Assembly: GCA_009760855.2 (NCBI GenBank)
Contig: WPIO01000003.1
Span: 14,674,001-14,738,000 of the forward strand
DNA from: Cristatella mucedo
Lineage: Eukaryota; Bryozoa; Phylactolaemata; Cristatellidae
Length of the DNA stretch: 64,000 bases
Reading direction: 5' to 3'
The notes below the pieces were generated by a model. It saw only the letters and a list, made by a program, of their open reading frames with translations, ran no database searches and was not told where the DNA came from. Shown here in pieces: positions 1 to 64,000 of this stretch; position 1 is the stretch's first letter; every line of letters begins with the position of its first letter. A program made the position numbers and the translations under genes.

Positions 1-24
1 GCGCTTCTAGGGCAATAAAATAAA

Positions 25-515
25 TATTAGAATATTTGTATAGCACCCCATGAGAAACTATGTTTGATCTCTTTACATATGCTGGAAAATATTATTTCAA
101 CTGATTTAAGTGATAACATTCATGTATTCAGTACCCATGGGTAAGTACATGAAGAAAGATTAATATTCGCAAGTCGACGGATGTTGAATTGCTCATCGGT
201 AGTTAGTTTTGGGCTTTATGAGAATAAGAACTGAAGGCATGGTTCTCCGAAGTTTTTGAGATCGGTTAATGGTGAAGCTAAGAGAGCAGAGTTAATGAAG
301 CAGGTGGTACGATTGGTAGGCTAGGGAGTGTTCTTCTCAGATATTTATTGGTGGGCAGTCACAAGCTGGTCACTAAAGAGTTAATGTAATGGCACTAGAA
401 ACATTCAAGACATACAAGCCTAGCTACGGATGCTGTATATCTCTGTTAATGCACTATCAGATAGACCAGCAAGCGAGTTAAAAAAGTCTCGATAGGGTTT
501 CACTAATTAATAGAC
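25..515 (-). mobile_element. Highly degenerate L2/CR1-like LINE 3' fragment
   Basis: The left end matches the inverted LINE tail (atttgtatagcacccca... ctctttacatatgct). Further right are decayed counterparts of the reverse transcriptase C-terminus seen in better copies, such as ggttctccgaag..ttgag, gtggtacgat and tagaccagcaag. No open frame remains. The most decayed LINE copy in the window. Confidence 0.6.
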
Positions 516-827
516 CAAGTCAGATGCAGCATTCATATAATAGAAAGCTCAAATTTGGAAAAAGTTCGTAGCTGAAAATAGATACCCTAAATGTGAAGCT
601 GATTTGGTCATGTATTGTGGGTTGCAGGGGATAGCTTGGCCGAGTATATTTAGATGGTTGAACTTCCCAATTTGAAGTGACCCTATTTTTGCCAATAGCT
701 ATTGATTAGGCCTTGGTTGCATTCAATTAGAAAACGTTTGCCCTTCATGTGTGATTTTAGGCCGTTGAGGTGAGCTAGAAAGCTAAAAGTAAAAGTTAAT
801 AGTAATGATTTATATGCAGCGTCTGTC
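516..827. other. Unassigned AT-rich DNA
   Basis: No open frame of substance, no repeat shared with the rest of the window that I can recognise. Confidence 0.5.
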
Positions 828-900
828 AAGTGCCTAGAAAGAGAGATGCAGTTCTCTGAGGGCTCTATGCAAATGTATTATCACTATAATTATTTTTATG
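828..900 (+). repeat. LINE/SINE 3' tail, plus orientation
   Basis: Contains gtgcctagaaagagag..cagttctctgagggctctatgcaaatg followed by an AT-rich end. This is the conserved 3' end shared by the L2-like LINEs of this window, here without coding sequence. Confidence 0.75.
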
Positions 901-1474
901 CAAAAAACTGGAAATGCTAGATCACAGGGGTCTTCCAATTGACCGGTACATGCATTTGGTATTTGCATACAAATGATAGCCTCTTTTGTGCTCGAAGGTC
1001 ACATTGACGAGATGAAAGAGTGTACATGAATGTGAATAAGTTGGATCCCCGCTCGCCACTCCTCACCTTAAACGCTCAACTGATGTCAGTCAGCCATTGA
1101 CATCTAAGCATTGTGTGGAGTGTCACGCTCAGCGTTTCTTCTGTCGAGTGAGGCGTTCGCAGCTCACCTGGCGGCCTTGTCAAGGTACACTTTTACGAAA
1201 AACCGTTCCTCGACTACACAAGCCATGCTTCTCTAAATGAATATACGTGGATAAGATAGAAACTCTACCGAAGGAATTCTATCTCTCTGCGGCCATGACG
1301 AGTTTCCTAGGGTTCTATTCCATGAGTTATTTTTCCGTCTATCGCGGCCTCGTCTGCTAACAATTAGGTAATAATATCTTCTCTTGTTTTTCTAAGTTTC
1401 AGTATCCTTTATAGCATTTTTGCAACGCAAATTCTTTCTTCATCAACGTACCATCATGCTTCCTGTGCAGAAAG
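901..1474. other. Unassigned DNA
   Basis: Nothing recognised; 1035-1200 is somewhat GC-richer than its surroundings, with no coding signal. Confidence 0.45.
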
Positions 1475-1545
1475 TGTAGAGTGCCTAGAAAGAGATTGAG
1501 TTCTCTGATGGTGCAATACAAATTTATTATTATTACTATAATTTT
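1475..1545 (+). repeat. LINE/SINE 3' tail, plus orientation
   Basis: gtgcctagaaagagattgagttctctgatgg...tacaaatttattattattac: close to the tail consensus with an (ATT)n end. Confidence 0.8.
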
Positions 1546-2240
1546 GCATGTCCACAAGGAAATACGTACTGATGAAAATCTTTGCCGATACGCTATTTAG
1601 CCTTGACCAACGTGTAGAGGTCTCGCATGAATATGAAAAAACACAAATCGTAAAATGCATTCTCACTTTTGAAAGCTAAATTATATTCGAAAAAGGCCGA
1701 AAGTGAGAAATTACAAAAAGCAAGAAAAAACAAAGACTTCCAAGACTTCTGTGACAAATGGGAAAAAGCCTTGAAGAAAAATGTGAAAAAGTACTGGTGA
1801 ATATGCATGCGAATAAGAAAGTGCACTTTCATAAATAAACAATTATAATTTACGATTTGAAAAAGCCAAAAGTCAGAAAATTATCACAAGCAAGTAAGTA
1901 TCACGTTTCACTTGCAATCAATCCGAACGAGAGACAGAGGATAGGATATTTGTGCTAAACTGTAGCTAGCAACGACCAGACAGATATAGAAGGCCGTTGG
2001 GCGTCACATTGCCGAAACTAAGCAAAAACGCGATTTTGTCAATCTTGAAGCCAGTAGGTATTATTTTTCATCATTCCTCATGTGAATGTTTTTCTCCAAA
2101 GATAAAATTACTGAAGACATGCCTGTCAGTAGCGCGGGCTCTCCAGATAAGTCAGCAAACATGGAGGCCTTCTATCTAAATAAATTTGGAAGTTCCCGGT
2201 GTTTTTCACGGGAACAGGCTAGCCATCCCTGCCCTGAATA
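1546..2240. other. Unassigned DNA
   Basis: Open frames here are short and without motifs. No repeat recognised. Confidence 0.45.
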
Positions 2241-2241
2241 T

Positions 2242-2429
<188 letters not shown>

Positions 2430-2559
2430 CAGGGAGCTAGTACGAGCGGTCGTCAGCCATTGCGTCTCCACTTGGAATGAACCCCTCCTTCTACACTGAG
2501 GCTTCTCGCTGAAGGCTCGCTCGCAAGCCTCGTTTTCCGGCCTCTAGACTAGTACCTTC

Positions 2560-3345
2560 TTTGGAAAATGTTTGGTACGATATGGGATCAAAAATATAGT
2601 TGTACGACGCCTGTTGTTGAAATGGCAGCTGTATCGCAACTCAAATAGCTTGCACGGCTGGCCGGCCTGGGTCACTTAAGACCATAACATTAGAACACAC
2701 ATGCCCAATCGCATTAAATTTAGTAGGTTAACCCGGGACAATGCTTTCTATGATGGGATAAAAACTGACGTTTAGAGATGCCTATTGTGAAGATAGAAGC
2801 TGTATCCCAGTCCATTAATGTCTAGAGGCTGGCTGACCCGTTTCATTAGAGGCCATGGCATTAGAACACGCAAGTGAAATCGCATGAAATCTGGTATGTA
2901 AACGCTGAATACTTTCTCTCTATAATTTTGAATCAAAACGCAGCTGCACGAAGCTTTGCATGGAAATGGCAGCTGTAATGCCGCTCGAACATGTTTGGCT
3001 GCGATTTTGGCTGGCCCATTGGAGGCCATAACATAAGAACGAACAAGCACAATCATAGAAAATTTGGTGTTTATACTTAGCGCACTGTTCTCTATAATTT
3101 GGAATACAAGTAGCAGTTTTGCGAACCGTTTTGTGGAAGTGGCAGCTGTATCGACGTTCGAATGTGTAAACGGGCTCACTGGCCTGGACCGTTTGAGCCC
3201 ACAACGCGAGTACCTAAAGCGAAATTGCATGAAACGTGGTGGGTAAACCCGTAACATTAATCTGCATTATTTGAAATCACAAGAGAATTACTCTTACATT
3301 TATTGAGTGTGGAAATGGCAGTTGTATCGCAGTAATTTGTAACAA
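2560..3345. repeat. Tandem satellite, ~173-bp unit, about 4.5 copies
   Basis: The anchor ggcagctgtatcg recurs in diverged form at 2624, 2795, 2968, 3141 and 3317, giving spacings of 171, 173, 173 and 176 bp. Within each unit the same order is seen: tctataatttggaat-like, gcagctg-like, ggccataacattagaac-like, gcatgaaatttggt-like segments. Units are diverged by eye to roughly a quarter of positions. No open frame runs through all units. Confidence 0.85.
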
Positions 3346-3435
3346 CCTTTAGAAGTCGCCAGAACTACACTTGCCCCGGTTTGTACGGCCTTCCTCAGGT
3401 CGATCGACCAAGGTGTGATTCCTTCCAGCAACAGG

Positions 3436-4135
3436 TAACGATAATAATAATAATAATGCACTTGATAAAGCGCCCTCAGAGAACTCAATTTTTTCCAAGC
3501 GCTTTACATTTGCTGCAAAGGGAAACACGATTGAATGGTGAGTAATATCATGCCTGATAAACAGCATGAATAACATGGTTAGGGGTGACATGCACAGGGT
3601 AAGCGTGAAAATATGGTTAGTGGCAGCATGCACATTGTCAGCACGAATCATCACATGAAGGACGAATTACAGGGACCCACTTAATGCTGTCTTAAATATA
3701 TGTGTTTTCAAGTTCTTTTTAATGTGGTCAAGTCAGGGGATGTTCTGACGCAAGTCGGGAGAGAGTTCCAGGCTTTGGGAGCATACAAACTAATAGCACG
3801 GTCTCCAAAGGATTTGAGGTTCGTACGAGGTATTTTTTAAACTGTTGGATTCCGAAAAGCGGGTGGTACTATGCTTGGCCTGTTGTTGGGGGAGTGTATC
3901 TGAGAGGTAGGCTGGAGCGAAAGAATGAAGTGACCTATAAGTGAGCGACAAGACCTTTAAGGCGATGCGTTGCTTGACTGGTAGCCAGTGCAGGTCGGCG
4001 AGAAGTGGTGTGATGTGGCAACTGTGACGCTCACGACAGACAAGCCTAGCTGCTGAGTTTTGCACCAGCTGTGATCTCCTGATTGCATATGCCGGTAGGC
4101 CAGCAAGCAGTGAATTACTGAAGTCAAGAGGGGAT
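3436..4135 (-). mobile_element. 5'-truncated L2/CR1-like LINE copy (family A)
   Basis: Minus strand encodes the end of the reverse transcriptase ORF: QNSAARLVCRERHSCHITP, LHWLPVKQRI and YLSDTLPQ, then a decayed C-terminus with a frameshift near FSESNSLK. It ends in the 3'UTR and (ATT)n at 3436-3460. The catalytic part is missing, so it is a dead 5'-truncated copy. Confidence 0.9.
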
Positions 4136-4147
4136 GCCGAGTCTGCA

Positions 4148-4215
4148 GAATGCCTAGAAATAAATGTATTTAGTTCTCTGAGGGTGCTTTAGAAATGTCA
4201 AGTTATTATATTGTA
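4148..4215 (+). repeat. LINE/SINE 3' tail, plus orientation
   Basis: tgcctagaaataaatgtatttagttctctgagggtgctttagaaatg, tail family member next to the opposed LINE copy that ends at 4135. Confidence 0.7.
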
Positions 4216-5589
4216 TGGAAACAGTATTGTAAAGGACAATTGTAATTTAACGATATATGAAATGGGATGGCACGCCACTCGTTATACAATGAATACCCTG
4301 TCATTAGTCATTAGCTTTACACTGTGCCCGGTTTTCGTGGTAGTTGCTCATTGTTTCACTGCTTGGCTATTAGGCTGCTGCCTACGAACGGCTAAGCGCC
4401 AGCTTTAATTCGCTGGGCTTTCCTAAGCCATCGATATAAGATTTTTAGCTTGGCCCTCGGCTGCTTGCACGCCGTCGACCAGTGCTTGTAGTAAGCGAGC
4501 GGCGTCTGCAGTGGGCGCTAGACGTGCACTGCAGAAGACCGCGCGAGTTTAGTCAGTGACCGAGACCGTATCGACGCGTGTATCGCTCGTCTGAAATGGC
4601 TCTGAATGCAGCATTAGTTATTCTCATGAGGACAATCTTCGGCACCGCTTACTTGTCGGCGCTTTGCACAGCTTGGTGAGCATCGTTGAAGATAACACTA
4701 CTCCGACCGGCCAACGCACCTAGTACCCAACCTCATTTGTATTGTGTCCTAGTCCACAACACTTTCGGACTTTCCGGTTGCCTCAGCAATGTCTTTTTTT
4801 CTCCTAATGTATTAGTTATCGATTTCGCGTAACGTCCACGACTACCCCTGCTCGAAATATACAGATTGTATGTTACAGGCGTATAATAGTTAGAGATTTA
4901 GGTCGCATGCACTTGTTAGCAATTGTGCTTCTTTTTTAGACTTCGATGACCATTCATACGCTAGCCTTCAAATGGGACTCCGACCACAGCATTAATTGTC
5001 AGAAACGCCCGTCCCCCAGCAGACGGCCGCTCAGGGTCTCACACGTTTGAGGCTGCGAGAATAAGGGTAAGGAATGGCACCATCTATGGCACCAGTTTTT
5101 AGCCAGACTCTTCGTATGCTCATCTGCAAACAATAACCTTTGATATCGAAAGCCCGATTTGAGCATTCCTGGCCGGTATTCGCAGACAATGGACGCAAGC
5201 AGTACAGTGAAGGGCCAGCAAACATAATTTGCTCGACGGAAGCGCCAGTGAAAAGCACGAGGCATTCTACCTATGTATGACTGAGTATATGGCTTTATGT
5301 GTATTTGTACTTGCTGATGCGTAACCAACGCCTGCTAGCTTGTCACTGGGCGGCCTCGCTGCTTTTGCCGTATCCTTGACCTGCCTCGGAGGATTGTCGT
5401 TTTCTTGGTCCGCTTGTTGCAGCACCTGTAGCGGCTCCTGACGGATGCCTCTAGTATTGTAACGGCGGCGTCTGGATGAGCCAGATTATAAATATTCAAA
5501 TATCTGTCTTGGTTCTTGGACTATCACAACTAGTAACCGGTTACGTAATACTCTTTGGTAAGAGTATCCCCCACAATACGTACATGTGT
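4216..5589. other. Unassigned DNA, locally GC-rich
   Basis: No protein motif recognised in either strand. 4440-4600 and 5330-5480 are GC-rich. A TATAAATA-like sequence at about 5490 could be part of an old LTR, but I found no matching partner. Confidence 0.4.
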
Positions 5590-5790
5590 CCAGGCAAGTA
5601 GAGAAAACCTTCGCAAGCGGTCTACTAGAACGTCCCTAGAAGCTCTTGAATGACTGAATAAGCAAGTGAGATATCAGAGGCGGATGCGAGCAAAGCAGGA
5701 TCTTTAAAAAACAGTGCAATCAGAGACCATCAGTGGAGGGATGGACCGCCTTCAAGACTATGTGCTTGTAATTAATATTAGACAGTTAAT
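5590..5790 (+). repeat. Dispersed repeat, shared with 20.18-20.40 kb
   Basis: caagtagagaaaacc..cgcaagcggtctact and the following ~190 bp match 20195-20395 (caagtagatgaaaccctcacaagtggtctact) in the same orientation and order. Class unknown. Confidence 0.55.
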
Positions 5791-6661
5791 ATATGACAAT
5801 GACGTAGTCTTCGAGGTTTATTCAGTTACAAACCTAGATGCACGGGCTTGCATAGGTACAAACCTGCTAAGAACTTAGGCATGAAGAAGGCATTGCATTC
5901 AGGCAAAAATTGATTGCTTTTAGCGCCAGCGGGCCCAAAATAAAAACCGGCCCACCGCATTCGACACTTAACATCAGAAAAGCTGAAAACAGCACTTCAA
6001 TAAGGAAATGCCGTTTGATACGATGCACTAGCTTAATGTTTCAACGGAGATTATACTGAAAATTCTATCTTTCTGGTACAAATGTCTTAGAAGTTCTTTA
6101 TGTTTTCTAGATGACCTAATTGAAACAATATTTGTGGATTCAGTTTTCCTCTCCTAAGCGTAAACGTATTATCATGAATTATATAGTTTCAGGTCCTACG
6201 GAAAAATATAACTGATAAAATCCCTTTTGTGAGACAGGTGCAGAAATTTGAATCAAAACCTCAGGTAGTGTTTGCACCACAAGCATGCAGAGTTTTATGT
6301 TCTGCAAAATGGTTACCTACTTTTTCTGCACCCTCGCGACAGACAAAATTCTATTACGGGCACGCTTAATTAGGGTATGACGGAATAGTGAGACACTTCG
6401 CTAAAAGAACACAGGGGATCCAAGGATCGATGATGACTACACCCTTAGGTACAGAAGCCTTATTCTTAATGGCTGTGTATATGTGTGTACGCGCATGCAT
6501 ACTGTGTGAGTATATTAACGAGTGCATAGTTATTTACTAGTCTATGCTCGTGAAAAATCATGGGAAACTTCAATGTTGCATTACTATTTGGACCTGGGTG
6601 TCCAATGGCTTAGTGACATGCCCAGCCTAGCTGGTGAGCCTGGATTTCTGCGGTTAAATAA
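5791..6661. other. Unassigned AT-rich DNA
   Basis: No coding or repeat signal recognised. Confidence 0.45.
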
Positions 6662-6811
6662 TTCATAGAAATAATTCATTAATATAGCGCCCCAAGAGAA
6701 CTTAATCTCTATTCAGGCGCTTCACATATGCGTCGTGGCTCGAGCCCACGACCTCAGTCAGACCTTAGTCGGGGCGAGCACCTTAACCGCTAGACCAAAC
6801 CAGCTCGGTGG
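6662..6811 (-). mobile_element. tRNA-headed SINE with LINE-type tail (SINE family 1)
   Basis: Read on the minus strand: a tRNA-like head (gagctggtttggtctagcgg ... gtgctcgccccgac), a B-box-like GGGCTCGAGCC, then gcgcctgaatagagattaag and an AT-rich end that resembles the LINE tail. Same design as 13651-13797. Confidence 0.8.
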
Positions 6812-7018
6812 TTCTAGGATTCCATACCACGACCTGGGTCGACATGAACTTGTTTCTGTTTTTCGTCCTTTTTATAACTGATGCGTGTGCTGAGCTTTGA
6901 CAGGACGAAGCCACTGGGCTTCTTCTTCAGTTGTAAAACTCCTCGTGTGCGACATTTCTGTAGATTTTCGGCAGTGCGGCACTGAGTGGCTCGGTGAACA
7001 TGCGCGGGCAGATTCTAC

Positions 7019-7443
7019 TGTATTCTGTAGTTCGTATGTATGTATTGTATGCAGGCTCCTGATAAGCCACTGGTGAGCGTTTAGAAGCACCACCGAGAGA
7101 AGCCGGTGCACAGCTGTGGTCCGCCTGTGATGTGGTATGGACACAGGCCGGTAACCAGCTGGTGGCCAGATGGTGGATTCACCATCAGGGTCGGCCAGTG
7201 CACTGCTGTGGTCCGCCTTTGATGTGGCATGGACCAGCTGGTGGCCAGATGGTGGATTCACCATCAGGGTCAGCCGGTGCACGGTGGTAGTCGATGAATC
7301 ATCGGAGTCGACCAGGGGACGAGCAGTCGTGTGAGAGCAGGGGCCGAGGGGAGCCATGCGCTCTTCAGCTCCGTGCGTTAGTAATAAACTGTGGTTGTCG
7401 GTTTTGGGCATCGGCTGTCTCTCTGCTGTGCGAACAAACTACA
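7019..7443 (+). mobile_element. Solo LTR related to the element at 63 kb
   Basis: 425 bp beginning TGTA and ending TACA, with AATAAA at about 7383 near the 3' end. Long stretches match the 63159-63656 LTR: ggccagatggtg.attcaccatcagggtc, tcgatgaatcatcgg, catcggct.tctctg. No internal retrotransposon sequence follows. A ~85-bp internal tandem duplication covers about 7115-7280. Flanking 5-mers are not identical at these ends; ATTCT occurs just outside both ends, offset by 1-2 bp. Confidence 0.78.
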
Positions 7444-7565
7444 TATTCTTAGGGTGAAAGACAGCTAAGCAATACACTGTCGTAAGTAATGACTCTTTAA
7501 TTAGCATAAAAGAGCGCCAAGCAGTCGCTCCGAAAATAGTGTGTACGTGTGTGCATGTGTGCGTG

Positions 7566-7592
7566 CACACACACACACACACACACACACAC
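7566..7592. repeat. (AC)n microsatellite
   Basis: Thirteen AC units within a longer GT/CA-biased stretch (7540-7660). Confidence 0.95.
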
Positions 7593-8589
7593 GTTCTCAC
7601 GCGTTTGTATGCACGCGCGTGCGTGTGTGTATGTGTGTGTTTCTGTGCGTTTCTGTACGCATGTGTTTACGAATGGCTATTGGTTGTGTAAGGCTCCCTT
7701 TATTATCAGTAAATACTTTGAAGACCTTGCGTAAAGTCACCACGTTCGTTAAGCTTGAAAGTCACTATCGACTGACATTAGGCTATCTCCTGATTTCGAA
7801 GACATTCATAATCAAGCATAACAGCCACCTGTTCCACGCAGCCTTCGGTACGTCTGAGTACATTTTCTTTTGTTCAGCTGTGCGTTACAAAACTATTCGC
7901 GTCATGACTAAGGGTGAGAACGATACGCTTTTGTATAGCGCCTCAGTGAAAAAACTTTTTGCTTGTGTTCTTATTAGTTATTGCCTGCGTAGGATTCAGA
8001 GCACGCTACTAACTACGAGTCCTACTAAATATCGGCTGCGGGAGGTGGAGGAGCCAGGATTTCATCTAGGGAGGCGCAAGACCCGCAATTTTCCTGTAGG
8101 AGGGGCTAAACCCGCAATAATGAAAACTTGTAGCGCAAAGTCGTAGTGTTTATTCGACACAAACTCGGTGGTTTACTTATTGACTGCAATTAAGGTATGA
8201 TTTCGTCGTTTGTGGCGGTCAGTGGGCGCATGAATAGTGGTCTGCCCAGGTCGCTGCCCTATTGTAGGGCGGAGGCGAATTGCCCCCTGCCCTCTGGCTC
8301 CGCCACTGGCTGCAGGCGTGTGATTTTGCATGCTTGTCTAAGCATTATACTTACTCAACTTGAATGCTAGTCTAAGCACGATACTGTGATTGTTATTAAC
8401 TCACGGTTATTGCGTCTCTTGCAACTAGTTTTAAAGCGTTGCAATAAAGACTTTTATTCTCATCATCTTGAAGCGCTATGAAAAACCTTGAAAAGATTGT
8501 CCAAAATATCAATTTTAGGCCAGCATACAAAACCAAATGAAAGAAAAAAGACTCTATGGACCACTAGTTTGTAAGACCCCTGGCAAATA
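7593..8589. other. Unassigned DNA
   Basis: A 201-codon frame runs through 7541-8146, but it starts in the GT/CA repeat and has no motif. I do not call a gene. Confidence 0.45.
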
Positions 8590-8990
8590 GCATGTACTGA
8601 ATTGTTGTGGAAAGCAGACCGGAAAAGACGCACCTTTAGTTGAGATTTAAATGACACAAGGTCAATGCATGCTGCTTCAGGAGGCAGAAATGAGTTCGGT
8701 ATATACGGAGTGAAAACCTTATCACCGAAGGGTTTCAAGTTATTGTCAGAATCGGCGAGACGACTGAAATTAGGAGAGCGAGTAAGGCGACAGCAAACTG
8801 CAATGGCAAAGGAGATCAGGTGGACAGTCCCGTGCACATGAGTGGAGCGACTTGCCGGTCAGAGAAAGACGGGAATTGTGAAGTCGATTCGATGCTTGGT
8901 AGAGAGCCAGTGATACGACAGGGAGATGCCGTGGTCGACAGAGACGCCGAGCTGCCGAGTTTTGCACCAGTTGCATTCAATTAAGTGCAC
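8590..8990 (-). mobile_element. Remnant of a second L2-like LINE lineage (reverse transcriptase C-terminus)
   Basis: Minus strand: QLVQNSAARRLCRPRHLPV, then after a frameshift KPFGDKVFTPYIPNSFLPP and LVSFKSQLKVRLFRSAF. Same C-terminal domain order as family A but clearly more diverged and without its 3' tail. Confidence 0.75.
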
Positions 8991-9267
8991 GGCCAGGGGG
9001 TCGGGAATAAAGGGAACTACAGTGATCTCGAAGCTATGTCACCAACGCCTGAAGTTGTTCAGGCATCATACTCTCGTCTAACCACACCCTTATTGTTGCA
9101 TAAATGCAAATGGAAATGCTCACAGAAATAGATCCAGATCGCACGCATGCGCGGTGCGACTGGGATGAATGCTCTGAGAGAACGTGTACAACTGGAAAGC
9201 TTACGTGGGCCGCGTTCGCCCACAAACCCTAAACTAATGCCTAACACCTAGCCGACGTATGCGAGGC

Positions 9268-9392
9268 TAGTGTGGCGAGCTATGCCCTTAGACATAACAG
9301 AAAGGTAAGGTGCTCGCTCTTCATGGCCGAGGTCGCGGGTTCGAATCCTGAAGTGGGCGTTCCTTTGTTGCCCACTGCAAGCGGTAGTGATA
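9268..9392 (+). mobile_element. SINE family 2, left part (split by a LINE insertion)
   Basis: tRNA-like head with gaggtcgcgggttcgaatcctg (perfect B box GGTTCGAATCC) and the family body cccactgcaagcggtagtgata. The rest of the SINE resumes at 10097 after a 0.7-kb LINE copy. Confidence 0.85.
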
Positions 9393-10096
9393 ATAATAAT
9401 AATAATAATATTGCACTTGATAAAGCGCCCTCAGAGAACTTAATCTCTTTCTAGGCGCTTTGCATTTGCTGCAAAGTGATACGCAATAGAATAGTAAGTA
9501 AAATCATGCTTGAAAAACAAACAAAATGAATAACATGGTTAGGGGTTACATGCACTGGGTCAGCATGCAAATGTGGTTAGTGGCAGCATGAACAGTGTCA
9601 GCACGCATAAGCACATCGAGGACGAATCACAAGGACCCACTAAATGCTTTCCTAAATAGGTATGTTTTTAAGTTTCTTTTAAATGTGGTCAGGTCAGGGG
9701 ATGTTCTGATGCAGGTCGGGAGGGAGTTCCAGGCTGTGGGAGCATACGAGCTAAATGCACGGTCTCCAAAGGATTTAAGGTTTGTACGAGGTATTTCTAG
9801 ACTGTTGGATTCCGAAAAGCGAGTGGTACGATGTTTTGCCTGATGGGGTAGTGTATCTGAAAGATAGGCTGGAGCCATAGAATGAAGAGACCTAAAAGTG
9901 AGCGACAAAACCTTGAAGTCAATCCGTTGCTTGACTGGTAACCAGTGCAGGTCGGCGAGAAGTGGAGTAATGTGGCAACTGCGACGCTCACGACAGACAA
10001 GCCTAGCTGCAGAGTTTTGCACCAGCTGCAATCGCTTGATCGCACATGCTGGTAGGCCAGTAAGCAGTGACTTGCAGAAGTCGAGACGAGATGTCA
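9393..10096 (-). mobile_element. 5'-truncated L2/CR1-like LINE copy (family A) nested in a SINE
   Basis: Minus strand keeps 156 open codons: SRLDFCKSLLTGLPACAIKRL, LVCRERRSCHITPLLADLHW, YLSDTLPHQAKHRTTRFSES, NLKSFGDRAFSSYAPTAWNS, then 3'UTR and (ATT)n at 9392-9412. It lacks the polymerase motifs. The open C-terminus indicates a fairly young copy. Confidence 0.92.
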
Positions 10097-10141
10097 CGAT
10101 AGCATTAAGGCTCGTCTACCGCTATACAAATGAGGCTCTTA
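10097..10141 (+). mobile_element. SINE family 2, right part
   Basis: gata.gcattaaggctcgtctaccgctatacaaatgaggctc is the usual 3' part of SINE family 2 and continues the fragment ending at 9392. GATA is repeated at both junctions. Confidence 0.8.
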
Positions 10142-10813
10142 CTTCAACTAATAATAAAATTATATCAACGACAACTAATTACCTCGTAACATGCTACTTA
10201 CATCCCCACCGAATAAAAGGTAGCCATTAGGGCCTGTTCGAGGCTCCGCTAGTTTCCTCTATGCTTCAGCAGCCCCCTGCCTGAGCTAAAAAGGTGCGTT
10301 TGGCCTGCCGCACTGTCGCCACTGCCTCAAAATTGAACCAACAGGAAAATAGGCAGGCCGTAGTCCCCGCTTCGATGGACAATTTATTTAAAACCTCTGC
10401 GGTTACATAGTTCCTCAACTGAAAGTAGGCCAACTTCATAGAGAGGGCAATGCAATTGCTCAGACGATCCGTTCTGGAATAGCACACCCAGATAAGGGCG
10501 TCAATTAGTAGCCATCGAACGAACCAATCTGTAGGGCTTTATGTCTCTCCTATATTGAAGGCATAAACAGAATTTCTAATAATAACTATTATTTTGGTCT
10601 AATCATCGATAAGCTTCAAGAATTTAGTGGCCATCCACTGGGGATGTCGTTGTTACTGGCTGGATGTGAATTATGCGAGTCTGCTCTGGCGTAAGGCTTA
10701 CGAGTGTCACTGGGTAGGTAGAGCTGAATATCGTTAGGATATAAGTGAAAGCCAAGACCGTGTTTGCCGATGACATCGCCCAGAGAGTGACGTCTCCCAG
10801 AGAAAGATATATA
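10142..10813. other. Unassigned DNA
   Basis: No motif in the short open frames. Confidence 0.45.
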
Positions 10814-10843
10814 TAGAGAGAGACAGACAGACAGAAAGAGACG

Positions 10844-10932
<89 letters not shown>

Positions 10933-10952
10933 GGAGAAAGACAGCGAGACAT
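10814..10952. repeat. (GA)n microsatellite
   Basis: Pure GA from about 10850 to 10930, flanked by imperfect GACA/GAGA. The long Ser-Leu open frames on the other strand are artefacts. Confidence 0.97.
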
Positions 10953-11275
10953 AGAGAACGAACACAGCCAGTTGCGAATACGCTCTGATCTCTCTCACTA
11001 AGGTATGACGTAGCCTAGCTTTGCACTGCACCATGGATTACATGGCGTGCTTGAGAGGAGCTCCAGACGGATCTGGAGGGAAATCAAAATCTAGTCGAAT
11101 AATTCTGAGAGATCTAGACGGCCCAACCCTGATCAGCTTTGCTCAGAAGGTCAGTGAATAAACAAAGCAGATCGGTTTGTGTTAAATGAGTGTCTCTAAA
11201 AAAAATCTATAGGCATTGGCTCGTAAGACCAGACGAACTGGTGTAATTATCTAGCAACTACTTCACAAAATGTTG

Positions 11276-11368
11276 GCGTTTTGGATAGATAAGAATGAAG
11301 ATCGCTGACTGGACCATAGTTAATAGCGTTTTGGATAAGAATGAAGATCGCTGACTGGACCATAGTTA
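11276..11368. repeat. Tandem duplication, ~50-bp period
   Basis: gcgttttggata(gat)aagaatgaagatcgctgact... is present twice, the first copy with a 4-bp extra GATA-type insert. Confidence 0.95.
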
Positions 11369-11556
11369 CTCAAATTTTCGTGGCCTAGTAGACTTTTTAA
11401 TGAGTGGCCTCAGCACAGCTGCGTTCGGAGGGGCGTGGACGCTGTAATCAGGAAAATTCTTTACAACATTTGTTATAATGGACCCGAAAATGCCTGTGCA
11501 CCTCATGAAAAGAATTCTCGGAACGGAGGGAAGGTGCTTCTGTTAGCTGAGGAAAC

Positions 11557-11925
11557 TGCAGGCTGAATCCGCTTTACAGCCAGTGTGCCCATACTACGCA
11601 TGCTGACTCAAAACACCGGGTCTAGTTTTACAGCCGCAGACCACTAGTGATTGGCCGGATGTCACGTGCACCTGAGCCAATTGAACTCAGCTAAGGCCAC
11701 TTCAGCAATGGCTTATCGCAGCACATCCGTGAAGAGAAGCCAACGACACTGAGAATATTATGCAGAGTGACTTGCTCAGCCAACGGTCTTAGTACGAGAC
11801 TACTGTGTATTGGACACGTTTGTCGCTTATTCCGTTGTCCGTATTTGCTATGGTCCTTGCTCTGGTTTGCAGATGCTCTATTGAACATCATAATTTTCTC
11901 AATCATCGACTAGTAAATGTTTCAC
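11557..11925 (+). mobile_element. Dispersed ~370-390 bp element (copy 1)
   Basis: Starts tgcaggctgaatccgctttacagccag and aligns along its whole length with 22832-23219: gcagaccactagtgattgg, aaggccac.tcagc, gagagaagccaa, cgtatttgctatgg. No open frame. TG start and A-rich end leave open a solo LTR or a non-autonomous element. Confidence 0.7.
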
Positions 11926-13284
11926 AAAAAACAACGTTAGTGACGAGTTCGTGCAGAAGAGGCCCTCTTGAAGAATAGAGGGAGCAGGAGCAGGGTGACG
12001 TGGATTTGCAGCGATATTGCCATCTGGGGGAAAGTGAGGGAATGCAATTGTTCATGCAATCTGTTACATTTTTTTCTGTGACTGATTTATGGCATTTTCT
12101 CGGCGCCAGCTGCCGCACACCAACGTGCGGTGGCTCTCGGAGCCTTTGTGCGTTGCCGGAACGGGCCCCTGCATCGTGCGTTGGCTGTCAGAGCCTCCGG
12201 GCACTACCCGAACGGGCCAAACAGGATGCAGTCGGTACTGCCATTAATCAGCAGCAGTCGCGCTCCGACGGTACGAGTACCCTGATTACCATAGGCACGG
12301 TACATCAGGCCCCCTACGACACACAAACACGCCGGTGGGAGGGCGCTCTAGAGGTACTGCTAGGCGCTCTGGTCCGCTCATTAAAACTCACTACTTGTGA
12401 ATATGTATATCTCTTAGCGGCATATCGTCTTAAGAACGTAACAGTATTCGTAGTTTATGGGCCCATGGTGGTTAGTACCTTGTTATTAACCCTAAGGCCC
12501 GTGTAAGGACAAATAGTGTTATGGGCCTGTTAGTCGTGCTTTGGCCAGTGTATGGCCCGGTGGCGTTTTTAGCACTACTGCTGGTTGATAGGCCAGTGCC
12601 ATTTATGGCGGTGATGGTTTGATGAGGGGCGACTCACGGTCTGAAGAGGAGCGGTTGAGTTTTCGACGATGATGCTGGAGAGAGCCCTGCCGAGCCGTTG
12701 CATGCCGCCCCCCCCCCCCCCCGCTTCGAGCGTCCTTGAAATTATACGTTGTATTGAACCCGCCAAGGTGCTAGTGTGTCTTTGTGGGTGCACCGTTCTC
12801 AATTAACTTATTTTTCTCTATGCAGAATTGTTTTACACATGCTGCAACATCATCACATGGATCACAGATCAGCATGTGACTTGATCTGATCTTAACTAGT
12901 ATTAGTCTTTTGCTGCATTGGTTGCTGCTTGCTCAATCCTGTCCTCAGTGTGGGAGCTCTTGTCAAGATGGCTATGTTACGACTGGGCCTTTCGCGTGCA
13001 CTTGGTCACTATCTACCTATGCTTGAGGAGTGAAGGAACTTGATTTATTTGCTGCTGTTTGTGATCAAGGACAGCAGGCAGCAATGCAGCCTAGGGCAGC
13101 AGCCACTTCAGCTAGAACATGGCCTTTTACTGTCTGTGTTGATTGCCTAGCCCGACTCGGTTGTATTCGCAAGCCCTATTCGAATTATTCCATGCCGAGC
13201 CGGGAGTAGTTTTCGGATGAATCTGAGCAGCACTTGCGTCTGCTTACATCTTGGACCTCGTACGTGCTAGCGTCTGCACGCCTT
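11926..13284. other. Unassigned DNA with small repeats
   Basis: 12125-12230 has two imperfect ~54-bp copies (gtgcg.tggct.tc.gagcct...cgaacgggcc). A 15-base C run lies at 12708-12722. A 168-codon frame at 12000-12506 follows from the duplication and has no motif. Confidence 0.45.
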
Positions 13285-13422
13285 TATTGACCGAGGTCAA
13301 AGTGAATGCATTTGATGGCCGAGGTCGCTGGCTCGGGACCTGTGGCATATGGGATGCGCCTGAATAGAGATCAAGTTTTCTTAGAGCGTTATGCCAATAA
13401 ATATATTATTATTAACATAATC
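13285..13422 (+). mobile_element. SINE family 1 copy, 5' part decayed
   Basis: gatggccgaggtcgctggctcgggacc (B-box region), then gcgcctgaatagagatcaagttttcttagagcgttatg..aata and an (ATT)n end. Confidence 0.7.
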
Positions 13423-13650
13423 TTGTGCTCACCGAAGATGCGAGTTATATTCACGAATTAAGATTACTCCCACCTGTCTTTTCCGTCTTGTGTGGTTCTG
13501 GATGTCTTAGCATGCTCCCAAAGCGTTAAAATAGTCCATTTATTCTCTTGCTCCAACCTATCTATCAGAGCTACTCCCCGTGAGGCGAAGAATCGTAATT
13601 CTCACTGTTCTGACTCGAGTCGTTTACCCATACCTCGAACGGACCTCATT

Positions 13651-13797
13651 GCCGAGCTGGTTTGGCCCACTAGTTTAGGTGCTCGCCCCGACCAAGTGTT
13701 ACCCGATTTCATGGGCTCGAGTCCGGTGGCATATTTGAAGTATCTGAATAGAGATTAATTTCTCTAAAGGTGCTATATAAATAAATTATTATTATTA
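13651..13797 (+). mobile_element. SINE family 1, best copy: tRNA-like head plus LINE-type tail
   Basis: gccgagctggtttggcccac (A-box region), ggtgctcgccccgacc, B-box-like ggctcgagtcc, then tctgaatagagattaatttc..ggtgctatataaataaattatt. The ending copies the LINE 3' tail layout (stem-like 'gaatagagatt..ctctaaagg', then (ATT)n), consistent with mobilisation by the LINE enzyme. Confidence 0.85.
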
Positions 13798-13844
13798 TAC
13801 CCTCATTATCTCACCGCACCGGGTGTTGTGTGATGTTCGCTTTG

Positions 13845-14158
13845 TATATCAAACCATCGGAGACCGCGCCTTTAGTTCCTATGCGCCCAAAGCCTGGAAA
13901 TCCCTACAGTCGGAGATCACAACGTCCCCTGACATGACGACATTTAAAAAGAAGCTTAACACGCACTTGTTTAATGCATTATTCGGTGGGTCTTTGTGAT
14001 TCTTCGTCTCTCGTGTGCTTGTACCTGCTTATACTGTGCCTTTGTTTGCGGATAATAATGCCAATCATTTGGTAATGCTTTCTATAAAGCATCTGTAAAG
14101 TGCCTAGAGAGAGAATCAGTTCTCTGAGGGCACTATACAAACGTATTATTATAAATAC
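13845..14158 (+). mobile_element. 5'-truncated L2-like LINE copy
   Basis: Plus strand: GDRAFSSYAPKAWKSLQSE, then TTFKKKLNTHLF and a stop, followed by 3'UTR and the tail gtgcctagagagagaatcagttctctgagggc. Confidence 0.85.
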
Positions 14159-14695
14159 TATAACCTCATTACCTTGCCACGTGGGTTTTGCTGTGATATT
14201 CGCTTGGTTTGCTTCTTAGAGAGGCTTTTCCCGGGAGATGTAGTCACCCTATTTCTTGGCCCATCGGACCGTCATGTTTCGTTCTTTTTCCCTACTTCAT
14301 ACCCATCTGGCCTGTACTCGAGTGATCCAATGAAAGGAACCTGATAGCGGTTGGGTTGCCGTGCCAGCTGGCGAAGCTGAATCCGCCAACTTCATCCTGC
14401 CCGCTGGCAGCCTATTAAACTCCCACCGAGTTCTCAGCTATGCTGCCCATGGCAGCTGATATTTCAATTGATTCGTCGGGCGGATAGTAGATTGTCCCAG
14501 CAGGGGAGCGCCTGCATGCTTGCGCTTTCGCGTGTGCATGAAAGAGTAGCCGTCGACCGTAGGACCTGCACTTCTACCTTGTAAGCACGTGTATCTCCAG
14601 CACTGCAGAACTATATCCCACAATTCTTGTGAAGCTACATCTACTGGCCTGCTGTCGACTATGGCATACCCTTTCCTGCCGTCCTGAGGTGCTAC
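14155..14695. other. Unassigned DNA
   Basis: No recognised coding or repeat signal; the 90-codon minus frame at 14438-14710 has no motif. Confidence 0.4.
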
Positions 14696-14854
14696 TTCCA
14701 TGTTACTCACTACCTCGACTGTTCTTCCAACTCTGCTATGTTCCTCGCTTTCTCTTTTTTGCGTGAGATGAAGTACGCTGGCTACCGAATGCCTACCGAA
14801 CTCTCCTGCTTAACACCCACATAGCCTTTGTGGAGTTACAGAAGGAGATACATT
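14696..14854 (+). mobile_element. 3' end fragment of LINE family B
   Basis: ctcactacctcgactg, ctttctcttttttgcgtgag, ctggctaccgaatg..taccga and tgtggagttac..ggagatacatt match the 3'UTR of the near-complete family B element (25584-29062), ending at the same point. Confidence 0.85.
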
Positions 14855-15796
14855 TCATTTGTAATATCCCAGCCGACGAGCAAGAGTTATGCCTGCGCAG
14901 CCGTGAGCCTTGAGCTTACTTTTTATTTATGAAAAGATACCTGACGCTGCTGTATGTTTCATGACACTGTCCAAGTCCACGTTACTTGTTAATTCATCAT
15001 TACTGTTTCTATGCCAGTGAGTCTAGAGGCGGAGTGGTTTCTGCACAAGCCAAATTGATAAGGCAGACGAGAATAAGAAGAAAAGATAGTTTACTTTTTG
15101 CATGCACTGACACCACATTTGTCTCCCGAAGGTCTCTTTTCGCGTTTCCTCCGTGCAGTAAATACCAAACATTGGTAACCAGAGTGTTTGAGCGGCCTTA
15201 TTTAAGAGGCTTTTTCGGAATGCGAAATGTGACTACGCTGGTGCGACGTCCTCGATTTCATTTTCCGCATGAGAGGATCGACACGCGAGGCCTGGTGGTT
15301 CTGGCCGTTGGGACATAAATGTGTGCTTGCCTTTGGCGTCCTTGCGTCGAACTTGGTTACAAGTCATGTAAAGCTCGCCGCTACGCGTAAGCCAAATTTG
15401 TATTTCGTACTCCCCGCCGCACGGCCATCTGTCAAACCGGCTTACCCACTTCACACAGAGCTGCAATTGCATGCAACTTGTGTGTGTACATATCAGAGAG
15501 ACCCGGACACTGCTTGCTTGTCTAGAATGTCGCTGTAACCTCGCGGGGATTGCTCGTCGCCCGGTTCTCTACCGGCGGACTGTGCGATGCAGAGCTGCAG
15601 TGCGGCTAAAACACAAGCGGCCATAACTGGGCGCCGAAAGCGACAGTTAATATAGGGCCTGATGGTAGGGGTTACGCGCCGGCGCAAGCACTTTCCGCAG
15701 CGCGAACCAGACCGACGGAGTTAACTGTGGGAACTCCCGAAGCCCGCGTATATTAAACTACCTTGTGCGCGCGTCGCTAGCGATGGTCCCAAAATA
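14855..15796. other. Unassigned DNA
   Basis: Open frames of 79-110 codons on both strands lack motifs and overlap each other. GC rises after about 15200. Confidence 0.4.
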
Positions 15797-15966
15797 CTAG
15801 CTGATTTAACAGCCTCTTTTTACATAGAGAGAGACTAGCCTTGACGGCTATCACCACCGCTTGCAGTGGCGATAAAGGATCGCCCACCACAAGATTCGAA
15901 CCCACGACCTCGGGGCCGAGGTCATGAAAAGCAACCGCCTTACCTAGTGAGCCATTACGGCTCACC
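15797..15966 (-). mobile_element. SINE family 2 copy
   Basis: Minus strand: gtgagccgtaatggctcactaggtaaggc head, gaggtcgtgggttcgaatctt (B box GGTTCGAATCT), gcaagcggtggtgatagccgtcaagg body, end gttaaatcagcta. The head makes a perfect 7-bp inverted repeat at 15947-15965. Confidence 0.88.
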
Positions 15967-16740
15967 CCGAAGGCGGACCGATACTGCACCGCAAGATGCG
16001 AGCAGCTAGCTGAGTAGCCTGCAGAACCTAACTGAACAGTCTAAGTTGCTGTTCGTCGCTGTAGGTTCGACTCTCGTGCTCTCGAAGCGTAGTCTCTCAT
16101 CGACTATGAAAGCTGCAGCCCCGAGCTCTGTCAGTCATCCCGTTATTTTATCTCTCCTCTAAACACCTGACCTCGGGCGTAGCTGCTATTTTTACTTAAG
16201 CACACTAGTCAGTGCACATCCTGACCTCATCGCCTGCACAGAGCTCCATTCTAACCTGAGCTAGGTGGATCAGAAGCCGGGTCTGTACTAGGTGCCCTAG
16301 TCGAACCTACTAAGGCAAGGGCTCGTATCGTGGCTAGCCTGAGAGCTGCCCCAGTGCATTGCTAACTGCTCGGGAGACCTTGTAAATTGTTCAAGGCCTC
16401 CTGCCTCTAGCCCTCGGTGTTACTTGCTGCTAGGATAAATAAACAATAGGTTGAGATCGAGCTCAAAGCTAGTGAATTCATGTACAAAGAATCAGTTTTA
16501 CAGGAGTTGTTTGAAAACTTACAAATACATGAGATAGCCCAAATATAAACGTATTCTTTACCTGCCTTTAGCCCACTGCAAGAATAATTTGACTGAGCCC
16601 TTTGACAATCCACTTTAATTAGCTATAAACATAAATATAGGGCTGGTCAGCCAACAGACCCCAACCCACCTAGTACCGCCTGCCACAGCCCTTCAGCCTT
16701 CCTGCGATTGTCTGCCCCTGGCAACGTCAATGTTAAAGTT
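15967..16740. other. Unassigned DNA
   Basis: No feature recognised. Confidence 0.4.
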
Positions 16741-16880
16741 TAGCTGACTCAATTGCCTCGTTTATATAGCGGCGCAAGAGCCTTAATGGCTATCATTGCA
16801 GCGTGCAGTCGGCAATAAAGGCTCGCCCACTACAGAACTCGAACTCACGACCTCGATTGTGAAGAGCACCTTCACTCTGG
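16741..16880 (-). mobile_element. SINE family 2 copy, decayed
   Basis: Inverted family 2 body: tagctgactcaattgcctcg, aagagccttaatggctatc, B-box region cgaactcacgacctcg. Confidence 0.78.
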
Positions 16881-17539
16881 GCTCAGACCGGGGAGGGGGC
16901 AATGTCTGGACCCTCCTTCTCTTAGTTCATGCTAAGCCGGTGCCTATGCCGATTGTGTTTCTCAGCCTAGGCAGTTTGACGTGAATTTCAACGAAGCCAA
17001 CTCACCTTTCCTGTTCCCTACCTTCTAGTCACTAATATTCCAAGCAGCACGCTAACACACAGGTGGAAACTTTCCATTGAGTTGTGTCTAGTGACTAAGC
17101 CGAGGAGGCTAGATGTTGAACTCGCCAGAGCAGCCAATCACAAGAAGGCGGTATGGATGTTTGGGGTGGACAGACCCATATCTCCTCAATTCGGTCCGGT
17201 GGGGTGGGACCAAAGACCAGTGGCCATGTTTCTCTAAGCCTCTGGTAAATCATTTAAGAACGGGCTGTTGGTCACGCGACCTTAAACTGCGGCCTGGCGA
17301 AGCCGCTCGCGACCGTACGGATACGGCGGTGTGCTGGATCAGCTCGAATAAGACTGCCGAAACATTATTCGTGGTTCAAGAACTTTAACAGCTATTAACA
17401 AGCTATTTCATAGTACATGGTTAGGTGGCGTAAAAGCCAAAGTCGTGAATAAGTCTGCTAGCTGAGCTCTAGTTTTGCGCCAGGTTAGAGTTCCACCCGA
17501 GGCTGTTTGCGAGTCGGCAGTTGAGAGGGGCCCTGGTAG
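16881..17539. other. Unassigned DNA
   Basis: A 91-codon frame (17113-17388) has no recognisable motif. Confidence 0.4.
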
Positions 17540-17800
17540 CCGTCCGATAGTTGTTTATTTCATGGCTGACGCTGGCCGCCTGCACTCCTCTGTCACTGTT
17601 GAATAGACGTTTTTTCGACGCTATGGATATGGACTTTGGATATCAAGGTACGCATTCCGCAATTCGCAACTGTTGGCAGTTTCCGCAACCTGCTTGCGTC
17701 GGTCCTGCACCTGCGTATTATTAGCAGCTGCTCAGAGGTTCAGGGCCTCGCCTGTATTTAACACACTTCGGTGAGGACGAGCGCTGTTATGAGCGTTGTG
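17540..17800 (+). repeat. Dispersed repeat, pair with 18690-19060
   Basis: ctgcactcctctgtcactgttgaatagac..cgctatggatatggactttggatatcaaggtacg matches ctgcatccctctatgctgccgaatagacc..gctatggattttttatattaaggtacg at 18722-18790. Weaker matches follow in the same order. Confidence 0.55.
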
Positions 17801-18178
17801 CTTGCCGTATAATTCTGTCTGGACGTGGAAGTAGCTAAAGAAACCCTGTTTGAACCCACATTCTCACGTTTCTCCGCACTGTCTGGTTTCCATGTTTCCT
17901 TTGCTGTCTCATAAGCTGAATCCAGTCAACTTCGCTTTTACGCTCAGGCCGGCAAATGGGCATTTTTATATGTGCAGTATTCCCATATGCGGAGGATTCC
18001 CATATGCAAAAAAATCTGGGACGCAGAACTGCTATTCTTATGTGCGGAGTATTCCAATATCCGATATTCTTATAAGCGAAGTCAACTCTATTTTCATTTG
18101 GTGCGGGAAAGAAATTCCCACGTGCGTGCAAACACTTGCACATACATTGTATGTTCTTCTACGTCCGAACAACTAAGA

Positions 18179-18198
18179 ACACACACACACACACACAC
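18179..18198. repeat. (AC)n microsatellite
   Basis: Ten AC units. Confidence 0.95.
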
Positions 18199-18337
18199 TC
18201 ATCTGTTTGAGTAGGATTACCGATTAGTTCCTATAGAAACGTTCGTCGTCCGTCGGCTAAGACTAGCGCCCCTACAACGCTGTGTTTCGGCCTAGTTCTG
18301 ACCGGACGAGGAAGCTGCACATCACTTTTGTAGCATC

Positions 18338-18506
18338 ACCAACTCTGCTATGCTTCCCACTTTCTCTTTGTTGCGTGAGACGAAGTCTGTTGGCTACTGA
18401 ATGCGTACCGAAAGCCGCTTAGGCTGTGAGTGCGCTATACAAAACTCTCCTACGTAACACCCACATGATCTTTATGACTTTGTGGAGTTACTGACGGAGA
18501 TACATT
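18338..18506 (+). mobile_element. 3' end fragment of LINE family B
   Basis: ccaactctgctatgcttccc, cgtgagacgaagtctgttgg, gaaagccgcttaggctgtg and tggagttactgacggagatacatt match the 3'UTR of the full family B copy nearly base for base. Confidence 0.92.
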
Positions 18507-18689
18507 ACATCACATCTGAGAGATTTTGACTGATGCGATATTGTTAACAGTTACAGAATAATTGCTTTTAAGTAGCTATGCCATCATCTACGTCTAGGCG
18601 TCGTAAAAAGCCTACGGTGAAATATTCTGGAAGCTGTGCTTTAAACTTCGAGTCAGGAAGCTGAGTTGTGATTTTTGGCTTCGTACTAG

Positions 18690-19060
18690 AATTGTTGCTT
18701 GCTAGGGCTGGTGATGGATACCTGCATCCCTCTATGCTGCCGAATAGACCGCTCTGCGCTATTGCTATGGATTTTTTATATTAAGGTACGGGCGCTCTTC
18801 ATCGATGCCTTTTTCTGCCACTGTCGGTATGCGTGAGGGTATTTTTACCGCAAGCCGCGAGGGTATTTTCGAGGGTATTTTCACCGCACCTATAAGCCGC
18901 AAGCCGCGAGGGTATTTTCGAGGGTATTTTCGCCGCACCTATAACCATATATAACCCGCAAGCCGAGCTTTAAGACTTGGGGCTTCACTGGTATTTGTCG
19001 TGCATCGACAAGGACTAGCACCGTTACGAATGCTGCGTTTGCGGAATAGGGACTTCACAG
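18690..19060 (+). repeat. Dispersed repeat (second copy) with internal 48-bp duplication
   Basis: Partner of 17540-17800. It contains two copies of a ~48-bp unit (gcaagccgcgagggtattttcgaggg...) at 18851-18897 and 18899-18946, and each unit itself holds gagggtattttc twice. Confidence 0.6.
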
Positions 19061-19130
19061 AGAAGCCGCTACGGTGGTTCTTTATCATTATTTGCCATTT
19101 GATTATTATGAATGATGCATACCGTTCACT

Positions 19131-19289
19131 GGGCCGAGACGCCTAAGTAGTTAAGGCACTCATTCTTCCCGACTGTGGCCGTGGGTTCGATTCCTGCCAT
19201 TTGGTGACTCTGTAGTGCCAATTGCAAACGGTGGTGATAGCCTACAAGACTCTTCTGCCGTTATACAAATGAAGCTGCTAAATTGGCTA
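19131..19289 (+). mobile_element. SINE family 2 copy
   Basis: gggccgagacgcctaagtagttaaggc head, ggccgtgggttcgattcctg (B box GGTTCGATTCC), ggtggtgatagcctacaagactcttctgccgttatacaaatgaagctgc body and end. Confidence 0.88.
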
Positions 19290-19383
19290 AGATTATTTTA
19301 AGCAAAAAAGCCGAGGCGCCATTATGAAGCTGTGCATTCTGGGGTGATTTTATGCGTAAATTCCATTCATTGCTAGCCGGCCG

Positions 19384-19498
19384 ATAAGTAAATGGGTTGA
19401 TGAGTAATGAGTAACTGGGTTGATGAGTAAGTGGGTTGATGAGTAAGTGGTTTTTTGAGTAAGCGAGCTGCTGAGTAAGTGGGTTGTTGAGTAGGTGG
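19384..19498. repeat. Minisatellite, ~16-bp unit
   Basis: About seven units of the type tgagtaagtgggttga, some with changed lengths. Confidence 0.92.
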
Positions 19499-20179
19499 AT
19501 TGAGTGCTCCAGAGTAGGGTATCTTGTTTGACAACCTCTTGAAGTTGAAACTATTATTCGTAAGACGGCCTCTAGTGTCAGTAATCCTTTGTGGTTCACT
19601 TGCAGAATTAAAGTGACTTGAAACAATGTATGACTAAGATTCTTACTGACTTCTTGGTTTTCTTGGGTCTATACTCTGTACTAGCAGAGGAGCCGTTAGT
19701 TACAATACACTAGCTCAATACTGGCCATGGCAGCCGAGAATAGCCATTAAGACTTTGTATTCGTTCTAACTACGCATGATCGGTCTTTATCAAAGAAATG
19801 CAGTCCGTTTTTGTCTAGAGGAGCGTCGGTAGCTCCGAGTTGGTCAGTAGATACAGCGTAAAAAACCTTTTCCTCTAACCCAGAGGCCCAGCATTTATTG
19901 ACTCAATGTTCAGGCTGAACTGCAGTAACAATAGCTATTTGTGCCTTTCTAGTGCACTCTAGGGACAATTAATTATTATTAACCAATAAAAACTTTAAAG
20001 TAATACTATTGTCGAGACTCCTTTTCGTTAAAAGCCTAAAATTTGTCCTTAAAGCCTCGACTTTAGATTTCCACTATGTGCTGGAGTCGAATCCTGGTGT
20101 ACTGTGTCAAATTAATGAGCAAATGTTTCGTGTGCCAATCTGCACTCATTACGTGTGCTGCGTTCGGCAACAGCAGTTT
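19499..20179. other. Unassigned DNA
   Basis: No feature recognised. Confidence 0.4.
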
Positions 20180-20400
20180 CCTCTGCCATTTATATGTGGG
20201 TTGAGTCAAGTAGATGAAACCCTCACAAGTGGTCTACTGTAGTGTCTTTGGCAGCCCGTGATCGCTGAATATGTAAGTGTGGCCTTCAAACTAGGAGGCG
20301 AGCAAAGAAGTATCTTCAAAATGCAGTCCAAGCTGAGTTCATCGGTAGTTGGCATAGAGCTCCTTCAAAACTAGGTGCTTGTCATAAATAATAACTATAC
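20180..20400 (+). repeat. Dispersed repeat, shared with 5.59-5.79 kb
   Basis: Second copy of the unknown repeat described at 5590; includes aagtggtctact, gctgaatatgtaagtg and ggaggcgagcaaag. Confidence 0.55.
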
Positions 20401-20649
20401 TGGCATGCAAATAAAAACTGTTTGCCACTTGTTTTCAATCCAATAGGGGATTTGAGTAAACGTGGGATGCTCTTTCATAATCTGTAACTCGTTTTAACCC
20501 GCCACGTCACGGAATTTTAAAAATGAGCATCTTATACTACTTTCAGTTGCAGTACTTTTTTAATTGCAGTAAAGTTTTTACAGGGTTTAATAAGCTTAAT
20601 AACAATGTTTAATAAAAAAAAACCTATAATTCAGATTATGTACAATTTG

Positions 20650-22210
20650 AACCTAAGTCGAAGTTGCCACATCGCACCACTTTACGCTGACCTACCCTGG
20701 CTCCTAGTCAAGCAACGTACCGAATTCAAGGTTTTGTCACTTTCATTCTTTGGCTCCAGCTTACCTATGTACCTAGGCTAGGTTCAGTTGGCTGGGACTA
20801 GATGGCTGTAATGCGGTACGGGTCACCGGCCAGGCCGGGGTCGGACATGGGTAGGGCCAAATGTGCCGTGGCGAGAGGTCACCGGGGCTCTTGGGTAGGA
20901 GAAGTTGTCCGAGTTAGTCGAAGTGTTGGAGGCTCCCGGTCTCGCCGAGGTATGCACCTGGACGGGTGCCGGCGTGCTCCAGCGATGCGGCCACGCACAC
21001 AAGGCACCGAGTGCCCAAGGCCCGAGCGGAGCTGGATAGCGTTCCCCACATAGCGTGTTCGTGGCCCTCCCCCCCCCCCCCGCGTGAGTTGGCGTCTTTC
21101 GGTGGAAGTTCTCGACTGTGGTAGACGTCGACTCAGACTAGCCAAGTTACTTATCTAGCCGGATCTTTTACGGCGTACGCTCGTACTGTTGGAACGGAGT
21201 CGGTACAACGGCGGGACTGCGGAAGCCGACCGACCAACTAACACGTTTGTTCACGCTTGCTACGTCTTCTTGCTCCCGTATAGTGTACTTTCTATAGGAA
21301 CCTCCCTGTATACTTGTTTAGTTCCCCCGTTTTTCTTGGCGCATGCGATATTATAAAGAGGTCTAACCTGACGGCAGCTAGTCTTACACTAGCTCAACGG
21401 CATGGCGAGCGGCAGCCTGGCCGGAGTACGGCTGGGCTATGCGGTAATTAGCCTCTGACCCCTTGAACTCAGCTACACCTATACGAACTACTCCCCCACC
21501 AGGGTAAGCTTCGTACTGTGGGCGTAGCATCGCCACCGTGTTGTCCCGCCCTAGCCTGACAGGGCAGTAGTGCATAACGTCTCTGCGGCCGGGAGCCTAC
21601 CGCTGATTGGGTGGAGGTTTGACTGAATGGCCACCCAGTAATGCAATCTTTTCCCGCCAACTCTCCTGATCAGCTCCCGGAGTCGCGAGTGGACGTGTCG
21701 TCCGTCTCCGGCTCGCGGACGTGTACTGCCCATGAATTTGATCGATTACATCTTGTAGAGAGGTCAGTGACTCCTTTTGCTATCGGTGCTTGCTGCACCT
21801 CGTACGAGCTCGTCAACCTTCCGGGCGTTAAGCGGGAGACGACCCCTACAGTACCACTCGCTTTTTGGAATCTAATGGCTTACCTATACCTCGTACAAAT
21901 CTCAAAGCCCTTAGAGACAGTGCCTTCAGTGTGTATGCTCCCAAAGCCTGGAACTCACCCCTGACTTGCGTCACGACATCTCCTGAATGGTCCACATTTA
22001 AAAAGAAACTCAAAACGTATGCGTGCTGACAGTGTGCATGCAGCCACTAACTATATTTGCATGACCCTGTGCATGTCACCACTAACCATGTTATGCTTGT
22101 TGTCTTTGAGCATGCTACCACTAACTATTCTATCGTGCTTTCTTTGCAGCAAATGTAAATGAGATGCAGCTCTCTGAGGACGATATATCAAGTGTATTAT
22201 TATTCTTATT
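20650..22210 (+). mobile_element. 5'-truncated L2-like LINE copy split by a 1.08-kb insertion
   Basis: 20650-20773 encodes the CHIAPLYADLPW..LVKQRTEFKVLSLS part; 21851-22210 continues with the FWNLMAYLYLVQISK-frame equivalent, PKAWNS region, TFKKKLKT, 3'UTR and a decayed tail ending (ATT)n. The two halves join in the order seen in intact copies with a ~30-bp loss at the junction. Confidence 0.82.
20774..21850. mobile_element. GC-rich 1.08-kb insertion of unknown class
   Basis: It interrupts a LINE remnant and is flanked on both sides by GTACC (20769-20773 and 21851-21855). It is GC-rich relative to its surroundings, has a 13-C run (21069-21081), a TATAAA at about 21355 and no long open frame. 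Ends near TGTA..TACA (20768-20771, 21847-21850) also suggest a solo LTR. No second copy in the window. Confidence 0.55.
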
Positions 22211-22228
22211 AAATCTTCCTTCATTTAT

Positions 22229-23560
22229 TCAAAAGTTTTTAAACTGACTCTTCCTCGACTTTCTGCTATGCTCAGCAGCTGGGTGGTGATGCTTCAGGCT
22301 CCAACAGTATTCGGCCATTGTGTTAACATTCCAGAGGCCTTGATATCTACGCTTCATTTCACGTATATCTTGATGGAACCTCTCAACTTGTTCCTCTCTG
22401 AATGCTCCTAAATTTGATGAAAAATAGTCAAAGTGAGAGTTTAGAAAATGTATCTTAACACTCATCCTGCTGCCAAGTGCCGCCTAGCGTTGAATCAAGT
22501 TCTCAACGATTAGGGCGTAGTCGGCTGACTTGCGATTGCCGAGAACTTTCCCTACTATACACTTACATTCATTTTATGTCTGCAGCTCTAACACAGTACT
22601 GAAGAGCGTCAGCGCTACTACCCCATGGACATAAAAATACCGATTTTTGCGTAGCCGCCTTGAAGTCCAAGCTGAAGAGCAATGACCATTTGATCGCAGC
22701 ATATTCGACTCTGATTTTGATCATATTTGGTTTAAAATGTGGTTCGATAAATCCATGAAGAGTCTCCACTCAGTTGGATCTTTTCCATTTTATTAACTAG
22801 ACCTTCGACGCTGCTAAGATAGATTAGCGAATGTTGGCTAAATCCACTCTACAGCCAGAGCGCCAGACGGTTTCACCTTGACCTGGACTTCAGTGCTGGC
22901 TGACTCAGGGTGCCACTCTATTTTCAAAGCTGCAGACCACTGCTGATTGGTTGATTATCACGTGTACCAAGGCCACATCAGCTACGGCTGATCAGGACGT
23001 GATCATGGAGAGAAGCCAATAGTATTAAGATAAGTATGCATGATGGCTTGCTCAACCAATAGTGATTACTTAGGATTAGTATATACAGACTTGGTTTGTC
23101 ACTTATTCTTAGTTCGTATTTGCTACGTTCGACGGTCTGTTTGCCAGTTTTTTTAATTAAACACCGTCATTCTCTCAAACATTGATTGGGGAATGGCTTC
23201 ACGGCAGCACTGCATCTCATAGCGAATCCTTCGTCAAAAAGTGCTGAATGAACTCTTTTTCAATTGGTTTATACCACAAAAATGTAATACCCATAGCAAG
23301 ATAGTTCTCTTTTAATCTAGAACCAGGGAATTCAGCCGTCTTTTGAAAGGTCTGGATCTCTCACTAAGTCATCAAGATCAGATTTCGACATTAGTTTAGG
23401 CGTTGTTACATTCAAAGCATCATATATGTCATCAACGTCACTTTGATTTGAACTCGAATCACTGTCAGCCAATACATCATCAAATGTAACATGTGGAACC
23501 GGAGCTCCTACCTCATCACTGTGCCTTACAGGTCGGTTCGCTTACGGTAGATTTGGTTGC
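22229..23560 (-). pseudogene. Decayed member of a dispersed metazoan gene family ('ERFHQDI' type), disrupted
   Basis: Minus strand, in order: SKSDLDDLVRDPDLSK and AEFPGSRLKENYLAMG (about 23.3-23.4 kb), TEWRLFMD and MVIALQLGLQGGYAKIG in different frames (22.6-22.8 kb), then KSADYALIVENLIQR and an open stretch FLNSHFDYFSSNLG, EEQVERFHQDIREMKRRYQG, MAEYCWSLKHHHP (22229-22465). From general knowledge, this order matches an uncharacterised multi-copy protein family of animals, probably carried by mobile DNA. Several stops and frameshifts and a 388-bp insertion break it. Function unknown. Confidence 0.72.
22832..23219 (+). mobile_element. Dispersed ~388-bp element (copy 2), inserted in the pseudogene
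   Basis: Aligned with 11557-11925. Flanked by TAGCGAA at 22825-22831 and 23220-23226, a likely target duplication. Starts TG and ends CA, no clear terminal inverted repeat beyond that. Confidence 0.72.
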
Positions 23561-24239
23561 GTTTCGTTTCCGTCAGCTCACTTGTTTGCATCAATACTGT
23601 GCCTAAGGAACCTTTCACTGGCCACCAAAGACCTGGGCAATAACAAAGCAAAATTGGGAAGAGACCGAACGCGTAAACCCGACTGAACCCTTTACCTATC
23701 TAAAAAAAAGGGACTGTTTCAAGCACTGGAATGATGCTCGCAGCCCCACAAGCCTGTGGAGTCTCTCTTGAATGTGGCACGTTGTGGGCTGATCTGTAGA
23801 CAGTTTGTGACTTTTCTAGATAGAGCGATCGAAATTTCAGTAATGGTGTAAATGTATTTTTGTCTGGACAGATCTAAATGGGCCTGCTGGGTGGCTCACC
23901 GCCCGTCTAGCTTAAGGGACTCAAAATGGAGGTTTCATGTTAAAGAGTTTTAATAATAATAAGACATTTGTATAGCAACCAAAGACAGCCAAATTCCTGT
24001 TCGGGCTCTTTAAAACTCGATGCAAGAGGAACGATAGCAGTTGGCTAAAGGAATGCAACGGAAAGTCTAACCCTCCAAGTCGGCTCTACCGGCACCTCTC
24101 CCGTAGCCTCTGCAAGGATTCTGAGTGTCGTTTATCATAATGACTTCTAATTCGATGGGTACAACAGCATCACAGTCAAGTCTGCTTAATTTCACCTGCG
24201 TTCAATAAACGGCTTATTTAGAAGAGGAAAACGCAACCA
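23561..24239. other. Mostly unassigned DNA with one LINE-tail-like fragment
   Basis: 23950-24010 (aataataataagacatttgtatagcaacc) looks like an inverted LINE tail variant. Nothing else recognised. Confidence 0.45.
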
Positions 24240-25582
24240 AGCTATTTCATACCTCAGTGACATCCTGGCTAGACTTCCATGAATCACTAGTTGTCATCAC
24301 TACTGTGATCACGACAATCGCTACTGTGATCACTACAATCACTACTGTGCGCCCTCGCGCAGACGGCCTATGGTTTACCACAGACATTAAACTAGCCAGG
24401 TCTAATAAGCGTAAGCTTTCAAAAGCCTACCAAAGATCAGGACTGACTGTCCATCGACAGGCATATGAAGGCTACTGTAGGTCGTACCAATCGATCATAG
24501 CAAAGGCCAAGTCTAGCTTCTGTGAAAACATTGTTGAATCTCAGATGCACAATCCAAAGATGCTGATGTCGACGATCAACCATCTCAACCGCTCCCAGAC
24601 TAGCTCCTTACCTGATGATCCTTGTGATGATCTAGCCGATCGCTTCTCTCGATTCGTTGTGCAGAAGATAGACAAGATCACGGAGTCCATCCCTGCGATG
24701 ACAACATCCTCCCTAGAATGCTGTTCCCCGATTCCTGGCTGCACCTCAATGTCTGCATTTAAGCAGGTCACTAGTGATCTCGTCCTGAAGTTCGTATCTC
24801 AATCAAAGAACACAACAAGTCCTCTGGACCCTATCCCCACTGTCCTGCTCCTACATGGCATTGATCTGCTGCTGCCATGCATAACTAACATCATTAATAT
24901 GTCATTAGCCTCAGGTCATGTCCCAGCACCTTTCAAAAAAGCTGTAGTCAGGCCACTTCTCAAGAAAGTGGCACTAGACCAAGAGAACTTGAGCAGCTAC
25001 CGCACAGTCTCCCTTCTACTATCCCTATCAAAGATATTGGAATGGGTCGTGGCGGACCAGCTGAACTCATACAATGAAACTTCAAACGTTACTAGTAAGT
25101 TCCAGTCTGGCTTTAGAGCTAATCACTCCACAGAGTCAGCATTCCTTAGGGTGTACAACGACCTATTTAGGAATGCAAACAAAGGTCAAGTGTTTCTGCT
25201 TGTTTTGCACGATCTTTAGGTAGCTTTTAATACTATCTATCACAAAGTTCTTTAAGAGCGCCTCTCATCTCGCCTTGGCATCACTGGCACTGCTCTGCAA
25301 TGGTTCAGGTCCTATCTCAGTGGGAGACTCCAGAGTATTGACGTGAATGGACAAAGATCGTCCGAGGTACCTGGGAAATATGGGGTACCACAGGGCTCCG
25401 TGCTGGGTCCAGTTCTTTTCACGGTGTATACTCTCCCTCTTGCTGATGTGATTGCCAAGCACAATCTAGGCTTTCACTTTTATGCGGATGACACTCAGTT
25501 GTACCTTTGCTTTGATCCCTCCCAGCCTTCGAGCACCTCGAATTCTCTCAACTCACTTGCTGCATGTATTGATGACATCCGC
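24240..25582 (+). mobile_element. Family A LINE, 5' portion (linker and reverse transcriptase), interrupted
   Basis: It begins with a short tandem repeat (ctactgtgatcac type, 24296-24350), then encodes GLWFTTDIKLARSNKR, the polymerase N-terminal region (KSSFCENIVESQ, LKKVALDQENLSSYR), SKFQSGFRANHSTESAFLRV, after stops GVPQGSVLGPVLF and FHFYADDTQLYLCFD. A TAG at 25217-25219 and a second stop break the frame before the catalytic box. The frame runs to IDDIR and is cut at 25582 by the family B insertion; it resumes at 29063. Confidence 0.9.
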
Positions 25583-25583
25583 A

Positions 25584-28500
25584 ATGTATCTCCGTCAGTA
25601 ACTCCACAAGGTCATAAAGACCATGTGGGTGTTTTGGACCAAGGTCATAAAAACCAGGAGAGTTTTTTATAGCGCACTCACAGCCTAAGCGGCTTTCGGT
25701 ACGCATTCGGTAGCCAACAGACTTCGTCTCACGCAACAAAGAGAAAGTGGGAAGCATAGCAGAGTTAGGAGAGCAGTTGAGGTAGTGAGTAGCATAGAAG
25801 TAGCAGTTCAGGACCGCTGAAAAAGATGTGCCATAGTTGGCAATTGGAGAGTAGATGTCGTTGCGTAAGAATTGTGGAAGCGAGTTCCACAGTCTAGGAC
25901 CTGCAGAGCTAAAGCTTCTGTCGCCAACTGTCTTTAAGCGGAGGAATGGGACAGCTAATTTATTGTCCACACAGGACCTGAGGGCGCGAACAGGCTGAAA
26001 CTGATGTAGCAGTTCAGCTAGATACGAAGGAGCCAAGCCGTGGCGGGCCTTGTGGGTCAGCGTAAGAACTTTGCTCTGTATCCTTTGCTCAACCGGCAAC
26101 CATCCTAGCTCTTTCAGCAAAGAAGACACGTGCTCAAACCACCGGGACTTGAAGACCAGCCTTGCAGCCATATTCATAGTCCGCTGTAGTGGCATAATAG
26201 CTTTCTTCGGTAGCCCAGCCAAAAGGGAATTACAATAATCAAGCCGAGACAGAACTAAAGAGCTAGTTAAATTTTTTACAAGCCACTGTGGGAGACAGCT
26301 TCTAATCTTGGATAGGGATCGGATGTGATGGCTAGCTGTAGAGGCAGTCTTCTGAATGAAGCTTTTGAAATTGAGGCAGCTGTCGAACACGACACCTAGA
26401 TTACGAGCATGTGGTGAAGGTCGCACAATAGCATCACCTATTAGAACAGCAAAGCCTTTTAATCTAGCCACACGCTTAGGGTGTCCTATGAGAAGCAGTT
26501 CGGTTTTATTGTCATTTAATTTCAGGAAGTTTTCCGACATCCAGAATCGAATATCGGCAAGGCGAGCATTCAGTTTCTCAGTTGCTGCAGCAGATTCCGA
26601 CGGTTTAAATGACAAATACAGCTGAGTATCGTCAGCATAGAAGTGATATCCTATTCCATGGGCCTTAATCACTTTTCCCATAGGTTGCGTATAAATAGAG
26701 AACAGCAAGGGACCAAGTACAGACCCTTGAGGGACTCCACAGGTGACCCTTCTCATGTCTGAGACCTGACCCCCACACGACACGGATTGAACACGATCAG
26801 ACAAGTATGATTTAAACCACGCCAGTGCTTCGTCTGCCAGACCGATCGTTGTTCTCAATCGTTCAAGCAGAACTTCGTGATCAATGGTGTCGAAGGCAGC
26901 AGGCAGATCTAGCAGAGCTAGGGCAGTGACATTCCCGTCGTCGTTGCCACGTAGAATGTCATTGTTAACACGAAGGAGAGCAGTTTTAGTAGAGTGCTGC
27001 CTCTTGAAACCTGATTGAAATGTTTCTGACATTCCATTATTTTCAATATGTTCAACTAGCTGCTTAGCAACCATTTTTTCAAGAATCTGATAAGAAGAAG
27101 GGAAAATGGATGATAGTTTGCTAGGACCTCTGTGTCTAATCCAGGCTTTTTAAGAATAGGTCTAACGATTGCCGATTTGAAGGACTTGGGGACGACCCCT
27201 TTTCCCAAAGAAGCATTAAAAATCTTGGTTATGGCAGGGCTAAGTTGGTCTGCAAGTGAAGACCACAGAGATGAAGGTATAGGGTCTTCAGGAGACGAGC
27301 TCTTTTTGCTAGACCTTATTAAGGCAGCCACATCACAGGCAGAAACATCAGAGAACCTTTTAAGAAAGGTCACAGGTTGAGGAACGGCGATTGCTTTGGT
27401 CGGAGGGGGCTTAATGGAGGCACGAATGTGCACAATTTTTTCAGTAAAGAAGACTGAAAACTTTTCGGCGGAGCCCTTAATATCTGGGGAGTCAGACCTG
27501 ACAGCATTGGCCAGTAAATGGTTTACTGTCTTATAAATCTGTTTAGTGTCCAACTGGCAGGAATTTAGTTTTCTAATGAAAAAAGAAGCCCTGGCTTTTT
27601 AAGCTTTCGGGTGTAAACTCGAAGGAAGTTTTTAAAATTGACTAGGTCTGCCTCAGACCCTGATTTCTTGAAACGACGTTCCAGCCTGCGCTTAACACGG
27701 CGCATCTTAAGGAGTTTTTTTGTAAATTGAAAGCAATCTCGACGACTTTGAACACGGATAGAGCGAACGGGAGCATGCTTGTCAAGAGCACTCCTGAGTG
27801 TCATGTTCATCGCATCAGTGAGGGTATCGAGGCTGCCGGTCGAGTCTGAATGCAGATCAAGAAGGCCTGCATCACAAACAGATTTCAAAAACTTGTCCAA
27901 GTCAACGCTTTGTAAGTTACGTCGTTTGGCAAATTCGACATTGCGCTGCACATACGAGGGAGCAGGAACAGTAAACGAGACCGAACAATGATCTGAGAGG
28001 GTTAGTGGGCACACCACAAAGTCAGTGGGGAGGACATCCTTAGTGATCACGAGATCTAGAATGTGGCCACCGACGTGGGTGCTATGATTAACGTGTTGGG
28101 CCAAACCAAGATTCTCCAGTCAAGAAATGAGCGGACCTGGCTGTTGCTAGGGTTGTCAACATGAATATTGAAGTCTCCTACAATCAGTAGCGGCCGGTCA
28201 CACTCAAATATTTTAGCGAGGAACTCTGAAAATTCCTCTATAAACAAGTTTAGACAGCCAGAAGGAGACCGGTATATCACAACGGTGAGAGGCATTGTCT
28301 TTGATGAAGACCTGATAGCAACCGATTCAAACGATGACCCGTGCGAGAAACTGCACATTTTATAGCTAAACGATTCGCGAACAACAATTGCAACCCCGCC
28401 ACCAACCTTGTCAGAACGCGTGGACTGATAGAATGAGAACCCGGGTGGGGTGGTCTCGGGAATACAGCTACTGGAACAGGGCGTCATCCAGGTTTCGGTA

Positions 28501-29062
28501 AGCAGAAATGCATCTAGCTTCTCCTGGACCACCTGATCGCGGATAAGTAACCCCTTGGTTTTTAGCGAGCGGACATTTAGTAGGCGGAATTTAAGAGGTT
28601 GTCGAACAACTGGGCGACGGCGATGAAGTGGCTCGTATTCTCTACCGTTTGCGTCCGGCCCGGCGGACGCTGGCTCTTCGAATTTGAATTGGACCTTGGT
28701 AACGGCCGTGGGACGACGTTTCACAACGTGCTGGGCTACAGCGGGTGGGCTACTACCGCAACAAGTACTATTTAGCGCTTTAAACTTACGAGTCGTAGGT
28801 TTGATAGCCGAGCTGTTGATGGGGCGAACGCAGGATGCAGGTAGGTTCTCACTGACCCGCCGGAGAAGGCCCGCCGGTAGGTATCGACTAATGGCGACAT
28901 CGCATCTTATGCTAAGCAGGTCCTGTTTTGTGTAGCATATCCGAGGACAGCTCATAAATAGTCACAGCGAAGATAGCAGCGGAATACCCGAAGGTATTAC
29001 GGAGAAATCAAGTAAAGGTCCACACCACGCTAGGGGTCGCCCGAGGCCGCTCTTTAGCGCGG
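25584..29062 (-). mobile_element. Near-complete L2/CR1-like LINE (family B) inserted in a family A LINE
   Basis: A 3.48-kb element with a ~107-nt 5' leader, one long ORF and a 3'UTR ending ggagatacatt, the same end as the copies at 14854 and 18506. TSD ATCCGC at 25577-25582 and 29063-29068 (7 bp if one A is counted). It lacks a poly(A) or (ATT)n tail, unlike family A. No separate ORF1 is seen; either this lineage has one ORF or the 5' end is truncated. Confidence 0.93.
25763..28955 (-). pseudogene. LINE family B ORF: APE-type endonuclease and reverse transcriptase, three frameshifts
   Basis: Starts at ATG 28955 with CYTKQDLLSIR, typical of L2-type N-termini. Endonuclease motifs: LLNVRSL, LLTETW, VGDFNIHVD, and, after a frameshift near 28.12 kb, LSDHCSV. 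A second shift lies in an A run near 27.60 kb and a third near 27.08 kb. Reverse transcriptase motifs: FQSGFKRQHSTKTALLRV, PAAFDTIDHEVLLERL, GVPQGSVLGPLLF, FYADDTQLYLSF (catalytic YADD intact), LKLNDNKTELLLIG, GWLPVEQRIQSKVLTLT, RLWNSLPQFLRND. Three indels and few other defects point to a recent but dead copy. The exact stop is not certain because the frame runs on into the 3'UTR. Confidence 0.92.
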
Positions 29063-29993
29063 ATCCGCACATGGATGGCAGCAAATTTTCTTTAACTAAA
29101 CGATGATAAAACTAACTTAGTAGTTATGGGCAAACCCTGTCTGATTCAGAAACTGGAAAGGCTGATGCTCAAAATTGGCTCTACATACTCCAGATAACCT
29201 CTCGTTAGACGACTTGATCAGCCCCACAATCAAGACTGCTTACTTTCAGCTACACAACATCGCTGAAATTCGGGCTTGTTTAGATAAGGATATCACGTCT
29301 AAGTTGGTCAACGCTTATGTGGCATCCCGTCTTGACTTCTGCAACTCACTGCTTGCTGGCCTACCGGCATGTGCAATCAGGCGATTGCAGCTGGTGCAAA
29401 ACTCTGCAGCTAGGCTTGTCTGTCGTGAGCGTCTCAGTTGCCACATCACACCACTTCTCGCCAACATGCACTGGCTACCAGTCAAGCAACGGATCGACTT
29501 CAACGTTTTGTCGCTCACTTTTATATCAGTTCATTCTTTGGCTCCTGCCTATCTCTCAGATGTACTCCCCACGGAGCTAAGCATTGTACCACCAGCTTTT
29601 CGGAATCCAACAGTTTACCAATACCTCGTACAAACCTCAAATCCTTTGGAGACCGTGCATTTAGTTTGTATCCTTCGAAAGCCTGGAATTCACTCCCGAC
29701 TTGTCACGACATCCCTGACTTGACCACATTAAAAAAGAACTTAAAAACACCTATTTAGCAAAGCATTTAGTAGGTTCGTATGATTCGTCCTTCATGTGCT
29801 TATTGTATGCTGTTACTAACCACGCTTGCATGGTGATCCTGTGAATGTCACCCCTAACCGTGTTATTCATGTTGTTTATCGAGCATACTCACCATTCAAT
29901 CGTGTTTTCCTTTACAGCAAATGTACAGCGCCTAGAAAGAGATTGAGTTCTCTGAGAGCGCTTTATCAAGTTCATTGTTATTATTATTATTAT
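29063..29993 (+). mobile_element. Family A LINE, 3' portion (continues 24240-25582)
   Basis: Resumes with the ICTWMAANFL-type codons, KLNDDKTNL region, then an open 182-codon stretch with TIKTAYFQLHNIAEIRACLD, SRLDFCNSLLAGLPACAIRR, RLSCHITPLLANMHWLPVKQ, then 3'UTR and cgcctagaaagagattgagttctctgagagcgctttatc plus (ATT)n ending at about 29993. Confidence 0.92.
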
Positions 29994-30516
29994 TGATGTA
30001 ATTACTTGTAAGTCTTGCTGCCCAAATATTTCGAGCCTTTGGTTGCCAAACTTATAACTGGGTCGAGAGGGCTACAAACTTCTTATACCTAGAATAGACG
30101 TGTGTCTACACACTACTTTCAGAATCGCTCTTTATTTGAGCGATATGGTTAGAATCGTATTATTCACGTACAGATGCCAACTAGCTGCTTCGGCAAACCA
30201 CCATGTCATGCTGCTGACCAATATGCTTTACATGTATTTAATCTGAGGAACAATCAACTCGTAACAATGGTTTCAATCTAGTCACTGCCATTGCCTCGAT
30301 TATTTGAATCACTATAGGAACAAACAAATGCGTTAGAAGAGAAATAACGCCAATGCTCGAAGATATCGAACAGCAAACGGGTCCAGGAGTTGCTACTCCA
30401 TTGTGCATGAGAGCTCCTTGCCCTGCTGAGCTTTGCCACGAGACAGCATCTCGTTGAAGTAAGGGGTGAGGGTGCAGTGGTTACAAGAACAGCAACACTT
30501 GCAGCAGATGTTTATG
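29994..30516. other. Unassigned DNA between LINE and receptor 3' end
   Basis: No feature recognised. Confidence 0.45.
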
Positions 30517-30522
30517 TTTATT
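30517..30522 (-). terminator. Candidate poly(A) signal AATAAA for the long receptor isoform
   Basis: First clear minus-strand AATAAA I see downstream of the exon 13 stop, giving a 3'UTR of about 480 nt. The 3'UTR region (30523-31003) shows no repeat I recognise. Confidence 0.4.
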
Positions 30523-31003
30523 GATAAGTACTTTACACAGTTAAAAATAATTGCGTCTTACCACTGGCCCAGAGCTGTCACTTTGGCAGGCACAAAGCAT
30601 AGTGATGACCGCTAAGCTGTACATGAAAAACACAGCCGCACCACTTTTTCACGATAATAAAGAACGAACGAGTACAGAGAATAGCGGCATGAACATCCGA
30701 TATCGCCGAATTGCACACGGCATGCAGTTAAGTCATTTCGAGAAGTATACCAAGTGCTCCTGCTAGGAATAAATAATTAAGACAGCAGATCAATCTTATA
30801 GCGACGGCTATGCCCCATAGAGCTGGGGTGAGTAGCACCAACGCATTGTGCAGCAATATATCAGTGTGCTGTCCTATATGAAAAATGGAAAAGGAGCCCC
30901 GCGTTGACAGAACCCTTCTGAGTCCGGGTAAAACTTTCTCTGTCTTAGTATGGGCAGCAGATCTTAAGGAATTCCTCCGTCGATGCAATGCTTGCTGCTC
31001 CCA

Positions 31004-31143
31004 TCAAACGATGACTTCATATAACACCCTTTTAGCCTGCTTGCTGTCAGTAGCAGAAGTGGCATCACTCTCAGCTACACTGACCTGAGGATGGTATGGA
31101 GGTGGCTCAGACACTGACGAACTGTCATCCCTTTGGAATCCAT
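31004..31143 (-). CDS. Receptor exon 13: C-terminal exon with PPPY, ITIM-type motif and hydrophobic C-terminus
   Basis: Acceptor TTTGTAG, phase 1 entry, stop TGA at 31004-31006. It contains EPPPYHPQ (Tyr834; a PPxY-type WW ligand) and ends KRVLYEVIV: Val857-x-Tyr859-x-x-Ile862 is a strict ITIM pattern. The last three residues V-I-V fit a class II PDZ ligand. A CAG|GTCAGT donor-like site lies inside the exon just after HPQ; if it is used, the last ~26 residues would be replaced. Confidence 0.8.
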
Positions 31144-31612
31144 CTACAAATAAACATGCAATGATAAATTATAGCAGTATCACACATGCATGCACGCACA
31201 CACACCCACTGACAGACATACACTTTTACTTATTAGCTGAAATTAATTCCTCGAGAGCTACTGACGGCTCGGGAACAAAATAGAATTGCCATAAATAGCC
31301 AGGAATATTGTAACAAATAAAGATATGAGCTGATGAGGCAGCCACGATTGGATCTCACCACGTCAACAAATTGCCAGTAGGCCATAGAGCTTTCTTACCA
31401 AGTTCGTCAATGTCGTCAAAGTTGTAGCCGGGTATGCCTTTTGCAGCACTAGCGGTGATAGGGGCTGGTTGCCGCTTGACCCCGACTGAGGCATAAGTGT
31501 AATCGTGACGCTGCGGATTGTTGTTGGCTGCAGGATAGAAAACATGCTGACAGCCTCAATCAGAGGATAAGTCGGTCAGGTCAGCATAACCTGATGCAAA
31601 CTGGCTAACCAC

Positions 31613-31700
<88 letters not shown>

Positions 31701-34700
31701 AGGACATGAACCAGAGGCAATAGCAGGATACAAAAAATTCTGAATGAAAGTGATTGTAGCATGCGATAACCAATGAATTGGTGGCTACAAAACTGATACT
31801 AACACGGAGCACATCCCGACTAAAATAAAAATGATGCAACTTACGAAGGTCCTGATCGTGAATCTGAGTACCATCATGGGAAAGATCATCTTCACCTTCA
31901 CCAATAAAATTTGGATTAGCATACAACTGATCCCTTACATAGCTTGCATATGGCGGCTCGTTGGCATTTAACACTGCACCGCTGCAATGTAGTACAGAAG
32001 TATTACTACTCATGTCCATAACTCACGAAAGGCTGATAGTCGGCAGACATTGGTACATATAAATAACATTAATAATGATAATAATACATTTGCATAGCAC
32101 CCTGGGAACTTTATCTCTTTCATCTTTATAACTTTACATATGACAACAGTAAAATCGATATAGAAACTGAGGAAGCACAACTACCTCTTAGTATTGAACG
32201 AGCAGAGAATATGCCACACACATATACCACACACACAAAAGAGACTAAGGTCGGCCTACTCAACCATCTCATTTATACAGTGAGCAGAGAGCTTTAGTGG
32301 CTATCACTATGCCTGCTTATGGTACGACTCGAAACCAAGATCTGGGTCGTAAGGCAACCTACCGCTGGGAAAACTATGACCCATTGGCAAGATGAGCAAC
32401 TGAAAGTGAAACGAATGCTTGATAATTTAACGAGCACTCAAGGAGGCAGGCCATCGGGTTTCGCCCAACAGTAACTTATTCCCTCACCAACCCGCATGTG
32501 GCAAGCTCTTACAGCAGATGATTCTGTACATACTTTTGTCCATTGCATGTGGGGTGACGAACGATAAGGCTATGTTACACAAATGAGGTTGTCAAATCAG
32601 CTGGAATATACTTTCACTTTTAAATAGAAAGCTTGGATTGTTGATATAATGCTGAAGTCGACGGCTAGAAAATATAAAATCTACATAAAAAGAAGAGAGA
32701 TACAGGGTAGTCAGTAACTCAGCAACTCTAAGGGTGGACGTACCAACGCTCTCTGAGATACTTGGAAAGGAAGCAGTGAGCAAACACGGAGAGACAAGGG
32801 AGTGGAACAAGAAGAAAAAGAGAGCCTTAAAAGATAGGTAGGAAATGTCAATGTGTCGTTACTTTTTGAGGCACACAAGACTGTTTTGCAAGAGCTTTTG
32901 GCCTTTGGCTGGAAAACAACTAAGCATACGTGAGTAGGGAAACAACCAGCCACTGTCATACCAGCGAAATTGCAATTCAAGTTCAAACACGAAATACTCC
33001 GAGTCTTGTTTGCAGGGAAAGACTGCATCTACAGGAAGAGCCGGTTGGTTATTACGCAGATCTGCAGACGTAGCTCTGGGCATGCTGAGATTTGTCGACA
33101 TTTATCAAAATACAAAACTGTTTTCTATTTTTTAATTAATTATTCATAACTCACTAATTACGTCCTGCATGCATTGAGACCTTTAACTAGGGTTGAGAGA
33201 GCAAGATACTCATCCAAATTCACATTTCGAATGTGAGTTCCACGTTCCGTTATTCTTGCGTTTCTATAAAGCGCATACTGAGCCACACAAAAACGGCAAA
33301 GAAAGCGATGATTATCGGTGATCCATGCTCATGCATAGACCACCACAATGCTACAACACGCACGGGATGTGAAACAAGTTGTGGCACCTTACCTTTGTGA
33401 AAAATCGTGTGTGCTGTACATCAATGAGCCCGGTGGACCCTTCTTACGACCTCGACGTCTGACATAGCAAGCAGCTGTGATCACAATTACGATGAGCAAC
33501 ACTGACCCAACAACGACACATGCTATGATGATGACATTGTCTTGGGTCAGTTTCGTCTGGCTGTTTTGTGTACCTGAAAAAATTCACCGGCCGTCGAATT
33601 TTCACCGGCCGTCGAACACGAATAGCGCCGAGCCCTGGACACAGCCTTCACAAAGATGTAACACATGGCACAACCACACTGCAGCAGGTTCAAATGTAGA
33701 TATGGGCAATAGTGCTCTGAGTGAATAAGACTTGGATGCTTAGATCACCGTTCCGTCACCATTGCTGCTCAGACGGACTAGATTCCACAGCTAACAAGAC
33801 AACTCTTTTAAGACCAGAATGAATGCATCAGCTCAGCAAGAGAAATCCTGGTGTGGTGCTGAAATGTTTCAGAGCCAGCTGCAGAGCTTTTTATAGCCAC
33901 ATACTGGACATGTGCTTCTTGATTTCTTGTGGTGGGCGAGGAAGCAGGGGCAAGCGTACTTCCTGTGTTCAAGCATATATCTAACTTTTTATATCAGAGT
34001 AGTCAGTGTGGTTACACAGCAACCAACACTGTAGAAGCAGCATCGTTATGCTAGAGCGGTCAGCAGCCGAGCCAAGCAGCAATAACACAGACTTTAACAT
34101 TGGGATCAGTGTTCCTTGCAACTTGCAAGTAAGCTTCTAGAGAGACTATGCTGAAAAAAACACAGGAAATAAATGCTCAAGAAATTAAAAACAACATAGC
34201 CCAATGGATCCAGCTTGGCGTTTCCAGAAAACAATGATCTAAGACAGGCAACAGGGTAGCACCTAACTTCCACGACAGAACCTGTAAGTCCCCCGTAGGA
34301 CTTATGTCACGTATATTAATAATAATAATAATGCACTTGATAAAGTGTGCTCTTGAACAATCCAACAGACAGTACATATGCTCTGAAGCAACACTACTAG
34401 CTCACCCTCCCCAACTGATTGAATGCAGGGTTGCAACCACCGTTGCAGTGGTTCCAACTGAATAGTCAATTTGAAAATACCGAGCAACTGAAGTTTGTCT
34501 ACAGTGGGACTGCGACCTGTAAGGTTCAGCAATATGCATGTACGTGCAGAGATTTCATGATCTTGCACAAATATAAAGTGCCTAGAAAGAGATTAAAGTC
34601 TCTAAGGGCACTATATAAAATGCATTATTAGTATTACTATTATTAATCCCTACTTGGCTTCTAAGCTACAAAATTCTATCCTCAGAATTAAATAATTGGA

Positions 34701-37700
34701 CTTTACTTGAGGTCTTCGAACGACCTGGCCTCTCGACTGAGGACCAAACAGCTTAAAATATTTATGCAGAGCTTCTGGATTTCATCCAGCTGTTGATGAT
34801 ATATTAAAATCATTTCTCAACGTTTTCAGACCGTCACCACTTGATTTCTAAAACCCATCCTTAGTGGTCTTAACCTAAAAGATTAATATTCGTTCTCCTA
34901 GATTGAGACCTACAGAAATACTGCAGATGACGATTCATGGATTAAATGCAAAATAGCAGCTGGTAATTGCACATTTACTTCAACAATGTTGATTACCTTA
35001 ATCCAGTTGACCGTTTTTTTAGAGTTGAAATTGTATGACCAATTGATGCAAGTACTCCATTAAATATTTAGTGTAAAATTTGATGATTTTGATGATGCCG
35101 GAAAATAGGTTCCTTGCTGTCTTATCCAAAGTTCGGTACAAGGAGTATGAGATCACCAGTTTCCAAAGTTGGAGATAACGTTTTCACTCAGTGATAACCT
35201 GAATGATTGCACTAAAACAACCTATGACACTAATAGAGTGTTTAAATGAGAAAAGGAGTTTGCTAGCAACTGATGAACAGGCCGAATAGTGTGCCAATTG
35301 CTATGTAAAAAATGGGCTTCAACTCGAAGCCATTGTTTAGAGTAATTAGATTCTTCACTACCAAGCTTCATAAGGAAGTAGAAATGGATTTAAAAATGAA
35401 TTTACAATTTCTCTATAAGAAATTAAAATTGCTCAAACTAATCCTAATGCAGCATATTCATCTGGTCGGAAAGAAATTCAAATCCACTTGCACCTCACTT
35501 TTTCACTTTAGACACACAGGGTCGGAAAATGAAATAGTTTGTGATGGCCCGACGTAGCAACTGAATCAAGTTGCCTTGCAATAAATCTAGCTATAACAAT
35601 TTGGCAATAATTATGAGACCTTAAATTATTGCAAGTGCGAGTCCACTTCATCAGCTCGTCAGATATTCTGATGCCTATACAAACACGTATCAGAACTTGC
35701 TTAAACTATCCCAGAGCAAGGCATCAGAGTCGCTCACTAGTTTACAAGGTAATGGTGATCAAGGCGCATGCTCGTGGTTCGTTGAGACTCCATTAGCAAG
35801 GTTGGAGTTACTGCAACGCAGGGGAAAGAGGGCCAAAACCCAGAACCAAGGCAAATAAAAAGCACAAGGACGGCCTTCGAGAGGAGCCACACAAACTAGA
35901 GGCTGGGTTGCATTAAATCTGGTACTTACCACATTCTGGCCACGTCTATAAGTGTATTCAAGCCTATGGCAATTGATGGTAGCCATTTCTTACGCAACCC
36001 CTATGCATCTTAAGCAGGCCATTTGATCAGAGAGTACACCATCTTCAGCAATCAGGAAAAGCATTGTGGAAACAGTACAAAGAATCTTAAGCAGCTGCAG
36101 TGAGGTGAGACTATTCTAGCTAATTAGCGTAATTTATTAAATATGATATATCCTACTCAAAGGCCAGAACAAATCACTTCAGAACTTAAAGTTGCGTAAC
36201 TAAGGACAATCGAGTTAAATCAAATGTGATTGTAATCGTCAAAATCCTTTCAGAAATGAGAATAACATTCGTGCATAGCAACAACTGATAGTTTGGCTGG
36301 CAAAGTTCTTCAAATGCCACTTGCTAGCATTGCTTTCCTGCCTGGACCAAGGCTTCATGGCTGCATGACGATGCATAAGGTCGACAGCAACTTTTATTTG
36401 CTGAATGGTAATTTCCTACCATATTGCAACTCTTTGGGCTAATCTGTCCACACCTCTCATTGGGCGGCTGCAGCTTGATCTCTGTTCTGTCTCTGCCACT
36501 GGCGACAGTACGAGGCTGTCGTAGCAATAGCAACTAGCAGACATACAGCACCTACAGATGACGTGGCAACCAAGATAGTTTTGAATTTGCTCAGTGTGTC
36601 TGGTGACGATGTTGTTGTCTGAGTAGTTTCGAAACTATCTGGAATGAAAATATCTGAAGTGGAAGGTGTGCCTCTGGTGATGCAGATATTTGAAACTTAA
36701 TCTCATACACAGCCAACTCTTGCAAGTTTTATGAGATTTCTATCTAGGAAGATAGGAAAATCGAAAACAGTGCTAACCAAAATTCGCCAAGAACGAGATA
36801 CATCTATGCGAATAAAAATGTACTGGAAGTACCTGAACAGGATCTTGATTTTCTAGCTGAATATCCCACGGAAGTTTCCTAAAACTCACTGCAGCCTTGT
36901 AAGGCCCTGCTGACTACATTCACCTTGATCAAGGTCAAGGTGAATGTAGTTAATGACCGAGGTCGTGGGCTCAAGCCGCTAGGCATACATGAACCGCCTG
37001 AATACAGATTATGCATGCTTAGGAGCTATGCAAATGAATTATATTTGTATAAGCATTCTCTAACACAGTAAGGCAGGGTATGGTGCAGCATTTATAGCCA
37101 AACAACCTGATAAATAGCACTGCAATAGAAACTTTGAAAACGCAACCGATCAGAGGAAACAGAAAATTCAGAGCTTAACGAACTTCTGCCCGGCAATGAT
37201 TTACCAAAACGTGAGATTCACATCAGTTAGTTATGTTGTTAACTGACCGTGCATATTTCTACCGTGGTTATCTTAACAAGCACAAAAATATACTATATGA
37301 GCCTGTTTTGGCAGAATTTAAGGCCTTTCTGGCTTGTGACGTAGTCACCATATCGAAGGCTATTATTTCGTAGCACCGTAAGATTATTGCAAGATTAACT
37401 AAGATTGATTAGGTAAGATTAACTAGATAAACCAAATATCCTCTGTCTTAGAATGTAACTAATGTGACATACTTTACCTCAGCAATCATCAATGACTTGC
37501 AGCATGCTATTTTGAATGTGCTCAACCATATGCCTGAGGGCCTGACAGGGCTTTAAATGGTGAAGGAATCGATGACAAAGTGGGGAAAACCAACAAACCA
37601 TATTATCGGATAACTAAAGAAATCTTTTATATTATGACTAACAGATATAACTATCCGTTTTCCTAACACACATACATATATATGCATTAAATGTAACTAC

Positions 37701-40700
37701 CTTCTCGTAACGACGGTGGAAATATTTGTATACACACTGATTATAATGGTTACGACAGCTCAAGTGCCAGTGTATTCAAACGTACTAAAAAAAACTTCAT
37801 TTTTTCGCACCTAGTGAGCTAACTAAGTAGGCGGCACACTTGCCACATTTATAGCTTCGTCATGTTAATACTACCGAGTGGCAGTGCTGTTTGACCTTTG
37901 TTTTTAAAATCACTGCAACACTTCAGATTTGTGTTGATTTCCGGGGTGTGTAAAGTTTTTGCACCAGAAGACATTTATCAAATCACGAACAAATATAAAC
38001 CATGCTGCACAACTTGCTTTCCAGCAATTCTTAAACTAAGGAAAATCAACTCATTCAAAATGCAGAACCAGGCCTTGAAATTGCCATTTTAAAAACTAAA
38101 AAGATATACAACCCTAGTTGTTTCAAATGTAAATAATGCACCACTTTGGACTTAACTGTCGACAGGTAGCTATTGCATCCAACATATGACCCTCAATTAA
38201 CTGTGATTTTACCTTTCGCATTCTATATAAGTCCCTGAAAATTCTAACAATCTTCCCGCTTACTACTTGCATCAGTGATTCGACCAGGAGTACACTGCCC
38301 TTATGGGTCAGCTAATAATCTGCCATCAAACCAATACCATCTAAATACACGTGTGACTGAAGAATAGTCCATCTCAACTAAATACTCATGGCTGCATGCT
38401 AACGGTAACGACTAAAATAGTTGATTGTGGATCACTACTAGGTATATATAATAGCGAGTGCATTGGCGTTTTGAGAAGGCATTGATCGACGGACATCAGT
38501 AGATGGACTTGCCTGTAGTTCTTGTAAGGTCAGCATAAGCTCCACACACTATATCTTGAAAGTTGACCAGGCACCATCGGGCACGAGCTGCAGGACACTG
38601 AATGCTCTGAGCCACGTTAGCACTTGTCAGGGTGCAATTATTGGCTGACATACTGCTCTGAGAATCGGCATAGGAGCAATTGACCTCGACACAGTATTCA
38701 GCATCAGCATGAAAAGGAAGACTCCAAGGAGTGCTAAAACTCAAGCTTCCAGCTGGCGGTCCATCCAGCAGAGTGACCACCACCACCTCCGAGGAATTAC
38801 TTTTTCCAACGTAGTTCTTTGCCTCGACATACACAAAATAGCTGCCAGATGAAAGCCCTACAAAAATTAGGAAATTATTAACTAATGTATAAACAGATGT
38901 TCTCGAACCATCTGTAATTTACCTAGAAGCTTCCTCTGTAGAGGTTCGATACTCAGGAACTCGGTGCTACAAACCACCATTCAAATGTAACGAACCTGTC
39001 TGTTCTCGACTGCCAGCTATGGCATTAATTGGTCAGCAAGCTTCACTGCCACATCCTTAGTGCCTGCTTAATCAACCGTGTCCTTATTTTCCAACGAGCT
39101 TCAAAATCTCACTTTTTAAAGCAAATTATGCATACAACATGTGGCAATGCTTTGACAGTGCTTGCTAAAACCTTTCCTTTGGACCACCCAATAAGTTATC
39201 AAGGCTTTGTTGAGCTACAGGTCAAGATGCAAAAGTAAACTCACACGCAAATATGGCTTACAGCGAATGCAGACAGAAAATATTACAGTATTGAATGCAG
39301 CAGGCACAGGCACAGCTGCTAGTCACAGCGGCACCCAACTAATTCCCAAACATTCATATATGGAAAAATTGCATATACACATAAAACTGATCTATAAATG
39401 ACATACCCGTGACTGTGCATGACGTGCTGCTTCCATTATATACAAGTGTTAAATTGACATGCACCTGGAATTCCTGTTCATAGCCACCATTGTACGATGC
39501 AGCCCACGAAAGTACCATCGTGGACCATCGAGCGGCGACTTCACTCACATTTGAAGGCGGCAGAGGTGGAGCTGCATTAAAAAATGTATAAATGTCTCGA
39601 GGCATCATACACTGTGATACATTCACATTGCGAGAACATTTCGGCCTTAGCAATATCCTAGAAAAGAATGTAATGAGATCCCTTCCCTATCAGCAATCAA
39701 TGAGCCTATGGCCCAACTCTACTGAATGCAAGCCAGTCAGGCTAAACTTTGGCTATGAATGTCTTTGACAAGGGCACAACTAAAACCCATACACAACATA
39801 ATTGTGCCTCCCCAATTATAAGTAGTTCAAACTAGATCTTAAATTAGAGCTTAAAAATGTCTGCACATGCTATGTATAAGCAGTCATGGGTAGTATAAGG
39901 AAACGACAGCACGGCCTAAATATCGGCAGCCTCAACATCTATCGTCAATCCAACTAGCACTGCTAGACGTGCATTTCCTTAACAGCAGATTTTCAAGGGT
40001 AAGATGTTTCTACAAGAAATTCCAACAGAAGCTTTGAGACTAGTGCATGTGGTTCAAGGGCAGCAAATCGATGTACTTGCACTCTCGCTTGACAATATAC
40101 GAGCCAGATATTTTAGAGCACCAAACAGCATGAAAATGCTGGCTGTGACAGTGACTGCAGGACGATATTTACTGGTAAGACTTAAAGAACCAAGAGCCAA
40201 GCTGTCAAGTACCTACTACTTCAGATTGAATGCATAGCAAGAATATTAGGGCCTTAGCAAAGTTGCATAAATTGGCTGCTGAAATGCAGCAGTAATCTAT
40301 CCCCAACATTACCATACGTTATAATGATAACATTAAGAAGAAATACTTGGCCAGTGAGCAGGGAAATCAGCTGGCTTTAGCTGGCACTGGACAAATGAGC
40401 TAGCTGAAAGATCAGACATTACCAACGTGGGTGTGTGGTTCTTTAAGGGGGGTGTCAAGAAAATACCTACAAAATTTGTCTGACAATCAAATATGTGTTT
40501 ATAGTACCTTTCGAAAGACAAAAATGTTAGAACTAGGATCTAAAGTTCTGACGACTTCTACGTAAAAGAAAAATTGGTTATGCCAACCACGCCTAACCCG
40601 GATGTAAACCGGAAGCAACAAATCTACAAATAAAAAATGTACCGATCTCTGCATCATATGCGACTTGTATCCCAGCTTGTCGAACCTTGGTAGATCGCTA

Positions 40701-43700
40701 TAGACGCTTGAAGCTTGTTGAGGTGCATACTTGTGACTTTTATACATCTTTATTTCCAAGGTTGGTTGGTGCCTTGTAAATTAAATAACTCAACTGATAT
40801 TTCACATATCGGAATGAAATTTGAAATGCGAGTTTAGCTCTCCTTTTCCTACAGTAGTTTTTAATATTTTTTATTTCGATTTGATACATTTGGCTGTAAA
40901 TTTAGGCACCAACCAACCCAGGAAATGAAGCCGTGTAAAAGTCACAAGTGTGCACCCAACAAGCTTCAAGCATCTATAGCGATCTACCAAGGTTCGACAA
41001 GTTGGGAGACAAGTCGCATACGATGCAGAGATCGGTAAATCTTTTATTTGCAGATTTGTTGCTACCGGTTTACATCAGGGTTAGACGTGGTTTGAATAAC
41101 AAATTTTGCCTTTCATGTATAAGTTGTCAGAACTTCCGATCCCAGTTCAAACATATTTGTCTTTCGAAAGGTACCATAAACACATACTCGTTTGTCCGAA
41201 AAATGTTATAGGTATTTTCTTGACTTCCCCCTTAAGATAAGAAGTGAAAGACAGCAGCTCATTGCCTAATAAGCTCTCACTAAATCGGAAATAAAATGCT
41301 GTCCACTGTTTGGCAATGCTAACCACCAGCGGGATGGTAAGCACACAGTAAGTGGCACTGTCGGGAGAATAATGTCTAGGGCACCCTCTAATTTAACTGC
41401 ATTAACCCTTCCCAGTCACTTCTAAATGCTTCATATACAATAAGGCCACGAATGATTCACACATTCCAACATAAACTAGATGGTAATGAGTGCTGATAAA
41501 TCACTCTCTAATTAAAAATGCCACACAGGCAGTTGACTCTTTGAAATCATAGAAAGGTGAAAGGGCATCAAGGGGTGGCCAAACTGCCCCACCCAAGCCA
41601 TCAGGTCGATCCAGGGGAAGCCAGCACTTGCTAGCCCTCCTTTCCACTAGCCATGTCTGGACACTGTGTTCTAATGGACTTAGCGTTCTAATATGGGGTC
41701 GGCAAAGATGTGAGTCGATGCCGTAAGCCAAAAAATCGGTTTATTGACGGGTCCAGAAATCAAAGAATCTGCAGTGTAACCATGCTTTAAACAGCAGTAC
41801 ACCGGTAGTTAATTCTGGTGGGCCAGCATGAAGTCAATGTCAACAAAAAAAAGTGGAACACTATTAATAAGGCAGATTAGAAACTACGATGTCTTGTGGA
41901 GAGAATCAACAACTAAGCCTGCTGAAACCATACCTGCTACTCTGTTGATACAATCGACCGCTCTCGATAGTTTGGTTTGGCAAACATCTCCTGGGATAAT
42001 AACAATAATTCTAATAATAATAAAAAGACATTTGTATACTACCCGAAGACAACTAACTGCACTGTTAGAGTACTTGTACAGCCATAAGCCAGCTTCTGGC
42101 TCCAGCCAACATATCAGAACTACTCCTCCACCATGCTAGGCATCGTATCACCTGCTTTTTCTGAAACATATCCCTTAGCTATACGTCAAATCAACCTCAA
42201 ATTCTTTGGAAACCGTACCTTTTGTTCGTATGCTCCTAGAGCCTGGCATTCACTCCAGACTAACGACATCCCAGACTTGACATTTAAAAAGAAGCTAAAG
42301 ACACATTTTATCACAGCATTTAGTAGGTCATTGTGATTCGACCTTTGTGAGCTTATGCATACTGACACTGTGAACTGCCACTAAACAAATTTACACGTTG
42401 ACCCTCTAAATTTCACCTCTAACCATGTTATGCTTGCTGATACTGCGCATATTACCACTAACCATTTGATCATTCTTCCTTTACAGCGTATGCAAAGTGC
42501 ATAGAATGAGACTATGTTCTCTGACGGTGCTATACAATTTTTTACTAATATTCTTATTAGGTACAATGCTATGAAGAGAGGGCTCCAACAGCAACGTCAA
42601 ACTTCACATATACAAAGCTCAATGGCACTAAAGATGGCCTTCTTGCCCATGGGGACGGCTAAGCCTTGTCACCAGTGTCCCTCGGTTGACAGATTGAATT
42701 GCCGCTCGTTCACAAATACCAGATAGTTTTGCAAAGCATAGTGGTATCGACTACTACCACTTATGCTATCAACGTTGTGATGCATATTCGGAAGAGAAGC
42801 TTCTCTATCGTAGTCACGCCAACCATGCCACACCTATCATGAGATTATTACAAATGAGTTCAAATGATCTTGTATTGAGATTGGGATTGTCTTAGATCGG
42901 GTGAGATTAGTTGGAATAGGCTAATAAAAGAGCATACTTGTAATTAAAAGAGGCCGACAGGCTTTATCGTATGTAACACGTACGAAGCAGCAGCAGCGAT
43001 GCAAAATCCTAAGCGGCAGATACCCTATGCTGCTGCAACTCACACGGCGCAATAACGTCGATGGATGACGAGTCGTTGCCATATTGGCTATTGGCAAAGC
43101 ATATATACGTCCCATAGCCATCCTGGCGTAGGCTGGCAATAAGTAAGAAGCTTTTCACAGTGAATATCGAGCTGCTGATAGTTGTGACATTCCAACTAGA
43201 ATATGTGGACATGTTTTTTGTCCATGTAATAGTCGGCAGAGGGTTTCCATAGGCTGAACAAGCCAAAGTAATAGGCTTTCCAAAGTAACCCACAGTAGTG
43301 GCTGGACCACGAGCAATCACTGGTTTTGCTGCAAAAAATGTGTGTAGACAGAAATGAGATTATCAAACTGGCATATGACGACTGATTCTAGTAAGAATAA
43401 AACATGTGGTAAACGCTCTGGCCTGGACCATGCCTACTTGGTGGACATGCTCAAGCATCGTGCTTACACTGCATAGGTGAAGCAACGACTACGAAGGGCA
43501 CATGCTCAACGAACGCTACTCATATCACAGCAAAACGAGCGAACTACTGAGCGTACAGCATGCTTGGGAAGCGCAGCACATGTGAATGCCCTGAGTTTAT
43601 CACTAAGTACTTGTCAACACCGATGGCAAGGCACGAGGTCAAGGCTTGCCAGAAACAACAGCTTGTCTACACATGCAACCATGCACATCCTGAACACTAG

Positions 43701-46700
43701 AGCACGTGAAGCTCAAAAATCGCACAGCCTTGCTTGGCAAGCCAAGTGCATAGGAGATCAAATTGAAACGACCGAAAGTGTTTCTGCTGAGAAATGATGG
43801 TGGAATGAAGCCTGCCTAGGGCAGTCTAAATAGGAAGATATCGTAAGCAGCATGCTAAACGCCAGATCCCCATGCAATGCTATGCCACCAAAACGGACAA
43901 GTGCGTTCGCATAGCATGTCGGTATTTAAGTCATAGATACTAATCAACAAATAATATTTATCACATACCAAGCAAATACCTCCTATTCATGCCCTTAGGC
44001 ATGACATCATAAGCATCGTGACTGGATCAGCCAATAAACTAAAATGTAGCAGAACGAACAACTGTCAAGGCAAAGCAGCAGATCATAGAGGTAAACACCG
44101 TTACATCGAGAGAAAAACCGTAATCACATACTAGCAAAGAAAAAAGCTGCCTGAAATGAAAACCTGCAAGGAAATTCATCTGTCGCCGTACAAAGGCAAT
44201 GAAAATCTCTTGATAAAAATCATAATGATAATAATGATAACTATAAGTCTTATGTAAAAGATAGCACTATTTAATTTCTATTCAGATGCTTTACAACTCG
44301 CTGAAGGAGAAGCAATACCAACAATAAATAAAAAGCAAAGCATCCAGCTTAGCTTAAGGCAGCAATCAGCAGAAACAAACTTAGAGATAGAAGAAGCGTT
44401 CACACAAAAGATTTTGTCGAAAGAGAGCAGTGGAGATGCATAATGGCACTCAAAAGGGACGAAGTGTTTAATCCTACGTTATATAGGAAGCTGCATTTAC
44501 CAGTGCGCTAAAATCTTACAGATTTAATCACATAGGATTGTGCTAATAACACGGCATCAAAGCGAGCAATACATGCACTCATCCTGAAAATAGGCGCAAC
44601 TTATTTTCACTAAAGAGAAGCCCTTTGTTCAAAAAAGAGAAGCCTTGTGTTCAAAAGCTACACTTGTGCAACCACAAACAGTATATGCCACATTGCCGTC
44701 TAGCCACATGCCTCTGGTGCTTGTTTTACCAATCACAGCGATTAACCGTGTAAGAGTAGGATTGGCCACTAGTAGGTCGGATGGTCCACCATATGCAATG
44801 TTTTCCATTTGGAACAAGAGAACATACTTTGGAAAACTTAGCCAACACCACCTCTAACATTTGTTAGTGCTATAGCATAACCAATTCACTTAAGCATCTA
44901 TGTGGCTAGAGTGAGATGCTTAGAACTGACTACCAAAAACTGACAGAACTGACTACCATTGCAAGATCATAGTTGGCTTCACACCACGATTATCAAGAAA
45001 TAAACTCACCTTTCACGTGTCTCACATGTTGTAATCGAGGCGCTCTGGCTCCACTGAGGCAAGCTGAGAGCCAAGCAAGGATCAGAGGACAAGCTGAGTA
45101 AAGACTAAGCAACGAGCTATGAAAAACCCAACCCCTCTGCAGCCAATGATACTGTGCTCAGTGAGAGCAGAACCACCGAGATAACTCGGCAGCCATTCCT
45201 ATGAGCTGGATGACACACCGAGTAGATAAGGCCTCATCCCCTTGGCTCAATCCACGACATGCCGCCTTATCGAGCTATTCGAGAAAACTGGCCGTGGCTG
45301 GCATGCGCAGTGGCAGGGCAGCAGCCGACCTGCCGGAGCCGGCTTATGAACTTTCATTAGCCAGAAGCACCTGCTGTAATTCGAGGTCAGTTTGGTAAGG
45401 CTTGCACTCCATCTATCCACCGTTCAAAATTTGGTTTTTAGGTTAAAGTTGCAGTCGCACTGAAGCCCACGGTCGTTCGGTGGGCTGGTAGTGTAAGACA
45501 AGTGGGAAGGCTGCAAGCGACCACTAGCAACATATTAGCAAAGCGACTGCAGCACCAACAATTCGCTGGGGTACTACAATGCAGCAAAATCTTGGTCAAG
45601 CTGCTTCTGTGGCCTTGCACTGCTATACAGGGCACATTGAGAGATCAAAATTTACCCATGGTCGACGATATAACTATTGCACATATATCGATATCCTTCA
45701 GCAAAGTACTCACATGACCCCATCCAACCGCAGCCAAGCAGCTCAGCTACTGACTAGATTGTTCAACAAGTCATGGCAGAATACGATCGACTCGACCGAG
45801 AATCTGACGAGTTCTAGCTGCCCGAATCACACATCTGCCTGAGTTTTTGAGATTTAAAGAGCTTGTACTATTTAAGACACAAAGAAATATTTAGCAAGCA
45901 AACTTTCATTCGAGTGGTGCTACCAAACCTAAGGCTAGCTGCTGCAAAGACAGCTGCTACAACCCAGCAGGCATGGGCAAGGCCAATCAACATGCCAATC
46001 AATACATGCATGTGTCCAAGGCCACTCAATCCCTGCAATAAATGCCTACAGAAAACCCTTGACCACACAGAACTGCCTCGACTTTACACGAATTTCACGA
46101 GCATACGGTTTGAAAGGATAATCACGGCAATGTACGGTATATCTTTCCTGAATTACTCACATATCTTTACTGAATTACTGAGTTGGTAGCTTTTTCGACA
46201 AGCTTAGCTATCTGAAATGCTTCAAATGAAAGGTCATTCGGGAATCTAATGTATGCAAGATGAATTTTTGGATATGTAGAATGTTCAAGGACAAGGGAGG
46301 GCGAACTGAAAGCAGCCTTAACGAAACAAATGGTGAGCCGTTATGACACACTAGGTAAGGTGGTTGCTTCTCACGACCTCTATCCCCAGGTCGTGGGTTC
46401 GACTCCTGCAGCGGGCGATCCATTATAGCTGCTGCAAGCGATGGTGATATCCGTAAAGCTCTTCTGTCGCTATACAAAAGAGACTGTTGAATCAGCTAAT
46501 TTTTTATATGCAGTACTGAAGGGAATCATCTGCTACCGAAATAAGACATTGCCCTTTCCAAGCAATTCTGAGATTTTCTTTGTGGGCTCTATGCTGATAT
46601 TGTTCCACTTAAATTAAAAAGAATGGTAGCAAGTAGCTAGGGGTAATGTTCTTGCTCTTCACGACACAGGTCATGGATTAGAGTCCAGCCACGAGCGGTC

Positions 46701-49700
46701 CTGTAATGCCCACTGCAAGTGGTGGTGATAGCCTTTGAGGCTATTTTGATGCTATATCAATGAGACTGCTAATTCATCTAACATTTCTTACTTTCTAGCT
46801 ACTGACGACCATCTTGCTGCTTGTTGCACTCGGGCGCGAGACTGCGTTACATGTCCGTGAATAAAAAAGGCTACATAATGAACCAATTACCGTGTTTGTT
46901 GGAATCTCAGAACTTGCTTTCTCATAAGAATCACATTGAGGCTAGAAAGTAGCCGATACCCTGACTCACTAATTCGACAGCAAGAACAACTGCAATGACT
47001 ATAAATTGCAGGGTTCAAATGAGGAATTCATAATGCCAACTATCCAACTGGTCTGCCATACCAAGCAGAATCAGACACTGAAAAACCACTAACAGCATGA
47101 ACATTGAGTGTAGGATAACAGCTATGTCCTACTGCAATGCCACACACAAAGGAAAGCAAATGACATGCCATTGAAATTCTACTTATCTTACCAAAAACGG
47201 ATATGTTACACATTTCTGATGCTGCAGGACCTGCAGTGTTGTAAACTGTGCAGACGTATGCCCCACTAGAGGTCAGGTTAACAAATGGCATTATCAGTAC
47301 ACCTGTTGACAAACCGGTACGAATTGTCAGGCCATTCTGAGTCCAATTATATAGAGCAGCAGGATTTCCTAAAAGAGAAAAGATGGTCGATACCATCAGA
47401 CATCATGTATACATCAACAAAAAGGAGATGATTTTCGAGCAGCTAAAGATATACGTTTTAGAAAAAATTTAAATGTTTTCGTGTTTAAAGCAAACTTTGC
47501 TTCTTCTGTGACAATCTCTCCAACTCCTCACCCCCAAAAATATTGACCCGAGTGATTAAAAACAGGCTCGTCAGCAAGCTGGAATTAATCCTGAATGTTG
47601 CCGATGCCGACGGTTTCTTCTTCCTAAGCCTTCCCTTCCTGCTCTTTGTGCTTCGGCTGTTTCCTGTGGGCATTTTCAAATTCGACAGAATCATCGGTAG
47701 CCAAAAGGTCGGTTCACGCAAATGTGAGCTTCTTGGAAAGAACTTGCTTAAGCTGAGTACAGTTAAACGCGATGGCGACTTACCTCTCACATTTTCCTTG
47801 CCCAAGACGCATGAGCTGCTTTGATCTCATCGGTCCTGAATTTATTTATTTAAATAAATAAAACATTAACAATGCTCTGGAAAACTGGACGTATTGTAAA
47901 CCATTTTTGAAAACGTCTATTTTAAAATAAATTAAAAATCTATGCAGTACTTAAGCAACTGGGATAAATGAGGGCGCCATTGCTTCAGGGCGCAGGCCAA
48001 ACAACACCAATATCTCCAATGCCTCGCTTACAACGGCACTGTTCGCGGTTCATAATAGTGTGCACTGGTTCAACCACAACTCTTTACACTAATGAAAACA
48101 CAGGTTGTACAGCTCCCTGAGAGCACGCAATCTCTTTCTTGGCATTCAATATAGGCTGACAATTATGCGCATAGACTGATTACCGATAAGATAACTGTAC
48201 AATTGCAGCATGCATAACCATTCCAATGACAATTTAAAATGACAAAGCAAATGCCGCAAGGCACAGGTGAGCTTTTAACTTCAATTTAAATGTCTGCAAA
48301 TCAAGGGTGTGGTGAGGTACTGCAACCACAGCAACTCAGGCTTCAACAATCGCAACAAAAGAAATTAAAGTATGCCACGATTTGAGTGTATCCACAAGGC
48401 ATCGTCCTATACAGCAAGTGCATTCTCATGCAATGGACTACTAAGGCACGGTATTGGTCTAGGTCTTGGCAGTTCATTTTCATAAGAACACCTGGGCGCA
48501 ACAGTGCGAAACAATGTGGATACCTATGAAATATCAAGTACTACTACATGCAATCAAAATTGAAGATTTTTGCAGTCGATTTCGCATGTATGTGCACTGT
48601 ATAGCAGTGATTCGTTGAGCCTGAAAGCTATGGCTGATATGAGTCAAGTGATATTAGCGATACTGGTGATAGTAGTCAGCAGCTCTATGACTTAGTTGTG
48701 TAGAAATGTAGGGTCTACACAAAATATCGGCTGGGTCCTCTGTACCGACAAATGATCATAATAAGAGAAACCAGGTGTGAAAAGCAACAAAAATGTAAGG
48801 CCTAAACAAGATTTAGGCTTGGTCTGAAGCATAGGTAAATAATCATAATGAGAGGATCCAGTGGCAAAAAGCAACAGACGAAAGAATTTCAGCATGTTAT
48901 TCTATGCGAGTTGTCATGTTATGTTATGTTATGGTATGAGAGAAAATTTGGAAAAGAGCTGAAAAATTAGTAACATGACACTATCTGAAGCTTGATGGGG
49001 AACCAGCACAGGTCAGAGAGAAGTGGTCATGAGCCTATTACAACGTTACAGACAAACATACTTTGCTGTCGTTTTTTTGAAGCTAATGTGCTTAATTGCA
49101 GGGACAGAGAGACCTGAGTCATAGTAGAGGGGAGGTAGTTCACAAACATCACGACCTTGGTCAAGGGATCGAGTACTTTGGCAGGCTATTCATTATTGCC
49201 TGCCGCGAGCCAATGACAGCTGCTAAGGCTCTTCTCCTGCTAAAACAAGAGAAGCTGTTCAGTCAGCTTTACTTTTTAAGTGAAGGTATCTGAAACTAAA
49301 GTAGATGCGATACATGAATGGTCGAATTCAGCTGCAGCCCCATTATTTAAGCAAGCCCAAATGATTTCTACCAACAAATACTGTCACTAACCAAACATCA
49401 CTCAAATGAGAAGGCTGGGCTGATGGTCTACCACAAACTGCCAAATAAAGTAAGAGCATATGGATCACAAAGAGCTATTCGCAATGCCATAGTGCATTGC
49501 ATGGGCTGCAGACGACATAGGTACGAGAATAAAGGGCATATTTATTACCTGGGTCGCTGACGTTGCATATCAGACTAATATTATCTCCAGACGAAATGTT
49601 AACCGAGCTTGGGTATACGATCGGCTTACTTGGTATATCTATAAAAATAAACAGAATAAAAGAGTAGTCGATTGTTACTGCCTACTCGGCAACAGCTCAC

Positions 49701-52700
49701 AGTAGCAAGATCGCAAACAGCGAATTAAATATTTAAGTGATTATGGAAAAGCTACTCAAAGATGATCTGAAATAAGAAAACACAAAATGGCTTACATTTA
49801 ACATCCAAAGTGATGTTGCTAGAAATGTTCAAGTTAAGCAGTTGGTTGACAAAGTTCGAAGTGGTGCAGATATATATGCCAGCTGCTTGCCTCTGTATGT
49901 GACTCACATACAAGTACGATACTCCTCCTATAGTGTTGTTCAACTGGATGGTGCTCCCACCTACATTTTGCAAAAACTACAGGTAAAAATCAGCCATCAG
50001 CTTAATCAATAGTAACAATACCAGTGAAATTTGTATAGCATCCAAAGAGAAATTAATCTCGTTCTAGGCACTTGAAATATGCTGCAAAGGAATCCTGGCA
50101 ATTGGTTAGTGATAACATGTGCAGTGTCAGCATTCGTAAGTATGCAAAAGACAATCCATACGGACCAAGCAAATGTAATGAGAAATAAGTATGCTTGTAT
50201 TTCTTTTAAAATGCCAAGTACGAGAATTTCGTGATCAATGTGGATGCCAGACTATGGATACGAGCAAGGAAGAACATAGCTGCTTACTTGTGTTAGGCGC
50301 TGTCCATGATATGGAGGGCAGCGGCTTTCCCTGAGCCGAGCACGTCAGCATAATATCACTACCTTCCACAATTGAAGCTGCAGATGATCTTAGTAAAACA
50401 TTCCTAGAACCATCTGCAAAAGTTTACATACATCAGCAGCTCTCCTAATATGTAACAGAAACTATATAACAGCTTAACAAACAATGCAAAATAGTTTAGT
50501 AAAATGTAAGAAACGTTACCCACAGCGACCTCGTGTAAAGCAGGAGTAAAAACATAGCAAATTGTTATCTTTGACTGAATCTAAACTCTAGATTTGAAGT
50601 ACCAGCCTGTCGTGTCTTCGAAAATGAAGATTAGAATAGCTATTGCCACGAAAATCAAATATAAATGAGGGAATGACAGATGCTGGGAACGGCTATTGCC
50701 GAGCTGGCAGCATCAACAAAACTGTGGTCCTTTCACGATACTATACATGCATGGGTTACTCATCATTAGCAACTCCAGCAAACACATCTACTTACAACTG
50801 ACATTCAGAAAAGCAGTAGAACTGTTACTGCCAAGAATATTGTTGGCAACACATGTGAGTGACGCTCCATCATCCAAGTAACTGGGGACGAAGCTGATGA
50901 TGCCAATAACATCTCCACTGCTGTTGGACGTCGCAGATACGTTGGATTGCTGTAGAACACCACCTTTGTACCACGTGATATTCGGAGCAGGGTAACCACC
51001 AAGAGACTGACATGTTACCATGGATATGCGACCTTCGATCATATCCAGGGCCGACTGTGATATTGAAGGCAATCCTGGCAAATCTAAAATAGCAGATCCA
51101 AACTTTGAAAGTTGAGAAAAAGACGATAACATGACGATCTGGCATTCCAAGATTGAGACATTGAGATGGGCGTAAAAAAAGATCAAAACTCATAACTAAG
51201 GCTACTGCTGCAGTAGGGCTCGAGTCTACCAAAGGAACATACCGGTTGTCAACACTTTTTCCGACAAGAAAAGAATGCTTTTATTGGTCTCGTGGGTTAA
51301 ACCTGGACCCCAGGGGCCGAAAGCCAGTATCTCAAGCCTGTCCCAATCAAACAGATAAAAGAAAATAAATAAGAATGAAAGACTGGGAGAAGAGTCGGCC
51401 AGGAAGTTGATAGATACTTCAAAATCAAAAATGATGGGAAGTAAGCTTATGTTGTACATCCATCCACACTGTGGTGGGCTATGCTTTTTTGTATGTGACG
51501 ACATTTATCAAGCCAAGCTGGCTTACTGATCTTTCAATATTTGACCGGTAGCAACAGCACACAAATGTGTATTCAGTCAGCATCATTGTCGATGGTTACT
51601 TGATCAATCAAATTCATTTGTTACAAATCAAACATGACGTTCTATTAAGAAACCTTGCTGATTTCAGTGTCGATTAGTGAAGTGGAAGCATAGCAAACCA
51701 GTTTTCCTATCATTTAAAAAAAGAATAGCTCCATACAGGTTGTGGCAGTGCGAGGGTCTGTTTCTGGATTCATAGATGGGTGCAAAAGCTTGGTAGTCTT
51801 TTTACGAAACTTGCAACTACATTAAGAAGTCAATATAATAGTACCATAAAAATACAGTACGGCTTTGCAACTTTTAATTCTGCCTGTTTATTAAAACAAT
51901 ATGCAATAGAATAAAGAGCTTTGAAAATACCTTTATAGTTTCGTGGTGGCTGTCATTATAGAACAAAAGTGAAGCATGCATAGCTGAGGATTTGCCAAAC
52001 CCAAAAGACTGTCTACACGAATGTCTGACATAATAGTTTCTATACAAGTGCAGATAAGAAATAACTGACACGACTTGTATTGTCTAAATCCAGAATTACT
52101 CAAATCACGCAGCTGACACGTCGGTTATATAATCAAGGTGTAGCAGTTAGACTTAACATAATGTACTGTTTTAGTTAGTAACCGAGAAACAGTTTTTCAA
52201 AATAAAAAAGGGTACTCATCTTATTGGTGATGTAAACACGAGATAAATGCCGGCCCTTTGATAAATTAAACTCCACGAAAAGTAGCCTTAATTATAGCGA
52301 TCAGAATCTAGGTCATAGATAAGGAGGCGGCTGCAGCAACTTGACCTTTGAGACACGCCAACCGTCTGGAATGTGCAACACTACTATTACTATCGGTCTT
52401 GAGCAGAGGTCGGCAAACTCTGGCCTGTGGGCCAGATCCGGCCTAGCTAGTGCTTCAGTCCGGCCTAGCGGCCCCCTAGTTATTTATTGATGGATCCGGC
52501 CTATTTGAGTTGTGCCGGTTTTCTTCCCCTTCACAATAGAGGTACTTTGAGTGACGAGTATTACAACGAACGAGTTCAGGAGGCACGAGCCGTCTCGGCT
52601 GCTTTTTGCTTTGAGTTGAGAGCCAACTGCAATTGTGCATGACTTTTTTCTTCGCGTGTTCCGCAGTATGATTTTCGAACTACGACTTTGCTTTGCGCAT

Positions 52701-55681
52701 GGCTGCTATCCGTGACGAATTTTCACCTGAAAGTGTTAACGCAGAGGTCGGCAAAATCCGGCCTTCATGCCAGATAGGCCCCAGCTAGCACTCCAGTGCG
52801 GCCTAAAGCCACCCTAGTTATTTATAGTTGGATCTGGCCTAGTTAATAATTATAATAATAATAATACGTTTGATATAGCACCCTAGAGAGAACTCAATCT
52901 CTTTCTAGGGACTTTACATTTTGCTGCAAAAGAAGCACGATCGAATGGTTAGTAATTGAATTGTCGTGGTTTTGTTCCTCTTCATTACTGCTGGTTGCAG
53001 TTCAAACTGTTAACCTTGTTTATTTTTAGAACTGATATCAGGTGCTTGTATGAACAGAAGCGCATGGCCGGGTAGGGGTGATAAATGTCTACCTCTATAA
53101 TTGTCGTGCGTGTCCGTGGGTCAGTTGTGGCTTTTTGTTGGTTTGTTCGTCTGGCCACGCCCACTCCGGTTCGACAGAGTGGGCGTGACCGGATTAGGCT
53201 ACTCAACCGCACAAACTGCTAGTCAGTCACAGTGCACCAAGCCAATAATGCAGCAATACTGACCAATGTTGACTCAGGTGCCATAGTCACGTGCCTATCG
53301 ACCACTGTGGGTGCCTCGTGCTCAAGTATCTCAATTAAAGGTAACACAGGCGCCCACGCCTACTTGCCTAGACGACAGCCGGTGGATATGTAGTAGCACC
53401 GGTGGCTAACTTGACACCGACATTTTGTACAGCTGAAGCAAATGTCTACCTTTATGCTTTCTAGACTGCAGCAGCATGCACCTGCTAGCTGTTAATAATA
53501 ATGATAATAATAAGATTTGTATAGCATGCGATCAAAACCGAATCTCTTTCCATGCACTTCGTGTATGCTGGAAAAGAAGTTGGCAATTGATTGGTGATAA
53601 CATCCACAATGTCAGCATTCATAAGCACTCAAAGGACTTTTCTTACAGACCGAGCTAATGCTGATTATTGGTAAGACATATACAAATAAGATCTTTGAAT
53701 TTTTTCCCAAAAAGCATTAAAAATGTCTAGACACTTTACATATGCTAGCAATGAAGCCTGTCTATTGGTAAGTGATACTATGCACCGAGTCAGCATGCAT
53801 GCACACGAAGGAAAACTTCACGACATGAAAAGTGCTGTAGATGACAGCTTTTTTAGCTTCTTCTTAAATGCCAAGTCAGATTATATCATTGATTAGAGGC
53901 AGAGCTAAACGTGTGGAGTGAGGAGAGCCTGCGGTACTTTACCTAGCCTGATTGAGTAGTAGTTTGGAAAGGGAGGCTGGAGCAAGAGAACAAAGGAAGT
54001 GAGTGACACAACCTTGAAGAAGTCGATATGCTGGTTAATTGGGAGCCAGTGCAGGTCGGTAAGAAGTGGTGTAATGGGGAAACTGCAACGTTCACGACAG
54101 ACTAGCCGAGTTGCCGAGATTTGCACCGACCGTGAGACCCTTATTGCACCGTAAAGGAAGACCTGCAAGTGGAGCGCTACAGAAGTCGAGATATCAAACG
54201 AAGTCGGGATGTCAAACATACATAGACAAACTTGGATGTGGTATCCCTGTCTATGCATGCCTCTGAAGAATTGCTATTTAGCTGAAAGTCGCAATGTAGA
54301 GCTGATGTTGTCGCCTAGTAAAAGATAATGTACAGCAGAACACCCAGATTGTGTGCAGATGCTACAAGGAGATTTGCCGGGGAAGCCCACTTTGGTGCTG
54401 GGTTTTTCCATTTCTGAGTAATATTTAACCAACCAGCCTTCACAGGCAGAGGTAGGTGATTCACATTAGCCTCAGCTTGGTCATACTTCCAGCATAGGCA
54501 TCGCTTAGCTGACTTATTGACTCCTGGTCCCTTGCCATCACACACAGTCCTCTCTAGGCTGGACAGACTCTTCTCTTTATTCTTTCTCACAATTGTAGAT
54601 CTTTTACATTTGTTGTTAAATGATGCCACTTACATCTAGCCCACTTGACAATTCTTCCATTTATATTCACCACCAAGTGTGCATTGCACTTATCCAGTGG
54701 AGAGAAAATGGCATGTTTTGAACATCGTTTGGGGTTGCCAGTTGGCCCAAGTGTCACACTGGCACTAGCAATGTGACCCTCGTTTGTGATCGGCAAAAAA
54801 TATACGTATGTGCAGATATGTCTATTTACTAGGGCCAATACAATATCAAAGACAGCACGTGAATGACTAAAATATCGACTGACAGACTTTAACATCACAC
54901 TACCTTGACAAATAGAGCCAAACCTTTCTAGACGGCCACCTATTTAGAAAGGCATGCACATAGGGACCAACAGGTCAAATACGAAATACCTGCTGTGTGT
55001 TCCATATGCCATACAACGTTGTCTTTTAGTTCAGAACCATCACACTAACATCGGATCTACCAATTCCAGCAATACTTAGCAGATGAAACAATAAACCAGG
55101 CTCGATCTCGAGCTGAGCCAATGAAATTGATATGGTTTGGAAATAACTAGGACTGAAAATAATGGACATATTTGTACAAAACAAATGACAACCATACACA
55201 CTTAAGCAGTATGTTTTTGACGGTCATTACATGGTAGTTAAAATTTCGCAACTAAGCGATGCAGTTGTTAGCTTACAATGTATATTCATACTTGGTCTGT
55301 ATATAGAGCCAACTTACCTCTCACCGTCAACGTCAATGATCTTACTACTGTTGGCTGACCATTGCCGCTGTAGTAGATTGTACAACCGTATTCTCCTGTG
55401 TCGGCCCGTGACACATTTGCAATGATTAGGTCGTATGAGGATGTATTGTTTATGCAATACTTTGAAGTACAGCTTGACTGACCACTGAAAACCACTATCT
55501 GGTTTCTAAACGTCCAGGCTGCATGTGATACGGATCCTTGAGTAGGGTCACTTCGGCATGTGAGCACAAGGGGCACTCCGGAAGGCTTGTCGTAGACGAC
55601 CACGTCAGCTGCTGCTGAATAGTCACTAATCAGCAGTAAGCTCAAATGTAAGCTTAGGATGCGAATGTCCGCTGGCGACAT
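31004..55681 (-). CDS. Ig/FN3 cell-surface receptor gene, two transmembrane isoforms (whole coding span)
   Basis: Fourteen coding exons were reconstructed from the minus strand: E1 55318-55681, E2 50796-51083, E3 50288-50413, E4 49796-49960, E5 49549-49638, E6 47192-47368, E7 43044-43328, E8 39407-39571, E9 38513-38857, then either E10a 36457-36638 (stop) or E10b 33393-33573, E11 31845-31981, E12 31399-31527 and E13 31004-31143. E1-E9 sum to 2005 nt; adding E10a gives 2187 nt (728 aa) and adding E10b-E13 gives 2592 nt (863 aa), both whole codons. Order: signal peptide, five Ig domains (Cys pairs 42/100, 146/199, 242/291, 339/384, 427/480), FN3 (about 499-583), Cys-rich domain (584-668), TM helix, tail. 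Many N-x-S/T sites suit an extracellular protein. All ectodomain introns are phase 1. I infer adhesion or recognition; the ligand is unknown and no orthologue is claimed. Extra exons in the 4.2-kb intron 1 cannot be excluded. Confidence 0.9.
31399..31527 (-). CDS. Receptor exon 12: cytoplasmic tail with YASV motif
   Basis: 129 nt, phase 1/1, acceptor TATCCTGCAG, donor GTAAGA. It contains HDYTYASVGV (Tyr784, Tyr786). YASV fits Y-x-x-V/I/L but lacks the aliphatic or Ser residue at -2 needed for a strict ITIM. GYNFDDIDEL follows. The upstream intron contains a long (TC)n tract on the sense strand. Confidence 0.85.
31617..31698. repeat. (GA)n microsatellite in receptor intron 11
   Basis: About 40 units. 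On the transcribed (minus) strand it reads (TC)n, ending about 90 nt upstream of the exon 12 acceptor. Confidence 0.97.
31845..31981 (-). CDS. Receptor exon 11: cytoplasmic tail with tyrosine cluster
   Basis: 137 nt, phase 2 entry and phase 1 exit, acceptor CATTGCAG, donor GTAAGT. It contains EPPYASYVRDQLYANPNF: Tyr740, Tyr743 and Tyr749. Tyr749 is followed by A-N, fitting the pYxN pattern known to bind Grb2-type SH2 domains; binding here is inference. An acidic stretch (GEGEDD) follows. Confidence 0.87.
32070..32160 (-). repeat. LINE tail fragment in receptor intron
   Basis: aataatgataataatacatttgcatagcaccctgggaactttatctctttc is the inverted tail. Confidence 0.78.
32260..32387 (-). mobile_element. 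SINE family 2 copy, decayed
   Basis: Inverted family 2 body (gctttagtggctatcac, ggtacgactcgaaaccaagatctggg) and a weak head region. Confidence 0.65.
33393..33573 (-). CDS. Receptor exon 10b: alternative TM exon leading to long cytoplasmic tail
   Basis: Acceptor TTTTTTCAG, phase 1 entry, donor AAG|GTAAGG, phase 2 exit, 181 nt. It encodes a short stalk, a strongly hydrophobic helix (residues 682-706, VIIIACVVVGSVLLIVIVI) and a basic stop-transfer (RRRGRKK). The tail begins with SLMYSTHDF. It sits 3 kb downstream of exon 10a and accepts the same phase-1 junction, so the two are alternatives: inclusion of 10a would end the protein. Confidence 0.9.
34308..34645. repeat. Two opposed LINE tail fragments in the intron between the TM exons
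   Basis: Minus-oriented fragment at 34313-34352 (taataataataatgcacttgataaagtgtgctc) and plus-oriented tail at 34573-34645 (aaagtgcctagaaagagattaaagtctctaagggcactatataaaatgc). Being inverted, they could pair in the pre-mRNA. Confidence 0.75.
34646..36392. other. Intron DNA between the TM exons, no further feature
   Basis: No exon-like or repeat signal recognised apart from the entries nearby. Confidence 0.45.
36393..36398 (-). terminator. Poly(A) signal AATAAA for the short receptor isoform
   Basis: On the minus strand AATAAA lies about 60 nt after the TGA of exon 10a. This supports exon 10a as a true alternative last exon rather than a cassette. Not proven without 3'-end data. Confidence 0.55.
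36457..36638 (-). CDS. Receptor exon 10a: alternative terminal exon, TM helix with short tail and stop
   Basis: Acceptor TTTCATTCCAG, phase 1 entry. It encodes a Thr/Ser-rich stalk (TTQTTTSSPDT), a TM helix (residues about 689-711, TILVATSSVGAVCLLVAIA), a short basic tail (YCRQWQRQNRDQ) and a TGA stop at 36457-36459. Joined to exons 1-9 it gives 728 aa. The tail has one juxtamembrane tyrosine and no recognised signalling motif. AATAAA follows at 36393-36398. Alternative reading: a retained duplicated TM exon now out of use; only transcripts can tell. Confidence 0.85.
36913..36950. repeat. Perfect 16-bp inverted repeat, 6-nt loop
   Basis: actacattcaccttga - tcaagg - tcaaggtgaatgtagt. It lies in the intron, about 280 nt upstream of the exon 10a acceptor on the transcribed strand. 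The right arm belongs to the SINE remnant that follows. Confidence 0.93.
36935..37055 (+). mobile_element. SINE family 1 remnant in receptor intron
   Basis: aatgaccgaggtcgtgggctcaagccgc (B-box region), accgcctgaatacagattatgc, gagctatgcaaatgaattata. Confidence 0.68.
37056..38512. other. Intron 9 of the receptor, AT-rich, no further feature
   Basis: No exon with a phase-1 acceptor and TM- or Ig-like content was found on the minus strand. Confidence 0.5.
38513..38857 (-). CDS. Receptor exon 9: FN3 second half plus Cys-rich membrane-proximal domain; GC donor
   Basis: 345 nt, residues 554-668. The first ~30 residues complete an FN3 domain (SYFVYVEAKNYVGKS). The remaining ~85 contain six cysteines (AEYCVEVNC, NNC, QC, RWC, IVC). 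The WCLVNFQDIVCGAYADL stretch has FN3 F/G-strand spacing, so this may be a disulfide-rich FN3 variant. The exon ends ACTACAG|GCAAGT: no suitable GT donor lies nearby, the GC donor matches the AG|GCAAGT class and keeps phase 1, and this is the exon before the TM choice. Confidence 0.88.
39407..39571 (-). CDS. Receptor exon 8: first half of FN3 domain
   Basis: 165 nt, residues 499-553. It starts with a proline-rich entry (PPLPPSNV) and the FN3 B-strand tryptophans (ARW, VLSWAAS). Acceptor AATGCAG, donor GTATGT, phase 1/1. The fold continues in exon 9. Confidence 0.9.
40443..41235. mobile_element. Foldback (MITE-like) DNA element with TTAA target duplication
   Basis: Two inverted arms, 40447-40773 and 40905-41231 (327 bp each), around a 131-bp centre. 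TTAA stands at both ends (40443-40446 and 41232-41235). Termini read GGGGGGTGTCAAGAAAATAC and, on the other strand, GGGGGAAGTCAAGAAAATAC. TTAA duplication is known for piggyBac and Kolobok transposons; the G-run end does not decide between them. The arms carry mirror-image 86-87 codon frames, which are an effect of the palindrome. It lies in receptor intron 7. Confidence 0.9.
42000..42062 (-). repeat. LINE tail variant fragment
   Basis: taacaataattctaataataataaaaagacatttgtatactacccg, same variant as at 23950. Confidence 0.6.
42130..42562 (+). mobile_element. 5'-truncated LINE copy in receptor intron 7
   Basis: INLKFFGNRTFCSYAPRAWH, TFKKKLKTHF, 3'UTR repeats of the cctctaaccatgttatgctt type, then gtgcatagaatgagactatgttctctgacgg tail. 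Confidence 0.85.
43044..43328 (-). CDS. Receptor exon 7: Ig domain 5
   Basis: 285 nt, residues 404-498, a complete I-set-like domain with PITLAC (Cys427), TITWTKN (Trp439) and QDGYGTYIC (Cys480). Acceptor TTTGCAG, donor GTGAGT, phase 1/1. This is the most canonical Ig domain of the protein and the last before the FN3 region. Confidence 0.94.
44215..44310 (-). repeat. LINE tail fragment in receptor intron 6
   Basis: aatcataatgataataatgataac... gatagcactatttaatttctattcagatgctttac is a decayed inverted tail. Confidence 0.62.
44600..46330. other. Receptor intron 6, central part: no gene called
   Basis: Several 60-108 codon frames lack motifs. A donor-like ACGTGAAAG|GTGAGT on the minus strand at about 45010 has no identifiable partner exon. 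Confidence 0.4.
46331..46499 (+). mobile_element. SINE family 2 copy in receptor intron 6
   Basis: ggtgagccgttatgacac head, aggtcgtgggttcgactcctg (B box GGTTCGACTCC), gcaagcgatggtgatatcc, ctatacaaaagagactgttg, aatcagcta. Confidence 0.9.
46621..46785 (+). mobile_element. SINE family 2 copy in receptor intron 6, decayed
   Basis: gtagctaggggtaatgttcttgctcttcacgac, cccactgcaagtggtggtgatagcctttgaggc, tcaatgagactgctaattcatc. The B box is damaged. Confidence 0.82.
47192..47368 (-). CDS. Receptor exon 6: C-terminal part of Ig domain 4
   Basis: 177 nt, residues 345-403, with core Trp353 (YNWTQNG) and SSGAYVC (Cys384). Acceptor CTTTTAG, donor GTAAGA, phase 1/1. With exon 5 it forms an 89-residue Ig domain. 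An additional cysteine lies in the G-strand region (EMCNISVF). Confidence 0.9.
48103..48340 (-). repeat. Decayed LINE 3' fragment in receptor intron 5
   Basis: gtacagctccctgagagcacgcaatctctttcttggcattc (inverted tail), then a weak match to the 3'UTR and ORF end. Confidence 0.55.
48985..49272. mobile_element. LINE fragment (minus) next to a SINE family 2 copy (plus)
   Basis: 48993-49075 resembles the inverted 'LHWLPVKQ' region (gaaccagcacaggtcagagagaagtgg). 49125-49272 resembles a decayed SINE: gggaggtagttcacaaacatcacgacc, ttgcctgccgcgagccaatgacagctgctaaggctcttctcctgc. Confidence 0.55.
49549..49638 (-). CDS. Receptor exon 5: N-terminal part of Ig domain 4
   Basis: A short 90-nt exon, phase 1/1, acceptor TTTATAG and donor GTAATA (weaker than its neighbours). 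It encodes residues 315-344 with SGDNISLIC (Cys339). It was found by reading the acceptor and donor around an Ig B-strand; it is too short to stand out as an open frame. Confidence 0.85.
49796..49960 (-). CDS. Receptor exon 4: C-terminal half of Ig domain 3
   Basis: 165 nt, residues 260-314, containing the F-strand AAGIYIC (Cys291) and a G-strand NITLDVK. The acceptor was chosen as AAAATGTAG|GT because it keeps phase 1. A second AG 13 nt upstream (CCTGTAG|TTTTT) would shift the frame relative to exon 3. Donor GTAAGC. Confidence 0.88.
50013..50225 (-). repeat. LINE 3' fragment in receptor intron 3
   Basis: tgaaatttgtatagcatcc..gagaaattaatctcgttctaggcac and the following 3'UTR (attggttagtgataac, gtgtcagcattcgtaagta). 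It lies between the two halves of Ig domain 3. Confidence 0.75.
50288..50413 (-). CDS. Receptor exon 3: N-terminal half of Ig domain 3
   Basis: Acceptor TTTGCAG and donor GTAAGC, phase 1/1, 126 nt. It encodes residues 218-259 with EGSDIMLTC (Cys242) and the core Trp254 (SISWTAP). The second half of the fold is in exon 4, so the domain is interrupted by an intron between the C and D strands. That intron contains a LINE tail fragment. Confidence 0.9.
50796..51083 (-). CDS. Receptor exon 2: Ig domain 2
   Basis: One exon encodes a complete I-set-like domain (residues 122-217) with Cys146, Trp159 (NITWYKG) and Cys199. The usual DxGxYxC motif reads DDGASLTC, so the tyrosine is replaced. Acceptor ATTTTAG, donor GTAAGT, phase 1 on both sides, so the exon is symmetric and can be skipped without breaking the frame. 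Confidence 0.93.
51084..52399. other. Receptor intron 1, proximal part: nothing recognised
   Basis: I looked for Ig-type exons (Cys..Trp..DxGxYxC) on the minus strand and found none. Confidence 0.5.
52402..52855. mobile_element. hAT-type terminal sequences, two copies
   Basis: cagaggtcggcaaactctgg at 52404 and cagaggtcggcaaaatccgg at 52742 both begin like the CAGNGGTCGGCAAAC ends known for hAT (Charlie-like) DNA transposons, followed by ggcctgtgggccagatccgg-like sequence. Both copies share ccctagttatttat and ggatc.ggcct. They are in direct, not inverted, orientation. Confidence 0.65.
52850..52960 (-). repeat. LINE tail fragment in receptor intron 1
   Basis: aataataatacgtttgatatagcaccc..agagaactcaatctctttctaggg, followed by ttttgctgcaaaagaagcacgatc of the 3'UTR. 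Confidence 0.85.
53153..53192. repeat. Short inverted repeat
   Basis: ggccacgcccactc and gagtgggcgtgacc form a 14-bp stem with one mismatch around a 10-nt loop; may be the end of a decayed transposon. Confidence 0.8.
53488..54360 (-). mobile_element. Decayed 5'-truncated LINE copy in receptor intron 1
   Basis: Inverted tail at 53493-53560, 3'UTR, then minus-strand ISATRLVCRERCSFPITPLL, LHWLPINQHIDFFKVVSL, and farther up a FQL-type 'SAYFQLRNIA' equivalent. A second inner tail-like copy of the 3'UTR at 53700-53830 suggests duplication or a second fragment. Confidence 0.8.
54361..54898 (-). pseudogene. Unidentified coding-like remnant in receptor intron 1
   Basis: Two overlapping minus-strand frames (54898-54587 and 54629-54315) of about 100 codons each are Cys/Lys-rich (KRCSKHAIFSPLDKCNAHLV; KRCLCWKYDQAEANV). 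The second runs into LVASAHNLGVLLY, which resembles the LINE segment before SAYFQL. Probably repeat-derived; I do not recognise the family. Confidence 0.35.
55318..55681 (-). CDS. Receptor exon 1: signal peptide and Ig domain 1
   Basis: The ATG at 55681 is chosen because an in-frame TAG lies a few codons upstream and a hydrophobic leader follows (residues about 8-18, small residues SAAA at 22-25 as likely cleavage site). The Ig fold has Cys42, Trp56 and the DTGEYGC signature at 94-100. A second close cysteine pair (Cys71, Cys76) lies between the C and F strands, which is unusual and may form a small extra disulfide loop. The exon ends phase 1 at donor GTAAGT. No recognisable core promoter was found upstream; the region holds only unassigned DNA and a LINE copy from 56.7 kb. 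Confidence 0.92.
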
Positions 55682-56704
55682 CAGGGAAGAGGTCGATATC
55701 TATCGAAGGTAGCCTTCACTTCCAAGACACCATCAATTCTTTGCCGAAACTGTCAACGATAAGTAACTTGCATGACCTCCGACCCCAATATTCTATACTG
55801 GGAGGAACAACCAGTGAGGAACTGTTAGTGGAATAAGCAGTGCGAAGTCCAAATAAAGGAGCTTGACTTCTTTTAGAAATTTGACATAAACATGCCACTA
55901 CACAAATGCATGTCGGCTGATTCAATTCTTTAAGTCAGTAGCAGCACGAAAGCCTTAGTGGCTTTTAACTCCCCTTGTAGTGAGTAATAAAGAATCACCT
56001 GGTGAAGGACTTAAACACACAATCTGAGTTGTACGGTGCAAAAGGCATTACCTTTCAACCAGCAATGAACTCGCAGAATTTGTAGATATTCTAGACAAGA
56101 CACACCCTGTGGAATGGCTGGCAGTCTCCATCAAGTGCAGCCATTCTACTGGGGGAGGGGGCTGTGTGCTTGCAGTTCTAGAATCAGCAACTTTGGTCTA
56201 TGCTTGGCTCTTACACATGCAATTTGATTGAGAAGAGCAATGCGACTGTGAAGCTGGCCAATACAGGCAAAACTGACAGTAAAACTAGGAACAACTTAAA
56301 ATTGAACAAGCTTTTGCCGCTACAGCTGCAGTCCCTTGAGTCAGTAACACATACTCAAATAGCATTTAGTAAATATGATTCTACAACTTGTATTCCATCT
56401 CAGCAGATACCACCAGAAGAAGAGCATTCTTTGTTCTGGTGGTGCAGAATAATACCTGGCATTTTTCTACTTCACCACAGCAGTGCCTGTGCATACGAGC
56501 TTCCCTCAGAGACATTTGGAGAATCACTGAAGGCTTTAGTAGCAGCCAACGAAGGATAGTGAGCTGCATTCAGCTGTTGGAAGGCAGTGCAGAGGTGTGC
56601 ACTGAGGTATTACACTGTTCTGGGCACGATGTGATGGCCTTCTGTGCAGCTGTTTGCAATGGGGAGAGGGCAGATGGTAATCTTTCTAGCACTTTGCTGA
56701 CTCG

Positions 56705-57362
56705 GACTGGCAAACGGACGTGCAATCAGGTGCTTACAGCTGGTACAAAACTCTGCAGTTAGGCTTGTCTGTCATGAGCATCGCAGTTGCCACATCACAC
56801 CACTTCTCGCCGACCTGCACTGGCTCTCGGTCAAGCAACGCATCGACTTCAAGGTTTTGTCGCTCACTTTTAGGTCACTTCATTTTTTGGCTCCAGCCTA
56901 TCTCTCACATCTACTCACCCGCCAGGCCAAGCATCGTACCACCCACTTTTCGGAATCCAACAGTTTACCAATACCTCGTACAAACCTCAAATCCTTTGGA
57001 GACCGTGCATTTAGTGTGTATGCTCCCAAAGCCTGGAACTCACTCCCGACTTGCGCCAGAACATCCCCCGACTTGACCACATTTAAAAAGAACTTAAAAA
57101 CGCCTATTTAGGACAGCATTTAGTGGGTCCCTCTGATTCGTCCTTCATGTGCTTATGCATGCTGACACTGTGCATCCTGCCACTAACCACACTTGTATGC
57201 TGACCCTGTGCATGTCAGCCCTAACCATGTTATTCATGTTTTTTATCAAGCATGATATTACTCACGCTTCAATCGTGTTTCCCTTTGCAGCAAATGTAAA
57301 GCGCCTAGAAAGAGATTGAGTTCTCTGAGGGCGCTTTATCAAGTGCACTATTATTATAATAA
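56705..57362 (+). mobile_element. 5'-truncated L2/CR1-like LINE copy (family A)
   Basis: LQLVQNSAV-region, HRSCHITPLLADLHWL, then an open 84-codon end with QAKHRTTHFSESNSLPIPRT, NLKSFGDRAFSVYAPKAWNS, LTTFKKNLKTPI and stop, 3'UTR and a near-consensus tail cgcctagaaagagattgagttctctgagggcgctttatcaagtgc. Upstream of the receptor, opposite strand. Confidence 0.92.
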
Positions 57363-58344
57363 TTAGTATTATTTAGTAGTGGCTTAATCGTCCCCCTACC
57401 ATCTAGCTTCCCGGCAACAGCCTGGAGGCCCTTGGGGGGGGGGGCAAAACGATTCTTTAAGCTTCACTCTTTATCGACCTCTCCTTGTGGAGAGAGGGTG
57501 TAGCAGCATGTGGGCAGCTGAGTCTCTGCGTTATCAATTGTATCAGCCGTGGCCATTTTCTTCAGATCGTACCTCATGGCAGTCTTACCAAATCGCAAAT
57601 CTTTATTAAGTGCAACGTTCCTAAGCCACTGTTTGGTGTAAAGCCCACAATTGGCCCTTCATAAAAGCAGTTAACTCCTTGGTCTTAGGCATGCAGAACA
57701 GGGATGGCTTGAGGATAGAAAACGAGAATCCTAGGTGTGCTGTAGCTTACGTATTACTGCACATGCCTAAGTACCACCAGAAGCCAACAATGCAGTAGTT
57801 TTCAATATGCAACAAAATGTAGAAAGCTACCATTAGTAAATAAATTTAAGGGGTCGGAAATGCAATTTCTTGTTATTTTTCCGTTGTGCATACCGATACA
57901 AGAAAAAACGATCGAGAAAGGAACTATTTTTACTGGCCGCCTTCAGTCTGTGTACTTCGGTTTAATTGCTCACAGTCGGATACCCATTACTCATGGTAAA
58001 CAGGGGATGGCGGATACTTCTTCGCCGAAGTTTAGGTGTTCAGGAGCATCCAAAAAAAAGCGGTTTGAAGGATCAAATGTCAATATGCCTAACTCAGTAA
58101 CATTAACGATTCGTGATACCCTGTTCATGTTTTTGCTCAAAATCGTGCAGATGCAATTACAGCATATTACAATTATAATACAATATTACATGCAATTACA
58201 GCACAAACATTCATACTTCAAGGCTGTGTAACACAGGACCACTCAGAGGTAAATGTAATACAGGTAAGAGACCAACACTCACCCTCTGAAGGCCAAGACA
58301 CCATGGGCCAATCAAAATTCTGTCTTGAGCATGAAATTACAGCT
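57363..58344. other. Unassigned DNA
   Basis: An 11-G run at 57434-57444. The 123-codon frame at 57860-58231 has no motif. Confidence 0.4.
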
Positions 58345-58475
58345 GTATCTTAGTCTGGTGGAAAGGCACCCTCTCTTCACGACCAAGGCTGTCGGTTGAG
58401 TCCTGCAGATGGCAACTCTCAATGTAAGTGGGTAAAAGCCACTAAGAATCGCTGTTGCTATGAACTGATATGATA
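58345..58475 (+). mobile_element. Possible SINE family 2 remnant
   Basis: gtggaaaggcaccctctcttcacgaccaaggctgtcggttgagtcctgcag and gtaaaagccactaagaatcgctgttgc follow the family layout with many changes. Confidence 0.5.
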
Positions 58476-59537
58476 TGCTGGCTGTTAAGTGAGCTGCTGT
58501 TTGTTAAATCGCTAGCATCCTAATAGTCAATAATAATGGGCACACAAGAAAGCTCAGGTAAGCAATCCTTGAGGTAATCGGCTTGGTGGTTCAATAGCCT
58601 ACCTATTGATGCAAGCCCGGGCTGGCTATGGTGGCTTCTCCGTATCTTAAGCTTATAGGCATTTATAACTTCTAAGCAGCTCAAGCTCCTCGGCATTTCA
58701 AATTCATTATAATATTTTCAATATGAGCTCAGCCTTATAAAATATGACATACTGTTCATTGTTGACTGATATTTCCTGTCATAATCCCTAGGCAAAAGTT
58801 TACATTCCCCCTTGAAGTTTTTTTTTTATGGAGGGAACAATTGAACCGGATCAACACTTTATGTCATAGGGGTTGTATGGTATAATGGTTGAAAGTGCAT
58901 TTAAAGGATCAACTTTAGGATGACTACCATTTAAACTAGCGATATCACCAATGAATATAAAAATAAACATCAGAGACCTGTATAAGCACGAGAAAAGGTT
59001 AGTAGAGTAAGTCATACAAAAGATGGGCCATGTAAATCACTTGAATCAAATTCTTTTAATGACACTAAACTACCAAGATCATCAAAAAAATGAATCAAAG
59101 AGCATCATGAAAATCAGGAAGATTGGCTGAGCTAGGCGATATAAATTATAATGTTAAATGATCAGTCATACTTCAGTTGACCCTGTATAGAATACAAGGC
59201 CCAACTCAAGTATGACAAACTTGTCCACCATTCTCTTATGTTCGATATGCAGTTTGACGGTCTTAGCCAAATTCTATGATTTTCCTATGATCTGGATGAT
59301 CATACGAGGTTAAATCATGTGTGGTGCAAGTGAGAGTCACCAGACCCAAAGCAACAGTAGCCTTAGGCACCTACAATAAAGAGGGCTAAAGACTGGTAGG
59401 GGCAGCACCACATATAACACGATTTGCACTGCCTAGATACCAAAGTAAGGCTTCTACTTTCATTTGGCTTCTTTATTGCTGACTAAACTATTGCTGCATC
59501 AGCAAACTCGAGTTGACAGGAGTCAACAAATATGAGA
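58476..59537. other. Unassigned AT-rich DNA
   Basis: No feature recognised. Confidence 0.4.
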
Positions 59538-60238
59538 AGAACTCAATTACTTCTTACTCTTTCTAGGCGCTTTACAATTGCTGCAAAGGAAGTACGATCC
59601 AATGGTTAGTGGCAGCATGCTCAATAAACAACAAGAATCACATAGTCATGGGCAAGTGGCAGCATGCAACAGTATCAGCATGCATAAGCACATAAAGGAC
59701 AAATCTCAGGGACCCAGTAAATGCTGTCATAATGAGATGTGTTTTAGTTTCTTTTTAAATGTGGACAATCGGGGAGATGTTGAGACACAGGTCGACAGCG
59801 AGTTCCAAGCTTTGGGACCATATGAATTAAAGGCACAGTCTCCGAAGGATTTGAGATTTGTACGAGGTATAGGTAAGCAGTTAGATTCCGAAAAGCAAAT
59901 GCTAAAGTCAAAGGAGCAGGTGATACTATTCGAAGCCTGAAGAAGAAATATTACCGATAGGTAGGTCGGAGCAAGAGAATGAAAGAGCCTTAATTGAGTG
60001 ACTGAACTTAGAAATCGTTATTGCATCTTATAGCAAAGACAGGTTACCTGTTGAAGTCTAGTTGAGATGCAACAAATGCATAGATGAGATTGGTTGTGAA
60101 ATCCTTACCAGAGCAAGCCTAAATTTTTGCATAGGAACATAGGTTTAAAGTCGGCAGACTTGACTGTAGAGCTGATGAGGTTATCGAGTGAAAGGCCATT
60201 TTGGAGCATGACTCTTAGATTTCGTGCAAATAATGCAG
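59538..60238 (-). mobile_element. 5'-truncated LINE copy (family A), internally deleted
   Basis: Inverted tail (agaactcaatta..ctttctaggcgctttacaattgctg), 3'UTR, then the C-terminal region on the minus strand, a gap at about 59905, and the upstream part with aaagtcggcagacttgactgtagagctgatgagg (equivalent of STVKSADF). The adjoining minus copy starts right after it. Confidence 0.82.
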
Positions 60239-60239
60239 A

Positions 60240-61436
60240 AGATAATAGTAACAATGATAATAATAATACATTTGGTATAACACCCTCAGAGAACTCAATC
60301 TCCTTCACACCTATCACTTTGCATTTTTTTGCTGCAAAAGAAGCACGCTCTAATGATTAGTGGTGGCATGTTCAATGACAGCAAGCATAACATGGTTAGG
60401 CGTGACATGCAAAGGGTCAGCCTGCAAATATGGTTAGTGGCACCATGCACATGACAGCATGCACAAGCACGTAAAAGGATGGATCACATGGACCCACTAA
60501 ATGCTGCGATAAATAGATGCCGGACGCAATCAGAAGTGAGTTCCAGGCTTTAGGGAGAATACGAACTAAAGGCACGGTCTCCAAAGGATTTGAGATTTGT
60601 ACGAGGTATAGGTACACGATTGGGTTCCGAAAAGTGGGAGCTACAATGCTTAGCCTGGTGGGGGGGTATATCTGATAGGTAGGCTGGAGCCAAAGAATGG
60701 AAGGACCTGAAAGTGAGTGACAAAACCTTTACATCAAATGCCCGTTGCTTGACTGGTAGCCAGTGCAGGTCGGCAAGAAGTGGTGTGATGTGGCAACTGT
60801 GATGCTCACGACAGACAAGCCTAGCTGCAAAATTTTGCACCAGCTGTAAGCACCTGCTTGCACGGGCGGTAGACTAGCAAACAGTGAGTTACAGAAGTTA
60901 AGACAGAATACCACAAATGCATGGACCAATTTAGATCTATGTATCCCTGTCTAAACAAGCCCGAATTTAAGCAATGTTACGTAGCTGAAAGTAGGCAGAC
61001 TTAACTGTGGACCTGATATGGTCGTCTAATAAAAGGTCCCTTTGGAACATGGCACCTAGATTACATGCAGATTCAATATGCCGTGTGCTGGCAGAGCCGA
61101 TTTTGAGAGTTAGCCTTTCCAATATCTGAATCACATTTGGTTTGCACATAACTAGTAAGTTGGTTTTATCATCATTCAATTTAAGGAAGTTTTCTGCCAC
61201 CCATGTGCAAATGTCATCAATACATGCAGCAAGGGAGTTGAGAGAATCAGACGTGCTCGAGGGCTGGGTGAGATCAAAGCAAAGGTACAACTGAAAATCT
61301 GTATAGAAGTGAAAGCCTAGATTGTGCCTGGAAATCACATCGGCAAGAAGGAGAGTATAAACCGTGAAAAGAACGGGACCAAGCACACATCTCTTAGGTA
61401 CCAGAGATTCTTCGGATGATCTTTGTTTATTCACAT
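60240..61436 (-). mobile_element. 5'-truncated LINE copy (family A) keeping the catalytic box region
   Basis: Minus strand from the 5' end: VLGPVLFTVYTLLLADVISR, FHFYTDFQLYLCFD (catalytic YADD replaced by YTD with a deletion), DDICTWVAENFLKLNDDKTN, RSTVKSAYFQLRNIA, a frameshift, HHSCHITPLLADLHWLPVKQ, NLKSFGDRAFSSYSP, 3'UTR and tail at 60243-60315. Confidence 0.9.
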
Positions 61437-63158
61437 CAATACTCCACTCCGGAGTCTCCTAAGTCGACCAACATAACCTCGCGTATAGGAATACTGCGAC
61501 CTGCATGAAATGGAGCCGAAGATGGCCAATAAGCTGAGCCCCAATTCAGTCGGCAAGGGGGAAGGCATAGCACCAAGTAACACGTCGTGTGCAGCAAAAA
61601 TACACACCAGGAAGAAAGACCCCCTATGTGCGGTGCGTAACATATGAGTAAACATAAAAGCAGAGGTATCAAAATAGTAAATCCTGAGCATTGCATACAT
61701 AATTAACAAGTGCGCGGTCTTAACTAGACTAAGCTTGTTTACAACTAGAAGAGACCATGATGCGAATCGATGCACGACTTTGGGCAACAGGGAGCCGGAC
61801 CAACTTGCCCTAAGCCGCTGGGTATGAATTATGTAAGTGCAGCTAAGAGCATACGTGATGGTGCCACAATATCTTCATAAATCTCTGTTTTGATACCAGC
61901 GCTAATACGCATACTCAGAAAACGCACGACTTCCGTGCTGAGGGGTTCTTCCGGGTAAGTACTTTATCCAACCACTCAGTAAGCACCAAGGTCAATCTCT
62001 TCACAATTACAGTAGGCTCATCTAAGGCGAAATCATCGCATTGCACAAGTCAAATAATAGTATTACTCATGTAGATAGAGGTTGAATGGCAACCTATGCC
62101 GCATCACCGAAAAGTCAATCCACTTCGAAGCCTACCGAACAACGCAGATATGATGAGACGATTCATAGATTAACTCACGTATCTAAATCTCCAACTCCCG
62201 AAGTTATGTGTACGACCATGCAACAACCAGGTAGAAAGATGTAACAAGGATATACATGCAACCAGGAAGGAAGGTCGCAGCCGACGGCGCTACCGGATAT
62301 AGCTCTGACGTAATAACATGGCAGCATGCCATTCGGGGTCCATAGACATAAACAGCCTAACTATTACAGAGGAACTCTCTTCGTATCAGCGGGTCGGCAA
62401 CTACCTTTACCGACCTGTGCCTATACTTCCGGAAAACCGGATTCCGCGACGCAGCCGGCGTCCGGCGGATCTTAGCCGCGTCCTTGTCTCCCAGCTATAT
62501 GCCCTAATACAGTGATTAAACGAATGGCCTGGATGGATTACAGTGGAAGGATATGCAAAACGGATAATAGTGCCATTTCATCAGTAATATTTATCAAGCT
62601 GGGATTTACAGTCATTTGTGTGTATGTCTGACTTTAGCCCGGCAAAGCAACTTCCGACACGAGCTGTTTGTGGTGCTCCAGTGCCGAGCAAATGGTTTTT
62701 CAACCAAATCCACCTATTTCAAAGCATAATCTTTCTTGGCTGGGTATGTTCGATTGTTGTATCAGGAAATTGGAAACAGCTGAGGAGGCCTGGTGTAGGC
62801 TTCCCAAGCTGGCCTGGTGGAATTGAGGTCCCAGGCGATTCATTCAGACTTCTCAGACTGATGTTGGTTCCTTTCCCAATCAAAGTCAACCGCAGGGTTT
62901 GACAGCCTCACCCGTGCAACTGGGCTGCTGCCGGCTTAGGCGTGCTGCCAGCTGGTTGGGTCACTTACTGCCTGGGTCATGTAGACCTCATCATCGCTTG
63001 CTCCCCGCCCTCTGCCTGCCCGGCGGCTTTTACGGACGCTCTTCCCTGTCCACCCTAACTCCTCAACTTTAAAGGTTCCTACTCACCACCAGCGATCACC
63101 TAATGAAAATGTTATGCCACTCGTTCGTCTGCGTTAATGCACGTCACCTAGCAACTCA
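61437..63158. other. Unassigned DNA before the LTR element
   Basis: 62280-62480 is GC-rich. Frames of 65-118 codons lack motifs; a GGGTAAGTAC donor-like site at about 61955 has no convincing exon. Confidence 0.35.
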
Positions 63159-63656
63159 TGTGAGGGTTTCTTATGTAGTTTGAGTGTATGCCGGCTCCTC
63201 TAATAAGCCTGTGATGTGGCATGGACACCGGCCGGTAACCCCTGGTGGCCAGATGGTGAATTCACCATCAGGGTCGGCCGCTGCACAGTTGTGGTCCTCG
63301 ATGAATCATCGGGGTCAACCAGAGGAGTGGGGACTGGAGAAAGGGAGGAGACTCTAGTGTGAGAAGGGGACGTGTAGTTTGAGTGTATGCCAGCTCCTCT
63401 GATGAGCCTGTGATGTGGCATGGACACAGGCCGGTAACCACTAATGGCCAGATGGTGAATTCACCATCAGGGTCGGCCGCTGCACAGTTGTGGTCCTCGA
63501 TGAATCATCGGGGTCAACCAGAGGAGTGGGGAGGAGGAGAGACTCTAGTGTGAGAAGGGGGCGAAGGCAGTCGTGCGTCTTGCTGCTCCGTGCCTTGTAC
63601 AACAAACCGTTGGCATTGTTCATCGGCTGGCTCTCTGATGGGCGAACCGAATCACA
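63159..63656 (+). mobile_element. 5' LTR of an LTR retrotransposon
   Basis: 498 bp with perfect 5-bp terminal inverted repeat TGTGA...TCACA. It contains a ~198-bp direct duplication starting at 63176 and 63374 (tagtttgagtgtatgcc.gctcctct). Related along its length to the solo LTR at 7019-7443. The second LTR lies beyond the window. The 5 bp before it are ACTCA, which should recur after the 3' LTR. Confidence 0.82.
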
Positions 63657-63673
63657 AGCTATTTCGGGAGATG

Positions 63674-64000
63674 AAGCCGATGACGCCCTGGGAGATGTCT
63701 TGTGCAGCGTCCCTAGGCTTCGATGGCTTCGGAGACTTCGTTGGCTGGCTGCTGAACTTCGAAAGGGAGATCGAGGAAAGTGGCTACGAACGAAGTGAGT
63801 GCCACTTGTTTTTGCTCCTTGCGATGCAAGGCGGGGCCTTCACGTTTGCCTCGGGGCTCCCGTAGGAAGTTCAGGATGACTATGCCAAGCTTCGTGAGGC
63901 CCCAGTGAGGGCATTCACCTCGCCGGCCGGTAGAGCGCGATTGCTGCACGCTGATCGGGTAAAGGCTGGTCGGACTGAGAGGGCCGACAGGAGCGACCAG
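63674..64000 (+). pseudogene. LTR retrotransposon gag start, interrupted by a TAG codon, partial
   Basis: From ATG 63674: MKPMTPWEM, then FDGFGDFVGWLLNFEREIEE, GYERSECHLFLLLAMQGGAF and ASGLP. This is the layout of the Gag N-terminal domain of Ty3/gypsy-type elements (F-G-D-xxxWLxxFE, ...L..LxGxA...LP). At 63863-63865 a TAG interrupts the frame; after it the same frame continues with EVQDDYAKLREAP, the next expected Gag segment. The ATG lies only 17 nt after the LTR and no TGG-type tRNA primer site is visible. Cut by the window end. Confidence 0.68.

Follow-up and report, generated by a model that had tools for sequence, protein, structure and literature searches.

A predicted immunoglobulin-superfamily receptor gene of Cristatella mucedo with two alternative membrane-anchor exons

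Within a 64,000-nucleotide stretch of the Cristatella mucedo genome (the window), we identified a gene predicted to encode an immunoglobulin-superfamily (IgSF) surface receptor, in which a single ectodomain is followed by two alternative membrane-anchor exons, 10a and 10b. Both exons are real in the DNA. The arrangement as a whole is probably best explained by a hub at exon 9, with 10a supplying a short anchored form and 10b, together with exons 11–13, supplying a tailed form. The exons, phases, splice sites, frames and recurrence in paralogues that enter this explanation are observed, and exon 9, which has a GC donor, would be spliced to either 10a or 10b. Joining to 10a, with its own stop and poly(A) signal, would produce an anchored form of 728 aa that all but lacks an inner tail, and joining to 10b and exons 11–13 an 863-aa form with a long inner tail.

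Gene architecture and membrane ends

Profile searches of the predicted protein revealed an ectodomain of five Ig domains (Ig_3, 160.4 bits over five stretches; curated cut-off, 30) and one FN3 domain (fn3, 25.4 bits; cut-off, 25). A Cys-rich membrane-proximal module follows; its predicted structure had a mean pLDDT of 47.5 and was set aside. The signal-peptide-like start in exon 1 was judged by eye, and helices were called by hydropathy alone. The features of the window gene are as follows:

55318..55681, minus strand: exon 1, start codon, signal-peptide-like start, Ig domain 1; 7 copies genome-wide
50796..51083, minus strand: exon 2, Ig domain 2
50288..50413, minus strand: exon 3, Ig domain 3, first part
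49796..49960, minus strand: exon 4, Ig domain 3, second part
49549..49638, minus strand: exon 5, Ig domain 4, first part
47192..47368, minus strand: exon 6, Ig domain 4, second part
43044..43328, minus strand: exon 7, Ig domain 5
39407..39571, minus strand: exon 8, FN3 domain, first part
38513..38857, minus strand: exon 9, FN3 end and Cys-rich membrane-proximal module; phase 1 end; GC donor CAG|GCAAGT
36457..36638, minus strand: exon 10a, T/S-rich stalk, transmembrane helix, short tail, TGA; 10 copies genome-wide
36393..36398, minus strand: AATAAA, 59 nt 3' of the 10a stop; same place in 4 of 8 intact copies
33393..33573, minus strand: exon 10b, stalk, transmembrane helix, basic juxtamembrane stretch; phase 2 end; 8 copies genome-wide
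31845..31981, minus strand: exon 11, tail, 3 Tyr
31399..31527, minus strand: exon 12, tail, 3 Tyr
31004..31143, minus strand: exon 13, tail, 2 Tyr, PPPY, C-terminal LYEVIV then TGA; 3 copies genome-wide

The initial annotation had described one ectodomain with two membrane ends, a description for which the DNA gives good support, as does the order exon 9–10a–10b, which recurs on the same strand in six of nine exon-9 copies. Splice phases confirm that 10a and 10b both fit the phase-1 junction of exon 9, and the joined coding sequences (2187 nt and 2592 nt, stop included) yield the 728 and 863 aa originally proposed. Each of the two exons codes for a stalk plus a single hydrophobic segment, with a best 21-residue mean hydropathy of 2.12 for 10a, the lower of the two, and 3.25 for 10b. 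Exon 10a closes on TGA (36638–36457), as had been claimed, and 10b does lead into exons 11, 12 and 13 through AG acceptors and GT donors; the next AATAAA after exon 13 is at 30522. The DNA therefore holds one donor and two phase-compatible acceptors, each with an exon encoding a transmembrane helix, which is the arrangement of an alternative transmembrane/last exon. The 10a acceptor, with a score of 2.99, is the second weakest among 13, with only exon 4 below it. The AATAAA 59 nt past its stop, a motif with a background frequency of 0.058 per 100 nt, makes 10a look like an alternative last exon. The GC donor, the gene array described below and the poly(A) signal at 36398 (AATAAA) are observations beyond the initial annotation.

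Exons resembling 10a are rare by chance. Counting acceptor-like AGs that score at least as high as that of 10a, we found 632 in the window (336 and 296 on the two strands), only three of which lead into an open frame with a helix of this type: 10a, 10b and a third beyond exon 13 (30873). In a simulation of 6 Mb of intron sequence, the expected number per 4.94-kb intron was 0.08 for a helix of 10a's hydropathy and 0.0025 when an uncharged core and a basic flank were also demanded (three matches), with thresholds set on 10a itself and so biased in its favour.

The own AATAAA of 10a would also suit a pair of separate genes, in which exons 1–10a form a short receptor and 10b–13 belong to another gene. 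Such a case has a precedent in the Botryllus fuhc locus, which was initially taken for a single spliced gene and, according to PMC3691228, proved to comprise two. Copy D likewise holds exons 8, 9 and 10a, and 10b was not found there. Nonetheless, 10b needs to follow a phase-1 exon end, and exon 9 supplies one. In copy B, a frameshifted 10b is separated from exon 9 by 1.55 kb, and no 10a was found in this interval. The nine longer minus-strand open frames of the exon 9–10b interval gave no Ig or FN3 match and two sub-threshold matches to other families. We consider two genes highly improbable.

In the tailed form, the inner tail of ~160 residues is rich in tyrosine. Several tyrosine motifs are present, as initially noted, but ITIM, YxxPhi, YxN and YxxQ do not exceed their frequency in shuffled tails. 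The one ITIM, VLYEVI, has a shuffle P of 0.31 and is retained in copy B; PPxY is the only motif nearing an excess (P = 0.06).

The exon 9 splice donor

The exon 9 donor, CAG|GCAAGT, combines GC with a strong flanking consensus, as in GC-AG introns. The GC is kept in all nine exon-9 copies, with the bases beside it altered in copies A, B and D and in one on contig C174. In the data given in PMC7242645, several last exons occur in 80% of human protein-coding genes with a GC-AG intron compared to 64.1%, and in 59.3% compared to 43.7% for mouse. This unusual donor may make the choice between 10a and 10b adjustable.

Read-through past the donor adds GKSIY and then a stop, which falls at the same codon in all nine exon-9 copies (by reading the printed sequences). 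These sequences would fit a different regulated choice, between membrane-bound and soluble protein, made by skipping the GC donor with termination after five codons or by stalks that alter shedding. The T/S-rich stalk of 10a is in line with the latter, and PMC5385562 describes shedding of CADM1 as decided by alternative splicing and O-glycans. Against this, no AATAAA or ATTAAA occurs on the coding strand between 39.0 kb and 10a, and the common read-through stop is inherited rather than independent. A membrane-bound versus soluble choice as the main regulated alternative is improbable.

Recurrence in a gene array

The window gene is a member of an array. Exon 9 is followed by 10a in eight of the nine exon-9 copies found, and then by 10b in six. 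The acceptor AG of 10a is intact in all ten of its copies, and in eight the frame is open through the helix with a stop within 19 residues; AATAAA is absent from the corresponding place in four of these eight. Exon 10a is disrupted before the helix in copy A and within it in copy E. Both membrane ends are retained in the window gene and in the first gene on C174, where exons 1 and 9 precede a 10a and a 10b with open frames, followed by exon 13. The 10b frame ends 16 residues past the helix in the second C174 gene and in copy E. Exon 13 was found solely in the window gene, in one gene on C174 and in the broken copy B, so that 10b in other copies need not mean a signalling form.

Paired-receptor clusters consist of linked genes with near-identical ectodomains and opposite tails. 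Copy G and the window copy (W) are 96–100% identical over exons 1–9 (99–100% over exons 2–6) and 78% over 10b, and no tail of G was found. Exons 11–13 were not found for the plus-strand copies, G included. Two candidate terminal exons of G (14669901 and 14673389) have a stop common to the copies compared, but nearly all of their amino-acid differences look unconstrained.

Selection on 10a is uneven across copy pairs. Between W and G, 10a is 90.7% identical compared to ~82% for the flanking intron (Fisher p = 0.0012, or 0.005 when shorter flanks are used), is gap-free and has a pN/pS of 0.21 (p = 0.005). The three pairs with W gave pN/pS values of 0.21–0.49, with p below 0.05 in two, compared to 0.85–1.14 for the three of six pairs without W. 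In one test of five pairs, an excess of synonymous change was absent in F–G (p = 0.18) and G–C (p = 0.37). Across eight copies, variable columns of 10a showed no third-codon-position bias (14/11/16, p = 0.63), a test that exons 1 and 9 likewise fail. Conservation of 10a exceeded that of its flanks in W–G and F–G and was no better in W–C, G–C and W–F.

These data bear on whether 10a is a relic, that is, an old transmembrane exon inherited through array duplication and now skipped in splicing, with 10b as the sole working membrane end. The pN/pS values near 1, the missing third-position excess, the equally conserved flanks, the broken 10a of copies A and E and the several intact 10a copies inside broken genes all point in that direction. 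They are opposed by the open frame with an early stop in most copies, the universally kept acceptor, the low pN/pS in pairs with W and the pairs in which 10a exceeds its flanks. On balance, we regard a relic as unlikely, although it is the most serious competitor of an exon 9 hub with two working ends.

More speculatively, and again rather unlikely, the array may serve in recognition: gene conversion would keep ectodomains alike, the conserved GC-donor hub would give tailed, tail-less and soluble forms, and copies would specialise by losing one end. Copy A, lacking the 10a helix, would then exemplify a lost end, as would copy E and the second C174 gene with their early-closing 10b frames.

The evidence that 10a and 10b are duplicates of one exon is suggestive only. 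Their 43-residue ungapped alignment scores 63, reached by none of 5000 segment shuffles, and none of 46 control IgSF helices matches 10a as well. One mussel and one barnacle helix, however, match 10b slightly better (64), and two further mussel helices reach 62. A score of 63 is also attained by 167 of the 1035 pairs among controls, which include many homologues. In a profile comparison, none of 46 controls reached the score against 10a, and 6 of the 46 did so against 10b. At the DNA level, 23 of 500 shuffles reached the observed score.

Comparison to known receptors

Alternative transmembrane exons are already known from Dscam and N-cadherin, and the window gene may be seen as a further case of that kind. 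Dscam has about 10 Ig and 6 FN3 domains, and Dscam1 exons 17.1 and 17.2 both lead into the cytoplasmic tail; here, by contrast, 10a terminates the protein. The five Ig domains and one FN3 of the window gene do not fit the Dscam family, and Dscam-named matches are 24–25% identical. The alpha, beta and delta forms of Nectin/PVR have one ectodomain and differing transmembrane and tail sequences, similar to the alternative ends described here. That family has three Ig domains and no FN3, which the window gene does not match. For TrkB, the short-tailed T1 form competes with the full receptor, and TrkB forms have one transmembrane exon in common, unlike the separate exon per form in the window gene.

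Like Dscam1, the window gene encodes an IgSF receptor with one ectodomain and two alternative transmembrane exons; for Drosophila Dscam1, the choice between exons 17.1 and 17.2 is described as directing the protein to dendrites or axons (PMC2566808). Exons 18a and 18b of arthropod N-cadherin, a cadherin rather than an IgSF protein, are given in PMC2655722 as mutually exclusive, each with part of the transmembrane domain, and conserved among the arthropods examined; in that study, the two Drosophila forms were not seen to differ in localisation. Horse CEACAM1-related genes form a comparable IgSF receptor family with copies differing in membrane and tail exons, diversified, according to PMC5856374, by stop codons in these exons or by their alternative splicing. 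That family differs in being mammalian and in having tails with named ITIM and ITAM motifs.

Protein searches returned general IgSF matches alone (best, 25% identity) among the 7991 candidates with the most words in common, and two matches to the FN3–transmembrane–tail part without a credible link among 5877 candidates scored; no near-identical protein occurred in either set. The ectodomain gave no confirmed locus among viral contigs. With the reverse transcriptase as query, the 14 best of the 120 matches listed, out of 7505, reach up to 93% identity, and no locus was confirmed among genome contigs. In the literature on related terms, with most subscription journals outside its scope, no paper was recognised as describing the window gene.

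Implications

The short form may bind the same ligand without signalling through a tail, and the ratio of forms could set the response or separate adhesion from signalling. Competition for ligand between coexisting short and tailed forms, which the initial annotation had put forward as plausible, remains a hypothesis. Should both joins occur, the array would consist of receptor genes that can choose, at one unusual splice donor, whether the ectodomain signals, in an animal for which the searches run returned no close protein relative. This would be a concrete and testable switch between adhesion and signalling, or between signalling and decoy, and paralogues with one end lost would serve as natural mutants for comparison.

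A receptor gene with two predicted ends

The window carries a receptor gene whose exons have AG acceptors throughout and GT donors except at exon 9. Its features, in window positions, are as follows.

55681 to 31004, minus strand: receptor gene, 14 coding exons joining in frame
38857-38513, minus strand: exon 9, end of the FN3 domain and a Cys-rich module, ending in phase 1
36638-36457, minus strand: exon 10a, stalk, helix, short tail and TGA
33573-33393, minus strand: exon 10b, the second membrane exon
31981-31004, minus strand: exons 11-13, tail exons following 10b

Pfam assigns five Ig domains and one FN3 domain. The initial annotation proposed that one ectodomain is joined to either of two alternative transmembrane exons, and we recovered both of its product sizes with in-frame exon joins: 728 aa (exons 1-9 and 10a) and 863 aa (exons 1-9, 10b and 11-13). 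In a 5.8-billion-protein database, sequence searches found no orthologue; one of them scored the best 7991 candidates and detects only relatives with short exact words in common.

Several other sequences lie near or within the gene. A long GA run (31618-31697) occupies the intron between exons 11 and 12, and a short direct repeat with GACGGCCGGTGAA (33619-33583) stands directly ahead of the 10b acceptor in W (the window's gene) and in copy F, being less perfect elsewhere. Pieces of a non-LTR retrotransposon with reverse transcriptase span 25551-28961; among the matches listed for it is a metagenome-contig protein fragment 93% identical.

Exon 10a as a probable alternative last exon

We compared 10a with chance on the features that such an exon needs: an acceptor, a phase-compatible open frame, a helix and basic residues beside it. 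Using 6 Mb of simulated intron and thresholds set from 10a itself, 0.08 helices were expected per 4.94 kb, falling to 0.0025 for a helix with an uncharged core and basic flank. The 632 comparable acceptors in the window yielded 10a, 10b and one more place, 30873. The last of these, at 30873-30728 past exon 13, is compatible in phase and opens a hydrophobic frame, and is probably due to chance. An AATAAA lies 59 nt 3' of the 10a stop (background of 0.058 per 100 nt); downstream of exon 13, the motif first occurs at 30522. Since 10a exceeds chance and has its own AATAAA, its likeliest role is that of an alternative last exon. Were an mRNA to include both membrane exons, translation would end in 10a; one protein could therefore carry both helices only through a weak donor within 10a, the best in its coding part scoring 3.4, whereas the GT donors of the gene itself score 4.0-9.3.

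Exon 9 is closed by CAG|GCAAGT, the gene's sole non-GT donor. GC occurs at this donor in 9/9 exon-9 copies found (adjacent bases are altered in some), which are not nine independent facts because paralogues have the donor by descent. Two reports associate GC-AG introns in human and mouse genes with larger numbers of isoforms and of alternative last exons (PMC7242645, PMC2490688). By eye, the frame past the donor (38512-38496) ends after 5 codons in 9/9 copies, so intron retention would give a soluble receptor.

Copies of the gene in the assembly

Across the 572-Mb assembly (G000), matches to exons 1, 9, 10a, 10b and 13 were found only on the window's contig (C332) and on contig C174, numbering at least 7, 9 (B being partial), 10, 8 and 3, respectively; these counts are lower bounds for large families.

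G000:C332:14446091-14729681, alternating strands: receptor copy array, eight copies or fragments
G000:C174:46741-169499, on a 178-kb contig: three more exon-9 copies

The window covers G000:C332:14674001-14738000. The 323 kb examined on C332, with one run of 2500 N adjoining copy C, holds four convergent pairs (A+, B-, C+, D-, E+, F-, G+ and W-). C174 may represent a second haplotype whose gene content differs.

Exon 9 is followed by 10a in 8/9 exon-9 copies (the exception is B), and exons 9, 10a and 10b follow in order on one strand in six of the nine (W, G, A, E and two on C174). Copies C and F have 10a, and a genome-wide match search found no exon 9 in them. Intact 668-aa ectodomains are encoded by A, E and G, which keep eight acceptors, eight GT donors and the GC at exon 9. 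In C174 gene 1, exons 1, 9 and 10a are followed in order by a 10b with an open frame and by exon 13; judged by these five exons, it appears to be another gene that has kept the two ends. A stop interrupts exon 9 of D, 10b of B is frameshifted and parts are missing from B, C, D and F; several intact 10a exons therefore lie in broken genes. Downstream of 10b, the A and G units have much sequence in common, mostly 80-92% identical.

W (52200-46200) and its inverted neighbour G (G000:C332:14651400-14658070) are 99.1% identical across 6.7 kb, introns included, and 99.3-100% in 400-base steps across exons 2-6. Beyond this tract, identity is 88-98% towards exon 1 and, in the adjoining block at the opposite end, 80%. 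Judged by these identities, the tract is recent and gene-conversion-like, spanning Ig domains 2-4.

Conservation of the two ends

The frame is kept through the 10a helix in 8/10 copies. A has lost one base and has a stop ahead of the helix, and E continues into sequence absent from other copies. The C-terminal end is CRQWQRQNRDQAAAAQ in W, D, F and one copy on C174; that of C174 gene 1 lies one residue beyond that of W, D and F, and in G, C and C174 gene 2 the stop directly follows CRQW. AATAAA occurs at the same place past 10a in 4/8 intact copies.

For the four copies in genes that retain both exon 9 and 10b (with A and E omitted for broken 10a), pN/pS in 10a was 0.21 for W-G (p 0.005), 0.31 for W-C174 gene 1 (p 0.02), 0.49 for W-C174 gene 2 (p 0.055) and 0.85-1.14 for the three pairs without W. 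Wrong-frame controls for W-G and W-C174 gene 1 gave 1.01-1.79, with one value undefined (zero synonymous differences). Tests including C and F gave p values of 0.005 (W-G), 0.041 (W-F), 0.044 (W-C), 0.18 (F-G) and 0.37 (G-C), from pairs with branches in common and uncorrected for number. 10a was better conserved than its flanks in W-G (p 0.005) and F-G (p 0.017) and no better conserved in W-C, G-C and W-F; W-A and G-A values are unusable because the downstream flanks do not align. Those five aligned pairs had no gap in 10a and 14 to 66 gap columns in the flanks. Codon positions differed at 14/11/16 sites over eight copies (not significant); among five control exons, this test was significant at 0.05 for 2 and 7 and not for 1, 6 and 9. 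By these comparisons selection on 10a is uneven, and we read them as moderate support for the exon.

At the other end, exons 11-13 have eight tyrosines, and the tyrosine motifs proposed for the tail are present in numbers not above those of shuffled tails (nearest PPxY, P 0.06). Copy B keeps 8/8 of them and F 6/6 of those in exons 11-12. Exons 11-13 were not found in the plus-strand copies, for which there are two candidate last exons.

G000:C332:14673389: candidate last exon, open with a common stop in A and G, then AATAAA in both
G000:C332:14669901: candidate last exon, open with a common stop in A and G, and in E too

A frameshift in 10b of E, also present in C174 gene 2, ends the frame of both 16 residues past the CY closing the helix.

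Possible uses of the exon choice

Most likely, the last exon that is spliced in would decide whether the one ectodomain is anchored with a tail or almost without one. Short-tailed receptor forms are an established device. Ligand competition between the forms would be one putative use; alternatively, the short form may serve adhesion, the forms may be targeted differently, as in Dscam1, or they may be shed differently owing to the stalk. Alternative transmembrane exons are likewise established, as described for Dscam1 (PMC2566808) and N-cadherin (PMC2655722). What sets this family apart is that three features come together: the GC donor is conserved, the predicted alternative last exon brings its own helix, and the arrayed copies lose either end separately.
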